A stretch of 64,000 bases of DNA from Strigamia acuminata. Its lineage: Eukaryota > Arthropoda > Chilopoda > Geophilomorpha > Linotaeniidae. A program made the position numbers and the translations under genes. Positions 1 to 64,000 of the stretch are shown here, in pieces. The stretch spans positions 4,588,001 to 4,652,000 of the forward strand of contig OX442322.1 in assembly GCA_949358305.1 (NCBI GenBank). Direction: 5' to 3'. The notes under the pieces were generated by a model. It ran no database searches. It was not told the origin of the DNA and saw only the letters and a list, made by a program, of their open reading frames with translations. Numbering within the stretch: position 1 is the stretch's first letter; each line of letters opens with the position of its first letter.

Positions 1-721
1 AGTGGCCCGTCCCACCGCAAGTAAAACAGATGCGTGGGCCGCCGGGAGCATTTCCGCCACGGCCGCGTTGTCTTCCGCCTTGGTTAAAGAAGGCACCAGT
101 GTTCTCCAGTGGTGTTTTGGAAGGCACGCCAAATTCGTCGGTCGTCACATGTAAGCGCTTATATTCGCTTATGAGGCGTTCCTTGACCGCTGCTGCCGTG
201 AACTCTGCGTCACCCCAGTGATAAACCGTCTGCTTGACCGGCAGCAGGTCGAGGTATTGAAAAGCGTGAAACTCGTCCGTAATTTTAATCTTAACGTCGG
301 CAAGTTGCACGACCTTTCGATCAACTCGTGCGGTGAAAACAAACATGTCTTCGTTTTCATGCAACCGCATGTCCAAAAATTCCCGGCGAAGACAGGCTTT
401 ACGTGCCCGTGTCGTGGGCTGGTAGGCAGCTTTCAGTGCCTCCCACATCTCTTTAGCAGTGGCTTGGGCGACAGCCACGACCTGTTGGGCCTCGCCGCAA
501 GCCAAACAAATGGTGGAGCGAGCCCGCTCTTCGCCTTTCTCAAAGTCCCTTGTCTCTCGAAACGGTGATCTGGCCGGCGGCTCTTTCGTCTTGCCGGTCA
601 CGTAGCCCCAAACTCCGTACGATTGGAGAAGGAGCTGGACTTGTACGCTCCAAGTCGGGTAGTTGGTTCCGTCCAACTTTCTCACGTTCTTGTAATCGTC
701 GTGGCGCTCATATGACGCCAT
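1..721 (-). CDS. gag: Copia-like Gag of element A, cut by window edge
   Basis: An open frame starts at the ATG at 719-721 (MASYERHDDYKN...) and runs without a stop to base 1, about 240 codons. It is a Ty1/copia-type Gag: the N-terminus has the LDGTNYPTW motif typical of copia Gag, the middle has a WEALKAAYQPTT segment, and the last residues, CFTCGGTGH, are the first half of a CX2CX4HX4C zinc knuckle cut by the window edge. It is clearly homologous to the Gag of element C (9400-10314), with the same block order. Gag packages the element RNA in cytoplasmic particles. Protease, integrase and RT would lie to the left, outside the window, so whether A is intact cannot be judged. The frame is unbroken as far as it can be seen. 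Confidence 0.85.
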   Translation of the reverse strand, partial: MASYERHDDYKNVRKLDGTNYPTWSVQVQLLLQSYGVWGYVTGKTKEPPARSPFRETRDFEKGEERARSTICLACGEAQQVVAVAQATAKEMWEALKAAYQPTTRARKACLRREFLDMRLHENEDMFVFTARVDRKVVQLADVKIKITDEFHAFQYLDLLPVKQTVYHWGDAEFTAAAVKERLISEYKRLHVTTDEFGVPSKTPLENTGAFFNQGGRQRGRGGNAPGGPRICFTCGGTGH

Positions 722-1573
722 TTCGGGTAATTTTGCGACGAAATCCAGTGAAAACGAAGCACAAATCACACAAATCACGTACAAATTCGTCGCACGGATG
801 CAGAATTCCCCCAAAAGTGAAGACGAATTATGCAAAACTTCCCGGGGAGAAGGAGAAAATACTTCAATTGGGGACTCTACCAGCTTCCGACCGAGTCACC
901 TAGTGCCCGCGGGACGACTGGCTTGCCACGAGACAGCCCCAATTGAAAATGAGACTCCACGTGGGCGACTGCCCGAAGAGTGGAGAATATGCTAAATATC
1001 CCACAACAAAAACCTTAATATATAACAAAGTTTCACGACAAATCAAAAAATACACTTGCTCGGTGTTAAGATGATAAAGTTGCGGCGAATTGCGGGTGCA
1101 AAGCGTCGCAATAACGTCCTTCGAGGACGAAACGTTGCTCCCACGTCGTCGTCCGCACGGAAAATGGGCTGTCGTGCCGTCCGCGTGCACACTTCCGTGC
1201 GATCGCGGGAAAATCAATGTTGCGCTCGTCCGCGCCTTCGTGAGATGAACTCCGGGGTTCAAATCACGGAAAATAATGCCTGCACACACGCTTATCGTGT
1301 GCAGGACTTCTCGTTGGCCACAGACTTCTCTGTGTGTTGTGAAAATCGCCGTCCGCGACAAAAAATCCCAAAAGAAAATGGCCGCCGTCGCGAAAATCTT
1401 CGATGACGACGTCCAAACGTCACCCCCCGCTTTGTGCAAAGGAATGTGCCTTGCACTGAGCGGGCAGAACCAACACAAAAATCAACCAAGATACACGTAA
1501 AAGCCAAACGTCCTACAACGATCAAGCCTAAGTACAAAGACTTCAGGAGTGACCTAGGACAAGGAACTTCCAA
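722..1573 (-). other. Untranslated leader of copia-like element A
   Basis: Non-coding stretch upstream of the element A Gag. Bases about 862-1000 hold a block that recurs in the leaders of B (about 6893-7045) and C (about 10478-10625); it includes the + strand strings CAGCTTCCGACC and GCGGGACGACTGGC. I could not find the tRNA-iMet primer-binding site that B and C have, so the 5' end of A is either lost or replaced by the segment to its right. ORFs here are short and in shadow frames. Confidence 0.55.
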
Positions 1574-2210
1574 CGTGAGTACGATTGATTTGTGTTAACC
1601 TCCGCAGAGTAACCTGCGAAACAAGATTACCACACTATTTTAGCAAGCCAGCTAGAAATAGTAACCCTACTCCAATTTAGCGAGTTGTGCAGACAAACGG
1701 TCGCACAAGCCTAAATTGCAGTAACCACGACGAGCGTTCCCGTCGCTGTGTGTTTCGCCGGGAACCACCAAGCGTCCGCCGCTGTGTAATCGCCGGACAC
1801 CTACACAAAACCCTAAAACCTAGACAACAGCCGAAGTAAGACCTTTTAGGCATTCACTCGCGCCCGACCAGCGTGAGCCCGAAGGACCGACCAAGAAACG
1901 TAAGACGAGGACGCCATTCATTGCCACGCCGGCCCAAGACGACACCACGTTGCCACGCGGACGCCATCTTGGATCCAGAGCGCCAACAAAGAACGACCTC
2001 GACCAGTTTCCCGCCAACTTCACACACCTTACCTTTTACCCTTATTCCTTTACATATTTTATTCCTTTTAACTGTACATTCCCATATAATAAATACATTT
2101 ATTATATTTACCTTTTTTATTGTTTGTTGTGTCATATTCTTTTGGGTAACCGCTTGAGTAAAGCGGTATTGCGAGATTAGTAAGTGACTCAAACCACGTA
2201 TTAGCGAGAG
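1574..2210. repeat. Unclassified segment, possible LTR fragment
   Basis: No convincing protein-coding signal. The + strand has an AATAAA at about 2088, a GC-rich left part with an ATGGCGTCC / GACGCCATCTTGG (YY1-like) site near 1955, and a hairpin (ACCGCTT...AAGCGGT) near 2148-2167. A possible 5-bp direct repeat TGATT flanks it (just before 1590 and after 2206), which would suit a solo LTR, but the right terminus would not end in CA. It lies between the leader of A and the truncated pol of B. Confidence 0.25.
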
Positions 2211-3534
2211 ACAGAGTTGATTGCGACAAGTGTTTGCACTTCCCCCTCTAGTTCAACAACTTTGGGCTCGCTTATACCAACCAATGTATGCACTGGTGTT
2301 GGGGGAATTTCCTTTTCCAATGTCTTTACTAAAGACGAAACTTCTGGGAATGGAAAAGTAGGCTGTACGACAATGGTTGAGACCTCTTCTGTCTCATTCT
2401 CAGGAAGAGCGTGCGGATCGATAGAATCATTATCTTCCACTTTAACAACTTCCTTAGGGTTTTCTATTTCCCCCTCGAACCAATAATCCCGTTTGTACAC
2501 CGTTAACTTAACCAAAGAGAAAACTTTGTCTCGTTTTGGATCCCAGATCCGATAAGCCTTTTCAAAATCGGCATATCCGACTAATGCGTCCTCCCAGGTA
2601 TGCTTGAGACGTTTCGTATTCCTAATACGAGTTAGAACTCTAACCTTCGATCCAATACACCGAAGGTGTCTCACTGATACCGGTCACGAATACAATACAT
2701 TATAAGGAGCCTCCATATGTAAACCCACTTTTGGAACACAATTCCACAAATATGCCATCGTATTGGCAAGTTCCATCCATAAAGTGTTTGGAAACCTATT
2801 TTCCCATAGTAAAGTGTTTACCCCCGTTACAATGTCATTGTTGGTGCTCTCAGAGATGGAATAAATGTCAGGGTTGGTGGATTCTATTCCTGTAATCTCG
2901 ATCCCGATGCATTCGGCAATTTCAACCCATTCAATTAATTCTTTTGGGGAATAATCCATCCCATGTCCCAAACTAATTCTATTTACTTTCCTGCCAAGTA
3001 TATGCTCAGTTTCCTTTACCCAATCCTGAAACATATCAATTATACTTTTCCCATTTTTTGAATGCCTAATCCAGATATACTGTGAACAATCATCAACTAA
3101 AACCATGTATTGTTCTCCCATTTTGTGTGGGACATTCCAAACACTTAGATGTATCACATCTAAAACCTCCCCGAGGTGAACTCTCTGTGTTGGGGGCATA
3201 TCTGGCTTTGTAGTTTCTGTCACTACACAAGATGTGTGGGAGGCAATCTCTTTATCCTCTAATAGGACACCAAAAACTCTATTTGACTGATTCATGCCAA
3301 GAACGTTCTCTTTATGCAGATGTCCTAAACGCGTCTGCCACAAATAAAGAGGAAGATCTCTGTCTTTTCTTTTCTCAGACCTTTTTGTAAGTTTGGATTT
3401 TTCTAAAATCTCTTTCCGTTCTTGATCTCGAAACAATTGCTAACAATCCTGGTCATGCTGTATGACTTCTCCCCCTCATTGTTAGTAATTGTGACTCTGC
3501 CCAATTCTGCAGAATCCTTAGACTTCTTAGTCCT
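2201..3534 (-). pseudogene. Degenerate copia-like integrase region of element B
   Basis: Two open frames, 2684-3436 and 2201-2674, lie in one frame separated by a single TGA at about 2684. Together they match the Ty1/copia GAG-pre-integrase and integrase core (LWQTRLGHLHKEN, then LVDDCSQYIWIRHSKNGKS) followed by the post-integrase block with LVGYADFEKAYRIWDP. A frameshift near 3437-3534 separates this from the upstream part of B beyond the solo LTR. The integrase looks dead: the positions of the three catalytic acids read as HLSVW, ISLGHGMDY and DIYSISESTNND in place of the usual D, D and E contexts. RT and RNase H are absent; B stops near 2201. Confidence 0.75.
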
Positions 3535-3852
3535 TGTGATGATTACAAATCCGTATTTATCAATGTTCACAATAGATGGCGCTGTTTACCAAACGCGCGT
3601 AATTCAAACTCGATAAAACTAAAAAGTGTGATAAATAATTATTTAGACACGGTGAATAAAATATAACTATTTTATTCGATATAAACTAAGTATTAATTAC
3701 TTGATGATGTTGATTCTGTTGAAGCAATATCCACGTTACTTACCTGTCGAAGGGAACCAACTGGACCCTTCCGGACCCCAACTGGGCCCATCTGGACATA
3801 GTCATATATTAGGTCCGGACTAGTGACCCACGAATCCGCCGATTCGTATGCT

Positions 3853-3895
3853 GATTGGCTGTCGCCAATCTAGTAGTTCTACAGAACTATATAAG
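3853..3895 (+). promoter_or_regulatory. LTR promoter: inverted CCAAT pair plus TATA box
   Basis: GATTGGC (3853-3859), spacer TGTC, GCCAATC (3864-3870) form a perfect 7-bp inverted repeat containing CCAAT boxes on both strands. TATATAAG follows at 3888-3895. The arrangement is kept in the other four LTR copies, on the minus strand there. Transcription would be expected to start about 30 bp downstream. Confidence 0.7.
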
Positions 3896-4881
3896 CACCA
3901 GTTTTTCACCCTCTCATCCCCCTGGCTTGATAACTGTAAATGTCTGTAATTGAATTGTTGTTATCGTTTGATTTCACTTTCTTATCGACACATCAGGCCA
4001 CCTCAGCTCTCCACAATCGGTATTCATTACTATTGTTATTGTTGTTGTAGGGCCTTTTCGGGAAGGCTAACTCCGGTAATAGACATGCATCCGCATGAAA
4101 TGGCCTTGTAACGTTAGCTTGCTGTTCTAAGGGACAGTTAGAGTTCGTACGGTGGCTTAATATAACGATCGTATACAGTACGACCTTGCTAAATGAAAGT
4201 AGGTCCCTCAGCTAACTGGCCTCAGTCCGCTGCAGGATGGCTGTTGTAAACAGCCCTCGCAGGTTTCCGTCTTTCTACGATTGGTCCTTCCGCTCGTTAA
4301 AAGTCGGTAAAGGCCTAATGTACAGGTAACACGCCGGGTTGGTAGCCCGTGAGTAATATCTTCAGATGTTGCGAGAAACAACTACCTGGATAATGGTAAT
4401 CCAACGGCAGTGGCCGATTAATATTTTACCCGGTGCTCGATCAGTGGATCCCGCCATCGTAAGGCATGCTGGCAGATGGAGGAGTCAAATCCTCCCGCGA
4501 TGGTTCTCTCGACCGTCGTGACGGTCCCCGCCCCATTGTATCCTCCGGGTTAGTAACCCGTGAACGATATATAAAATATATCGTGTTAAACAAATTACTC
4601 GGGCATTGGTAATCCTGTATTGGCAATATCTTTTAAACCCGGTAAGTCCATAGAAATGTTTACCTGGTGGTTGGTACCACCGTTAGCGAGTTAAAGCACA
4701 CAATTAAATACTCGGCGCCTGATCACGAGATCTTGTCGTCGTAAGGCATGCTGGCGGATGGAGTCTCAACAACTCCCGCGACGTTCTCTCAATTGTCGTG
4801 ACGGTCCCCGCCCAATTAATATTTATACAACAATTCATTTGTTGTATTCCAATAATTACTTTACTTTTATTCATTTGGAAC

Positions 4882-5091
4882 ATGGAATATTTTGCTGAAT
4901 ATTCCTACTTATGCGAAGGACTCTTCGCATTATTAGATACTCGAGCTGCGGACCAAATACGTCTTCGTAGCGATATTTGTGACGATGCCGCAAGTCAGCC
5001 GTATCCCTCTGGCTTCGCCCGGATCCTCAACCAGTTGATGCCGCCCGTTTACACGCGTCAAGAACCCATCTTTGTTATTGTTAATATTTAG
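4882..5091 (+). CDS. Short LTR-borne ORF, doubtful
   Basis: An ATG-started frame of 69 codons (MEYFAEYSYLCEG...) in the R region of the solo LTR. Upstream in the same frame, from a GTG at 4798, the reading adds a hydrophobic stretch (FICCIPIITLLLFIW) that could span a membrane, but it has no ATG. The frame is also open in the LTRs of Gypsy copy 2 (38125-38409 and 57375-57659, minus strand) and is frameshifted in both LTRs of copy 1. It could be a chance ORF in a structured leader. Confidence 0.2.
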   Translation: MEYFAEYSYLCEGLFALLDTRAADQIRLRSDICDDAASQPYPSGFARILNQLMPPVYTRQEPIFVIVNI

Positions 5092-5273
5092 TAATAAATA
5101 TGTTATGTCACACTAAAACTGTGAGTTATTTCTATTCGATCACGTGCCATGTTTGTAAAGACTTCTGTAGCTTATCTCGGTTAGGTTGTTGCTAAAACTT
5201 AGCAACGTCTTGTATAAACCGAATTTATCTATCTTAAATGGCTCTTAAATTAGCCAAAAGTAGAATCGTCACA

Positions 5274-6756
5274 TCCTCTTCGAAAAACATTTCTGATTTC
5301 CCATATCAGAGTTAGGGGGATTGCTACCGTCAATTTGAACCTTGTTCAAGCACTCAAAACTCCCGTGTCTGTGCTGAGTTTTCCCGTGTTGTCCATTACC
5401 AATTGAGATCTTACTCAAATCATTCATGGCATTTGAAACCCCTTTCGAATCAACCATGTCACAATTCTGATTTTCATTGTTTGTGCTTAGCAAGTCGCTA
5501 TTCGCTGTCCTTTCCACATTACACATATGTGTCTCACAAATTGCCCTAATCGAATCTCCAATCGCTTTAGCCAAACTATTTGGTTTGTGAGTTAGTGCGC
5601 TCTTAATAATAAAATGTGTTAATAGCGATACATTCTTGTCAAAATCAGAATTTAAATCAGCTGTGTCAACCGCATGCTTTGCTACAAAGGGTGCGGATGC
5701 ACGTACATTTGAAACCATGGTGCAACAATCAACCGTGAACTCATTATTCTCATTTCTTTGTGCCACCAAAAATGGTTTGCTGATTTTATTTTTGTAGATA
5801 ACCAGTCTTCCATGTGCAATACTAGTGGTTAGGCCTATTTGATCTAATTGTCCCAAAGAAATCAAATTTCTCCCACTTTTGGGCACAAACCAAACATCCT
5901 TTAATAATAAATTTGCCTTCTTATTCCCATTTAAAGAGAAAAGTCGGATATCACCAATCCCCATGATTTCTAAATCATTTTCAAATTTATTTAAAGGCCT
6001 AAAATTGCAAAACCACTTTTCACAAGATGCCACATGGTTGGAGACCTGACTATCACAATACCAAACAATATTTTCAGATATTCCCTTGGTTATAGAATTT
6101 TTAAAATTTTCCATGTCCTTATTGCTGAATGACTGCACATCCTTTTTACATGTGTGCACGTCGGAACCGTTCCTTGTACTGCAAAATCTTTCACAAGCCT
6201 GTGTTAAATGCCGCATCCCAGACGAGGAGAGATTTCCTTGTTTCCTAACCGAAGGACAATCCCTGGCGAGATAATCCACTCCGCCACAATTAAAACAACA
6301 GGTGACACACGTCTGTGTCGAAGATTTTAGTCCGTTCCCGCAATAAAGTCCGTTTTTGGCATTTAATGCCCTGCAATAACTCAAATTGCCGTGTCCATTC
6401 TTAGAATGTTGCGGAATCTTTTGGCGTTGCCAATCACTTCCGCCATAACTGTCCGTGTTGACATTATAACTGTTGATTCCACCGCCAAAAGGTGTCCCCT
6501 GGTCCTCCAGGTTATACACGTGGATTTTATCCACATTTTGATTCCAAATAATTCGATTTCTCCGTACATTTGCGTCATTATCATGACACAATTGGTCAGG
6601 AAACTGTCCTCTGACCCGTTGCCGTCCTTGGCGTGCACACGCAACATGCCAATTGTCAAAATCGGCTTTAAATCCCGGCAAACGTCCTCGGGTTTTGAAC
6701 AATTTTCCACTGTCTTTTAAAGACATTGTTGCTGCACGAAACACTGTTTTGCACAC
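5274..6756 (-). pseudogene. Degenerate copia-like Gag-protease of element B
   Basis: One long open frame of about 495 codons. From the N-terminus it has a poorly conserved Gag part, a zinc knuckle reading CFNCGGVDYLARDC in which the zinc-ligand His is Tyr, and a protease core reading WYCDSQVSNHVAS in which the catalytic Asp is kept but the usual Gly-Ala after DS/DT is Gln-Val. The block RNLISLGQLDQIGL, standard for copia between protease and integrase, follows. The frame runs into the solo LTR at 5273 and resumes beyond it at 3534, with a later frameshift. The start is uncertain: the first codons (MCKTVFRAAT) look like leader, and ATG at 6726 (MSLKDSGK) fits copia Gag better. Confidence 0.7.
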
Positions 6757-7626
6757 AACAATTCACTATTTGTTGCAAATTGTGGCTTTGTCCACAAAAA
6801 TACCGTAGCACAAATCACTAGACACTTTGTCACAAATAATACACTTTTTCCGCAAAATATAAGGCGAAAATGCACTACTTCCCGGGGGAATCTCTATAAG
6901 AGAGATTGAAACCCGCATCTGGTCCTCCTGATAGCTTCCGACCGCCAACCTGGTGGCACGGGACGGCTACCTTGTACCACGGACAAGCCCAGACCGGAAT
7001 AGGACTGTACGCTGGCGACTGCCCGAAGGGTACAGAACAAACTAAATTGCCCGCAACAAAAACTTAAAACTATACAGAGCTTCACGACAACCCAAGTAAA
7101 TAAAACAATAATAAGTTGGCACGTTGTCTTCTCTGCGGGACTTTTGCGTCGCAAAATCCCACGTCGGCGTCGTTGAACCTGTCGCAATTCACTTGTGCAC
7201 CTGGCACAAGACTTAACCGGTCCCTGCGATGCGCAGATACACTCTACGTGCAAATCCGCGATGCGTTTGTGCCCGTCGCACCAAACGCGTCTAACAACTC
7301 AAAACAATGTCCAAAAATTCCGTGACGTCGTCCAGACGTCTATCGGTGCTCTATCCAACGTTGCTCTACGTTGAAACGCTCTTCCGCCGATAAATTCGTC
7401 GATAACGTCGCTACGACGTCGCTCCAATCGATCGCGAACCGTATCGCCGATCGTTCTCGTTGGAAAATCGACTTCCCGTCGAATAATCGGTTCCGAAACT
7501 GTTCGGAATGGTCGTTGGTCCTCTCCAACAATGTTGTAGTGTTCCCACGTTGATTTAATCGACGATGGAACACTTCTTCACCGCTAAAACAGCCAATCTC
7601 GCTGCTCCTAGTGAAGAACGATGGGC

Positions 7627-7651
7627 GCCGCCATCTTGGGTCGTGACGTCA
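7627..7651. promoter_or_regulatory. YY1-like site plus CRE, copy 1
   Basis: GCCGCCATCTTGG at 7627-7639 is a full match to the YY1/Pho consensus and the palindrome TGACGTCA at 7644-7651 is a full CRE (CREB/ATF). In the sense of element B the order is CRE then CAAGATGGCGGC. Confidence 0.55.
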
Positions 7652-8024
7652 TCGTTGCAAACATTTTGCTCGATTCGTGATGAAATTGGCCTATATTTTC
7701 GCCAAACGAAACAAAATATAATGCAAACAGTTCTTACAGCCACAATGTGAAATCCTTAGCCGATTCCACGTCGAACCCAATCGAATCTTGCTGCAAATCC
7801 GTGCCCGGCACTTCTGCGATTCGTTCCCGGCGCTGTCCATCAAATCCGAATCGATTCGCCGAAATTCTGTGTTGCGACACTATTCCGCAACAAAAACCTT
7901 CCAAAATCGATCGTCGTCGTTGCCAAACGATCTCCAACAATCCCACGGTGTTTATTTTGCCGTTGCAGAATGTTTCCTGCACGAAGCAGCTTGCTTCTGC
8001 TGCTAATCGTAGCTTTCGATGGGC

Positions 8025-8049
8025 GCCGCCATCTTGGATGGTGACGTCA
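8025..8049. promoter_or_regulatory. YY1-like site plus CRE, copy 2
   Basis: GCCGCCATCTTGG at 8025-8037 and TGACGTCA at 8042-8049, with the same spacing as the copy at 7627. Confidence 0.55.
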
Positions 8050-8478
8050 TCGCGATAAACATCGTGGCTTGAAATAGGCTTACAATTCCGCCAAATAAAC
8101 AGAAAACCGACTCGAAAATTGCTCTTACTGTCTACGCCAATAGTCCAAGCCGATCCTAATCGATTCCGTCGCAAAAACACTTTGTTTTCCATCTCGAAAC
8201 ACCGTCGGCCGGTCCACGCCGTCCGCTCGTTCGTTCCGGGCGATTGCTGTCGAATCCTCGGTCCGAACGTCTTCAAAACGTTGTCGCGATCGTCGCGAAT
8301 GCGTATACGAACGCCCGATCCTTTCCTGCTTAGCAGGCACGCAAATCCTCGATCGTTTCGGCGGCGCCTCGCTGCTCGATGTCCGCACGGCTGTGCGACG
8401 AAACCCGGACCCCGAAAAATGGCCGTAAAAGCGTGCAAACGTTTCCTAAACGTGTCCAGCACTCACCACAACTCGAGG

Positions 8479-8496
8479 AACCATCCTCTGCTACCA
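8479..8496 (-). other. Primer-binding site of element B, tRNA-iMet 3' end
   Basis: On the minus strand the LTR end CCAACA is followed, after one A, by TGGTAGCAGAGGATGGTT. This is the exact complement of the 3' end of eukaryotic initiator tRNA-Met (...CCAUCCUCUGCUACCA). Confidence 0.88.
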
Positions 8497-8497
8497 T

Positions 8498-8758
8498 TGT
8501 TGGATTTCATTCGAGCGTTGGGTGAGTGTTGAAAAGAACAGGCATCTTTTTAAGCTTGGCTTAAAGTCCACATTCAAAATGGCTGCCACTTTATTCACAG
8601 TTTGGCAGAGAGTGACTTCACTCAGTAAAAACATACAGAACAAATCTTGCTTACGTAAACCTGATTCTAGCAAATCATATAACATAACAGAATCAAAAGA
8701 ACAAATCATTACAATAAGTATATACAGAGCTCCATTGGAGCCATACAGTTAGATAACA
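8498..8758 (-). repeat. 5' LTR of copia-like element B
   Basis: On the minus strand the 261 bp start TGTTATCTAACTG and end CCAACA, directly next to the primer-binding site. An AATAAA lies on the element sense strand near 8593. The right side abuts the pol frame of element C, so B inserted into C. The matching 3' LTR is not in the window. Confidence 0.75.
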
Positions 8759-9502
8759 TTAATGATGAACTAAGTGGCAAAACATATAGCTCAAAAGGTT
8801 AGACACATTGATTCTTAACATTACGCTCACTTGCGACTTCGCTGCAGTTTTCGCTGCACCACACATTTCGTTTAGTAAAGCTGCCTTAAAATCTACGGTT
8901 TTTAGTAAAGGATTAACGACACTTTCACTTTTTACAACACTTTTGACCGAATTTCCACCCACAGCTGCACTCTGTTGCGCAGAAGGTGCAGTTGTGTTCA
9001 TAATATTGGCCTCTATTTTGCAGTTAACCTTGTACATCCGGTCACTAGTTCTATCTGCAACAATAAATGGCTCATCGATTCGGTCTTTGAACATGGTCAA
9101 CTTTCCATTTTTTATAAAAGTTGATAAGCCAGCCTCATGTGTCCGGCCCAGCGATATGAGATTTTTCCTAAAATTTGGCGCATAATAAACGTTTTGCAGT
9201 GTGATTTTTCTACATCTGCCTGCATAACAAGATGTAATCAACACGTTGCCAATTCCTTCGATTTTAGATTTCCCTTCCCCCTGCTGGACACTATAGCCGG
9301 ACAGTGGCTTAAAGGTTACAAACCAACTTTTATTAAACAAAAAGTGATCTGTCGCTCCGGTATCAATATACCATTGCAAATCAAAATCACAATGTGACAT
9401 TAAAGACAATGGTGGCAGTATGGTGACTTCTTTCTCTTCAAATTGATGAATTGCCGCTGAATACAATGTTGTTGGTTCATCAAAAATGTCCAATTGTCCC
9501 AT
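8759..9502 (-). pseudogene. Copia-like protease of element C, cut by insertion of B
   Basis: The frame contains the retroviral-type aspartic protease motif WYIDTGATDHF and the copia block NFRKNLISLGRTHEAGL. It overlaps the end of Gag in the -1 frame. It stops where the LTR of B begins, just before the expected integrase zinc-binding (WH...GH) block, so the rest of pol was displaced by that insertion and is not in the window. Confidence 0.75.
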
Positions 9503-10314
9503 ATTTGCCCTTTTGGTCTTTCCGCCTCGACCTTTGCCTCGTGCAGCGCCTTTTGCAAGCTGTGCAGTTGACTTTGAGCATTGGCCTGTTGTTTAGGCGG
9601 TGAAGGGCATTCTCGCGCGAAATGTCCTGTACCACCGCAACTAAAACATGTGCGAGGTGAGAATGGCACGTTTCCGGTTTTCCCACGTTGCCATCTTCCT
9701 TTCCCATAGAATGCTCCTGCATTGTCAACTGATTCCTGTTTGTTCATGCCATAATTATCCAAAGATTCATACAAACGGTTATATTCTCCCAATAACCTTT
9801 CTTTCACTTTGGCAACAGTAAAATCTGGGTCTTCCCAGTGATACATTATCTGTGCAGGGAGGAAATCCATGTACTGAAATGCCACTTCTTCATCCGTCGG
9901 TTCAACTTTAACGTTTTTCAGTTCTAAAACTTTCCTGTCGACCCGAGCTAAGAAGCACATCATTTCTTCAGCGTCCATTAACCTCATTTGGAGGAATTCT
10001 CGTCTCAAACGTCCTTTCCGGGCACTCGTGGTTGGCTGGTAGGACTTTTTCAGCGCTTCCCACGCTTTCTTTGACGAGTCTTGGGCCACGGCCACAAGTT
10101 GTTGTGATTCGCCACAACTTAGACATATTGTGGACCAGGCCTGTTTTTCCTTGGCTGTGGCGGTCGCTGCAGGAACGGCCTCGTCGCCGGTAACGTGATC
10201 CCACACGCCCTGCTGCGCCAACAATAAATGTACTTGTACAGCCCAGGTGGTGTAATTGGTCCCGTCGAGTTTCTTTATCGACTTATAGTCGTCGTATTTG
10301 TCATCCGACGCCAT
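9400..10314 (-). CDS. gag: Copia-like Gag of element C
   Basis: The ATG at 10312-10314 (MASDDKYDDYKS) is chosen over an upstream in-frame ATG at 10425 because it aligns with the start of the element A Gag and begins the conserved KKLDGTNYTTW block. The 304-residue frame contains the Gag core (AWEALKKSYQPTTSARKG, then MRLMDAEEMMCFLARVDRK) and an intact zinc knuckle, CFSCGGTGHFAREC (CX2CX4HX4C). The protease lies in the -1 frame and overlaps the last 100 bases. In the protease frame the overlap reads a Gly/Arg/Lys stretch of the type found after copia zinc knuckles, so the shift may be either a mutation or programmed. Confidence 0.85.
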   Translation of the reverse strand: MASDDKYDDYKSIKKLDGTNYTTWAVQVHLLLAQQGVWDHVTGDEAVPAATATAKEKQAWSTICLSCGESQQLVAVAQDSSKKAWEALKKSYQPTTSARKGRLRREFLQMRLMDAEEMMCFLARVDRKVLELKNVKVEPTDEEVAFQYMDFLPAQIMYHWEDPDFTVAKVKERLLGEYNRLYESLDNYGMNKQESVDNAGAFYGKGRWQRGKTGNVPFSPRTCFSCGGTGHFARECPSPPKQQANAQSQLHSLQKALHEAKVEAERPKGQIWDNWTFLMNQQHCIQRQFINLKRKKSPYCHHCL

Positions 10315-11496
10315 AATGATCCAATTTCGTGAAGTTTCCCAAAATAAATGCACTTTTTCTACAAAATAATTCGCCGCACAATTTGAGCACAAATTCAACA
10401 CTAAATGCACTTTTGCAAATTGCAAACCCCCAAAAGGTTAGGCAAATAAATGCACAACTTCCCAAATTGGTACAGCTCTATAAGAGAGCACAACTACTCG
10501 TATCTGGTCGCTCTACTAGCTTCCGATCGGCACCACTGAGGCCCGCGGGACGGCTAGTTGGCCACGAACAAGCCCAGATCGAAATGAGACTGCACTAGTC
10601 GAATGACTAAAGGGTGCAGAATATACAAAGGGTCCCCAAAACAAAACCTTAATATTATTAACAAGGAATTTCGACAACTTAAAACTAATAATTGATGCCA
10701 AGTTGAAATTCCGTTGATTTTGCGGGTTGGTTCTCGTCGCAAATGCTGCTCCAAACGATGAATTCCGTTGCAATTCACTTGTGCACCTGGCACAAGGCTT
10801 ATCCGGTCCACCGTAGCACAGATACCCGTCCCGGGCTAATCCGTGTTCGCAGAGACTCGGATCGCACGTCGTGTGCGAAGAATCGCTTCAAAAATTCCAC
10901 CCACGTCTGTGGCTTCGTTGACGTTCACCGGGGAACCAACCAACGGCTTTTCCAACTGTACGAACGTCGTACGTTCGTATCTCGGCTCGGTAATGACAAA
11001 CGACGTCTCCAAAACGTCGTGGAAATCCAATTCCGGTCGCCGTCACCGAAAAACGCTTTGTTTTTGACGAAAAAATCTCCGAATCAATCCAAAACCGATT
11101 CCAAACGATTCCTCGGCCCTTTTTGTGGTCCCACGTTGTAATTTTCAGCGCTGGGGTCCACGTCTCGGCTCAAAAACAGCTCGAACACCGCCTCAAACTC
11201 GTATCGCACAGGGCGCCGCCATCTTGGATAGTGACGTCATTGCGAAAATGATCGTGGCTCGGTATCTCAAATAAATGGCTTATATTTCCGCCAAAAAAAA
11301 ACAGTTTATAATGCAATAATAATCCTTACAGCCTGTGGAAGTTATCCAGCGTTGTTCGAAGTCGTTTTCCCGACGAATTCTCGGCGATTCGTGCCTCGCG
11401 TCTGCTGCGGGTCGAAAAGTGCACGTCGCGACTTCGTTCGTCGATAAAGTCCACTCTCTCGTCTTCAAATCAACAAAACCTTGATGGCCGTGCCGC
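10315..11496 (-). other. Untranslated leader of element C
   Basis: About 1.2 kb between primer-binding site and Gag. It holds the third copy of the shared leader block (about 10478-10625) and a third YY1-CRE unit (GCCGCCATCTTGG at 11215-11227, TGACGTCA at 11232-11239). No protein gene is recognised. Confidence 0.65.
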
Positions 11497-11514
11497 AACC
11501 ATCCTCTGCTACCA
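11497..11514 (-). other. Primer-binding site of element C, tRNA-iMet 3' end
   Basis: On the minus strand TGGTAGCAGAGGATGGTT follows directly on the LTR terminus AATACA. It is an 18-nt perfect complement to the 3' end of initiator tRNA-Met. Confidence 0.88.
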
Positions 11515-11806
11515 TGTATTGATTATCTAGAAGACCTGTCATGGCTGGAATAAATTGCAAACCGTAGTTAAAACTGTTGCGGGACACCGCATTTCGCGTC
11601 CGCCATTTGTTTATTCTCTAAACATCAGCCAGCACCAAAAAACGCCTGTTTTGAGGCTACAAAGCTTGAATAGAATAAATCATTGTTAACAAGCAATGAT
11701 TCATTCTTTACATAACCAAAAGTAAAGCAAACTGACATAAACAATCGATAATGTAAACAAACACAATGGATAACTTAAAGATAAACGCTCCTTTGAGCAA
11801 TTAACA
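11515..11806 (-). repeat. 5' LTR of copia-like element C
   Basis: On the minus strand about 292 bp from TGTTAATTGCTC to CAATACA. The start resembles the LTR of B (TGTTATCTAACTG), which fits a related family. Its outer terminus overlaps the TSD of element D by one base, so D inserted at the very edge of C. Confidence 0.65.
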
Positions 11807-11809
11807 TAT

Positions 11810-12279
11810 TGTTACGTTGCCAACTGGCCAATAATGACCACGTAACTTATAACTGTTTTGATAAACATCATTTAATAACTAAGAGTGAAATGAACAGGAG
11901 TCAGAGTTTAGGTTGAAATATAAACTATGTTCTTTTATTCTTTAATTACAAAACATAAACTTAATTGAAATCATAAAACTAAACCTAAAACTAAAGTAAA
12001 CATTAAGACTAAAGACACGAATAACACCTTCTTTCTTATTTGCAAACTAATCATGCCATATACTGGCTGAAACATTAATCATTAGAAGTCCTGGGAAGAC
12101 TGAGGTCCAAGAGTCAAAGTGCCTCTTTTATACCCAAGTCACCCCCCTGAGTTAGTTCTAATTGACTCACCCGTGATGTCACCATCACGTACGCAGTCTA
12201 GTGATAGATTTTGACAACTCTAATAACATTTGTGCTGGTTTGAGACGGTCGGCAGACGACGCGACTCAACCGCATGACA
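11810..12279 (-). repeat. 3' LTR of element D
   Basis: On the minus strand it starts TGTCATGCGGTTGAG and ends GGCAACGTAACA; 470 bp, nearly identical to 36493-36962. Confidence 0.88.
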
Positions 12280-12625
12280 ACTCCCTCCTTTAATTTTTTG
12301 GTCTCCAAAAACCAAAGCAATCAAAATTTTAAACTACCCTCGTGTTATTCATTCTAATAATCTTTATTTTAACACTAAAACTACGAGTCATTCCCATGTG
12401 TTATTCATATCTTCATGTCATTTAGTCAGAAATAAAATTTACAAAAGAAAATTTCAATGTCAATCAATACATTTCAATGCTACATTAATTATTCATAATA
12501 ACACTTTTTGGATTTTCTCATCTACATTATATTACTTTTTTTTTTCTTTTTTTCGCTATTTTCTATATAAAAACATATTTTTACGTAAAATACACACAAA
12601 AAAAAATCAAATTACAAATTAAAAT
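12280..12625 (-). other. Polypurine tract and 3' untranslated part of element D
   Basis: Next to the LTR the sense strand reads AAATTAAAGGAGGGAGT (about 12280-12296), a polypurine tract for plus-strand priming. The rest is AT-rich and non-coding. The same layout, with an even longer G run, is found in element H at 62681. Confidence 0.7.
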
Positions 12626-13996
12626 TTACACCGGAGGTTTAAGTTTTTCGGTCTCCTCTTTGAATGGCTCCAATGCCTTTTGGGCCAGCTCATACAGGAT
12701 GCGATGTCTGAGGTGAATCGGGTGCGCGTGACGCATCCAATCACGATCAATTATATACCTTCGTGCAAAATATAGCACAGCGGGCCCGCAGGAGTCTTCA
12801 TCTAGTTGTTGTACCCTGGGCGGGTCCCACTGTACTATAGTGTTCGGGAAATAAACTCCCGCACCTGCCAAACTACTGTGAATGGCCTGCCACTGGTCGC
12901 ATTTGATGGTCAGAGAGCCGGATGGATCATATAGCACAATGTTCGTAGGAATTTTGGTCCAATCGACCACGAACAACTGCCAGTGGTCTTTGATCGGAAT
13001 CGGCAACAACCAAATGAGTTTTCCATTCATTGGGCTATCTCGCTTTATCCCTTTCACCGCTTCAAAAAACTTCTCCCGCAGAAGCATCAGCGCAACCAAC
13101 TCTACCGAAAAAAAACACACGCTCTTATAGTGTTTTGCCAAAAGGTCAAGATATGAGTTGATCACGCTCGTGTGGACCCAAGAGCCTTTCCCTGGCTCCA
13201 AGCTTCTCAGCGCTGCCATCTCGCGATTTTGGATTGTCTGTGGTGGATCTCCATGAAATATTACAGCTATATCGGTTTCCTCCTTGAATTTATAATCCAA
13301 GGCTAGCTGTAGCGCCAATCGATGCTTATCGCTGTCAAGTTGGACTGTATACGAGTACAGAATTGGCGGCAAGTCTATGTAAGGGTCGGCATAGGATGTT
13401 CTAAATTGCAGGGCTTTCGCCTTTTGAATGTTCTTTCGGATGATTGCTTCGTGTTGAAGTAGCACGTCTGCTGCCTTAAACCAAGCCTCATAAATGATTT
13501 TACCTTCCGCTCCTTTCAACCCTTTCTTCTGGACTGCCACCGCCATGCTTCTTTGTTCTAATCGAAGCTCCTGTAGCCGTGTTTCGTTTCGCTTGATTGT
13601 TTTACCCATCTGTTTTTGCATAAGCTTCATTCCTTGCTCGGAAAATTCCTGCTTCTCCATGGCACCCTTCACTCTTTTGGCCTTCTCGCACGCTTTTCGT
13701 TTCTCAATCCTACGCATCTCAGTTGCTGTCAACGGCCGGTCATATATCTTTGGTGCTTGCTGTTGCTCTTTTTTCTCCGAAAATGGTCGGTCATAAGTGA
13801 CATAATCCGTCAATGGCCGGACTGGTGTTGTTGACGAACAAGAAGCCACTGCTCCTCCTTCCAGTTGCTCCAGTCTGGAATCAAATTTGAAAAGGTTTCC
13901 CAATCGAGTTGACGCCCCTGAACACACTGAGTCCAAATCGTCATCATCCGACTCATGGACCCGCACGTGTTGAAACTTATTCGTCATGTCGTCCAT
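12626..13996 (-). CDS. Ulp1/C48-like cysteine peptidase encoded by element D
   Basis: 456 residues from ATG 13994-13996 (MDDMTNKFQHVRV). Residues about 90-160 are highly charged and probably helical. The C-terminal half reads as a C48 (Ulp1/SENP) peptidase: a VINSYLDLLAKHY helix like the VInfYl entry motif of Ulp1, His338 in KDHWQLFVVDW, Asp357 in LYDPSG, Gln396 or Gln397 in PPRVQQLDE, and the nucleophile Cys403 in DEDSCGPAVLYF. This is the H-D-Q-C set of SUMO/NEDD8 proteases. The gene is complete, lies after pol and before the 3' LTR, and has a close relative in element H. The substrate is unknown: it might remove SUMO-like modifiers from host silencing factors or process an element protein. 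It has no transmembrane segment, so it is not an envelope protein. Catalytic residues are seen; the function is inferred. Confidence 0.8.
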   Translation of the reverse strand: MDDMTNKFQHVRVHESDDDDLDSVCSGASTRLGNLFKFDSRLEQLEGGAVASCSSTTPVRPLTDYVTYDRPFSEKKEQQQAPKIYDRPLTATEMRRIEKRKACEKAKRVKGAMEKQEFSEQGMKLMQKQMGKTIKRNETRLQELRLEQRSMAVAVQKKGLKGAEGKIIYEAWFKAADVLLQHEAIIRKNIQKAKALQFRTSYADPYIDLPPILYSYTVQLDSDKHRLALQLALDYKFKEETDIAVIFHGDPPQTIQNREMAALRSLEPGKGSWVHTSVINSYLDLLAKHYKSVCFFSVELVALMLLREKFFEAVKGIKRDSPMNGKLIWLLPIPIKDHWQLFVVDWTKIPTNIVLYDPSGSLTIKCDQWQAIHSSLAGAGVYFPNTIVQWDPPRVQQLDEDSCGPAVLYFARRYIIDRDWMRHAHPIHLRHRILYELAQKALEPFKEETEKLKPPV

Positions 13997-14129
13997 TCGA
14001 GCTTTGATAAAACAAAATTATATAAAAAAAATTATAATCAATTCATATTCATGGTGATCAAATATTTATTCCGAATTAACTCCCAATTCAATCCGAATCT
14101 ATTTCCAATTCTGTCTATTGTAACTATTT
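13997..14129 (-). other. Upstream region of the Ulp1-like gene
   Basis: Part of element D between pol and the peptidase gene, continued at 30319-30586 beyond the Gypsy copy 1 insertion. On the sense strand a T-rich stretch (TTTTGTTTTATCAAAG) lies just before the ATG and could serve as a weak 3' splice site; nothing else is recognised. Confidence 0.4.
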
Positions 14130-15887
14130 TGTGACGATTCTACTTTTGGGCTAATTTATTAGTCCTTTTTGAGATAGATAATTCGGTTTATACAAGACGT
14201 TGCTAAGTTTAGCAACAACCTAACCGAGATAAGCTACGGAAGCCTTCACAAACATGAATATGTAATCAAGTAGAAATAACTTACAGTTTTAGTGTGATGT
14301 AACATATTTATTATTAAATATTAATCAATAACAAAGATGGGTTCTGGACGCGTGTAAACGGGCGGCATCAACTGGTTGAGGATCCGGGCGAAGCCAGAGG
14401 GATACGGCTGACTTGCGGCATCGTCACAAATATCGCTACGGAGACGTATTTGGTCCGCAGCATCGATTATCTAAATATGTGAAGAGTCCTTCGCATAAAC
14501 AGGAATATTCGGCAGAATATTCCATTGTCTCAAATGAATAAAAGTAAAGTAATTAGTGGAATACGACAAATGAATTGTTGTATAAATATTAATTGGGCGG
14601 AGACCGTCACGACAATTGAAAGAACGTCGCGGGAGTTGTTGAGACTCCATCCGCCAGCATGCCTTACGACGACAAGATCTCGTGATCAGGCGCCGAGTAT
14701 TTAATTGTGTGCTTTAACTCGCTATCGGTGGTACCAACCACCAGGTAAACATTTCTATGGACTTACCGGTATAAAAAGATATTGCCAATACAGGATTACC
14801 AATGCCCGAGTAATTTATTTAACACAGTGTTGTTCAACTCCTGTTCACGGGTTACTAACCCGGAGGGTACGATGGGGCGGGGACCGTCACGACGGTCGAG
14901 AGAACCATCGCGGGAGGATTTGACTCCTCCATCCGCCAGCATGCCTTACGATGACGGGATCCAATGATCGAGCACCGGGTAAAATATTATTTGGCCACTG
15001 CCGTTGGATTACCATTATCCAGGTAGTTATTTATCGCAACATCTGAAGATATTACTCACGGGCTACCAACCCGGCGTGTTACCTGTGCATTAGGCCTTTA
15101 CCGACTTTTAACGAGCGGAAGGACCAATCGTAGAAAGACGGGAACCTGCGTGGGCTGTTTACAACAACCATCCTGCAGCGGACTGTGGCCAGTTAGCTGA
15201 GGGACCTACTTTCATTTAGCAAGGTCGTACTGTATACGACCGTTATATTAAGCCACCGTACGAAGTCCTACTGTCCCGTAGAACAGCTGGCTAACGTTAC
15301 GGGGCCATTTCATGCGAATGCATGTCTATTACCGGAGTTAGCCTTCCCGAAATAGCCCTACAACAGCAATAACAAAATAGTAATGAATACTAACTGTGGA
15401 GAGCTGAGGTGGCCTGATGTGTCGATAGTGAATAATGAAATCAAACGATAACAATTCAACTACAGACAATATACAAGTTCAGTTATCAAGCAAGCAAGCA
15501 AACTTTTTAAGTGAGAAACAGATGCTTATATAGTTCTGTAGAACTACTAGATTGGCGACAGCCAATCAGCGTACGAATCGGCGGATTCGTGGGTCACTAG
15601 TCCGGACCTAATATATGACTATGTCCAGATGGGCCCTGTTGGGGTCCGGAAGGGTCCGATTGGTTCCCTTCGACAGGTAAGTAATGTGGATATTGATTCG
15701 ATAGAATCAACATCATCAAGTAATTAATACTTAATTCATATTGAATAAAATAGTTATATTTTATTCACCGTGTCCAAATAATTATTTATCACACTTTTTA
15801 GTTTTGACCGAGTTTGAATTACGCGCGTTTGGTTAAACAGCGCCATCTATTGTGAACATTGATAACTATCGATTTGTAATCATCACA
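14130..15887 (-). repeat. 3' LTR of Gypsy copy 1
   Basis: 1758 bp; on the minus strand TGTGATGATTACAAATC...AGTAGAATCGTCACA. It contains the CCAAT pair and TATA box (about 15515-15570 on the minus strand) and two imperfect tandem units of about 270 bp around 14597-15000. Confidence 0.92.
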
Positions 15888-15899
15888 CATCCCCCGGTG
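15888..15899 (-). other. Polypurine tract of Gypsy copy 1
   Basis: On the sense strand CACCGGGGGATG lies directly before the 3' LTR terminus TGTGATG. The same tract is at 39672-39683 in copy 2. Confidence 0.75.
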
Positions 15900-16632
15900 A
15901 CAAGCATAGAGTTTACCAACTCTTCAATTGTCATTCTTAATGTATAAGAAATGTTCACCTAATTCTATCGAATTAATCCACTTGGTAAGTATTTTATTAA
16001 ACTTAATCATGTTATTTCTTTCAGAAACTTCATCACCCGATTAGGCTAATCGGCTTCCCTGTACAACGCAACTCCCGGTTGCTAAGCGACGGAAATGAAC
16101 TCGTCCGAACATGGATACATGTTCGAGAAAACTAATTTCGATAGAAATTTTATTTTCTTCATCAACTAAACTTCTTTCCTAGCTTATTAATCAACACGAT
16201 AATCAATAAAAATAAATTTATGCAAAACTTTATTTATCGAAAATCTAAACTACTAATTTTTATTACGACTGTCATAAAAATTATCGAATTTCAACTTGAA
16301 ATTCTTTAATACTTCGATCAAAGCAAAATAAACACAATTTCCACAAATAATTATGAAATTCGCAAATAAATCAAACAAACATATATTAATATGATTAGTT
16401 CCATAAATGCTCAAATTGAATTCGAAAACGAAAAATTAAATTGAATCCAATTTTAAAATTAAACTATACTCGTTCGAGTATTTTAATGATTAGTTCAAAA
16501 TCTTGAAACCAAACAAACACAACACTCATGAGAATATTTCTTAATTGCAAAAACACAACAAAACACTTGGAGTATTTTTAGTCATAAAAATCTCCACTCG
16601 GAAAAAATAAACGAATGTTAATTTTGTCCCTT
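15900..16632 (-). other. AT-rich 3' untranslated region of Gypsy copy 1
   Basis: About 730 bp, AT-rich, without a plausible gene. It is almost wholly deleted in copy 2, so it is not needed for insertion. Confidence 0.6.
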
Positions 16633-18150
16633 TTACTCCTTCTTTTCGACGTCAGTCGAATCTTTCTCTTCCTTTTTCTCGACTTCAGCTGAAGTCAGAA
16701 AATCCGATTCTTCAGTCGCCTCTGTCGAGACGGCGGAAAACACAGCTTCTTCCGGCGCTTCGATTTCCTCTGGGCTCGGAGGTGGGAACGGCAGATCCTC
16801 GAGCAACTCGGCCACGAAATCGACGACGGAGAGCAACTCCTCGGCGTCCTCAAACTGTGCGTCGTCCGAAGTCTCAGACTTAGACGCTGGAGGGGCACTA
16901 GACACGTCGGTTACGGCCGCTGGAGGATCCTCCACGGGTTTAGGCGACGTCTCAACAGCCTGTTGAAGCTTACGAGCTCGCCCTCGTGCCAAGATGTTGG
17001 TTCGTTGAACCTTGGCAATTTCTCTCGCTCGGTCGAGCGTCAGACAGCCTCGCCCTCGCGACATCGCTCTTGGTCGAACGAATTCTTCCTGCACCTCGCT
17101 TCCAGCGCTCTCGACGGCTTGGACAGTTTCAGTAGAAACTTCGGAGTCCTCGGATGGCGGCGGCGACTGTCGAAGGAGTTCGACTCTTACACCGGCGTTG
17201 GCTTCAGCGCGGGCCCAGGTGAGGAAGCGCGGGTCGATGTAAACCGCTTCGCCGCGACTGTTCAAGAAAAGTCGGCACTTTGGGCAGTGAGCCCAACATC
17301 GCTTCTCGTTAGGCTTAATGCCTTTCACCACGTGGGGCTGAACCTCCTTGCGCCACGGCTCCGAACGCGGTCGCGTTTTCCTTCCACGGCAGTTTGGACA
17401 ACGCATTAGAGAAGAGCCTGCGGATGCAACGCAGCACCACCCACAGCCGACGCAAAATGGGCAGATCGTCTCTGTTGCCTGGTCCGTCACGATGTTATCG
17501 TGAGGTATTCCGGCTGCCATGTCTTGTTCGCACTGCTCCTTGCGCAGGCGGGCCTTCTCATCCTTCTTTCTGGCCTTGTTGGCCGCTCGGTACTCGCGGT
17601 TGCGAGAAACAGGCTCAGAATAACGCAAAGCGCCCGGCGGCGGCTCGTTCCATCCGTATTCGGATGCCGAAGATTCAGCACCGGCAGGAAGATGTGCAAC
17701 AGACGTTGGTTGTCCTGCCACAGTCGGTGCAGCTGCATTTGACGGGTTGGCGACGGTGGGCGCCACGCTTGCAGTTGGCGGCCGAAATTCTGGCGAATGC
17801 GGGGCCAACGGGACGTTGATAACGTTCGCGGGCGGATACGCCACCTGGGCCAGCGGGGCCAATTGCGCCGACTCATAAACGGTTGGCTGTGCAGATGTGG
17901 ATGGGGCCTGCATCATCGCATTTAAATCGAGCGGAAGTCCGTCCGGATGGACACTGAGCCAATTTAGCGTTGCGAGTTGCAGCGGAGTCAGGGCATACAT
18001 CGAGGCGGGCGCCGTCGGTATCGGCTGGGCCCTCATGTAAGCACGTTCCGCTGAACGGCGTTGCTCGTCACTAGACGAGGTGGACGAGCTGGAACTCTCA
18101 TGACGGTGTCGTCGATGACTCCGTTTTGAACGGTGTTTACCGCTTCCCAT
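16633..18150 (-). CDS. Third ORF of the Gypsy family, Cys-cluster protein of unknown function
   Basis: 505 residues from ATG 18148-18150 (MGSGKHRSKRSHRRHRH); a TTG-led frame extends four codons further but the ATG abuts a CTGCAG splice-acceptor-like site. Regions: a basic Arg/His head followed by a Ser run; a Pro/Ala/Thr-rich, probably disordered part to about residue 180; a charged Lys/Arg helix; Cys cluster 1 at about 229-251 (CPFCVGCGWCC ... RCPNC); cluster 2 at about 283-293 (CWAHCPKC); then an acidic Glu-rich tail with VEKKE repeats. The CxxC pairs suggest zinc binding. No signal peptide or membrane segment is seen, so it is not env. Copy 2 has the same gene, interrupted. I do not recognise the family; a nucleic-acid-binding or host-factor-binding role is conceivable. 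Confidence 0.8.
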   Translation of the reverse strand: MGSGKHRSKRSHRRHRHESSSSSTSSSDEQRRSAERAYMRAQPIPTAPASMYALTPLQLATLNWLSVHPDGLPLDLNAMMQAPSTSAQPTVYESAQLAPLAQVAYPPANVINVPLAPHSPEFRPPTASVAPTVANPSNAAAPTVAGQPTSVAHLPAGAESSASEYGWNEPPPGALRYSEPVSRNREYRAANKARKKDEKARLRKEQCEQDMAAGIPHDNIVTDQATETICPFCVGCGWCCVASAGSSLMRCPNCRGRKTRPRSEPWRKEVQPHVVKGIKPNEKRCWAHCPKCRLFLNSRGEAVYIDPRFLTWARAEANAGVRVELLRQSPPPSEDSEVSTETVQAVESAGSEVQEEFVRPRAMSRGRGCLTLDRAREIAKVQRTNILARGRARKLQQAVETSPKPVEDPPAAVTDVSSAPPASKSETSDDAQFEDAEELLSVVDFVAELLEDLPFPPPSPEEIEAPEEAVFSAVSTEATEESDFLTSAEVEKKEEKDSTDVEKKE

Positions 18151-18753
18151 CTGCAGACGCAAATAAATTATTTTATTAAAAATAATTCCACACTAAATAG
18201 TCATTCTTTGAGTCCAAAGAATTAAAACGTATTGTTCGCAACGAAGAATACACAAGTCGAGTTATTTATAACCCTTAACACGTGACACTAATGAGTCACA
18301 TTCCCCTTGTGTTTATGACACGAGAATGGACTCGCCTGACAGCGATTTTCATCGAAAATCGCAACTTGTTGATTTTTTCAAAAGAAAAATCCCCGTAGTT
18401 TCTATAAACTATTTAATTCCATCTTTGAATATCAAAAATAAACTTCGTATTAATTAATTAACACTTAGTCTAATAAATATCTCATATTGAAAATTCATCG
18501 TTAAATAATTTATCCAAGCCTCGACCGCGACTTGATTTAAATAATTAGTGCCCACGTACTTAAACTTAATAAATAATTATTAAATTTAACCCAACTATTC
18601 GACTGAATAGCTAAACTTCCAGAGTGATTTAATGCCGATTCACGCTTATAATACACGTGAATTTTTTAACTTTTATCGGGACGCCGATATTTTCAATTGT
18701 TGCGAACAATTTTCAAATTCTTTAGTCAAAGAATATTAACGAAAACTACTTAC
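18151..18753 (-). other. Candidate intron upstream of the third ORF
   Basis: On the sense strand a 5' splice-site consensus (GTAAGTAG, starting at 18753) and a 3' splice-site consensus (TTTATTTGCGTCTGCAG, ending at 18151) lie 603 nt apart, the latter directly before the ATG of the third ORF. Both are kept in copy 2 (47821 and 47215). AT-rich content fits an intron. Not proven by transcript data. Confidence 0.45.
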
Positions 18754-18850
18754 AATTAGAAGCTAATTTTCCGGTTTTGAAGTCGGCTGAATGAATTAGC
18801 GTCGAAATTCTCAAGTCGAAAAAGTGAAGAGGAACGAAGGGACGAAGTCA

Positions 18851-18857
18851 CTTATAT
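18851..18857 (-). promoter_or_regulatory. Candidate TATA box of the third ORF
   Basis: ATATAAG on the sense strand, about 100 bp upstream of the candidate 5' splice site and inside an element-internal region. The same site is at 47914-47920 in copy 2. Confidence 0.35.
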
Positions 18858-19120
18858 CCACGTGTGTTACGAAGTGTTTGTGTGCAATGAACCCTGGGAA
18901 TTTTATTCCCTATTAATTGTCGGGTTCGAGGTTTAATCACACCTCGTAAGTCTCGTACCTTCGTAATTACGCGAAATTATCACTTTTCAAAGTAATTCTC
19001 TGTATTTTGGTTAAAACACATGTAAATACGACCAAAAAATTAAAATATTCTATCGAATATTTAATTCATCGCAACAAATTCATATTTTAATATAAATTTC
19101 AATAAATATCGTAATATCTT

Positions 19121-19133
19121 GTCCCCCGGTGTT
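19121..19133 (-). other. Internal polypurine-tract-like site after pol
   Basis: The sense strand reads CAACACCGGGGGACA, sharing CACCGGGGGA with the true polypurine tract at the 3' LTR. The copy 2 counterpart is at about 48185-48197. Confidence 0.4.
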
Positions 19134-19202
19134 GAGATTATAAATCACTACACCTGTCAGACATGTAAATAATTACAGTCTTCAAGTTTTGAATAAAACT
19201 TA

Positions 19203-22200
19203 TCAATTCCAACAAAACTTTGAGGCTTTTCCTCGTTGTTGGTATGGTTTTTTAAATACTGCAGTGATGTTTCGCACGAAATTTTCATCTGCATATTTAG
19301 GATTTGGTTTTCGTTCTCGTCGTGGACGAGTGCTAGTTCGCGGAACTACCGGTTGGGGTTTGCGGGGTTTTCGAGGTGGTTTCTTTGGAGTTTCACCTCT
19401 TTTCAACGCCGCTTTCTTTTCTATAGCAGTTAATCGTTGTCTATGTCTATGTTTAGACTTTGTGGGCGCAGATTTGTCAATCTGCACTGAAGTTGAGTCG
19501 GATAATTCCATTGGAATTTCTGAGGAAGTTTCAGGAATTAATTCCATTTCTTCAGCATCCGGAAGTTGATTACTTTCGTCCATCCATTTAGGATTTTCTT
19601 GAGGCGAGTAAGAGGCGGACTTTTGTCCTATCTTCCAAGTCTCAATCGGGTACGACGGAGTATAGGGATACAACGCTTTAATATTTACTGATTTTTCGAT
19701 CGAACCATCAGATAATTTGCGTAATTTATACGCTCCGCCTGGAAGTACTTTAGTAATCTCCCACGGACCATCTCTCTTCTCTGCGAAACCAGCAGAAATA
19801 TTTTTATCTGCGCACGAGAGAATGTGAGTTTGTTTCCAAACTAAATCTCCAACTTCAAACTCCGTAATTACGAACTTTTGTTCGTGTATTTTCCTATGTC
19901 GTTCAAAATTCAATTGAATTCTGCGATGCATCTCTTGATGCGATCTGCGTAATATATCTAATAGTACTCTGACATATTTTTCTGGATTTTCTTTGTCAAA
20001 TGGATTGGCATGTTTAATAATCCTTGGGTCGAAAGGTAATGTTACGATTCGTCCCGTGTTCAGTAACATTGGGCTTGAGCCCGTTGCCGCTGAGACATTA
20101 TTTCTCATCGCGAACGCGAATTCGTCTAGATAACGTGGCCATTGCGTGTGCACATCTGTGTACAGGGCCAGCATCGTCTTTATATCTCTATTGGCTCGCT
20201 CTGTCGGGTTCGCCTGGGCATGATACGTGCTTGTATGGGACGGGCGAATGTTGTACATTTCGCAATACTCATTGTAAATATCGGAAACAAATTGTTTTCC
20301 GTTATCGCTTACAATCTTTTTGGGGTGTCCCCATCTGTTTGTAACAGATCTTAATTCTTGAACGCAGTTAGCGCTCGTGGCTTTGGTTAAAGCCTTAATT
20401 TCAACGAACTTGGTACAATTGTCAATAATGACAAAAATATACTGGTTTTGGGACCTTCCCGCGGGTTTTGGGCCCATCAAGTCCATGTTAATACATTCCC
20501 AAGGATTGGTCATGTTGTGTGGCGTGTAAGGAGCTGCGTGCCTTTTCTGTTGAATAGGCTTGTACTGAGCACAGTGCGTGCAGCTTTTGACGTAGTTCCT
20601 GACACTTCTACTCATACCAGGCCAGAAATATATTAAACGCGTTTTCTCAAGCGTCTTACTCATCCCAGCGTGACCGCTTAGGGGGTGGCCATGACAAGCG
20701 AAGAGTACTCGTTTTACGAGTGAACTGGGTACAACGGCTTTAAAGCCATTTCCCGAATCGTTTAATTCCTCTTCGAACGAAGGGTTAAAATATATGATCA
20801 TTTGATCACCATCAACTTCTTTTTTGTCTAAACAATAGTTTTTGACTTTGTTTTTCCACTCTTTTATTTCAGATTGTGGTATCCCAACAACCTTGTCATT
20901 CAATAAATATTCTCGAATGCGTTTGCATTCAGTATCTAGTAACTGAGCATCTATTATTTCTCTCCTTGTAGGAGGGACTTCTTTAAGTACTTCAGTCAAC
21001 GCACTGTACAAGGTTTCTTGTACTTCCTCCCCCTCCTTTTCTTCAGAACATTCTTTAGAATTTTCTGAAAAATAGGAACGCACACTAGCCAAATATTCTC
21101 GTTTCTCCGGGGCACGATTTAATGAAACAGAAGGATTTCCGTCCCATTCAGGCCAGTATTGTTTAATTTCGACAGGTTCCACATGATCACGAAGAGGAAT
21201 GTCTTCCTCTGTTAGTGGGGCTCTAGAAAGTGCATCTGCAACTTGGTTAGCAGCACCTTTTCGAAAAACAATTTTAAAATTTCCACATTGGATTCTTAAG
21301 GCCCATCGGCCAAATTTCCCAGATGGTTCAGGTGTTCGCATCAACCATTTCAGTGCTTCTGCATCTGACTCTAAAGTGAATGTACCATATTCGAGATATG
21401 GTTTAAATCTATCAATAGCCCACACGACTGCGAGACATTCGAGTTCCGGCGTTGTATAACGCTTCTCCGCTCCACGTAAAACTCTGCTTGCATAAGCTAC
21501 AGGTTTGGGTACAGAAATGTTTTTCTGCTTCTTTTCATCGAATATATCGACGTCTTGGCAAAGGACAGCTCCTAAGCCTTCATGTGAAGCGTCAGTCATG
21601 ACAACAAATGGCAAAGTCATATCTGGTTTGTGTAGACAATTGTCACCACAAAGTAGCTCTTTAATTTTATTAAAAGCTTCTGTCTGCTCATCTCCCCATT
21701 CAAATGGAGTTTTCTCATTCATCATACGTGTGTATGGTGCGGCAATAGTTCCGTGATTTGGAACAAACTTCCTGAAGAAGTTAGTCATGCCGTGAAAGCG
21801 CTGAATGTCTTTAGCACACGTGGGGGTGGGAAATTTCATGATCGCCGATATTTTATCGGGATCACCAAAGAGACCTTCGGGTTTAATCAAGTGGCCCAAG
21901 AATTTTAATTCTGTACGCCCAAAACGAGATTTCGCTTTATTTATCGTCATGTTGGCTTGGTTAAGCCTTTCCAAAACATCTCGGACATGTTTGAGATGAT
22001 CATCCCAATTATCTGAATACACAATTACGTCATCCAAATAAACTAATGCGTAGTCTTGTAAAGCTGAGCCTAAAATGCCTTCCATCAGACGCTGGAAAGT
22101 ACAAGGCGCATTGCAAAGGCCGAACGGCATTCGCACAAATTGATAAGGGCCGTTTGGCGTATAAAACGCCGTTTTTGGACGATCTTCCTCACACATTTCG

Positions 22201-23402
22201 ACTTGGTAGTAACCTTTAACAAGGTCGATAGACGTAAAATACTTTGCCGGACCAGTATTATGCAATAAAAGGTCAATACTTGGCATTTGTATTACTTCGA
22301 CTTCAGTGATGGCATTTAGCCACCGGTAGTCAATGCACATCCTATACGAGCCGTCAGGCTTCGCAACAATGACGGGATGACTTATGAAGGGTCCTTTGGC
22401 CTTTTCAATGAGTCCATCCTGTTCCAATTCTGCAGCTAGTTTGGTCATAATGGCTCTCTTGGCCGGGTTATACATTCTATACTGCATTTTGGGCAATGAA
22501 TGCCCTTCTTTGAACTTAATACGATGTTGGGTCACGTTAGTGCACCCAACTTGATCACGAAATACATTCGGTATCGAGTTAACCACTTCGCGAAGTGCTA
22601 GTCTTTGTTCCGGAGTGCAGTCGCTCTCCTCAACTAATTTTTCATCCCAAGTCAACACAGGAGTGTCTGTTAACTCAATTGAGTTGAGAGTGGACGACAG
22701 TCCTAAATAATCGAAAGTAATTCGATTCAATGGGGCGAGAGCCAAATTGGCTTCTTCCGATTCATAAGGAGCGGACCAATTAGGTTTATCTGCACAAGAG
22801 AACTCTTGTAAATGTGGATGCGGACTAATTTTCTGTCTGCGCATGAAATTGTGACCAAGTATCAAGCCACAAACTCGTTTTGCTAAAACGATGAAATTCA
22901 TTGGTGTAAATTCATCAGCCCATTGCACGCACAAAGTTATTTGTCCGACAGGCTTGTGTGCTACGCCTACAGCGTTAACCAACATGTTTCTGGGAGCCTC
23001 TTGCAAAAATTCCGGCAGAGCCTGAGTTTCAGACAAAAGTTGTTCTCCAATGTAACATTGAGATGCTCCTGTATCCATGAGCGCGTTATAGGTGAGCCCA
23101 CCAATTGTGATCTTCATTCGAGGATCATCTTTATTATTACCTAAAGTAATATTGTGCAAATTATTGCCGCCTATGACTCTGTTGAGTCGGCGAAGTCTAC
23201 AGAATTTCTTCGTGTAACACTTGTGGGGAAATAATGTCAGATTTTTTAATTGTTCTGTCATTTCTTGCAAGTTCTCATCTACTCCGCCACTATGACTAGT
23301 GGCTATTTCAAGACAAGTTGTGTCTACATCCATAAATAAAGATTCCGACGTAGCATTAGCCACTTCTGGGGGATGGAATAAACCTTCGTCCCCCGGATCT
23401 AG
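19203..23402 (-). CDS. pol: Gypsy copy 1 Pol polyprotein
   Basis: About 1400 codons, uninterrupted, read in the -1 frame relative to gag from the slippery site; an internal ATG is at 23331-23333 (MDVDTTCLE). Counting from 23363: aspartic protease LMDTGASQCYIG (Asp97), reverse transcriptase with MPFGLCNAP and YLDD (about 440), RNase H TDASHEGLG (about 587), integrase zinc finger HPLSGHAG...CTHC (about 890-930) and DDE core: D in INMDLMGP, D in IVSDNGKQF, E in NPTERANRD. The last 100 residues are a Lys/Arg/Pro-rich basic tail. The order PR-RT-RH-IN is Ty3/Gypsy. All catalytic residues are present, so the enzyme could be active even though gag in this copy is damaged. Confidence 0.93.
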   Translation of the reverse strand, partial: LDPGDEGLFHPPEVANATSESLFMDVDTTCLEIATSHSGGVDENLQEMTEQLKNLTLFPHKCYTKKFCRLRRLNRVIGGNNLHNITLGNNKDDPRMKITIGGLTYNALMDTGASQCYIGEQLLSETQALPEFLQEAPRNMLVNAVGVAHKPVGQITLCVQWADEFTPMNFIVLAKRVCGLILGHNFMRRQKISPHPHLQEFSCADKPNWSAPYESEEANLALAPLNRITFDYLGLSSTLNSIELTDTPVLTWDEKLVEESDCTPEQRLALREVVNSIPNVFRDQVGCTNVTQHRIKFKEGHSLPKMQYRMYNPAKRAIMTKLAAELEQDGLIEKAKGPFISHPVIVAKPDGSYRMCIDYRWLNAITEVEVIQMPSIDLLLHNTGPAKYFTSIDLVKGYYQVEMCEEDRPKTAFYTPNGPYQFVRMPFGLCNAPCTFQRLMEGILGSALQDYALVYLDDVIVYSDNWDDHLKHVRDVLERLNQANMTINKAKSRFGRTELKFLGHLIKPEGLFGDPDKISAIMKFPTPTCAKDIQRFHGMTNFFRKFVPNHGTIAAPYTRMMNEKTPFEWGDEQTEAFNKIKELLCGDNCLHKPDMTLPFVVMTDASHEGLGAVLCQDVDIFDEKKQKNISVPKPVAYASRVLRGAEKRYTTPELECLAVVWAIDRFKPYLEYGTFTLESDAEALKWLMRTPEPSGKFGRWALRIQCGNFKIVFRKGAANQVADALSRAPLTEEDIPLRDHVEPVEIKQYWPEWDGNPSVSLNRAPEKREYLASVRSYFSENSKECSEEKEGEEVQETLYSALTEVLKEVPPTRREIIDAQLLDTECKRIREYLLNDKVVGIPQSEIKEWKNKVKNYCLDKKEVDGDQMIIYFNPSFEEELNDSGNGFKAVVPSSLVKRVLFACHGHPLSGHAGMSKTLEKTRLIYFWPGMSRSVRNYVKSCTHCAQYKPIQQKRHAAPYTPHNMTNPWECINMDLMGPKPAGRSQNQYIFVIIDNCTKFVEIKALTKATSANCVQELRSVTNRWGHPKKIVSDNGKQFVSDIYNEYCEMYNIRPSHTSTYHAQANPTERANRDIKTMLALYTDVHTQWPRYLDEFAFAMRNNVSAATGSSPMLLNTGRIVTLPFDPRIIKHANPFDKENPEKYVRVLLDILRRSHQEMHRRIQLNFERHRKIHEQKFVITEFEVGDLVWKQTHILSCADKNISAGFAEKRDGPWEITKVLPGGAYKLRKLSDGSIEKSVNIKALYPYTPSYPIETWKIGQKSASYSPQENPKWMDESNQLPDAEEMELIPETSSEIPMELSDSTSVQIDKSAPTKSKHRHRQRLTAIEKKAALKRGETPKKPPRKPRKPQPVVPRTSTRPRRERKPNPKYADENFVRNITAVFKKPYQQRGKASKFCWN

Positions 23403-23408
23403 TTTTTT
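23368..23408 (-). promoter_or_regulatory. -1 ribosomal frameshift signal between gag and pol
   Basis: On the sense strand the gag frame ends TCA AAA AAC TAG. A AAA AAC (23402-23408) is a canonical slippery heptamer, TAG (23399-23401) stops gag, and after 7 nt a stem GGGGGA (23389-23394) pairs with TCCCCC (23368-23373) over a 15-nt loop. The -1 frame is open directly into pol. The same arrangement is found at 25204-25210 and 52468-52474. Confidence 0.8.
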
Positions 23409-23689
23409 GAACTAGTAGCACTTGAATCTGTCGATTCGGGCTTGATCAAAGTTTTGACCATTTCTGCCAACGAGTTGGTCAGCGAAGTTTGTAACTTATT
23501 TTCAAAAGTATTTAATTTCGCATCAAGTTTAGCATCTAGTGTTGCATCCAACACTTCTTGAGTTATCCACCTATTATTAGGCCGTTTAGAAGTTGGATCC
23601 ACAGTCGGGGAATCCGGAGTACCACGTTTTTGTAACTCTTCAGAGTTGAAATTTGTACGTGGTTTTGGATTTGTACATTCCCGACGCAT
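23399..23689 (-). pseudogene. Gag C-terminal fragment, duplicated unit
   Basis: 96 codons with the end of a zinc knuckle and a C-terminal segment rich in heptad-like Leu (VLDATLDAKLDAKLNTFENK), probably a coiled coil, ending SSKN at the frameshift site. It is separated from the rest of this gag unit by a small deletion near 23770. Confidence 0.7.
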
Positions 23690-23757
23690 ATGTCCGGGCT
23701 GTTTACAGTTATAGCAGACTAATTGACCACGTCTGGTCTGATCTACTACCCCATTTA

Positions 23758-25035
23758 TTAGATAAACGGCTTCACGGGTAACTCTTCATCACAAAAATTA
23801 AGTTGTTCTTGTGAATCCAAAGTTAGTGATTTAGCATTCGTCTTCGGTTGAGGACGGTTATCAGTTTTCCGAGGTGGGAAAACAACTGGATTGGAATTAT
23901 TTTCCTTTACTCCATTAGCTGTACGACTGTACAAGCTTTTGCTTTTTGTTACAGCGTTATAAATCTCTGTTAGAGGTAAGTCTGCTAGGCCTTGCATATG
24001 CAAAAGCAAATCGTTAGCAGGAGTTACACTCCCGATAAAAAGACTTCCAGCCCCTTTCGCGTCGAGGTTGTCTTGTAATATCCATAACTGGTAATATTTG
24101 TGCATAAAATCGTAAAGACTTTCTGTTTCAAGTTGTCTCAACTTGGTCAGTTGGTTCGTCCGCTCTTGTCGAGTGGCCACGAACCTCTCTTTGAACGCTT
24201 GTTCAAATATATCCCAAGATGTGAAATCTCCTCTCCTTTCATGGAACCAACCATGCGCTTGCTCGGTTAGATAACCAGCAACGCCTTTAATAAGCATGTC
24301 ATCGAGTGACATGTTTCGCAGGAAAGCGACATTTTTTACAATAGTGAGAAAGCGTTCGCTTTCATCTGCCTTTCCGGAGAATACAGGAATATCTGGGGGC
24401 TTCAAACAGTTAGTTTGAGGGACAATGGCGGAACTTTTTCCTGCCTGCATCAAAGTGTGCATGGTCGTGGCAATTGACGCGAGGTCATCAGCCGTCATTC
24501 CAAAGCTACTTGGAGGACGCGAATGGTCATTTGACGATCCACCAGTGTTTGATTGGCTCGAGTTATTTTGACTTGAGCCACCATTATTAGGGTTGAAATT
24601 ATTCGACCCTCCCTGATTTTGTCTACTGTGGTTACCAAAGTTCGAATTACCTTGGTTTCCATAATTCGAATGATTATTAGAATTACCCCGATTGTTAAAG
24701 TTCGGACGGTTGTTCGAATTTCCTGGACCACCAAAATTCGGACGGTAGTTCGAATTACCTGGTGTCCCTTGATTCAAATAATTATTGGAATCTCCTTGCG
24801 TTTCAGGATTAGAAGGATTATTTAAATCATTTGTATCAATCGGGTTATTCGAGTTCGGAGGAACTGAGTGACCCTTTTGCAAGTTATGTGCTGGATTAGA
24901 ATTGTTTGCAAATCTAAAGTTTGGGTCGAAACGATTGTTTGGACCTCTTGTCGCATTTAAATTTGAATTCAAATTTCCAGCGAGATTCGGACAGCTAGTT
25001 GATCCATTGGGGAAGCTTGGAGTGGGGTTGGCCAT
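23758..25035 (-). pseudogene. Gag central fragment, duplicated unit
   Basis: 425 codons starting MANPTPSFPN, equivalent to the middle of the copy 2 Gag: Asn/Gly-rich repeats, then the Gag capsid-like core (FHERRGDFTSWDIFEQAFK...LYDFMHKYYQLW). It ends in LPVKPFI because of a short deletion relative to the other gag units. It lacks the N-terminal 190 residues, as the tandem unit begins inside gag. Confidence 0.75.
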
Positions 25036-25200
25036 ATGTCAGATTTTTTAATTGTTCTGTCATTTCTTGCAGATTTTCCTCTACTCCGCCACTATGACTA
25101 GTGGCTACTTCAAGACAAGTTGTGTCTACATCCATAAATAAAGATTCCGACGTAGCATTAGCCACTTCTGGGGGATGGAATAAACCTTCGTCCCCCGGAT

Positions 25201-25725
25201 CTAGTTTTTTGAACTAGTCGCACTTGAATCAGCAGATTCTGGCTTGATCAAAGTCTTGACCATTTCTGCCAACGAGTTAGTCAGCGAAGTTTGTAACTTA
25301 TTTTCAAAAGTATTAAGTTTCGCATCAAGTTTAGCATCTAGTGTTGCATCCAACACTTCTTGAGTTATCCACCTATTATTAGGACGTTTAGAAGTAGGAT
25401 CCACAGTCGGGGAATCCGGCGTACTTCGTTTTTGCAACTCTTCAGAGTTGAAATTTGCACGTGGTTTTAAATCTGGACATTCTCGACGCATGTGTCCCGG
25501 TTTCTTACAGTGGTAACAAACTAATTGACCACGTCTGGTCTGATCCACTACTCCATTTATTAAGTAAACGGCCTCGCATTCCTCAGGTAACTCTTCTTCA
25601 CAAATATTAAGTTGTTCTTGTGAATCCAAAGTTAAAGATTTAACTTTTGTCTTTGGCTGAGGACGAGATGTCAGTTTTCCGAGGTGGGAAAATAACTGGA
25701 TTGGAAATATTTTCCCTTGCTCCAT
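25201..25725 (-). pseudogene. Gag zinc-knuckle segment, frameshifted
   Basis: 174 codons carrying the zinc knuckle VCYHCKKPGHMRREC (CX2CX4HX4C), the coiled-coil-like C-terminus and the terminal slippery site. It is out of frame with 25640-27430 because of a 1-bp insertion near 25665. Confidence 0.75.
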
Positions 25726-27430
25726 TAGCTGTACGACTGTACAAGCCTTTATTTTTTGTTATAACGGTATAAATTTCTGTCAGAGGCAAATCCGCTATGC
25801 CTTGCGTATGCAAAAGCAAATCATTAGCAGGAGTTACACTCCCGATAAAAAAACAACCAGCCCCTTTTGCATCAAGACTGTCTTGTAATATCCATAACTG
25901 GTAATATTTGTGCATAAAGTCGTAGAGACTTTCTGTTTCTAGTTGTTTCAACTTGGTTAGTTGGTTCGTCCGCTCTTGTCGAGTGGCTACAAACCGTTCT
26001 TTGAACGCCTGTTCAAATACTTCCCAAGATATGAAATCTTCTCTCCTTTCATGAAACCAACCATGCGCTTGCTCGGTTAAATAACCGGCCACGCCTTTAA
26101 CAAGCATGTCATCGAGTGACATGTTTCGCAGGAAAGCGACATTTTTTACAATATTGAGAAAGCGTTCGCTTTCTTCTGCTTTTCCGGAGAATACAGGGAT
26201 ATCTGGTGGTTTCAAACAGTTAGTTTGAGGGACAGTGGCGGAACTTTTTCCTGCCTGCATTAATTTATGCATGGTCGTGGCAATTGACGCGAGGTCATCA
26301 GCCGTCATTCCAAAGCTACTGGGGGGGCGCGAGTTGTCGCTTGACGACCCGCCATTATTTGGTTGACTCGAGTTATTTTGACTTGAGCCACCACTATTAG
26401 GGTTGAAATTATTCGACCCTCCTTGATTTGACCTGCTGTGGTTACCAAAGTTCGAATGGTTAATCGAATTGCCTTGGTTCCCATAATTCGAATGATTATT
26501 AGAATTACCCTGATTGTCAAAATTCGGACGGTTGTTCGAACTTTCTTGATTACCAAAATTCGGACGATAGTTCGAATTACCTGGCGTACCCCGATTCAAA
26601 TAGTTATTTGAATTTCCTGGAGTTCCAGTAGAAGGATTATTTGGGTTATTCGAGTTCGGAGGAACTGGGTGACCCCTTTGCATGTTAGGTGCTGGACTAG
26701 AATTGTTTGCAAATCTAGAATTTGGGTCAAAACGGCGGTTTGGACCTCTTGTCGCACCTGAATTTGGGTTCAAATTTCCAGCGAGATTCGGACAACTATT
26801 TGATCCGTTTAGAAAACTTGGATTAGGGTTGGCCATATTAGGCTGACCCAAATTCGCTCTGTTGAACGTATTCTCAAAGTTCTCTGGATTTGTAAATCCT
26901 CTTTGTTGGTTGCGAGCGAAGTTATTCGCTCGTAATCGTTGTTGGAAAGCACGATTAAAATCTCCTGGTGTCAAATTCGACTGATCTTGACGAGGAGGTT
27001 GTGCATTTTTATTTCTATATCTAGAAATAGGCGTCGAAGGAGTGGGACTAAAATTATTTAATCTTTGGCTGGCTGGGGAATGGGGTTGCTCCGACGTAGC
27101 ACGAGGCGCGTGTACAAAATCTAACACTTCGGTCAAAGATCTAAATTGGTTTGGGTTCAAACCGTGATCCTGACAAAATAATAGACCGCCTCGGCCTAAA
27201 TGAGAACCTTCAGGAATGCATTCCTCTTCTCCAGGCGGAGTAGGTTCACGTGGAGCCCTATTCTCTCCAGATGGTCCGGCTGTTTCATTTGAAACGCCAT
27301 TATGGACCGCGTGGTTTTCCACTTCTTCAGTTCCATTAGGAACAGGTATAAACCCGGATAGATTCATTCCACCGGTCAAACAAGTTCTTTCCTTACCACG
27401 GGTGTTCATGTGATGCTGGTTATTAGTCAT
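25640..27430 (-). pseudogene. gag: Gypsy copy 1 Gag, N-terminal and capsid part
   Basis: 596 codons from ATG 27428-27430 (MTNNQHHMNTRGKERT). An N-terminal Pro/Glu region is followed by a long Asn/Gln/Gly/Ser-rich stretch with short repeats such as GNSNNRPNF, then a retrotransposon Gag core with WFHERREDFISWEVFEQAF. It ends early in ISSSAKDKS after a 1-bp insertion that removes the zinc knuckle from the frame. Copy 2 carries the longer equivalent. Confidence 0.85.
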
Positions 27431-28540
27431 AACTAAACTTAAAACTAAGAAAATTTCCTAAGTCTGAGAGATAACGATGAAGTTGCAAACGTTCAGGAGG
27501 ATCGCAAACGAAGCAGTGGTCACACTAGTTCGAAAGGAAGTAAGGGTACTTCGATACACCTCTCTGATTGGTCAAATATCAACGCTAGTCTCGCGAGAGT
27601 CCAATCTCGTCCGAGATTGGTGGAAATCATCAAATTCGTGGAACAGTAATCTTGACAGATTCCAGTGTTATGACGTAGTCACCAAACAAAATGGATACTT
27701 TTCAAAATATTTTAAAATATCACCGCAATTATTAATAAATGAATGATCACCTTTATGGAATTTTTAAAAGTTTTTTTTTAAAACTCGTAATTTCAAAAGA
27801 CGCGTCGATTCGTTTGAATCGACGGCTTTTCTGCACAACACGGGTTGCTAGGCAACACAACAGCAAGAATTCTTCTTCGCTAAAATTCGAATGGTATTCC
27901 ATTCGTATAATTCGATTTCAATGGCTTGAGATCACGATTTTTAACCAACATTTTAATGTAGATCAAGTCTGTAAAATAAGGTAAACCCACTTTGAAATAA
28001 AATATAAATTTTAATTCCTTCGAAAAGCGTCAATTTTCTTTCTAATTTATTTAGGCAAATAAATTTAAGTTTAACTTGAAGTCTCAAGCAAAATACATGT
28101 GAAAAATATTTCTAAAATTAAAACAACTGTTAAATTGATAGAATTCTTTAAGAATTCCAACAAAAGTCAACTTTTCAAAATTAGGCCCGACCGCGTGGTT
28201 TTGTCCGATTGTCGATGACAAAATGACGGTACCCGGGCGGAACCAACTTCAACAAGTTCGGGCAAGATTTTTCCGTTCTCGGGCTGGGCCTTTAGGCCTG
28301 ACCACGCGGTAGAAATTATTATTTTGTTAAAACGTATAATTTCCACGGCGGAGAATAAAGAACAAAGTGCGTTACACTTATTATCTTGCAAGAAGTTCTA
28401 CAACAGAATAAAATATATTAAACACTTATAAATCTCAAACGAAATTTATTTTACACACAAAAAATCACCATAAACGTTACACTACTCGAATTCATCATAG
28501 ACATGCAAAACTTCAAATTTTATTTAAAATTTGGCAGCCT
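27431..28540 (-). other. Untranslated leader of Gypsy copy 1
   Basis: 1.1 kb between primer-binding site and gag with no gene. Notable sites: a perfect X-box-like palindrome GTTGCTAGGCAAC at 27844-27856, and inverted arms ACCGCGTGGT (28190-28199) and ACCACGCGGT (28301-28310) that could close an RNA stem of about 120 nt. Confidence 0.65.
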
Positions 28541-28558
28541 ATCTCGGTAGAACCTCCA
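28541..28558 (-). other. Primer-binding site of Gypsy copy 1, tRNA-Gln
   Basis: Two bases after the 5' LTR end the sense strand reads TGGAGGTTCTACCGAGAT. It is complementary to the 3' end of animal tRNA-Gln (...AUCUCGGUGGAACCUCCA) with one mismatch. Confidence 0.75.
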
Positions 28559-28560
28559 CT

Positions 28561-30318
28561 TGTGACGATTCTACTTTTGGGCTAATTTATTAGTCCTTTT
28601 TGAGATAGATAATTCGGTTTATACAAGACGTTGCTAAGTTTAGCAACAACCTAACCGAGATAAGCTACGGAAGCCTTCACAAACATGAATATGTAATCAA
28701 GTAGAAATAACTTACAGTTTTAGTGTGATGTAACATATTTATTATTAAATATTAATCAATAACAAAGATGGGTTCTGGACGCGTGTAAACGGGCGGCATC
28801 AACTGGTTGAGGATCCGGGCGAAGCCAGAGGGATACGGCTGACTTGCGGCATCGTCACAAATATCGCTACGGAGACGTATTTGGTCCGCAGCATCGATTA
28901 TCTAAATATGTGAAGAGTCCTTCGCATAAACAGGAATATTCGGCAGAATATTCCATTGTCTCAAATGAATAAAAGTAAAGTAATTAGTGGAATACGACAA
29001 ATGAATTGTTGTATAAATATTAATTGGGCGGGGACCGTCACGACAATTGAAAGAACGTCGCGGGAGTTGTTGAGACTCCATCCGCCAGCATGCCTTACGA
29101 CGACAAGATCTCGTGATCAGGCGCCGAGTATTTAATTGTGTGCTTTAACTCGCTATCGGTGGTACCAACCACCAGGTAAACATTTCTATGGACTTACCGG
29201 TATAAAAAGATATTGCCAATACAGGATTACCAATGCCCGAGTAATTTATTTAACACAGTGTTGTTCAACTCCTGTTCACGGGTTACTAACCCGGAGGGTA
29301 CGATGGGACGGGGACCGTCACGACGGTCGAGAGAACCATCGCGGGAGGATTTGACTCCTCCATCCGCCAGCATGCCTTACGATGACGGGATCCAATGATC
29401 GAGCACCGGGTAAAATATTATTTGGCCACTGCCGTTGGATTACCATTATCCAGGTAGTTATTTATCGCAACATCTGAAGATATTACTCACGGGCTACCAA
29501 CCCGGCGTGTTACCTGTGCATTAGGCCTTTACCGACTTTTAACGAGCGGAAGGACCAATCGTAGAAAGACGGGAACCTGCGTGGGCTGTTTACAACAACC
29601 ATCCTGCAGCGGACTGTGGCCAGTTAGCTGAGGGACCTACTTTCATTTAGCAAGGTCGTACTGTATACGACCGTTATATTAAGCCACCGTACGAAGTCCT
29701 ACTGTCCCGTAGAACAGCTGGCTAACGTTACGGGGCCATTTCATGCGAATGCATGTCTATTACCGGAGTTAGCCTTCCCGAAATAGCCCTACAACAGCAA
29801 TAACAAAATAGTAATGAATACTAACTGTGGAAAGCTGAGGTGGCCTGATGTGTCGATAGAGAATAATGAAATCAAACGATAACAATTCAACTACAGACAA
29901 TATACAAGTTCAGTTATCAAGCAAGCAAGCAAACTTTTTAAGTGAGAAACAGATGCTTATATAGTTCTGTAGAACTACTAGATTGGCGATAGCCAATCAG
30001 CGTACGAATCGGCGGATTCGTGGGTCACTAGTCCGGACCTAATATATGACTATGTCCAGATGGGCCCAGTTGGGGTCCGGAAGGGTCCGATTGGTTCCCT
30101 TCGACAGGTAAGTAATGTGGATATTGATTCGATAGAATCAACATCATCAAGTAATTAATACTTAATTCATATTGAATAAAATAGTTATATTTTATTCACC
30201 GTGTCCAAATAATTATTTATCACACTTTTTAGTTTTGACCGAGTTTGAATTACGCGCGTTTGGTTAAACAGCGCCATCTATTGTGAACATTGATAACTAT
30301 CGATTTGTAATCATCACA
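28561..30318 (-). repeat. 5' LTR of Gypsy copy 1
   Basis: 1758 bp, about six differences from 14130-15887. Confidence 0.92.
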
Positions 30319-30586
30319 ATTTATTTAAATTATGAAGTCTAAACTAATTAAATATTCAATGTGAAAATTCCCAAGTTAACAATTTCTGTGCAATTTCTTG
30401 AAAATAATCACGTTAGATTCGTCTCAAATTTCCGCATTCCTAAACTTTTAATTCAATTGTTCCACAACAATACCTACTTTCACACGAAAACTCGTTGAAA
30501 AATAAAGCTTTGTTAAGTTCAAATCAGGCTTAAATCAGGCTTTGTCTCAGGTCGCTACAATTTACTTGTGCTTTCTTTGACAAAAC
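30319..30586 (-). other. Element D between pol and the Ulp1-like gene
   Basis: Non-coding sequence of element D on the right side of the Gypsy copy 1 insertion; it begins with the second TSD copy ATTT. No signal recognised. Confidence 0.6.
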
Positions 30587-33500
30587 CTAATAAAATGTGG
30601 TGTAATCGCGTCGATCCTGCTTTCGTAGGCGGCGCGACCGGAAACTGCCAATTTCAGGCGGTCGCGCATGCGCGTCGCTATCGACCGCACTTGCGACACC
30701 TGGTGACGGTTTCGGTAGTTGTTTTTTCTCACTTTTCGTCCCAAGTTCGTTTTCGAATAGGCCTCGTAACGATATCTGGTCGTCATCGTCAATGAAACGT
30801 TCCGTTGCCGCGGGAACAGGTCTGTTTGACGAATTTTTGTTGTTTTTCGTGACTATTTCATTCTGTTTGTCTGTTTCTGTCAAATCCTCGGCAAATGTAA
30901 CCTTTTTAGCTGTTAAAGGTTTCATTATGTCATCTGAGATTTCTTCTCTTGCCTTGTATGGTTTTAATCGCTCTATGTTTACAATATCCATTTTCTTACC
31001 TGACGAACTTCGAATTTCGTAATCATTTGGTGCTGTTCTTCGCACTATCTCATATGGACCAAAGAATTGTGGCAGGAGTTTCTCGCTCAAACCAACCTTT
31101 CGATGTGGTGTTTTCAAATATACTAGTTCTCCTGGGTCGAATTCCACATGTACTCTGTCTAAATCAAAGCGTTTCTTGCTTTTTTCACCTTGTTCTTGTA
31201 TCCGTTCATTAGAAATTCTCCTTGCTTCCCTGATAAATCTGGAAGTACGCAAAGTGAATTCTTTTCGAGGAAGATTTAGATTAACATCCACATTGAGATC
31301 AGCTTCATAACCTCGCATTAAATAATAAGGGGTATAACCTGTTGTTTCATGGACTCCAGTATTATAAGAGAAAAGAAGAAATGGCAAAAATTCATCCCAA
31401 TCCGTGTGATCTTTATTTACATAATTCTGCAACATTTTTGCTAATGTTGCATTAAATCTTTCCGTGAGCCCATTTGTTCTTGGATGGTATCCGGAAGTGC
31501 TCTTGTGGACGGATTTGAATAATGCAGATATCTCCTTAATCATCTCATTTCTGTATTCTGTTCCCTTATCACTCAAAATCTCTCGTGGGCTTCCTTCTTT
31601 CACCATGACTTCATAAACAAGTGCTTTCGCTGCTTCAAGAGCTGTGCAAGCTGGTGCTGCTCTAGCTATTGCAGTGCGCAATAAATAATCCGTAATAACG
31701 AAAACAAACTTGTTTCCCGTGTCAGATGTTGGAAAACTTCCTAAAGTATCTATGGCGACTCTTTCAAACGGTCTCGACACTGTCGACCACGGTTGCATCA
31801 ATCCTTTTGGTGGCGTTGTCATAGTTTTTGCACTTGCACACGATGAACATGAGAGTACGTGATTCCTCACGTCCCTATAAATCTTAGGCCAGAAGAATCT
31901 TGTTCTTATCCTCTTCCACGTTTTGTTAAGGCCTAAATGAGCTCCTGTAAGACCGTCATGCATTTCAACTAATACGCACCTGCGTAAATGCTGCGGAACA
32001 TACAACAATTCTTCCGTGTTTAAGGAATCATATTTCTTCTTCTTAAACAAAGTGTCGCCTTGAAGTACGAATTGCTTTAGCGTTCGTCTTCTGTTGCGCG
32101 GAAGTTGCTCATTTTTCTGCAAGGTTGTGATGATTTCCAAAATCTTCTGATCTTTGCGCTGCTCAGCAGGCAAATTGAGATTCTCGAGAGCTAATGAAGG
32201 AATTTCTATGATTTCTTCTCCACCAACCTCTTCTGGAATTCTACTTAATGCATCGGCATCTGTATGTTTCTTGCCCGACTTATGCAGTACATCATAATCG
32301 TAATCAACCAATTGCAGACTCCATCGTGCTAACCTACCATTTGGATTCTTGACGCTTTTCAGCCATTGAAGGGCTGAATGGTCCGTGATGATGGTAAACT
32401 TCTTTCCATACACATAAGGTCGATACTTCTCTATGCCAAACAATATGGCGAGACATTCTCTTTCCGTCGCGTTATAGTTTTGTTCGGCTTGGCTCAGCAA
32501 CCTACTTGCATAACATATAACGTGCTCCTGATTGTTAATCTTCTGCTTCAGGATAGCTCCAAGACCGTAAGCACTAGCGTCCGTCGATATTATAAATGGC
32601 TGTGCGAAATTGGGGTGAGCCAGCACAGGTACCGTTACCAAAGCTGTTCTTAGTCGCTTAAATGCTTCTTCATGAGGCGGTCCCCAGTCGAATTTCTCGT
32701 CTTTCTTCGTAAGGTTGACCAAGGGTTTGGAAATATCAGCAAATCCTAAAATGAATTTTCTATAATATGAACACAAACCCAAAAATCCCCTTAATTGTTT
32801 GACATTTAGTGGCACCGGAAATTTTGCCACAGACTTGAGATTTCGTGGATCTGGTGAAACGCCCTCTGAATCAATTACATGTCCGAGATACCGGATGGTA
32901 TTGGTCCCGAAAGTACATTTACTCAGCTTCACCTTCAAATTCGCAATTTGCAGTTTTTCGAAAACTGAGTCCAGATCTTGTAAATGTTGTTCAAATGTTT
33001 TCGAAAAAATTATAAGGTCGTCAAGATAGGCTATACAGACCTTTCCCAGGAGGTTGCCCAATACTTTATTCATCAATTTTTGAAACGCGGCTGGGCTATT
33101 ACATAACCCCATTCCGAGGACATTAAATTCATAGTGTCCGGTTGAAGTGGTGAACGCTGTCTTCTCTCGGTCTTGTTCATTTATTTCAACTTGATGGTAT
33201 CCTTGGATTAAATCCATCATTGAGAAAAACTGGGCCCCTGCTAGTTGATCTAAAGTGTCATCTATTCTAGGTAGTGGGTACACCATTTTCTTTGTAATTG
33301 CGTTCAACCTCCTCCAATCAACACAAAACCTCCATTTACCATCTCTCTTCTTGATGAGCAATACTGGCGCACTCCAGGGACTTTTCGATTCCCTAACGAC
33401 TCCCTGTTCTAACAATTTTCTGGTTTCCTCAGCTTCTACTTCTTCTTCTGCGATTGAACGTCTATACGGCTGCAAATGAATAGGGTCATGTTCGCCCGTA

Positions 33501-34387
33501 TCAATTTTATGGCTAAAGTTGGTTACTCTTCCTAAATCTTTATCTGAAATGGCAAACCTGTCCTCATTCTTCTGGAGTAACTGCTTCATCTGCTGTTGTT
33601 GATTCTTATTCATCTTGTCTTTGGCTATTGAAGAGTCAAAATCAAAGCAATGTGCTTGCTTTTCATCCAACAATCCAACGCCTTTGGCAGTTGGGGAGTT
33701 AGAGTCAAAGCAATTTACTTGTTTTTCATCAAACAACCCAATTTCAATGATATAATGTGCCTTACCAATCGCAGACTTCTCCTGTAGAAATATGGACTTT
33801 GATGTTGGATTTGCCACTCGAATTACGCCTTTGCCGTTCTCAAATTTCGTCAATGTCTTGCAACAGAGAATTCCAAATCTATCGATTACATTACCTAACG
33901 GTTCCAAAAACATTTCTGTTGTCAAAGCTGTACTTAAATTAACTGGAACTACACATTCGTGCATTGGTGGAATTGCTATATTTTTTGTCACTCTCGCTAC
34001 ATAATTCTGATCCACATATGTCTTATTCATCGGGAAAACTGCTTCTACTCCGCTATTTCGGCCCACAAAGATTTTTTGTAAGTCATAATCGACGACACAC
34101 CTCGCAAATGTCATGAATGGATCACCCAATAAAAGCTGGTAATTGAAATTTCTAACTATCAAAACTTCAACTGCATACTGCAATTGTCCTATGTGAATAT
34201 TCAAATTTATCTTGCCCACTGGAGTTATTAAATCATTACCTATTCCTCGCAATCTAATGTTTGGCGTAGGCGTGTAATTCAACTGCAACATTTCTGCTAT
34301 TTCTTCACTCAAAAGGTTACTTTTTGCTCCAGTGTCCATGACTGCTTTTATTTCCAAATTCTTTACAATTACTGGGATTTCCAACAA
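30587..34387 (-). CDS. pol: Element D Pol polyprotein
   Basis: 1266 codons counted from a TTG; the frame is open further upstream in the -1 frame relative to gag, so it is probably expressed by frameshifting rather than from its own start. Protease AVMDTGAKSNLLS (about residue 16); RT with WRFCVDWRRLN, MGLCNSPAAF and YLDD (about 452); RNase H STDASAYGLG (about 599); integrase zinc finger HLGLNKTW...CSSC (about 810-850); DDE core with D in IDTLGSF, D in LSDKGTEY and E in NGLTERFN. The C-terminus is Arg/Lys-rich. The frame is uninterrupted, so D looks enzymatically competent. Confidence 0.93.
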   Translation of the reverse strand: MLEIPVIVKNLEIKAVMDTGAKSNLLSEEIAEMLQLNYTPTPNIRLRGIGNDLITPVGKINLNIHIGQLQYAVEVLIVRNFNYQLLLGDPFMTFARCVVDYDLQKIFVGRNSGVEAVFPMNKTYVDQNYVARVTKNIAIPPMHECVVPVNLSTALTTEMFLEPLGNVIDRFGILCCKTLTKFENGKGVIRVANPTSKSIFLQEKSAIGKAHYIIEIGLFDEKQVNCFDSNSPTAKGVGLLDEKQAHCFDFDSSIAKDKMNKNQQQQMKQLLQKNEDRFAISDKDLGRVTNFSHKIDTGEHDPIHLQPYRRSIAEEEVEAEETRKLLEQGVVRESKSPWSAPVLLIKKRDGKWRFCVDWRRLNAITKKMVYPLPRIDDTLDQLAGAQFFSMMDLIQGYHQVEINEQDREKTAFTTSTGHYEFNVLGMGLCNSPAAFQKLMNKVLGNLLGKVCIAYLDDLIIFSKTFEQHLQDLDSVFEKLQIANLKVKLSKCTFGTNTIRYLGHVIDSEGVSPDPRNLKSVAKFPVPLNVKQLRGFLGLCSYYRKFILGFADISKPLVNLTKKDEKFDWGPPHEEAFKRLRTALVTVPVLAHPNFAQPFIISTDASAYGLGAILKQKINNQEHVICYASRLLSQAEQNYNATERECLAILFGIEKYRPYVYGKKFTIITDHSALQWLKSVKNPNGRLARWSLQLVDYDYDVLHKSGKKHTDADALSRIPEEVGGEEIIEIPSLALENLNLPAEQRKDQKILEIITTLQKNEQLPRNRRRTLKQFVLQGDTLFKKKKYDSLNTEELLYVPQHLRRCVLVEMHDGLTGAHLGLNKTWKRIRTRFFWPKIYRDVRNHVLSCSSCASAKTMTTPPKGLMQPWSTVSRPFERVAIDTLGSFPTSDTGNKFVFVITDYLLRTAIARAAPACTALEAAKALVYEVMVKEGSPREILSDKGTEYRNEMIKEISALFKSVHKSTSGYHPRTNGLTERFNATLAKMLQNYVNKDHTDWDEFLPFLLFSYNTGVHETTGYTPYYLMRGYEADLNVDVNLNLPRKEFTLRTSRFIREARRISNERIQEQGEKSKKRFDLDRVHVEFDPGELVYLKTPHRKVGLSEKLLPQFFGPYEIVRRTAPNDYEIRSSSGKKMDIVNIERLKPYKAREEISDDIMKPLTAKKVTFAEDLTETDKQNEIVTKNNKNSSNRPVPAATERFIDDDDQISLRGLFENELGTKSEKKQLPKPSPGVASAVDSDAHARPPEIGSFRSRRLRKQDRRDYTTFY

Positions 34388-34494
34388 TGACTCCGAAATT
34401 TTTGCGTCAATTATTATGATGTTATCCTTTTTCCATCTTCTCTTCTTCTTCTTACTTCTATTTGGATGGTAACAGTTTCTTTGTGGCCGATCCT

Positions 34495-34746
34495 CTAGTT
34501 TCCCGTCTGAGATTGAGTGTTAACTGTAGGATTAGGACCTTCTCTTCTACGTCTTCTTGGTCTTTCTGCATTACCACCTCTATCCTGTTGGTATCTTGGT
34601 GGATTATAGAACTCGCAACTAAAATGATGATAGCATCCGCACGAACGAGTATTATTATTATTACTATTGTTGTTATTGTTAGTATTATAATTTTGACTAC
34701 CACCTTTATTACTACCTCTTTGAAAATTCTGACCTCCTTGTCTCAT
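34495..34746 (-). CDS. Element D nucleocapsid-like segment
   Basis: 83 codons, in the same frame as gag but after its TAA (34756-34758). Asn-run (NNNNNSNNNN), a Cys/His group CGCYHHFSC and a basic RPRRRRREG stretch, as expected of nucleocapsid. It is either separated from capsid by a nonsense mutation or reached by stop-codon readthrough. Confidence 0.6.
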   Translation of the reverse strand: MRQGGQNFQRGSNKGGSQNYNTNNNNNSNNNNTRSCGCYHHFSCEFYNPPRYQQDRGGNAERPRRRRREGPNPTVNTQSQTGN

Positions 34747-34755
34747 TGGTGCATA

Positions 34756-35865
34756 TTACTGGCTTCCTATTAAGATGGGTACTTCAGACTCCGGGTCCGC
34801 TGTCTCAAGAGCCAATAACTGTTGCCTTAGATTTGCATTTTCAGTTAAAAGCTCAGCGTGGGTTAATGGGGTTACAACAGTTCCACTCAGTTTACCTGCT
34901 GTTACTGGAGTCACCTTTTCGTCCACTACCTTTTTGAAAAGTGACAGCAGTACATCCGTTGGATCCTTGATTTTCATAGTCTCATACAACTTGAGTCTTT
35001 GTTCCATCTCTGCCAGTTTAGTCGGAAATACAGTTACAATCATTTGCTGCATTGCCGGCTTCAAACCTTGGAACACATAATTAATTTTTTGACTTTCAGT
35101 GAGTTCCGGTAATACAAAAGCACATTCAGCCAATACTTTCTTCATATAGGCATCTGCTGTTCCTTCTGTATGTTTCATGAAGTGAAGAGTATTTAAAACA
35201 TTTTCCTGGCCTCTACGAAACTTTTTTTCAAGTTGTGGTTTCCACTCGGTCCAAGTCCATGTTGGATTCTTTTTTAATAACTCCACAAACCATGCCAATC
35301 CATCAGTTTTTAACGCTAATGGTAAATGTTTAACTCTCTCATCATCAGTGCCTATTGTGGCTTCATACGCTACTAGCCATTGGTCAATATTTCCCTTTGT
35401 GGTGTCATAACAAATAACATCCCGCTTTTGTATCATTACACTCTTAAAAAGGTCAGTTAGAACTGCTATTGGGTCCGTCATCTTGGATTTTATTCCTTTT
35501 GATGTGGATCCTTGAGTATTAGTACTAGATAAAGGTGTTTGTACAAATTTTATTGGTGTTAATAATTCAAAAACCGATTGTAACACTTTTGGCTTTATTA
35601 ATTTCAAAGGTGAAGAAGAATCAAGCTCCTGTTGCGATAAGGAATCCTGGAAATGTTCTTCCTCTTTGATTTCAACAACTGGTTCCTCTTGTTTTATTTC
35701 AACAACCTGTTCTTCCTCTTCAACTTCAGGCTTAGTGTGTTTTATCTTTCCACTCCCTCTTTTAGTTGTGATATTACGGTTATCTACTGTCCTTTGTAAT
35801 TCTTGGTTTTGTAAATCTAGTAGATTATCCGTTTGTGTTTGTGTAAGCTTCACTGGTTTCTCCAC
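34756..35865 (-). CDS. gag: Element D Gag (matrix-capsid part)
   Basis: 369 codons from an ATG (MEKPVKLTQTQTDN). A Glu-rich N-terminal part (VEIKQEEPVVEIKEEE) is followed by the Gag capsid-type core: IDQWLVAYEATIG, WTWTEWKPQLEKKF and QKINYVFQGLKPAMQQ are of the kind found in Gypsy Gag. It ends at TAA (34756-34758) before the nucleocapsid-like segment in the same frame. Confidence 0.85.
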   Translation of the reverse strand: MEKPVKLTQTQTDNLLDLQNQELQRTVDNRNITTKRGSGKIKHTKPEVEEEEQVVEIKQEEPVVEIKEEEHFQDSLSQQELDSSSPLKLIKPKVLQSVFELLTPIKFVQTPLSSTNTQGSTSKGIKSKMTDPIAVLTDLFKSVMIQKRDVICYDTTKGNIDQWLVAYEATIGTDDERVKHLPLALKTDGLAWFVELLKKNPTWTWTEWKPQLEKKFRRGQENVLNTLHFMKHTEGTADAYMKKVLAECAFVLPELTESQKINYVFQGLKPAMQQMIVTVFPTKLAEMEQRLKLYETMKIKDPTDVLLSLFKKVVDEKVTPVTAGKLSGTVVTPLTHAELLTENANLRQQLLALETADPESEVPILIGSQ

Positions 35866-36492
35866 TGTTAAGCTTTGAAATGCACTATAATTTTTATTTT
35901 CACTACTCTATAATGCACCTCACACATTCACTAATAACCACAATTCACCAACACACAATCCTGAAACAAATTTTATTTATTATTAATAAACACCAATTTA
36001 AATTCAAGATATTATTAATGTCACTATTTTCCTGAAAATAGACAAATTATCATTATTAATCACCAACAGAATCAACACAATTTATCAACTTCCTGAAAAA
36101 AAACAAATTATTAAAACTTTATTAAATATATTATTATCAAAATTATTTCCCTCTAAATATCTAATATCCAACAATCTTAAACAACTTTAACAATTAAATC
36201 CAAAATATTATTTAACTCAATGCAAACTCATTAACTATTCACTAAGAAACTGTTTCCAAACTCTGAGTCACTCTATGATTCACTCTTATTTTCGCTAATA
36301 TGCAAATTAATCTGCACTCTTTCTAAATTTTATAAGAATTTCTACTATTTTCACTAAGTTTTTACGGGGTTTTTAGCTCTAACTTCTCAATTTTAGCACA
36401 AAATTGGCTGATTTTACTGTAAACTTTCACTTATTCACTACTTTATCAACCAATTAGTGGGTCTCAAAAGAAAACCGCAATCTCCACCACTT
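35866..36492 (-). other. Untranslated leader of element D
   Basis: AT-rich, no gene. After the LTR the sense strand reads AAGTGGTGGAGATTGCGG; TGGTGGAGATTGC is in the right place for a primer-binding site but I cannot match it to a tRNA from memory. Confidence 0.55.
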
Positions 36493-36962
36493 TGTTACGT
36501 GGCCAACTGGCCAATAATGACCACATAACTTATAACTGTTTTGATAAACATCATTTAATAACTAAGAGTGAAATGAACAGGAGTCAGAGTTTAGGTTGAA
36601 ATATAAACTATGTTCTTTTATTCTTTAATTACAAAACATAAACTTAATTGAAATCATAAAACTAAACCTAAAACTAAAGTAAACATTAAGACTAAAGACA
36701 TGAATAACACCTTCTTTCTTATTTGCAAACTAATCATGCCATATACTGGCTGAAACATTAATCATTAGAAGTCCTGGGAAGACTGAGGTCCAAGAGTCAA
36801 AGTGCCTCTTTTATACCCAAGTCACCCCCCTGAGTTAGTTCTAATTGACTCGCCCGTGATGTCACCATCACGTACGCAGTCTAGTGATAGATTTTGACAA
36901 TTCTAATAACATTTGTGCTGGTTTGAGACGGTCGGCAGACGACGCGACTCAACCGCATGACA
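36493..36962 (-). repeat. 5' LTR of element D
   Basis: 470 bp, nearly identical to 11810-12279; outer flank ATAT completes the TSD. Confidence 0.88.
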
Positions 36963-37146
36963 ATATGGGCATGTCATTGCTAATAAATGCATTGATTGGG
37001 ATACTTAACACAGAACAGAGGTTAAAAATCATTATCAATCAATGCAGCAAAGTTCCGAAATTACAACGACATGCCTGTTGCATTTAACCGCAAATATGCA
37101 ACTAAATTAGCTCAAACAGTTGGGCATAAACTAACAGTCTCCACCA
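36963..37146. other. Unassigned sequence between D and relic E
   Basis: No gene seen. It contains an 11-bp inverted repeat, TGCATTGATTG near 36986 and CAATCAATGCA near 37035. It is continuous with the edge of copia element C before D inserted. Confidence 0.4.
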
Positions 37147-37722
37147 GTGAACGATAGCGAACCCGAGTTTTATACGGTTAGGATATATTGTGCTGAGGTT
37201 AGAGAACCAAACACTTTCGAGGAAGCAATAGCATCGCCCCAAAAAGATGATTGGGCTGCGGCAATGCGCGAAGAATTGGATACTCTCGAAGAGTTGGAAG
37301 TGTTTGAAGTTAAATCTCGTCTCGACCACCCACATATCGTGGGTAACAAATGGATATTTACGGTAAAATATAACGATTTGGTGGAAATTGTTCGCTATCG
37401 TGCACGACTGGTGGCACAGGGTTTTAGACAGATTTACAATGTTGACTACAAAGAGGTATTTAGCCCAGTAGTTAATTTTGTCTTAATTAGATTGTTTTTC
37501 TGTCTACTGGTGGTTCTGCGTGGTTGGACAGAAGAAAATACGAAAACAAAACACATTCGTATTAGATACTTTTTCCTTTGCGACTGGTTTGAGAAGGGCT
37601 ATTTTAAATTGTCCAAGGTCCCAGGCCAGTGGAATGTGGCTGATATTTTTACTAAGTGGATATCTGGTGAAAAGATCAAGTCATTATGTGGAAAGGTATT
37701 TAGTGTGTTAACCCAAAACTGA
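37147..37722 (+). pseudogene. Copia pol relic E with a large internal deletion
   Basis: 191 codons. The first 130 match the start of copia RT (EEAIASPQKDDWAAAMREEL, RYRARLVAQGFRQ, EVFSPVVNFVLIRLFFCLLV). At about 37530 the reading jumps, still in frame, to the very end of copia RNase H (KTKHIRIRYFFLCDWFEKGY...WNVADIFTKWI). RT palm with YVDD and most of RNase H are missing, so the product cannot be an enzyme. The ends match the intact copia at 41130-45560. Confidence 0.8.
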
Positions 37723-37787
37723 CCGTTTAATGCGGGCCATGGCATTGTGTCATGGCATGGATTTGGTATGCAGGAGCCTGTGTGTCT

Positions 37788-37935
37788 GGCCATGCTGCAG
37801 AATCCATACAGGTCGCGGTCGGGTTCATGTGTCATCTGACCATGTGGCAGAATCCGTACTCGGATCACGGTCGGGCACATGTACCTGGGCCATGCTGCAG
37901 TATCTGTATGGATCTCGGTCGGGCACAGATAACCT
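37788..37935 (+). repeat. 50-bp minisatellite, three units
   Basis: CATGCTGCAG / CATGTGGCAG / CATGCTGCAG recur at 37791, 37841 and 37891, exactly 50 bp apart, each followed by a CGGTCGGG string. It lies after the end of relic E pol and is cut by Gypsy copy 2. Confidence 0.75.
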
Positions 37936-39671
37936 TGTGACGATTCTACTTTTGGGCTAATTTATTAGTCCTTTGAGATAGATAATTCGGTTTATACAAG
38001 ACGTTGCTAAGTTTAGCAACAACCTAACCGGGATAAGCTACGGAAGTCTTTACAAACATGAATATGTGGACAAGTAGAAATAACTTACAGTTTTAGTGTG
38101 ACATGACATATTTATTACTAAATACTAACAACAAAAGATGGGTTCTTGACGCGTGTAAACGGGCGGCATCAACTGGTTGAGGATCCGGGCGAAGCCAGAG
38201 GGATACGGCTGACTTGCGGCATCGTCACAAATATCGCTACAGAGACGTATTTGGTCCGCAGCTCGAGTATCTAATAATGCGAAGAGTCCTTCGCATAAGT
38301 AGGAATATTCAGCAGAATATTCCATGTTCCAAATGAATAAAAGTAAAGTAATTAGTGGAATACAACAAATGAATTGTTGTATAAATATTAATTGGGCGGG
38401 GATCGTCACGACAATTGAGAGAACGTCGCGGGAGTTGTTGAGACTCCATCCGCCAGCATGCCTTACGACGACAAGATCTCGTGATCAGGCGCCGGGTATT
38501 TAATTGTGTGCTTTAACTCGCTATCGGTGGTACTAACCACCAGGTAAACATTTCTATGGACTTACCGGGTTTAAAAGATATTGCCAATACAGGATTACCA
38601 ATGCCCGAGTAATTTGTTTAACACGATATATTTTATATATCATTCACGGGTTACTAACCCGGAGGGTACGATGAGGCGGGGACCGTCACGACGGTCGAGA
38701 GAACCATCGCGGGAGGATTTGACTCCTCCATCCGCCAGCATGCCTTACGATGACGGGATCCATTGATCGAGCACCGGGTAAAATATTATTTGGCCACTGC
38801 CGTTGGATTACCATTATCCAGGTAGTTATTTATCGCAACATCTTGAAGATATTACTCACGGGCTACCAACCCGGCGTGTTACCTGTGCATTAGGCCTTTA
38901 CCGACTTTTAACGAGCGGAAGGACCAATCGTAGAAAGACGGGAACCTGCGAGGGCTGTTTACAACAACCATCCTGCAGCGGACTGAGGCCAGTTAGCTGA
39001 GGGACCTACTTTCATTTAGCAAGGTCGTACTGTATACAACCGTTATATTAAGCCACCGTACGAAATCCTACTGTCCCGTAGAACAGCTGGCTAACGTTAC
39101 GGGGCCATTTCATGCGAATGCATGTCTATTACCGGAGTTAGCCTTCCCGAAAAGGCCCTACAACAACAATAACAATAGTAATGAATACCGATTGTGGAGA
39201 GCTGAGGTGGCCTGATGTGTCGATAAGAAAGTGAAATCAAACGATAACAACAATTCAATTACAGACATTGACAGTTATCAAGCCAGGGGATTGAGAGGTG
39301 AGAAACTGATGCTTATATAGTTCTGTAGAACTACTAGATTGGCGACAGCCAATCAGCGTACGAATCAACGGATTCGTGGGTCACTAGTCCGGACCTAATA
39401 TATGACTATGTCCAGATGGGCCCAGTTGGGGTCTGAAAGGGTCCGATTGGTTCCCTTCGACAGGTAAGTAATGTGGATATTGTTTCGATAGAATCAACAT
39501 CATCAAGTAATTAATACTTAATTCTTATTGAATAAAATAGTTATATTTTATTCACCGTGTCCAAGTAATAGTTTATTACGCTTTTTGTTTCATCGAGTTT
39601 GAATTACGCGCGTTTGTTAAACAGCGCCATCTATTGTGAACATTGATAAATACTGATTTGTAATCATCACA
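37936..39671 (-). repeat. 3' LTR of Gypsy copy 2
   Basis: 1736 bp, same termini as the other copies. Confidence 0.92.
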
Positions 39672-40203
39672 CATCCCCCGGTGACAAGCATAGAGTTGGA
39701 CACGCTGGACACGTCGGTTACGGCCGCTGGAGGATCCTCCACGGGTTTAGCCGATCCTTCTACAGCCTGTCGAAGCTTACGGGCTCGCCCTCGTGCCAAG
39801 ATATTGGTTCGTTGAACCTTGGCAATTTCTTTTGCTCGGTCGAGCGTAAGACAGCCTCGCCCTCGCGACATCGCTCTTGGTCGAACGAATTCCTCTACAA
39901 CCTCGCTTCCGACGCTTTCGGTGGCCTGGACAGTTTCAGTAGAAACTTCGGAGTCCTCGGACGGCGGCGGTGATTGTCGAAGGAGTTCAAATCTTACCCC
40001 GGCGTTGGCTTCAGCACGGGTCCAGGTGAGGAAGCGCGGGTCGATGTAAACCGCTTCGCCACGACTATTCAGGAAAAGTCGGCACTTTGGGCAGTGAGCC
40101 CAACACCGCTTCTCATTCGGCTTAATGCCTTTCACCACGTGGGGCTGAACCTCCTTGCGCCACGGCTCCGAACGCGGTCGCGTTTTCCTTCCACGACAAT
40201 TTG
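39672..40203 (-). pseudogene. Third ORF of Gypsy copy 2, 3' part
   Basis: Continues the gene whose 5' part is at 46456-47214. It contains Cys cluster 2 (CWAHCPKCRLF) and the region to VTDVSS, then a deletion of about 1 kb relative to copy 1 joins it to the polypurine tract, so the acidic tail is replaced by a few residues read through the tract into the LTR. The polypurine tract is at 39672-39683. Confidence 0.8.
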
Positions 40204-41063
40204 TGTTACATATAGAGATAATTGTTAGACGTTAAAATCTGATAATTGAATTGTATAACATTGTTTAAATACGAGAATTTAGAGTCTTAAGTCGAAATTG
40301 TGAAAGCATATTTGTGTCAGTAAATGGTTTGATATATGTTGATCGTTTATTGTATAAACTGGATGAATTTCGGCTTATTTGATGTAAAATGTTATAGTGT
40401 TGCTGCTTGTATGCGGTACGAGGGCGCCACACGCAATGTGTTAACGTTCTCGTAACGTGTTAGTCTGTGGTGATGATGTTAAAGCAATGACATCATCGTG
40501 GTGAGAGATTGTATCTTTATTTATTATCTTTTTCGTTTTGTCATAAGATTTGTACTGTGTGTAATTTCAATGACGTCACCAGAATAAAAGTCAATCATTC
40601 TGTTTTAGTTTGCAACCGTGTACGTGTGTTTTTCTTCTGCTAAAACACCTCATTATACATTCATGAAAATAGGCCCAGATTGGACCAACTTCACCTATTT
40701 TCTAGGCATGGAAAACTAACAGTTTTGGACATTACATTTAGGATTCAACTACATTTGAACACAGCTTGGATTGTGAAACCCAGACATTGGTTTCACATTG
40801 GTTAATATGTGATAATATAACATTATCGCATGTGAGTACATTTATTTTACAAGACTTTATATTTATTTTCGTTGTATTTCACGTTGAATACACGTCCCGA
40901 GGAGCGAACGTTTCCACAACGCGAACGACGCCGAGCATACGCATCGCCGGAAAGCCTAACGACGCGCCGCTCGACGTTTGACGATTTATTGGATAGGACA
41001 TTCATATATCAGGTATTTTATTATTTCCACTGCGTTTATGAATATTTTGGCGAGTGTCCTACA
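40204..41063 (+). repeat. 5' LTR of the intact copia
   Basis: TGTTACATATAG...GTCCTACA, 860 bp. It has TGACGTCA near 40571 followed by GAATAAAA (about 40581), the probable polyadenylation signal. Confidence 0.95.
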
Positions 41064-41081
41064 TGGTAGCAGAGGGTGGTT
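41064..41081 (+). other. Primer-binding site of the intact copia, tRNA-iMet
   Basis: TGGTAGCAGAGGGTGGTT starts directly after the LTR. It is complementary to the 3' end of initiator tRNA-Met with one mismatch. Confidence 0.9.
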
Positions 41082-41129
41082 CTGCTAAAACCCGATATCG
41101 ACGGAAAATAGCGACGATACGACGGAAAA

Positions 41130-44100
41130 ATGGCGTCGAAGGGAAGCGCGGCGTCGGCGGCGGCAGGAATCGCGCCGCTTGACAAAAACAACTACGAGAC
41201 GTGGAAAGTGGACGTTCAATTGTTGCTTCAGGAACTCAATTTGTGGGGATTCCACGACAAAACAATTAAAGCGCCGCCGGATGGAACGTCGGCAACGGAC
41301 TTGGCTAAATACGAGAAGCGGAAAGCTCGTGCACGTGGGATTTTGTGCAACAGCGTCGCGACCAGACTGAAACCGTCGCTGTTAAAGCTGGACACATCGA
41401 AAGAGGTATGGGATTACCTGAAAAAGCTACATGAACCCACGTCAGTCGCGAGAAATGCAAAGATTCTCGAGGATTTTTACACGATTCGTTGCGGCGATAA
41501 AGAGGAAGTCGATACGTTCATCACACGTGTCGAATTGGCAGCGGACGAATTGAAATCAATAAAACAAGAGCCGAACGACAAAGTAAAAGCCTACACTTTA
41601 ATAAATAGAATTCGTAAAGACTACGAACATCAAGTGCAGGCTATTTACCAGTGGAGTGACGGGGACTTCACGTTTGATAAAGTTTCCGAGGCATTGCTTG
41701 CCGAGAGTGCACGTCGTCGATACACGACAGGAACGAGTTCTCCAACGATGGAATCCAGTGCTCTCAGTGTCAGTGCTTCCAACAATCAACAAGGATCGAG
41801 GAAACAAGACAACAAAGGAGGTAAGAGCAACTTTTCCAATATTCTTTGTTATAATTGCCACGAAAAGGGACATATTGCACGGAACTGTCAAATGCCAAAT
41901 ACAAAACAACAGGACAACACTCGTGGACGTGGCAAAGGGCGCGGACAGCCCCAACGAGGCAAGGGTTTACGTGGAGCCTTTTATGCATCATTTTTGGGGG
42001 AAAGTATGTCCAATTCAATTGAAAAAGTATGTGATGAGGACGCATGGTTTGTGGATTCCGGTGCATCAGATCACGTATGCGGGAAATTGGAATATTTCCA
42101 GACTTTCAAGTCATTACCTCCAACAAAATTACAATTGGGTCAGGGCACAGCTAGTATTACTGGCTGTGGTGCTGTATGCATCAGCACAATTGCAAATGGA
42201 ATCCACAACCATGTGGACTTAATAAATGTGTATTTTGTCGAGGGTTTCAAACGCAATTTGATTTCAAGTGGGAAAATTGATGAAGCTGGATTCAATCAAC
42301 ACATATACAATGGTGTGTTGAGAGTGTATTTACAAAATAACAAGGAGTGTTTATTGTTAGCAAACAGGCAGTCAGATGGATTGTATCGTGTCCAAGGAAA
42401 AGTTCAAATGAATGAGAATATGACAAATGCTATTGTTAATAATTTGAATTCAGTTTCTCAAAATGTTACCCAAGTTTCACCATTGATTGTACAGAAAGAT
42501 GTAAAACGAATTGAGCAATTACAGAGCAAGAGTCCAAGTTATGAAATTGTTTCCCAACAACCTGCACCTGTTGTGCAAAGTTTTGCAGTTTCTGTCGACA
42601 CGTGGCATAAGCGTTTTGCCCACATGCATGTTCAGGGGCTAGCCACGTTGTTGAAAAGTGAGGAGACCACGGGATTAGATTTCACAGGAAATCTAAACAA
42701 TTTTGCGTGTGATTCATGCAGGATTGCAAAATCAACCCGTGCTAATTACAAAGTTAGAGATGATCGCGAGCGTGGGGAACCGCTTGAATTGTTGCATTTA
42801 GACGTGTGGGGGCCCAACCCCACAACATCACTGGGTGGTGCACGTTATTTGTTGTGCATTGTGGATGATGCAACGCGATTCTCGTGGGTTTATCCTATGA
42901 AAACGAAGGACGAGGCTTTTCCAATTTTCAAAACGTTCTTGGCGCGCGTTGAGCGCCGTTCGAATAGAAAGGTGCATGAAATCAGAACGGACCGGGGTGG
43001 GGAGTTTTGCAGCAAGGAATTTGATTCTTTTCTGCAACAAAAGGGCATTGGTGCCCAAAGAACAAACCCGTACTCAGCACAAATGAACGGCATTGCGGAG
43101 CGATTAAACCGCTCAATATTAAACAATGTGCGCGCAATAATTGAGGATACAAATTTGCCGTGGATTTTGTGGGCAGAATTGGCTGTCAGCTACATTTATT
43201 TAAAGAACAGGTATCCACATTTATTTGCGAAGGGACAAATTCCTTACATTAAATTCAGACAAAGAAGCATGGCAGTGAAGCATTTACGTGCAATTGGCTC
43301 GTTATGTTTCGTACATATTCCCAAACCCAAAAGAGATAGCAAACTTGACTCAAGAGCATGGAAGGGCATACTGGTGGGGTATGCATTCACTACAAGGGGT
43401 TATAGGGTTTGGAATCCAATTACAAATGAGGTGGTCGAAACAAAACATTTGGTCATTGATGAGTCCAGGGACTGGAAGTCCTTTAATGCTGTGGACATGA
43501 ATGTTCAACAACCAGATTTGGATACAAATGGTTACGATTCGGATGAGAGTGGGTTGTATCAACAGGAATTCCATGATCCGATGCCACCCACTACACCACC
43601 GGGTTCGCCTCCCGTTATGCGTAAAGTCCCAGCACCCCTCGCGCAGGTCCCACCACAAGTGGGATCAATGGCCCAAGCGCCTATTCCCACACAGCCAGTC
43701 CAAGGGGGGGCAAAAGTTAAGAAACCTCGAATTGCCACCCGAACCACAGATGCAGATGGGTGGGATAGGGAGCAAGTGACCAGGCAAGGAGGTGTTACAG
43801 CTGGGAGAATTGATGTGCTGTTTTACGCACCTGATGGCACAGGGCCTTTGAAGACAAAGAAAGAAGTCGAGGCTTTCTGCAGGGGGAATAGAATCTTCTA
43901 CAACCCTTTAAAATTCGATTTCACCCCAGTGAAGGAGCCAATCAATACAATCGAACAATCTTCCGATGAGGAACCAATGGAAACGGTCCTCACAGCGACG
44001 ACACCTCCCATCAGCGTGTATTGTGCTGTCACGCAGCCCAAAACATACGAGGAGGCGGCTTCCTCGCCTCAATCTAAAGATTGGAGAGAGGCGATGGAAG

Positions 44101-45560
44101 AGGAGATCGAAACATTACAAGAAAGAGAAGTGTACGAGGAGGTGCCGCGACCAAAGGCCAAGGTCTTGGGTTACAAATGGGTATACAAGTTGAAACCAGA
44201 CGAAGATGGCAATATTGTGAGATATCGTGCGAGGGTAGTCGCACAAGGGTTTAGACAAACGCAAGGTGTGGACTACACCGAAGTGTTCTCGCCGGTCGTA
44301 AATTTCACATTAATCCGACTGTTTTTCTGTTTACTGGTGATCTTGCGTGGCTGGGTCGACGTCCATCTGGACGTCAAATGCGCGTACCTTTACGGCAAAT
44401 TAGATTGTCCCATACATATGGAGATCCCGCAAGGATTCAAAACACCGGGAACGGACAATGTTTGGCTCCTGTACAAATCATTGTACGGATTACACCAATC
44501 CGGCAGGATGTGGTTCGAGGAGTTAAATACCAGTCTGCTGGATTTGGGTTTCACCAAAGTGATTGGATGCAATTGCGTTTACACTTTTGATCGCAATGCC
44601 GTCCTCTTGATATACGTGGACGACATGATTTTGTTTGCAAAAGATGTGGAAACCCAGAGCGCCCTAATTGACCTCATTAAACAAAAATTCAACATTGTGA
44701 ACTTGGGTCGGATCACAAAATTGCTAGGTGTGAAATTTTATCGTGAGAATGGGAAGGTATGCCTTCACCAGAAGCATTTCATAGATAAGTTGGCTGTGAA
44801 ATTCAACTTGACTGAAAATACTAAAGTGAGAGTTCCCATTGCAGCCGGGTCAACGTTTAATCACAATGTTAAAGAAGTTGATCCAAACTCAGACTTTCCA
44901 TATCGATCGCTGGTCGGGAGTTTGATGTTTCTTGCGTCCAGGACAAGGCCGGATATCTTATATTCCACAATATACATGTCCCAATTTAACACAAGCTACA
45001 CTCAGAAACACGTCAAGGCTCTTGTACAAATTGCTCAATACGTTGTGAATACGAAAAATTATTGTGTTAATTTATCGAAATGCGTTAATACGGATTTGCG
45101 CATTTACACCGATGCTTCCTGGGCGACGGATCTCCATCACTGCAAAAGTTTTGGGGAGTTTGCATTGTTTATGGGCGACGCCCTCATTAGTTGGGGTTGT
45201 CGGAAACAAAGTTCCGTGGCGTGCAGTACTATGGAAGCGGAATATTTGGCGCTAGTTCACGCCGTCCAGGAAGGATATTGGCTATCCAGCATATTCGAAA
45301 GTTGTGTACTTTTTGATTATATTAATATGCCAATAGTGTATTCGGATTCGTTGTCATCGATACAATTTGTGGAAAATGATCTTGAAAATTCTAAAACTAA
45401 ACATATCCGAATACGCTATTGCTTCTTAAGAGACTGGTTCGAGAAAGAGTATTTCTCAATTGAGAAAATTCCGACAAAATGGAATTTAGCAGATTTGTTC
45501 ACAAAGTGGCTGCCTCAGGACCGGTTAAAGGACTTGTGTGCAGATATGTTGGATGTTTGA
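41130..45560 (+). CDS. gag-pol: Copia Gag-Pol polyprotein with MBD-like domain
   Basis: 1476 codons from ATG 41130, 48 bp after the primer-binding site. Gag (KNNYETWKVDVQLLL) with zinc knuckle CYNCHEKGHIARNC (about 239); protease WFVDSGASDHVCG (about 305); integrase zinc-binding HKRFAHMH...CDSC, then catalytic Asp in HLDVWGP (about 557), Asp in RTDRGGEF (about 619) and Glu in GIAERLNRS (about 655); an MBD-like segment at about 875-932; RT with RYRARVVAQGFRQ and YVDDM (about 1162); RNase H with YTDASWATD (about 1326) and STMEAEYLAL. The order PR-IN-RT-RH is Ty1/copia and all catalytic residues are present. The length is within the usual copia range. The segment between integrase and RT is normally a variable linker; here it folds, by motif, as a DNA-binding domain. 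Confidence 0.96.
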   Translation: MASKGSAASAAAGIAPLDKNNYETWKVDVQLLLQELNLWGFHDKTIKAPPDGTSATDLAKYEKRKARARGILCNSVATRLKPSLLKLDTSKEVWDYLKKLHEPTSVARNAKILEDFYTIRCGDKEEVDTFITRVELAADELKSIKQEPNDKVKAYTLINRIRKDYEHQVQAIYQWSDGDFTFDKVSEALLAESARRRYTTGTSSPTMESSALSVSASNNQQGSRKQDNKGGKSNFSNILCYNCHEKGHIARNCQMPNTKQQDNTRGRGKGRGQPQRGKGLRGAFYASFLGESMSNSIEKVCDEDAWFVDSGASDHVCGKLEYFQTFKSLPPTKLQLGQGTASITGCGAVCISTIANGIHNHVDLINVYFVEGFKRNLISSGKIDEAGFNQHIYNGVLRVYLQNNKECLLLANRQSDGLYRVQGKVQMNENMTNAIVNNLNSVSQNVTQVSPLIVQKDVKRIEQLQSKSPSYEIVSQQPAPVVQSFAVSVDTWHKRFAHMHVQGLATLLKSEETTGLDFTGNLNNFACDSCRIAKSTRANYKVRDDRERGEPLELLHLDVWGPNPTTSLGGARYLLCIVDDATRFSWVYPMKTKDEAFPIFKTFLARVERRSNRKVHEIRTDRGGEFCSKEFDSFLQQKGIGAQRTNPYSAQMNGIAERLNRSILNNVRAIIEDTNLPWILWAELAVSYIYLKNRYPHLFAKGQIPYIKFRQRSMAVKHLRAIGSLCFVHIPKPKRDSKLDSRAWKGILVGYAFTTRGYRVWNPITNEVVETKHLVIDESRDWKSFNAVDMNVQQPDLDTNGYDSDESGLYQQEFHDPMPPTTPPGSPPVMRKVPAPLAQVPPQVGSMAQAPIPTQPVQGGAKVKKPRIATRTTDADGWDREQVTRQGGVTAGRIDVLFYAPDGTGPLKTKKEVEAFCRGNRIFYNPLKFDFTPVKEPINTIEQSSDEEPMETVLTATTPPISVYCAVTQPKTYEEAASSPQSKDWREAMEEEIETLQEREVYEEVPRPKAKVLGYKWVYKLKPDEDGNIVRYRARVVAQGFRQTQGVDYTEVFSPVVNFTLIRLFFCLLVILRGWVDVHLDVKCAYLYGKLDCPIHMEIPQGFKTPGTDNVWLLYKSLYGLHQSGRMWFEELNTSLLDLGFTKVIGCNCVYTFDRNAVLLIYVDDMILFAKDVETQSALIDLIKQKFNIVNLGRITKLLGVKFYRENGKVCLHQKHFIDKLAVKFNLTENTKVRVPIAAGSTFNHNVKEVDPNSDFPYRSLVGSLMFLASRTRPDILYSTIYMSQFNTSYTQKHVKALVQIAQYVVNTKNYCVNLSKCVNTDLRIYTDASWATDLHHCKSFGEFALFMGDALISWGCRKQSSVACSTMEAEYLALVHAVQEGYWLSSIFESCVLFDYINMPIVYSDSLSSIQFVENDLENSKTKHIRIRYCFLRDWFEKEYFSIEKIPTKWNLADLFTKWLPQDRLKDLCADMLDV
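43752..43925 (+). other. MBD-like domain inside the copia polyprotein
   Basis: Residues about 875-932 of the copia polyprotein. The segment DGWDREQVTRQGGVTAGR, then IDVLFYAPDGTGPLKTKKEV, EAFC and FDF lines up with the MBD/TAM pattern GW.RE..R..G...GK.DVYY.SP.G...RSK.E...Y...FDF. The Trp, Arg-Glu, Asp-Val, aromatic, Pro-x-Gly and Lys-Lys/Glu positions are all where the family has them. In MBD proteins this fold binds methylated CpG. Identification by eye; whether the methyl-CpG contact residues are kept is not established. Confidence 0.65.
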
Positions 45561-45582
45561 ATCAAGATATAACGTGTAACAT

Positions 45583-45595
45583 TTAAGGAGGTGAT
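45583..45595 (+). other. Polypurine tract of the intact copia
   Basis: AAGGAGGTGAT lies directly before the 3' LTR start TGTTACA, 23 bp after the stop codon. Confidence 0.75.
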
Positions 45596-46455
45596 TGTTA
45601 CATATAGAGATAATTGTTAGACGTTAAAATCTGATAATTGAATTGTATAACATTGTTTAAATACGAGAATTTAGAGTCTTAAGTCGAAATTGTGAAAGCA
45701 TATTTGTGTCAGTAAATGGTTTGATATATGTTGATCGTTTATTGTATAAACTGGATGAATTTCGGCTTATTTGATGTAAAATGTTATAGTGTTGCTGCTT
45801 GTATGCGGTACGAGGGCGCCACACGCAATGTGTTAACGTTCTCGTAACGTGTTAGTCTGTGGTGATGATGTCAAAGCAATGACATCATCGTGGTGAGAGA
45901 TTGTATCTTTATTTATTATCTTTTTCGTTTTGTCATAAGATTTGTACTGTGTGTAATTTCAATGACGTCACCAGAATAAAAGTCAATCATTCTGTTTTAG
46001 TTTGCAACCGTGTACGTGTGTTTTTCTTCTGCTAAAACACCTCATTATACATTCATGAAAATAGGCCCAGATTGGACCAACTTCACCTATTTTCTAGGCA
46101 TGGAAAACTAACAGTTTTGGACATTACATTTAGGATTCAACTACATTTGAACACAGCTTGGATTGTGAAACCCAGACATTGGTTTCACATTGGTTAATAT
46201 GTGATAATATAACATTATCGCATGTGAGTACATTTATTTTACAAGACTTTATATTTATTTTCGTTGTATTTCACGTTGAATACACGTCCCGAGGAGCGAA
46301 CGTTTCCACAACGCGAACGACGCCGAGCATACGCATCGCCGGAAAGCCTAACGACGCGCCGCCCGACGTTTGACGATTTATTGGATAGGACATTCATATA
46401 TCGGGTATTTTATTATTTCCACTGCGTTTATGAATATTTTGGCGAGTGTCCTACA
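45596..46455 (+). repeat. 3' LTR of the intact copia
   Basis: 860 bp, about three substitutions from 40204-41063. Confidence 0.95.
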
Positions 46456-47214
46456 ATTTGGACAACGCATCAATGAAGAACCCGCGGATGCACCACAGCA
46501 CCACCCACAGCCGACGCAAAATGGGCAGATCGTCTCCGTGGCTTGGTCGGTCACGATGTTATCGTGAGGTATTCCGGCTGCCATATCGCGTTCGCACTGT
46601 TCCTTGCGTAGACGGGCCTTCTCGTCCTTCTTTTTCGCCTTGTTGGCGGCTCGGTACTTGCGATTGCGAGATACGGGCTCCGAAAAACGCAAAGCGCCCG
46701 GTGGCGGCTCATTCCATCCGTACTCTGATGCCGAAGATTCAGCACCGGCAGGGAGATGCACAACAGACGTTGATTGTCCCGCCACAGTCGGTGCAGTTGC
46801 ATTTGACGTGTTGGCGACGGTTGGCGCCACGCTTGCAGTTGGCGGCCGAAATTCTGGCGAATGCGGGGCCAACGGGACGTTGATAACGTTTGCGGGCGGA
46901 TACGCCACCTGGGCCAGCGGGGCCAATTGCGCCGACTCATAAACGGTTGGCTGTGCAGATGTGGATGGGGCCTGCATCATCGCATTTAAGTCGAGCGGAA
47001 GTCCGTCCGGATGGACGCTCAGCCAATTCAGCGTTGCTAACTGCAGTGGCGTCAGGGCATACATGGAGGCTGGTGCCGTTGGTATCGGTTGGGCCCTCAA
47101 ATATGCACGTTCGGCCGAACAGCGTTGCTCGTCACTAGACGAGGTGGACGAGCTGGAACTTTCATGACGGTGACGTCGATGACTCCGTTTCGAACGGTGT
47201 TTACCACTTCCCAT
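46456..47214 (-). pseudogene. Third ORF of Gypsy copy 2, 5' part
   Basis: From ATG 47212-47214 (MGSGKHRSKRSHRRHRH), the first 250 codons of the third ORF, up to Cys cluster 1 (CPFCVGCGWCC...RCPNC), where the copia insertion at 46455 breaks it. It resumes at 40203. CTGCAG directly precedes the ATG as in copy 1. Confidence 0.85.
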
Positions 47215-47821
47215 CTGCAGACGCAAATAAATTATTTTATTAAAAATAATTCCACTCTAAATAGTCATTCCTTGAGTCCAAAGAATTTAAACGTATTGTT
47301 CGCAACGAAAAATACACAACTCGAGTTATTTATAACCCTCAACATGTGACACTAATGAGTCACATTCCCCTTGTGTTCATGACACGAGAATGGACTCGCC
47401 TGACAGCCATTTTCATCGAAAATCGCAACTTGTTGATTTTTCAAAAGAAAAATTCCCTTTAGTTTTGTAACTTATTTAATCCAACTTCCGAGTATCAAAA
47501 TATCTTTCGTATTAATTAATTAACACCTAGTCTAATAAATATCTTACATCGAAAATTCATCGCCAAATAATTTATGCAAGCCTCGACCGCGACTTGATTT
47601 GAATAATTAGTGCTTACATACTTAAAACTTAATAATTCATTATTAATTTTTAACCCAACTATTCGACTGAATAGCTAAACTTCCAGAGTGATTTAATGCC
47701 GATTCACGCTTATAATACACGTGAATTTTTTAACTTTTATCGGGACGCCGATATTTTACCAATTGTTGCGAACAATTCTTTTAAATTCTTTGGTCAAAGA
47801 ATATTATTGAAAACTACTTAC
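47215..47821 (-). other. Candidate intron upstream of the third ORF, copy 2
   Basis: GTAAGTAG on the sense strand from 47821 and TTTGCGTCTGCAG ending at 47215, matching the pair in copy 1; ATATAAG is at 47914-47920. Confidence 0.4.
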
Positions 47822-48268
47822 GGTTGAAGCTAGTTTTCCTGCTTGAGTCGACTAAATGAATTAGCGTTGAAATCTCGAGTCGAAAAGTGAAGAGGGACGA
47901 AGGGACGAAGTCACTTATATCCACGTGTGTTACGAAGTGTTTGTGTGCAATGAACCCTGGGAATTTTATTCCCTATTAATTGTCGGGTTCGAGGTTTAAT
48001 CACACCTCGTAAGTCTCATACCCTCGTGAAGAGGCGAGATTATCACTTTTTAAAGTAATTCTCTGTATTTTTAATTAAAATACATACAAAATATGACCAA
48101 ATAATAAAATATTCTATCGAATATTTTAACTTATCGCAACAAATTCATATTTTAATATAAATTTCGATACTCTTCATATCAAAGTGTCCCCCGGTGTTGA
48201 GATTTTCAATCACTACACCTGTTAGACATGTAAAATAATTACTGTCTCCAAGTTTTAAATAAAACTTA

Positions 48269-51200
48269 TCAATTACAACAGAACTTTGAGGCTGTTCCTC
48301 GTTGTTGGTATGGTTTTTTAAATACTGCAGTGATGTTTCGCACGAAATTTTCATCTGCATATTTAGGATTCGGCCTTCGCTCTCGTCGAGGACGAAGGCT
48401 AGTTCGCGGAACTACCGGTTGGGGTTTGCGGGGTTTTCGAGGTGGTTTCTTTGGAGTTTCACCTCTTTTCAACGCCGCTTTCTTTTCTATAGCAGTTAAT
48501 CGTTGTCTATGTCTATGTTTAGACTTAATGGGCGCAGATTTGTCAATTTGCACCGAAGTTGAGTCGGATAATTCCATTGGAATTTCTGAAGAAGTTTCAG
48601 GAATTAATTCCATTTCTTCAGCATCCGGAAGTTGGTTACTTTCATCCATCCATTTAGGATTTTCTTGAGGCGAGTAAGAGGCGGACTTTTGTCCTACTTT
48701 CCAAGTCTCAATTGGGTATGAGGGCGTATAGGGGTACAACGCTTTAATGTTCACTGATTTTTCGATCGAACCATCAGATAATTTGCGTAATTTATACGCT
48801 CCGCCTGGAAGTACTTTAGTAATCTCCCACGGACCATCTCTCTTCTCCGCGAAACCAGCAGAAATATTTTTATCTGCGCACGAGAGAATGTGAGTTTGTT
48901 TCCAAACTAAATCTCCAACTTCGAACTCCGTAATTACGAACTTTTGTTCGTGTATTTTTCTATGCCGCTCAAAATTCAATTGAATTCTACGATGCATCTC
49001 TTGATGCGATCTGCGCAATACATCCAATAGTACTCTGACATATTTTTCTGGATTTTCTTTGTCAAATGGATTGGCATGTTTAATAATCCTTGGGTCGAAA
49101 GGTAATGTTACGATTCGTCCCGTGTTCAGTAACATCGGGCTTGAGCCCGTTGCCGCTGAGACATTATTTCTCATCGCGAACGCGAATTCGTCTAAATAAC
49201 GTGGCCATTGCGTGTGCACATCTGTGTACAGGGCCAGCATCGTCTTTATATCTCTATTGGCTCGCTCTGTCGGGTTCGCCTGGGCATGATACGTGCTCGT
49301 ATGAGACGGGCGAATGTTGTACATTTCGCAATACTCATTGTAAATATCGGAAACAAATTGTTTTCCGTTATCGCTCACAATCTTTTTGGGGTGTCCCCAT
49401 CTGTTTGTAACAGATCTTAATTCTTGAACGCAGTTAGCGCTTGTGGCTTTGGTCAAAGCCTTAATTTCAACGAACTTGGTACAATTGTCAATAATGACAA
49501 AAATATACTGGTTTTGGGACCTTCCCGCGGGTTTTGGGCCCATCAAGTCCATGTTGATACATTCCCAAGGATTGGTCATGTTGTGGGGCGTGTAAGGAGC
49601 TGCGTGCCTTTTCTGTTGAATAGGCTTGTACTGAGCGCAGTGCGTGCAGCTTTTAACGTAGTTCCTGACACTTCTACTCATACCCGGCCAGAAATATATT
49701 AAACGTGTTTTCTCAAGCGTCTTACTCATCCCAGCGTGACCGCTTAGGGGGTGGCCATGACAAGCGAAGAGTACTCGCTTTACGAGTGCACTGGGTACAA
49801 CGGCTTTAAAGCCATTTCCCGAATCGTTTAATTCCTCTTCGAACGAAGGGTTAAAATAGATGATCATTTGATCACCATCAACTTCTTTTTTGTCTAAACA
49901 ATAGTTTTTGACTTTGTTTTTCCATTCTTTTATTTCAGATTGTGGTATCCCAACAACCTTGTCATTCAATAAATATTCTCGAATGCGTTTGCATTCAGTA
50001 TCTAGTAACTGAGCATCTATTATTTCTCTCCTTGTAGGGGGGACTTCTTTAAGTACTTCAGTCAACGCACTGTACAAGGTTTCTTGTACTTCCTCCCCCT
50101 CCCTTTCTTCAGAACATTCTTTAGAATTTTCTGAAAAATAGGAACGTATACTGGCCAAAAATTCTCTTTTTTCTGGGGCACGATTTAATGAAACAGAAGG
50201 ATTTCCGTCCCATTCAGGCCAGTATTGTTTAATTTCGACAGGTTCCACATGATCACGAAGAGGAATGTCTTCCTCTGTTAGTGGAGCTCTAGAAAGTGCA
50301 TCTGCAACTTGGTTAGCAGCACCTTTCCGAAAAACAATTTTAAAATTTCCACATTGGATTCTTAAGGCCCATCGGCCAAATTTCCCAGATGGTTCAGGCG
50401 TTCGCATCAACCATTTCAGTGCTTCAGCATCTGACTCTAAAGTGAACGTACCATATTCGAGATATGGTTTAAATCGATCGATAGCCCACACGACTGCGAG
50501 ACATTCAAGTTCGGGCGTTGTATAACGCTTCTCCGCTCCACGTAAAACTCTGCTTGCGTAAGCAACGGGTCTGGGTACAGAAATGTTTTTCTGCTTCTTT
50601 TCATCGAATATATCGACGTCTTGGCAAAGGACAGCTCCTAAGCCTTCATGTGAAGCGTCAGTCATGACAACAAATGGCAAAGTCATATCTGGTTTGTGTA
50701 GACAATTGTCACCACAAAGTAGCTCTTTAATTTTATTAAAAGCTTCTGTCTGCTCATCTCCCCATTCAAATGGAGTTTTCTCATTCATCATACGTGTGTA
50801 TGGTGCGGCAATAGTTCCGTAATTTGGAACAAACTTCCTGAAGAAGTTAGTCATGCCGTGAAAGCGCTGAATGTCTTTAGCACACGTGGGGGTGGGAAAT
50901 TTCATAATCGCCGATATTTTATCGGGATCACCGAAGAGACCTTCGAGTTTAATCCAGTGGCCCAAGAATTTTAATTCTGTACGCCCAAAACGAGATTTTG
51001 CTTTATTTATTGTCATGTTGGCTTGGTTAAGCCTTTCTAGAACATCTCGAACGTGTTTGAGATGATCATCCCAATTATCTGAATATACAATTACGTCATC
51101 CAAATAGACTAACGCGTAGTCCTGTAAAGCTGAGCCTAAAATGCCTTCCATCAGACGCTGGAAAGTACAAGGCGCATTGCAAAGGCCGAACGGCATTCGC

Positions 51201-52468
51201 ACAAATTGATAAGGGCCGTTTGGCGTATAAAACGCTGTTTTTGGACGATCTTCCTCACACATTTCGACCTGATAGTAACCTTTGACAAGGTCAATGGACG
51301 TAAAATACTTTGCCGGACCAGTATTATGCAATAAAAGGTCAATACTTGGCATCTGTATTACTTCGACTTCGGTGATGGCATTCAGCCACCGGTAGTCGAT
51401 GCACATCCTATACGAGCCGTCAGGCTTCGCAACAATGACGGGATGACTTATGAAGGACCCTTTGGCCTTTTCAATGAGTCCATCCTGTTCCAATTCTGCA
51501 GCTAGTTTGGTCATAATGGCTCTCTTGGCCGGGTTATACATTCTATACTGCATTTTGGGCAATGAATGCCCTTCTTTGAACTTAATACGATGTTGGGTCA
51601 CGTTAGTGCACCCAACTTGATCACGAAATACATTCGGTATCGAGTTAACCACTTCGCGAAGTGCTAGTCTTTGTTCCGGAGTGCAGTCGCTCTCCTCAAC
51701 TAATTTTTCATCCCAAGTCAACACAGGAGTGTCTGTTAACTCAATTGAGTTGAGAGTGGACGACAGTCCTAAATAATCGAAAGTAATTCGATTTAACGGG
51801 GCGAGGGCCAAATTGGCTTCTTCCGACTCATAAGGGGCGGACCAATTAGGTTTATCTGCACAAGAGAACTCTTGTAAATGTGGATGCGGACTAATTTTCT
51901 GTCTGCGCATGAAATTGTGACCAAGTATCAAGCCACAAACTCGTTTTGCCAAAACGATGAAATTCATTGGTGTAAATTCATCAGCCCATTGCACGCACAA
52001 AGTTATTTGTCCGACAGGCTTGTGTGCTACGCCTACAGCGTTAACCAACATGTTTCTGGGAGCCTCTTGCAAAATTTCCGGCAGAGCCTGAATTTCAGAC
52101 AAAAGTTGTTCTCCAATGTAACATTGAGATGCTCCTGTATCCATGAGCGCGTTGTAGGTGAGCCCACCAATTGTGATCTTCATTCGAGGATCATCTTTAT
52201 TATTACCCAAAGTAATATTGTGCAAATTATTACCACCTATGACTCTGTTGAGTCGGCGAAGTCTACAGAATTTCTTCGTGTAGCACTTGTGAGGAAATAA
52301 TGTCAGATTTTTTAATTGTTCTGTCATTTCTTGCAAGTTCTCATCTACTCCACCACTATGACTAGTGGCTATTTCAAGACAAGTTGTGTCTATATCCATA
52401 AATAAAATCTCCGATGTAGCATTAGCTACTTCTGGGGGATGGAATAAACCTTCGTCCCCCGGATCTAG
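48269..52468 (-). CDS. pol: Gypsy copy 2 Pol polyprotein
   Basis: Uninterrupted frame of about 1400 codons, nearly identical to copy 1, with DTGA protease, YLDD RT, TDASHEGLG RNase H, HHCC finger and DDE integrase. It starts in the -1 frame at the slippery site 52468-52474; the first ATG is at 52397-52399 (MDIDTTCLE). Between copies the substitutions are few and mostly conservative (for example KSKHRHRQR kept in the basic tail). Confidence 0.93.
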   Translation of the reverse strand, partial: LDPGDEGLFHPPEVANATSEILFMDIDTTCLEIATSHSGGVDENLQEMTEQLKNLTLFPHKCYTKKFCRLRRLNRVIGGNNLHNITLGNNKDDPRMKITIGGLTYNALMDTGASQCYIGEQLLSEIQALPEILQEAPRNMLVNAVGVAHKPVGQITLCVQWADEFTPMNFIVLAKRVCGLILGHNFMRRQKISPHPHLQEFSCADKPNWSAPYESEEANLALAPLNRITFDYLGLSSTLNSIELTDTPVLTWDEKLVEESDCTPEQRLALREVVNSIPNVFRDQVGCTNVTQHRIKFKEGHSLPKMQYRMYNPAKRAIMTKLAAELEQDGLIEKAKGSFISHPVIVAKPDGSYRMCIDYRWLNAITEVEVIQMPSIDLLLHNTGPAKYFTSIDLVKGYYQVEMCEEDRPKTAFYTPNGPYQFVRMPFGLCNAPCTFQRLMEGILGSALQDYALVYLDDVIVYSDNWDDHLKHVRDVLERLNQANMTINKAKSRFGRTELKFLGHWIKLEGLFGDPDKISAIMKFPTPTCAKDIQRFHGMTNFFRKFVPNYGTIAAPYTRMMNEKTPFEWGDEQTEAFNKIKELLCGDNCLHKPDMTLPFVVMTDASHEGLGAVLCQDVDIFDEKKQKNISVPRPVAYASRVLRGAEKRYTTPELECLAVVWAIDRFKPYLEYGTFTLESDAEALKWLMRTPEPSGKFGRWALRIQCGNFKIVFRKGAANQVADALSRAPLTEEDIPLRDHVEPVEIKQYWPEWDGNPSVSLNRAPEKREFLASIRSYFSENSKECSEEREGEEVQETLYSALTEVLKEVPPTRREIIDAQLLDTECKRIREYLLNDKVVGIPQSEIKEWKNKVKNYCLDKKEVDGDQMIIYFNPSFEEELNDSGNGFKAVVPSALVKRVLFACHGHPLSGHAGMSKTLEKTRLIYFWPGMSRSVRNYVKSCTHCAQYKPIQQKRHAAPYTPHNMTNPWECINMDLMGPKPAGRSQNQYIFVIIDNCTKFVEIKALTKATSANCVQELRSVTNRWGHPKKIVSDNGKQFVSDIYNEYCEMYNIRPSHTSTYHAQANPTERANRDIKTMLALYTDVHTQWPRYLDEFAFAMRNNVSAATGSSPMLLNTGRIVTLPFDPRIIKHANPFDKENPEKYVRVLLDVLRRSHQEMHRRIQLNFERHRKIHEQKFVITEFEVGDLVWKQTHILSCADKNISAGFAEKRDGPWEITKVLPGGAYKLRKLSDGSIEKSVNIKALYPYTPSYPIETWKVGQKSASYSPQENPKWMDESNQLPDAEEMELIPETSSEIPMELSDSTSVQIDKSAPIKSKHRHRQRLTAIEKKAALKRGETPKKPPRKPRKPQPVVPRTSLRPRRERRPNPKYADENFVRNITAVFKKPYQQRGTASKFCCN

Positions 52469-52474
52469 TTTTTT
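52434..52474 (-). promoter_or_regulatory. -1 frameshift signal, Gypsy copy 2
   Basis: A AAA AAC (52468-52474), TAG (52465-52467), spacer, stem GGGGGA (52455-52460) with TCCCCC (52434-52439). Sequence as in copy 1, but gag is already stopped upstream by the palindrome at 52598. Confidence 0.75.
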
Positions 52475-52594
52475 GAACTAGTAGCACTTGAATCTGTCGA
52501 TTCGGGCTTGATCAAAGTTTTGACCATTTCTGCCAACGAGTTGGTCAGCGAAGTTTGTAACTTATTTTCAAAAGTATTTAATTTATTTAATTCC

Positions 52595-54721
52595 TTAGGA
52601 TAACTCAAGAAGTGTTGCATCCAACACTTCTTGAGTTATCCACCTATTATTAGGTCGTTTAGAAGTCGGATCCACAGTCGGGGAATCCGGAGTACCACGT
52701 TTTTGTAACTCTTCAGAGTTGAAATTTGTGCGTGGTTTTGGATTTGTACATTCCCGACGCACATGTCCGGGCTGTTTACAGTTATAACAGACTATTTGAC
52801 CACGTCTGGTCTGATCTACTACTCCATTTATTAAATAAACGGCCTCACACTCCTCAGGTAACTCTTCATCACAAATATTAAGTTGTTCTTGTGAATCCAA
52901 AGTTAAGGATTTAGCATTTGTCTTCAACTGAGGACGAGTGTCTGTTTTCCGAGGTGGGAAAACAACTGGATTGGAATTATTTTCCTTTACTCCATTAGCT
53001 GTACGACTGTACAGACCTTTATTTTTCGTTATAACGGTATAAATCTCTGTCAGAGGTAAATCCGCTATGCCTTGCGTATGCAAAAGCAAATCGTTAGCAG
53101 GAGTTACACTCCCGATAAAAAGACATCCAGCCCCTTTTGCATCAAGACTGTCTTGCAATATCCATAACTGGTAATATTTGTGCATAAAGTCGTAAAGACT
53201 TTCTGTTTCCAGTTGTCTTAATTTCGTTAATTGATTCGTCCGCTCTTGTCGAGTGGCTACAAACCTTTCTTTGAACGCCTGTTCAAATACTTCCCAAGAT
53301 ATGAAATCTCCTCTCCTTTCATGGAACCAACCATGTGCTTGCTCGGTTAGATAACCAGCAACGCCTTTAACAAGCATGTCATCGAGTGACATGTTTCGCA
53401 GGAAAGCGACATTTTTTACAATGGTGAGAAAGCGTTCGCTTTCTTCTGCTTTTCCGGAGAATACAGGAATATCTGGGGGCTTCAAACTGTTAGTTTGAGG
53501 GACAATGGCAGAACTTTTTCCAGCCTGCATTAATTTATGCATGGTTGTGGCAATTGACGCGAGGTCATCAGCCGTCATTCCAAAGCTGCTTGGAGGACGT
53601 GAATGGTCATTCGACGATCCACCAGTGTTTGATTGACTCGAGTTATTTTGACTTGAGCCACCATTGTTGGGGTTGAAATTATTCGACCCTCCTTGATTTG
53701 GTCTACTGTGGTTACCAAAATTCGAATGGTTTTTCGAATTACCTTGGTTCCCATAATTCGAATGATTATTAGAATTACTCCGATTGTTAAAGTTCGGACG
53801 GTTGTTCGAGCTTCCTGGGCCACCAAAATTCGGACGATTGTTCGAATTGCTTGGTGTACCGTGATTCAAATAATTATTGGAATCTCCTTGCGTCTCCGGA
53901 TTAGAAGGATTATTTAAATCATTCATATCAACTGGGTTATTCGAGTTCGGAGGAACTGGGTGACCCCTTTGCATGTTAGGTGCTGGACTAGAATTGTTTG
54001 CAAATCTAGAATTTGGGTCAAAACGGCGGTTTGGACCTCTTGTCGCACCTAAATTTGGGTTCAAATTTCCAGCGAGATTCGGACAACTATTTGACCCGTT
54101 TGGAAAACTTGGATTAGGGTTGGCCATATTAGGCGGACCCAAATTCGCTCTGTTGAACGTATTCTCAAAGTTCTCTGGATTTGTAAATCCTCTTTGTTGG
54201 TTGCGAGCGAAGTTATTCGCTCGTAATCGTTGTTGGAAAGCACGATTAAAATCTCCTGGTGTCAAATTCGACTGATCTTGACGAGGAGGTTGTGCATTTT
54301 TATTTCTATATCTAGAAATAGGCGTCGAAGGAGTGGGACTAAAATTATTTAATCTTTGGCTGGTTGGGGAATTAGGATGCTCCGACGTAGCACGACGTGC
54401 GTGCACGAAATCTAATACTTCGGTCAACGATCTAAATTGGTTTGGGTTCAAACCGTGATCCTGACAAAATAATAGACCGCCTCGGCCTAAATGAGAACCT
54501 TCAGGAATGCATTCCTCTTCTCCAGGCGGAGTGGGTTCACGTGGAATCCTATTTTCACCAGATGGTCCGGCTGTTTCATTTGAAACGCCATTGTGGACCG
54601 CGTGGTTTCCCACTTCTTCCATTCCAGTAGGAACAGGTACAAACCCGGATAGATTCATTCCACCGGTCAAACAAGTTCTTTCCTTACCACGGGTGTGCAT
54701 GTGATGCTGGTTATTAGTCAT
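52595..54721 (-). CDS. gag: Gypsy copy 2 Gag, C-terminus altered
   Basis: 708 codons from ATG 54719-54721 (MTNNQHHMHTRGKERT). N-terminal Pro/Glu/Gly region, then about 200 residues dominated by Asn, Gly, Ser and Gln in short repeats (NSNNHSNYGNQGNSKNHSN), then the capsid-like core with WFHERRGDFISWEVFEQAF and LYDFMHKYYQLW, then zinc knuckle VCYNCKQPGHVRREC (about 640-655). The end reads VLDATLLELS in place of the coiled-coil-like tail of copy 1, because of the inverted repeat at 52598-52641, and so the frame no longer reaches the frameshift site. Confidence 0.88.
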   Translation of the reverse strand: MTNNQHHMHTRGKERTCLTGGMNLSGFVPVPTGMEEVGNHAVHNGVSNETAGPSGENRIPREPTPPGEEECIPEGSHLGRGGLLFCQDHGLNPNQFRSLTEVLDFVHARRATSEHPNSPTSQRLNNFSPTPSTPISRYRNKNAQPPRQDQSNLTPGDFNRAFQQRLRANNFARNQQRGFTNPENFENTFNRANLGPPNMANPNPSFPNGSNSCPNLAGNLNPNLGATRGPNRRFDPNSRFANNSSPAPNMQRGHPVPPNSNNPVDMNDLNNPSNPETQGDSNNYLNHGTPSNSNNRPNFGGPGSSNNRPNFNNRSNSNNHSNYGNQGNSKNHSNFGNHSRPNQGGSNNFNPNNGGSSQNNSSQSNTGGSSNDHSRPPSSFGMTADDLASIATTMHKLMQAGKSSAIVPQTNSLKPPDIPVFSGKAEESERFLTIVKNVAFLRNMSLDDMLVKGVAGYLTEQAHGWFHERRGDFISWEVFEQAFKERFVATRQERTNQLTKLRQLETESLYDFMHKYYQLWILQDSLDAKGAGCLFIGSVTPANDLLLHTQGIADLPLTEIYTVITKNKGLYSRTANGVKENNSNPVVFPPRKTDTRPQLKTNAKSLTLDSQEQLNICDEELPEECEAVYLINGVVDQTRRGQIVCYNCKQPGHVRRECTNPKPRTNFNSEELQKRGTPDSPTVDPTSKRPNNRWITQEVLDATLLELS
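52598..52641. repeat. Perfect 20-bp inverted repeat in gag
   Basis: GGATAACTCAAGAAGTGTTG (52598-52617), 4-nt loop, and its exact reverse complement (52622-52641). The right arm is ancestral gag sequence, present in copy 1; the left arm replaces unrelated ancestral sequence. Confidence 0.9.
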
Positions 54722-55588
54722 AACTAAACTTAAAACTAAGAAAATTTCCTAAGTCTGAGAGATAACGATGAAGTTGCAAACGTTCAGGAGGATCGCAAAC
54801 GAAGCAGTGGTCACACTAGTTCGAAAGGAAGTATGGGTACTTCAATACACCCCTCTGATTTGTCAAGTATCAATGCTAGTCTCGCGAGAGTCCAATCTCG
54901 TCCGAGATTGGTGGAAATCACCAAGTTCGTGGAACCGTAATCTTGACAGATTCCAGTGTTATGACGTAGTCACAAACAATATGAATACTTTTCAAAGTAC
55001 TCTAAAATATTATCAAATTTATTTAATAAAAATGAATGATCACCTTTATGAAATTTTTAAAGTTTTTAAAACTCGTAATTTCAAAAGACGTGCCGATTCG
55101 TTTGAATCGACGGCTTTTCTGCACAACACGGGTTGCTAGGCAACACAACAGCGAGAATCCTTCTTCGCTGAAATCCGAATGGTATTCCATTCATAAAATT
55201 CGATTTCAATGGCTTGAGATCACGATTTTCAACCAACATTTTAATGTAGATCAAGTCTGTAAAATGAGGTAAACCATTTTGAAATAAAATATAAATTTTA
55301 ATTCCTTCGGAAATGTCAATTTTTTTTTTTATTTATTTAGACAAATAAATTTAGGTTTAACTTGAAGTCTCAAGCAAAATTACTTATTTAAAACATTCCA
55401 AAAATAAAGCGATTGTCAAATTGATAGAATTCTTTAAGAATTCCGTCAAAGTCGAACTTTTCAAAATTAGGCCCGACCGCGTGGTTTTGTCCGATTGTCG
55501 ATGACAAAATGACGTTACCCGGGCGGAACCAACTTCAACAAGTTCGGGCAAGACTCCCATTCTCGGGGTTGGGCCTTTAGGCCTGACC
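54722..55588 (-). other. Leader of Gypsy copy 2, left part
   Basis: Non-coding and colinear with 27431-28300 of copy 1, including the GTTGCTAGGCAAC palindrome (55132-55144). The right part is 56919-57165 beyond the nested transposon. Confidence 0.65.
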
Positions 55589-56918
55589 GGGGATTCATAA
55601 CTGGCGCGAAATGAATTGGCGCGGAATTATTTTTTTTCACAGAACCCGTTTTCAGTAAATTGAACTGGCGCGAATTGAATAAGCGCGGAATTTTGAATTC
55701 AATTGTTGAATTAGCGCGGAATGCCAACATTGTCAACTGAATAAGCGCGGAATTTGTTAAAATTTGGAACTGAATTAGCGCGGAATTTGGACAAAGTTTG
55801 GAACTGAATTAGCGCGGAATTTGGACAAAAGTTGGAACTGAATAAGCGCGGAATACGAAAAGCAATACAATTTTTTTATTTGTTGTTTTCCAATCGAATT
55901 TACTTATTTTCGTGGTTTTTAGGCTTTTAAAGTCAATTTTGGACGTTTTTTCAACCAAAATTCTCACACTTGAAAAATGTTCGTTTAACGACACGATTCG
56001 TCCAATTAGTGACCTTCGTTAAGTTGGCCCCCCTATGTCCAATCCAAAAGATTTATTGGACTAGATAGCCCTTTCAATGGACATAATTGGACTTCGTTTG
56101 TTACATTAAACAAATATAACAAACGAAAAACCGAAATTGTAATTGCTGACAAAAATTGCAGTTTTGAATAAGAGCCGCAGCTCTTAATTGATAAAATACG
56201 GTAGTCATTTTTTCTTTAAAAAATTGGTGATTTATGTCATGTTCACCATTTTATTTCAAATTTCTAATTTTAAAATGCATGTCTTCGTAATTAAACTTGG
56301 GTATTTTTTTGAAAAACCGATTAACTTTCATGTTCACCATTTTCATTTTGAATTTCGATTGACCACGAATTGTAAACAAACTAGAGCTTTATCTGGCGGA
56401 AGCCGTGACCAAAATAAAATTTAATTTTGAAATTTAAAAAAAAGACTAATTTTCAAAATTGACCTTTAGGAATATTTAACACATGAATCCTATGTGTAAT
56501 CTGCCGCTGAAAACGTTGGCGTCCTTATATTTCTCATTAAATTTAGTTAAAAAGAAGAAATCAGCAAATTACGACAAAAATTGAACAAACGCTCATTGCA
56601 GTAAAGCCCCCTTCCGTCTCCTAGCGGAATTCTCTACAGCACACCATTCCGCGCTCAGGCAATTCAAGAACTGAATAAGCGCGGAATTCTCTACAGCACA
56701 CCATTCCGCGCTCAGGCAATTCAAGAACTGAATAAGCGCGGAATGGTGTTCAGTAAATAATTCCGCGCTTAGTCAGTTCTGGAATTGCCTGAGCGCGGAA
56801 TTCTCATTACCACAACTGAACGGGCGCGGAATGATCAGCCGAGAACTGAATAAGCGCGAATGAATAAGCGCGGAATTTCTTTCCGCGCTCATTCATTCCG
56901 CGCCAGTTATTGTAACCC
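55589..56918. mobile_element. Non-autonomous foldback-like DNA transposon (9-bp TSD)
   Basis: 1330 bp absent from copy 1 at the same site, flanked by GGCCTGACC (55580-55588 and 56919-56927). The ends are inverted repeats (GGGGATTCATAACTGGCGCG at the left, complement of CGCGCCAGTTATTGTAACCC at the right). The motif AACTGAATAAGCGCGGAAT and close variants recur many times near both ends in both orientations, including about four tandem units of some 33 bp at 55735-55855. No transposase is present. A 9-bp TSD suits the Mutator-like superfamily; the family assignment is tentative. Confidence 0.8.
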
Positions 56919-57165
56919 GGCCTGACCACGCGGTAGAAATTATTATTTTGTTAAAACGTATAATTTCCACGGCGGAGAATAAAGAACAAAGTGAGTTACA
57001 CTTATTATCTTTTCAACAAAATTTAAGACAAAAATAAAATATATTAAACACTTATAAATCTCAAACGAAATTTATTTTTCACACAAAAATCACCATAAAC
57101 GTTACACTACTCGAATTCATCATAGACATGCAAAACTTCAAATTTTATTTAAAATTTGGCAGCCT

Positions 57166-57183
57166 ATCTTGGTAGAACCTCCA
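57166..57183 (-). other. Primer-binding site of Gypsy copy 2, tRNA-Gln
   Basis: TGGAGGTTCTACCAAGAT on the sense strand, two bases from the LTR; one more mismatch to tRNA-Gln than in copy 1. Confidence 0.7.
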
Positions 57184-57185
57184 CT

Positions 57186-58921
57186 TGTGACAATTCTACT
57201 TTTGGGCTAATTTATTAGTCCTTTGAGATAGATAATTCGGTTTATACAAGACGTTGCTAAGTTTAGCAACAACCTAACCGGGATAAGCTACGGAAGTCTT
57301 TACAAACATGAATATGTGGACAAGTAGAAATAACTTACAGTTTTAGTGTGACATGACATATTTATTACTAAATACTAACAACAAAAGATGGGTTCTTGAC
57401 GCGTGTAAACGGGCGGCATCAACTGGTTGAGGATCCGGGCGAAGCCAGAGGGATACGGCTGACTTGCGGCATCGTCACAAATATCGCTACGGAGACGTAT
57501 TTGGTCCGCAGCTCGAGTATCTAATAATGCGAAGAGTCCTTCGCATAAGTAGGAATATTCAGCAGAATATTCCATGTTCCAAATGAATAAAAGTAAAGTA
57601 ATTAGTGGAATACAACAAATGAATTGTTGTATAAATATTAATTGGGCGGGGACCGTCACGACAATTGAGAGAACGTCGCGGGAGTTGTTGAGACTCCATC
57701 CGCCAGCATGCCTTACGACGACAAGCTCTCGTGATCAGGCGCCGAGTATTTAATTGTGTGCTTTAACTCGCTATCGGTGGTACCAACCACCAGGTAAACA
57801 TTTCTATGGACTTACCGGGTTTAAAAGATATTGCCAATACAGGATTACCAATGCCCGAGTAATTTGTTTAACACGATATATTTTATATATCATTCACGGG
57901 TTACTAACCCGGAGGGTACGATGGGGCGGGGACCGTCTTGACGGTCGAGAGAACCATCGCGGGAGGATTTGACTCCTCCATCCGCCAGCATGCCTTACGA
58001 TGACGGGATCCATTGATCGAGCACCGGGTAAAATATTATTTGGCCACTGCCGTTGGATTACCATTATCCAGGTAGTTATTTATCGCAACATCTTGAAGAT
58101 ATTACTCACGGGCTACCAACCCGGCGTGTTACCTGTGCATTAGGCCTTTACCGGCTTTTAACGAGCGGAAGGACCAATCGTAGAAAGACGGGAACCTGCG
58201 AGGGCTGTTTACAACAACCATCCTGCAGCGGACTGAGGCCAGTTAGCTGAGGGACCTACTTTCATTTAGCAAGGTCGTACTGTATACGACCGTTATATTA
58301 AGCCACCGTACGAAATCCTACTGTCCCGTAGAACAGCTGGCTAACGTTACGGGGCCATTTCATGCGAATGCATGTCTATTACCGGAGTTAGCCTTCCCGA
58401 AAAGTCCCTACAACAACAATAACAATAGTAATGAATACCGATTGTGGAGAGCTGAGGTGGCCTGATGTGTCGATAAGAAAGTGAAATCAAACGATAACAA
58501 CAATTCAATTACAGACATTTACAGTTATCAAGCCAGGGGATTGAGAGGTGAGAAACTGATGCTTATATAGTTCTGTAGAACTACTAGATTGGCGACAGCC
58601 AATCAGCGTACGAATCAACGGATTGGTGGGTCACTAGTCCGGACCTAATATATGACTATGTCCAGATGGGCCCAGTTGGGGTCCGAAAGGGTCCGATTGG
58701 TTCCCTTCGACAGGTAAGTAATGTGGATATTGTTTCGATAGAATCAACATCATCAAGTAATTAATACTTAATTCATATTGAATAAAATAGTTATATTTTA
58801 TTCACCGTGTCCAAGTAATAGTTTATTACGCTTTTTGTTTCATCGAGTTTGAATTACGCGCGTTTGTTAAACAGCGCCATCTATTGTGAACATTGATAAA
58901 TACTGATTTGTAATCATCACA
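57186..58921 (-). repeat. 5' LTR of Gypsy copy 2
   Basis: 1736 bp with the same termini as the other copies; the outer flank ACCT completes the TSD. Confidence 0.92.
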
Positions 58922-59588
58922 ACCTTGTGAAGCGTTGGTACCTGCCGTGACACGGTGCCAGTTTGTTGTTATCAACTAATGGACAACTTTGATTTGAGGG
59001 GGCGCTTGTTAGCATTTTGTAAATAAAGAGTTATCCATTAGTTGAAATGTCGTGCATAAACAATGTGAAAAATAACCATTGTTATGTCTAATTGTCATAT
59101 CTTACGTGCAGTGTGATAATAGTTTAATTTGCTGTTGATATGATTAAAGAAAGCTTATGTTTATTTTTGATCTTAGAGCTTGGGCAATTGTTGTATTTAT
59201 TTGTGTGCCCCATATAAATGTAATAATTTAATTGATTCAGATAACAGTTGCCTATTTATGTATATTTAATTATTGTTTGAATTTGTAAGATCAATCACAA
59301 CCATTTAGATATGTGTGTGATTGATCCATGCTTTTTGTATTGTAATAGGATTATTTATGATGCAAACATATATGATTTATCCTGTATTTATATATAATAC
59401 CTGTAACCTATGCTTTGAGATTATATTCGGTATCTGGTTTGGAGAGTGCAAAAATGGCTGCCTCCAGTCCTGTATCAAGCTGCAAATAAATGGCTCAACA
59501 TTTTTATTTTACCAGGTGTTAGTAAGTTGAATTTATCATAATTTACTTTGTTTATTGGCACTATAAGCACAGAAGTGCGGCCACAACA
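58922..59588 (+). repeat. 3' end and probable 3' LTR of copia relic E
   Basis: Continues relic E after Gypsy copy 2. A polypurine tract TTTGAGGGGGCGCT is followed at 59007 by TGTTAGCATTTTG, a typical LTR start, and AAATAAATGG near 59483 is a likely polyadenylation signal. The right end is not fixed; a CACAACA near 59582-59588 is one candidate. No gene inside. Confidence 0.5.
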
Positions 59589-60085
59589 TTTGCCAGTGAT
59601 TTTTGGACTTTTTGGGGGTTTTTCGTAACATTACTGTTCGCACCAGGAATCGCGAACATTTCATGCCCAGGACGAGGCCCCGGCTCCCGCCGGCGTATAC
59701 GTGGATTTCCGTCAAAATCGAAATTTCGGAATTTCGTAATTTTCATCAGAATTTCAAGTTGGGCACCGCTTCCACTGTCCAACACCGGGTTAGCAGCCTC
59801 CACCAGTGGTTATCACATTATACCCTGGGACGTCTGAATTTACTGGCACATCGGCAGAACAATCACCTCGACAATCACCCCCTTCGACACCTCGTCCATC
59901 TGCACCACCATTGCCTCAACGTTCACCTTTACGAGATCCGCCAAGATTTGTCACAACACGTCGCAAACAACGTGCCGACGATCCAACGACACATACTCTA
60001 CAAATCTCGACCCGGCTCCCACGTCCCCTGCACCTATATTAGGGACTGAAGTTGCTGCAGCAACGGCTCGCCATACAACTCACAT
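59589..60085 (+). pseudogene. Linker region of copia relic G
   Basis: From about 59800 a Pro/Ser/Arg-rich reading (SPPSTPRPSAPPLPQRSP) of the kind found between copia integrase and RT, in a frame different from the downstream RT frame. 59589-59800 shows nothing recognisable. Confidence 0.45.
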
Positions 60086-60797
60086 GTGGCGACTAGTCGG
60101 CGAGACGGAGAATGTAGTGAATGGGTCCGTGAAAAACATCTTCGAAAAGATCAGAAGCCTGTATCCATTTTAATCAACGTTTATTATTTTCCAACACCGA
60201 AGATTCGACTCAGATCTTACAAGGATATTGAAGATTACTGTATGTTACATAACATCGATTATGAACCAGAACTTTTCTTCTTTGGCAATCTCGAACATAA
60301 ATTGCCAATTATTCCGGGCGTCCGTCATGCGGCTCACTTATGCCGAACTGAACCAGCTTCATATGCTGAGATTCCGAAGTTCAACGACGCTCCGAAATGG
60401 CGTGAAGCTATACAAGAAGAACTGGACACATTCAAAGAGAGAGAAATTTATGAAGAAGTTCCGAAACCACCAAACACAACTATACTCGGCTGTAAGTGGA
60501 TTTTTAAGCTGAAGACAGATGCAGCCGAAACCGTCACCCGATATCGAGCACGCTTAGTAGCGCAAGGCTTTCGTCAAACCCTCGGTGTCGACTACGATGA
60601 AGTGTTTAGTCCGGTGGTGAACTTTGTACTCATTCGTTTATTCTTTTGTCTTCTGGTTGTGTTACATGGATGGAAGGACGCTCACCTCGACGTGAAGTGT
60701 GCGTATCTGTACGGGGAATTGAAGCATAAAGTTTATATGAGAATCCCCGCAGGTGCCACATGTTCCCATCCCGACAATGTTTGGCTGCTCATCAAGT
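60086..60797 (+). pseudogene. Copia relic G: MBD-like domain and RT N-terminus
   Basis: 238-codon frame. Residues about 10-68 read as an MBD-like domain: EWVREKHLRKDQ, then INVYYFPTPKIRLRSYKDIE, DYC and LFFF. It is followed by the copia RT start (WREAIQEELDTFKEREIYEE, LGCKWIFKL, RYRARLVAQGFRQ, EVFSPVVNFVLIRLFFCLLV, HLDVKCAYLYGEL) to VWLLIK, where the LTR of element F cuts it at 60798. The protein is clearly diverged from the intact copia but has the same domain order. Confidence 0.75.
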
Positions 60798-61748
60798 TGT
60801 GACGGTTTATAGGTGCTATTTATTAATAACACGGCCGAATTTTAGTAGTTTTCGGCAAAACCCGCATTTGTTAATGCTTCGAGTCGCCACTGTTAGGTTA
60901 TTGCACGTATTACTTACTGTATATTTATGTCGTACCATCAAGTGGTGTTATACTCTCTGTTTATTATGTTCTTGTTTGTGTTTACATTTACTATTACGAG
61001 TGTTTGTATTTTCTCACATATAACTTATGTATTATGCCTATAGGTGGCTCTGTATACTTTGGGAGTCACTTGACTTGGGAATATATGTTGGTCCTAAGAC
61101 CAAATTTATTGTCAATATCAAATGTTTATCCTTTATTTAGTTCACTTTCAAATCAGTTATTTCGATGTTTGATATTTATCCCTTATATTTCGCTTTTGCA
61201 CACTTTGTGCGCTGTCTCGTATGTGATTCCATACATGTGTTATATTCTTGATATGATTTGTTCTATGATTTCAATTCGTAATGTTAATTATTGTCACCAG
61301 AGTGCTGTGACACTCTTATCTCGATTCCAACATGGCGCTGCACATGGGTTTGTGCAGCTCTCACCATTTCAAACCAGTATATGTAAGAATTTTCCTTTTA
61401 TTAAATTGCATTTATTATTTTAAGTATTTGCTTTGATTTAAAGCACTCTAAGTGCTATTTCTACGCGCACATAAGCGTCCTTAAGACGCGCGCATCCGGT
61501 ACACGATAGTGAACGTATCGGCGACGTCGTGCACGAAGCACGACGCCATTTTCTCAGTTAATACACGCTTCCAATCGGCATTTCGCCGACCACTGCGCGC
61601 TCCTCTGCTACCGGTTATCTACAATAAACTGACACTCTATGTCTTGGTTCACACCTGTAAACACCTGGCTCTTTAATTACTCACTTAGACATTTTCCACA
61701 CCACTGCAAACAAATACAACTAACACAAATTAGGAGCTGTTTTTAACA
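60798..61748 (+). repeat. Probable 5' LTR of copia element F
   Basis: About 951 bp from TGTGACGGTTTATAGG, which interrupts the RT of relic G exactly after an ATCAAG codon pair, to TTTTAACA. AATAAA is near 61623. One base after the end is a primer-binding-site-like sequence. The companion LTR would lie beyond the window. Confidence 0.5.
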
Positions 61749-62178
61749 AGGTTATGGGCCTATTAATGCAGGAAAAGTGCCCAGAGTAATTTTGGAACTT
61801 TTGAGCCATTTGTAAGGTCAGCTGTGAAATTTTTCCTCTTTTATCCAAAATGGCGGCGCCCATAATGGATGTGAACAATTTGTGTTTGTGTTGGAGGCAA
61901 GAACTAGACGACACGGAGCACAGGAACAATAATTGGTTCGAACTATACACGATTATTTATTTATTCTTTTGTTTATTCCTGTTTTCGGGAATTCATTTCG
62001 GGATCGGAAAGCGCCGATACGTAACGACGACGTGTCGTTATTTCTGGACTAAAAACGTCTCGACGTGGGCTGTACGACGGCGCAAATTCCCATCTGTTAG
62101 ATGTTGAACCGGATTAATTAATGAAACTATTTGTAAATTTATATTTATTGCAAAATAATTGAAACCGTGTACACATAT
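61749..62178 (+). other. Primer-binding site and leader of element F
   Basis: GGTTATGGGCC at 61750-61760 is complementary to the anticodon arm of initiator tRNA-Met, the primer type known for Drosophila copia. At 61848-61866 the strand has CCAAAATGGCGGCGCCCAT, in the same orientation relative to the element as the YY1-like sites of B and C. An 85-codon ORF (61850-62107) starts in that site but matches nothing I know. Element H begins at 62179. Confidence 0.45.
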
Positions 62179-62680
62179 TGTTACGTGGCTAAATGGGGAT
62201 TGATTTAGTCCTACGTGACATAAAGTTAATCAAGAATGACACAGGGTTTTATATGTAAAATGCCTATTGGCTTTATTATTCAAAGTCGGACATTTACTCA
62301 TGTAAATGTTCGGTCAACAGCTCTTATTACATTTGTTCATTTATTAACCTAAAATATAAATCATTCATTCAAATCAAATAAATAACTAAATAAAGATGAT
62401 GCTGTTGTCAATTCAATTCAGTTTAGAAAACCTAGTCCTGCCTGACCGTCAACCGGCTGGCAGTAGTAGGTGAAGGTAACAGTTTGAGAATCAAAAGAGA
62501 TCTGAGCTCTCTGGCTTAATCAACTCACTAAGTAAACTCCTATTCCCCCTATCAACTAAGTTGAACGGTCTGTGTATCTAATTAGGTGCACAGCGCCGTC
62601 TAGTGAGAATTCATTGCATTAAATGCCTAAACAGAGCGAGCAGAGCCAGCCGATACACGGTACGGCTCTACCGCGTAACA
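62179..62680 (-). repeat. 3' LTR of Gypsy-like element H
   Basis: 502 bp, TGTTACGCGGTAGAG...AGCCACGTAACA on the minus strand. The start resembles the LTR of D (TGTCATGCGGTTGAG). The left flank is ATAT, the same tetranucleotide as the TSD of D. Confidence 0.75.
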
Positions 62681-63088
62681 GCCCCCCCCCTTTAATTTTT
62701 TCGGTCTCTCGAAAAACAATGAATTGTTCTAACTAACGCATCTCCTTTCACATAAAAATTTTCAAATCATAAACGCAATTTTACAATTTTGAGAATCTCT
62801 TTTCATCATCCTTATTTTTACAAAAATATAATATAACACACTTTTCAATGTTTATAAATGTCATAGTCACTTTTTATTACACTTTTACATTGGAAACAAT
62901 ATTCAAAGTTTAAAATTAAATAAAATTAACACTTTTCATCAATGATAACACTTTTTGGTTTTTTGTTTTATATTACTTTTTTTTCAGTTTTCAATTTTCT
63001 ATAAAATAAAAAAAAACACACACAAAAAAAAATGTTCAAAGTTCGTGTTGATTTTACACTTATTCACTTAAAGAAGTTAAAGTTCACT
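62681..63088 (-). other. Polypurine tract and 3' untranslated part of element H
   Basis: The sense strand ends ATTAAAGGGGGGGGGC against the LTR (62681-62696). The rest is AT-rich and non-coding, similar in layout to 12280-12625 of D. Confidence 0.7.
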
Positions 63089-64000
63089 TCACTCTCCTCC
63101 TTCCGCTTGATCTTTCTTATCCTCTTCCTTGATCAATTCGAATGGGAGAATTTCACGATTTGCAATCTCGTACACAAATCGTAAGCGTAACTCACATGGC
63201 TCCCCAAACTGCATTAAGTCACGGTCTTCAACGTATCTTCTAATGAAGTAGAGTATGGTTGGGCCACAGCTGTCATTATCCAATTGGTGCATACGTGGCG
63301 GGTCCCAACGTATGAATTTGTTTGGAAACTTTACTCCTGCATCCATCAACGAGTACCTTAAAGATTCCCACTTTGGATATGTGCGCTCTATTGGTCCGCT
63401 TGGGTCGTAAAGCACGTATTGGGTTGGCTTTTTCCGCCAATCCACTATGAAAAGCTGCCAATGCTCTTCAATAGGAACTGGAAACACCCAAATCTTCTTT
63501 TGAGCACTTGGAAGTCTCTTCATTAGCCAATAGATCGCTTCCTTTCGTTTAGCTGGGTCCACCATTTTGAAGACCCACTCAGATTGAATTGGTGCCAATA
63601 TGGGATATCGCTCTTCTAACAGTTGGAGGTAGTGATCAACGACGCTGTCATACGTCCAGCTCTGTCGTCCCGGCGTTAGATCGCCTAATGCTGCCATCTG
63701 ATAGTTCATGACTTTAATCGGCGGACAACCTACGGCGTCGAATGCTAAGTCATATTTTGGCGCATTACTATAGTCTAATGCAAGTCCGAGAGCCTGGACC
63801 TGTCGTGCAGCGTCCAACTCCACACGATATACCCGTATAGGAGTGGGAAACACTACACTAGGGTCCTGGAAGGACTCTCTTCTCGCTAGGGCGATGGCTT
63901 TTAAAATATTTTTTCTTATCTTCGCCTCCTGGATCAGCAAAGCATTCGCCCCTGTTCTCCACAACTGGTAGTCGGGCAATCCCATCACTCCTTTTAATTT
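63089..64000 (-). CDS. Ulp1/C48-like peptidase of element H, cut by window edge
   Basis: At least 303 codons; the frame stays open to base 64000, so the N-terminus is outside the window (an internal ATG is at 63985). It is homologous over its length to 12626-13996. Counting from 63988: SVVDHYLQLL entry motif (about 115), His176 in EEHWQLFIVDW, Asp195 in LYDPSG, Gln235 in PPRMHQLDN and Cys241 in DNDSCGPTILYF. All four catalytic positions are kept although the rest is well diverged from the D protein. It ends in a charged EEDKKDQAEGGE tail, 406 bp from the polypurine tract. Confidence 0.8.
   Translation of the reverse strand, partial: KLKGVMGLPDYQLWRTGANALLIQEAKIRKNILKAIALARRESFQDPSVVFPTPIRVYRVELDAARQVQALGLALDYSNAPKYDLAFDAVGCPPIKVMNYQMAALGDLTPGRQSWTYDSVVDHYLQLLEERYPILAPIQSEWVFKMVDPAKRKEAIYWLMKRLPSAQKKIWVFPVPIEEHWQLFIVDWRKKPTQYVLYDPSGPIERTYPKWESLRYSLMDAGVKFPNKFIRWDPPRMHQLDNDSCGPTILYFIRRYVEDRDLMQFGEPCELRLRFVYEIANREILPFELIKEEDKKDQAEGGE

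Follow-up and report, generated by a model that had tools for sequence, protein, structure and literature searches.

A methyl-CpG-binding-type domain between integrase and reverse transcriptase in a Ty1/copia lineage of Strigamia acuminata

We describe a methyl-CpG-binding-type domain (MBD), of the sort with which cells read DNA methylation, built into the polyprotein of an intact Ty1/copia retrotransposon from Strigamia acuminata. The element lies in a 64,000-nucleotide stretch of contig OX442322.1 (positions 4,588,001–4,652,000, forward strand, assembly GCA_949358305.1; hereafter the window), and the domain recurs at the same place in divergent related elements of the host genome. We lean slightly towards a role for the domain as a tether on integrase.

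The complete copia element spans positions 40204–46455 of the window, as defined by a pair of long terminal repeats (LTRs), a 5-bp target-site duplication and a single open frame. The 5′ LTR (TGTTAC...CCTACA, 40204–41063, plus strand, 860 bp) and the 3′ LTR (45596–46455, plus strand, 860 bp) differ at 3 of 860 aligned positions (99.65% identity) and are bordered by the 5-bp duplication ATTTG on the left (40199–40203) and on the right (46456–46460). A primer-binding site, TGGTAGCAGAGGGTGG (41064–41079, plus strand), lies directly 3′ of the 5′ LTR, and a purine-rich stretch before the 3′ LTR, AAGGAGGTGAT (45585–45595, plus strand), was picked out by eye as a possible polypurine tract. The gag-pol frame (41130–45560, plus strand) encodes 1476 residues with no internal stop, in keeping with the sequence-only reading, which had called the frame intact. 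Its Pfam matches run in the order Retrotran_gag_2, zf-CCHC, Pol_BBD, gag_pre-integrs, rve, SH3_retrovirus, MBD and RVT_2. The copia-type gag, the RVT_2 match and the order of integrase before reverse transcriptase (RT) in one pol frame, together with the LTR pair, the primer-binding site and the 5-bp duplication, assign the element to Ty1/copia. Beyond the RT match lie about 240 further residues, in which a copia-like motif can be made out by eye; the Pfam listing holds no RNase H match.

The MBD occupies residues 876–936 (43755–43937, plus strand). It is preceded by the integrase SH3-like domain (SH3_retrovirus, residues 713–782, 43266–43475, plus strand) and a linker, and followed by the reverse transcriptase (RVT_2, residues 1000–1238, 44127–44843, plus strand). 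In a Pfam scan of the whole frame the match to PF01429 scored 29.1 bits (E 7.9e-7) against a curated cut-off of 21, rising to 32.3 bits when a 200-residue piece was scanned alone. A phmmer search against PDB sequences, taken up to E 1, returned 29 distinct sequences, all of them MBD-family or MeCP2-type by name, the best being MBD3 (E 4.1e-6). The predicted fold was likewise best matched by MBD3 structures, and its matches were specific to MBD chains, in a model built from the single window sequence at low confidence (mean pLDDT 54.9). The 11 families that the window frame matches up to E 1 include no chromodomain. The sequence-only reading had pointed to an MBD-like segment at 43752–43925 (residues 875–932), between integrase and RT; the profile, sequence and fold matches agree with it and confirm a true MBD-type domain, and the outcome that would have refuted that reading, a lack of any profile or structural match, did not occur. 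Among the motifs on which that reading drew, G..DV, the aromatic pair, P.G, KKE and FDF are present as described, while the proposed GW.RE..R needs amending, since the stretch reads GWDREQVTR and the spacing is GW.RE...R.

The window element is one of many. We searched the host genome, which comprises 237.5 Mb in 157 contigs, with the MBD profile and scored 150 of 1092 candidates; of these 150, 130, counted from the listing, lie in open frames of at least 1000 residues. The domain is of the transposon type in 27 of 28 stretches around such matches, some of these stretches overlapping or sharing a family; the remaining one, L023 (C3:20309085), differs from the transposon-type MBD and may be a host exon. 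All five other full-length frames scanned carry an MBD over the Pfam cut-off at the same place (38.9–42.0 bits), and pieces of three of four broken copies also pass it (44.2–46.9 bits). For the fourth broken copy, L057, the scanned piece lies upstream of the MBD, and the genome search gives the domain 49.6 bits with one stop inside. Wherever a piece holds both neighbours, the MBD sits between the SH3-like domain and RT. The elements form at least eight divergent sequence groups: that of the window, L049/L059/L060, L050/L058, L051, L052, L053, L054/L055 and L056/L057. Recurrence at the same place in other frames is more than chance would give. A protein search with the window MBD region returned none of 15 candidates at E 0.01, a weak negative, and viral contigs gave no match.

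Within the window family, three of five relatives compared across the MBD keep the domain whole and close to the window sequence; L074 is identical to it from KKPRI to FDF, and in L071 the frame is broken in the MBD. The window LTR used as a probe gave 40 listed matches at 96–100% identity (best 40 of 86 candidates), and a 701-bp linker probe gave 40 at 75–100% (best 40 of 42). Of 15 further loci measured, seven (L049, L051, L052, L053, L058, L059 and L060) likewise have GGTAGCAGAGG after the 5′ LTR, L061 has just a 73-bp repeat with other letters behind it, and the remaining seven yielded no LTR pair. The LTR-type repeats, some truncated at the locus edge, are 99.1–99.7% identical in seven of the eight loci with a pair, and several MBD-bearing copies are therefore young.

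Comparison of eight full frames, which fall into five groups and are hence not independent, reveals the MBD as an island of conservation within a freely varying linker. Mean pairwise identity is 0.46–0.56 in the MBD blocks, 0.16–0.31 in the linker before them and 0.01–0.21 in the linker after. The domain is under purifying selection: Nei-Gojobori dN/dS lies at 0.03–0.10 in eight of the ten pairs that yield a ratio, the other two being 0 (window/L074) and 0.19 (L049/L052), and many further pairs, in which dS is saturated, are given no ratio. The upstream linker gives 0.18–0.33 in five pairs. Integrase and RT, at 0–0.03 in the four cases with a ratio, fall below the MBD, which is therefore held somewhat less tightly. 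Together, recurrence in other frames, the island of identity and purifying selection rule out a chance motif or a passenger linker. The modest window score (29 bits) and the poor single-sequence model speak for a likeness that arose by chance, or for a passenger carried without selection in a disordered linker, yet at least eight groups, scores up to 46.9 bits over protein pieces, the selection and the specific fold match leave such an explanation very improbable.

MBD and RT identities co-vary closely across nine rows (Mantel r 0.94, p 0.0001), as expected of sequences that share their ancestry. The simplest history for this co-divergence is one capture, long ago, followed by descent with pol. 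The donor was probably an MBD2/3-type gene; this identity is a guess because the comparison covered solved structures, among which MBD3 is nearest by sequence to the window domain and MBD2 to those of two other families. The host has an MBD2/3-type gene of its own, marked by an MBD_C match at C5:5733299–5733592.

Ten MBD rows were compared at positions that we take to be the equivalents of W104, R106, R111, D121, Y123 and R133 of MeCP2. W104, R106, R111 and D121 are invariant in the alignment, the first arginine finger and its aspartate (R111, D121) thus being present in all ten rows. The second arginine finger, R133, is an Arg in all nine rows from other groups and a Lys in the window element, as it is in four window-family relatives whose frame is whole there. 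At Y123, three rows have a Tyr and seven another residue.

The host genome was also searched with general DNA-methylase and DNMT1-RFD profiles. RFD matches occur at four places, and at three of these a methylase match lies alongside; a further methylase match is DNMT1-like (E 4e-58), and one other methylase place that was compared is DNMT2-like; no DNMT3 was identified among the methylase matches of this search. These matches indicate that the host encodes DNMT1. The DNMT1-like loci are C3:35916032–35920945, C1:11839123–11843606, C3:32740723–32745759 and C1:30368704–30371121, the last being the one compared with named proteins, and several such loci in one arthropod genome suggest a duplicated maintenance methyltransferase. 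CpG observed/expected is 1.12 in the window, 0.98 in the element frame and 1.11 in the whole element, and CpG transitions per site run at 1.0–1.6 times GpC transitions in seven pairs of copies, so that neither CpG content nor CpG decay between copies gives a strong sign of a methylation footprint. With CpG undepleted and decaying only slightly, methylation may exist in the host, but heavy germ-line methylation of the copies is improbable.

These observations bear on what the domain might bind. A methyl-CpG reader, as a special case of the integrase tether, would steer integration by DNA methylation, the target being either methylated DNA itself or the silent chromatin to which methylation leads. 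Such a reader is consistent with R111 and D121 equivalents in every row and Arg at R133 in nine of ten, with MBD2 and MBD3 as closest solved relatives, and with DNMT1-type host enzymes at the three RFD-beside-methylase places and the separate DNMT1-like match. Placement of the copies unlike that of the best-scoring other copia hits, described below, also fits steering to, or sensing of, methylated DNA as the sequence-only reading had proposed. However, the window family has its Lys at R133, seven of ten rows lack the Tyr at Y123, CpG is not depleted and its transitions barely exceed those of GpC, and among the methylase matches no DNMT3 was identified and one other place was DNMT2-like. On balance we consider methylation reading unlikely. 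Methylation is dispensable for binding by some MBD and TAM domains, and the domain could instead be a plain DNA clamp or a protein-docking surface, for instance for co-repressor partners, serving cDNA protection, chromatin entry or blunted silencing. The window family's Lys in place of the second arginine finger and the lack of a clear methylation footprint in CpG content and decay suit such a role, although pure protein docking would not need the DNA-contact residues, and these are among the best kept positions. A methylation-independent role is credible, if short of an even chance.

The site of the window copy can be read from an unoccupied paralogue of its flanks within the same window (16898–19234; empty site 17396|17397). 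The left flank matches the paralogue at 92.4% over 501 columns, ending at 17396, and the right flank at 90.8% over 1853 columns, beginning at 17397. The copia copy is thus inserted into a gypsy-type element. Rejoining its flanks gives a frame of 460 residues on the minus strand that crosses the insertion site; neither of its two pieces has a Pfam match. Long gypsy pol frames of 1310–1402 residues lie at 19203–23411, 48269–52477 and 30587–34519, all on the minus strand, the first two belonging to two copies of a single element that are 94% identical over 7.7 kb; with three such frames in the window, the copia copy sits in a transposon nest. A 1.7-kb repeat occurs five times (3534–5273, 14129–15887, 28560–30318, 37934–39671 and 57184–58921), its copies being 92–99.7% identical, one inverted, and possibly LTRs of gypsy elements. 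The window also holds a 463-residue frame (12626–14017, minus strand) that barely passes as a Ulp1/C48 peptidase, at 21.1 bits against a cut-off of 20.7, and the remnant of another copia-type element with a Pol_BBD match (5269–6762, minus strand).

Across the genome, MBD-copia copies are placed unevenly. Placement was counted on eleven large contigs for 149 MBD hits (the best 150 of 1092 minus the host-like C3:20309085), the best 150 of 2633 RVT_2 hits and the best 150 of 3461 gypsy hits; hits on small contigs were left out (MBD 16, other copia 3, gypsy 8), and 2 of 40 window-family copies were also dropped beforehand. Among the matches listed, none of the best 150 RVT_2 hits is within 2 kb of an MBD hit, and it is solely by this distance to listed MBD hits (best 150 of 1092) that they are taken as MBD-less. 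They are probably another group than MBD-copia, with RT scores of 233–275 bits compared with 170–194 in seven full-RT MBD-bearing frames.

MBD-copia copies have 1.49 gypsy hits within 500 kb, against 0.41 for other copia and 0.61 for random points (p 6e-14), and they lie a median of 2.3 Mb from a contig end, compared with 7.1 Mb for other copia, 5.3 Mb for random points and 2.6 Mb for gypsy. The contrast holds after collapse to one hit per Mb, without contig C1, and for the window family alone. Counted per Mb, MBD-copia shows a positive correlation with gypsy (rho 0.43) and a weak negative one with other copia (rho −0.15). Contigs C12 and C13, 8.4% of the genome, carry 20 of the 40 window-family copies among the matches listed; these two contigs, of about 10 Mb each, are perhaps a heterochromatic or sex-linked compartment. 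The genome shows an arthropod-type TTAGG telomere. On C1 the copies crowd at the end with no telomere array in its last 3 kb, the opposite end having the array, and the compartment may therefore be pericentromeric rather than subtelomeric, which is a guess. The sequence-only reading had named gene bodies as a possible methylated target; crowding where gypsy hits are dense and insertion of the window copy into a gypsy-type element do not favour this. Many whole-profile protein-kinase matches, in single frames of about 340–490 residues, crowd at C1:29–47 Mb and C8:3.9–6.7 Mb, possibly a lineage-specific expansion.

Such crowding could arise by survival rather than targeting, the MBD having another job and copies persisting only in gene-poor regions. 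Gypsy elements crowd in the same way, and no MBD match was found in the three window gypsy pol frames scanned, which makes survival as good an explanation of the placement as targeting; insertions may merely be tolerated in this compartment, with purging of copies in other regions. Kinase matches point in the same direction. Of the 229 1-Mb bins, 77 hold one (117 of 133 matches were used, 16 being dropped as second pieces near listed ones), and these bins contain 24 of 133 MBD hits; the figure for other copia is 44 of 147, and for gypsy 30 of 142. Against survival, the best-scoring other copia hits, many in long frames, do not crowd in this manner, and several MBD copies are young. Differential survival is a substantial possibility, though not one that we would choose.

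We somewhat favour the integrase tether. The copia lineage would have captured the MBD once and kept it under selection since. The domain lies behind integrase and most likely remains as the C-terminal tail of integrase after protease cleavage, where it would bind DNA or chromatin, hold the pre-integration complex on a particular kind of either before strand transfer, much as the chromodomain does in chromoviruses, and so steer integration. Its retention across many related elements suggests a role in choosing or reading the landing place.

The window element shares Gag, the zinc knuckle, integrase before RT, LTRs and the 5-bp duplication with other Ty1/copia elements, including the animal GalEa clade, and differs in the extra MBD between integrase and RT. 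The domain resembles MBD2 and MBD3 in sequence and fold, whereas those proteins are host regulators and the window MBD is part of a polyprotein. In yeast Ty5 and Ty1, also copia elements, C-terminal stretches of integrase act in targeting, Ty5 going to silent chromatin, and the tail proposed here would be a similar device; the yeast stretches are short, bind host proteins and are not known to contain a folded MBD. Chromodomains read histone marks rather than DNA. In chromoviruses a chromatin reader forms the C-terminus of integrase (PMC3605345), to which the window element offers a probable parallel, but chromoviruses are Ty3/gypsy elements, and the copia frame has neither their RT-before-integrase order nor, among its listed families, a chromodomain. 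Chromatin readers that recognise histone marks or host proteins are already known on integrases.

Our literature search found no MBD-bearing copia element, a weak negative from narrow coverage. In the parts of the text available, the GalEa paper (PMC3587641) has no occurrence of methyl, chromodomain or additional domain, and the methyl-CpG-binding mentions in PMC5055719 and PMC8616336 refer to a co-expressed transcript and a plant silencing protein, respectively. The view that no such copia family has been described is uncontradicted by this search, whose coverage is too narrow for a firm claim. It is conceivable, though doubtful, that this copia lineage chooses its sites by DNA methylation or the associated chromatin through a methyl-CpG reader that is linked to integrase and goes back to a single capture from an MBD2/3-type gene. 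If so, the domain would be a DNA-mark counterpart of the chromovirus chromodomain across a whole animal copia lineage, and the window family a branch with loosened methyl specificity, its arginine finger swapped for lysine. A folded reader of the DNA-methylation type, fixed in a diverse, recently active copia lineage, would allow a direct test in an animal of whether a transposon chooses or reads its site through DNA methylation, and the lineage supplies many natural variants, some having the second arginine finger and some lacking it, in which binding and placement can be compared. Retrotransposons of dinoflagellates and charophytes have captured a DNMT (PMC5890265, in the available part of which the term MBD does not occur). 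Both cases would represent the capture of a part of the DNA-methylation machinery by a retrotransposon, a writer there and a reader-type domain in the window copia element, so that the reader joins the writer already known.
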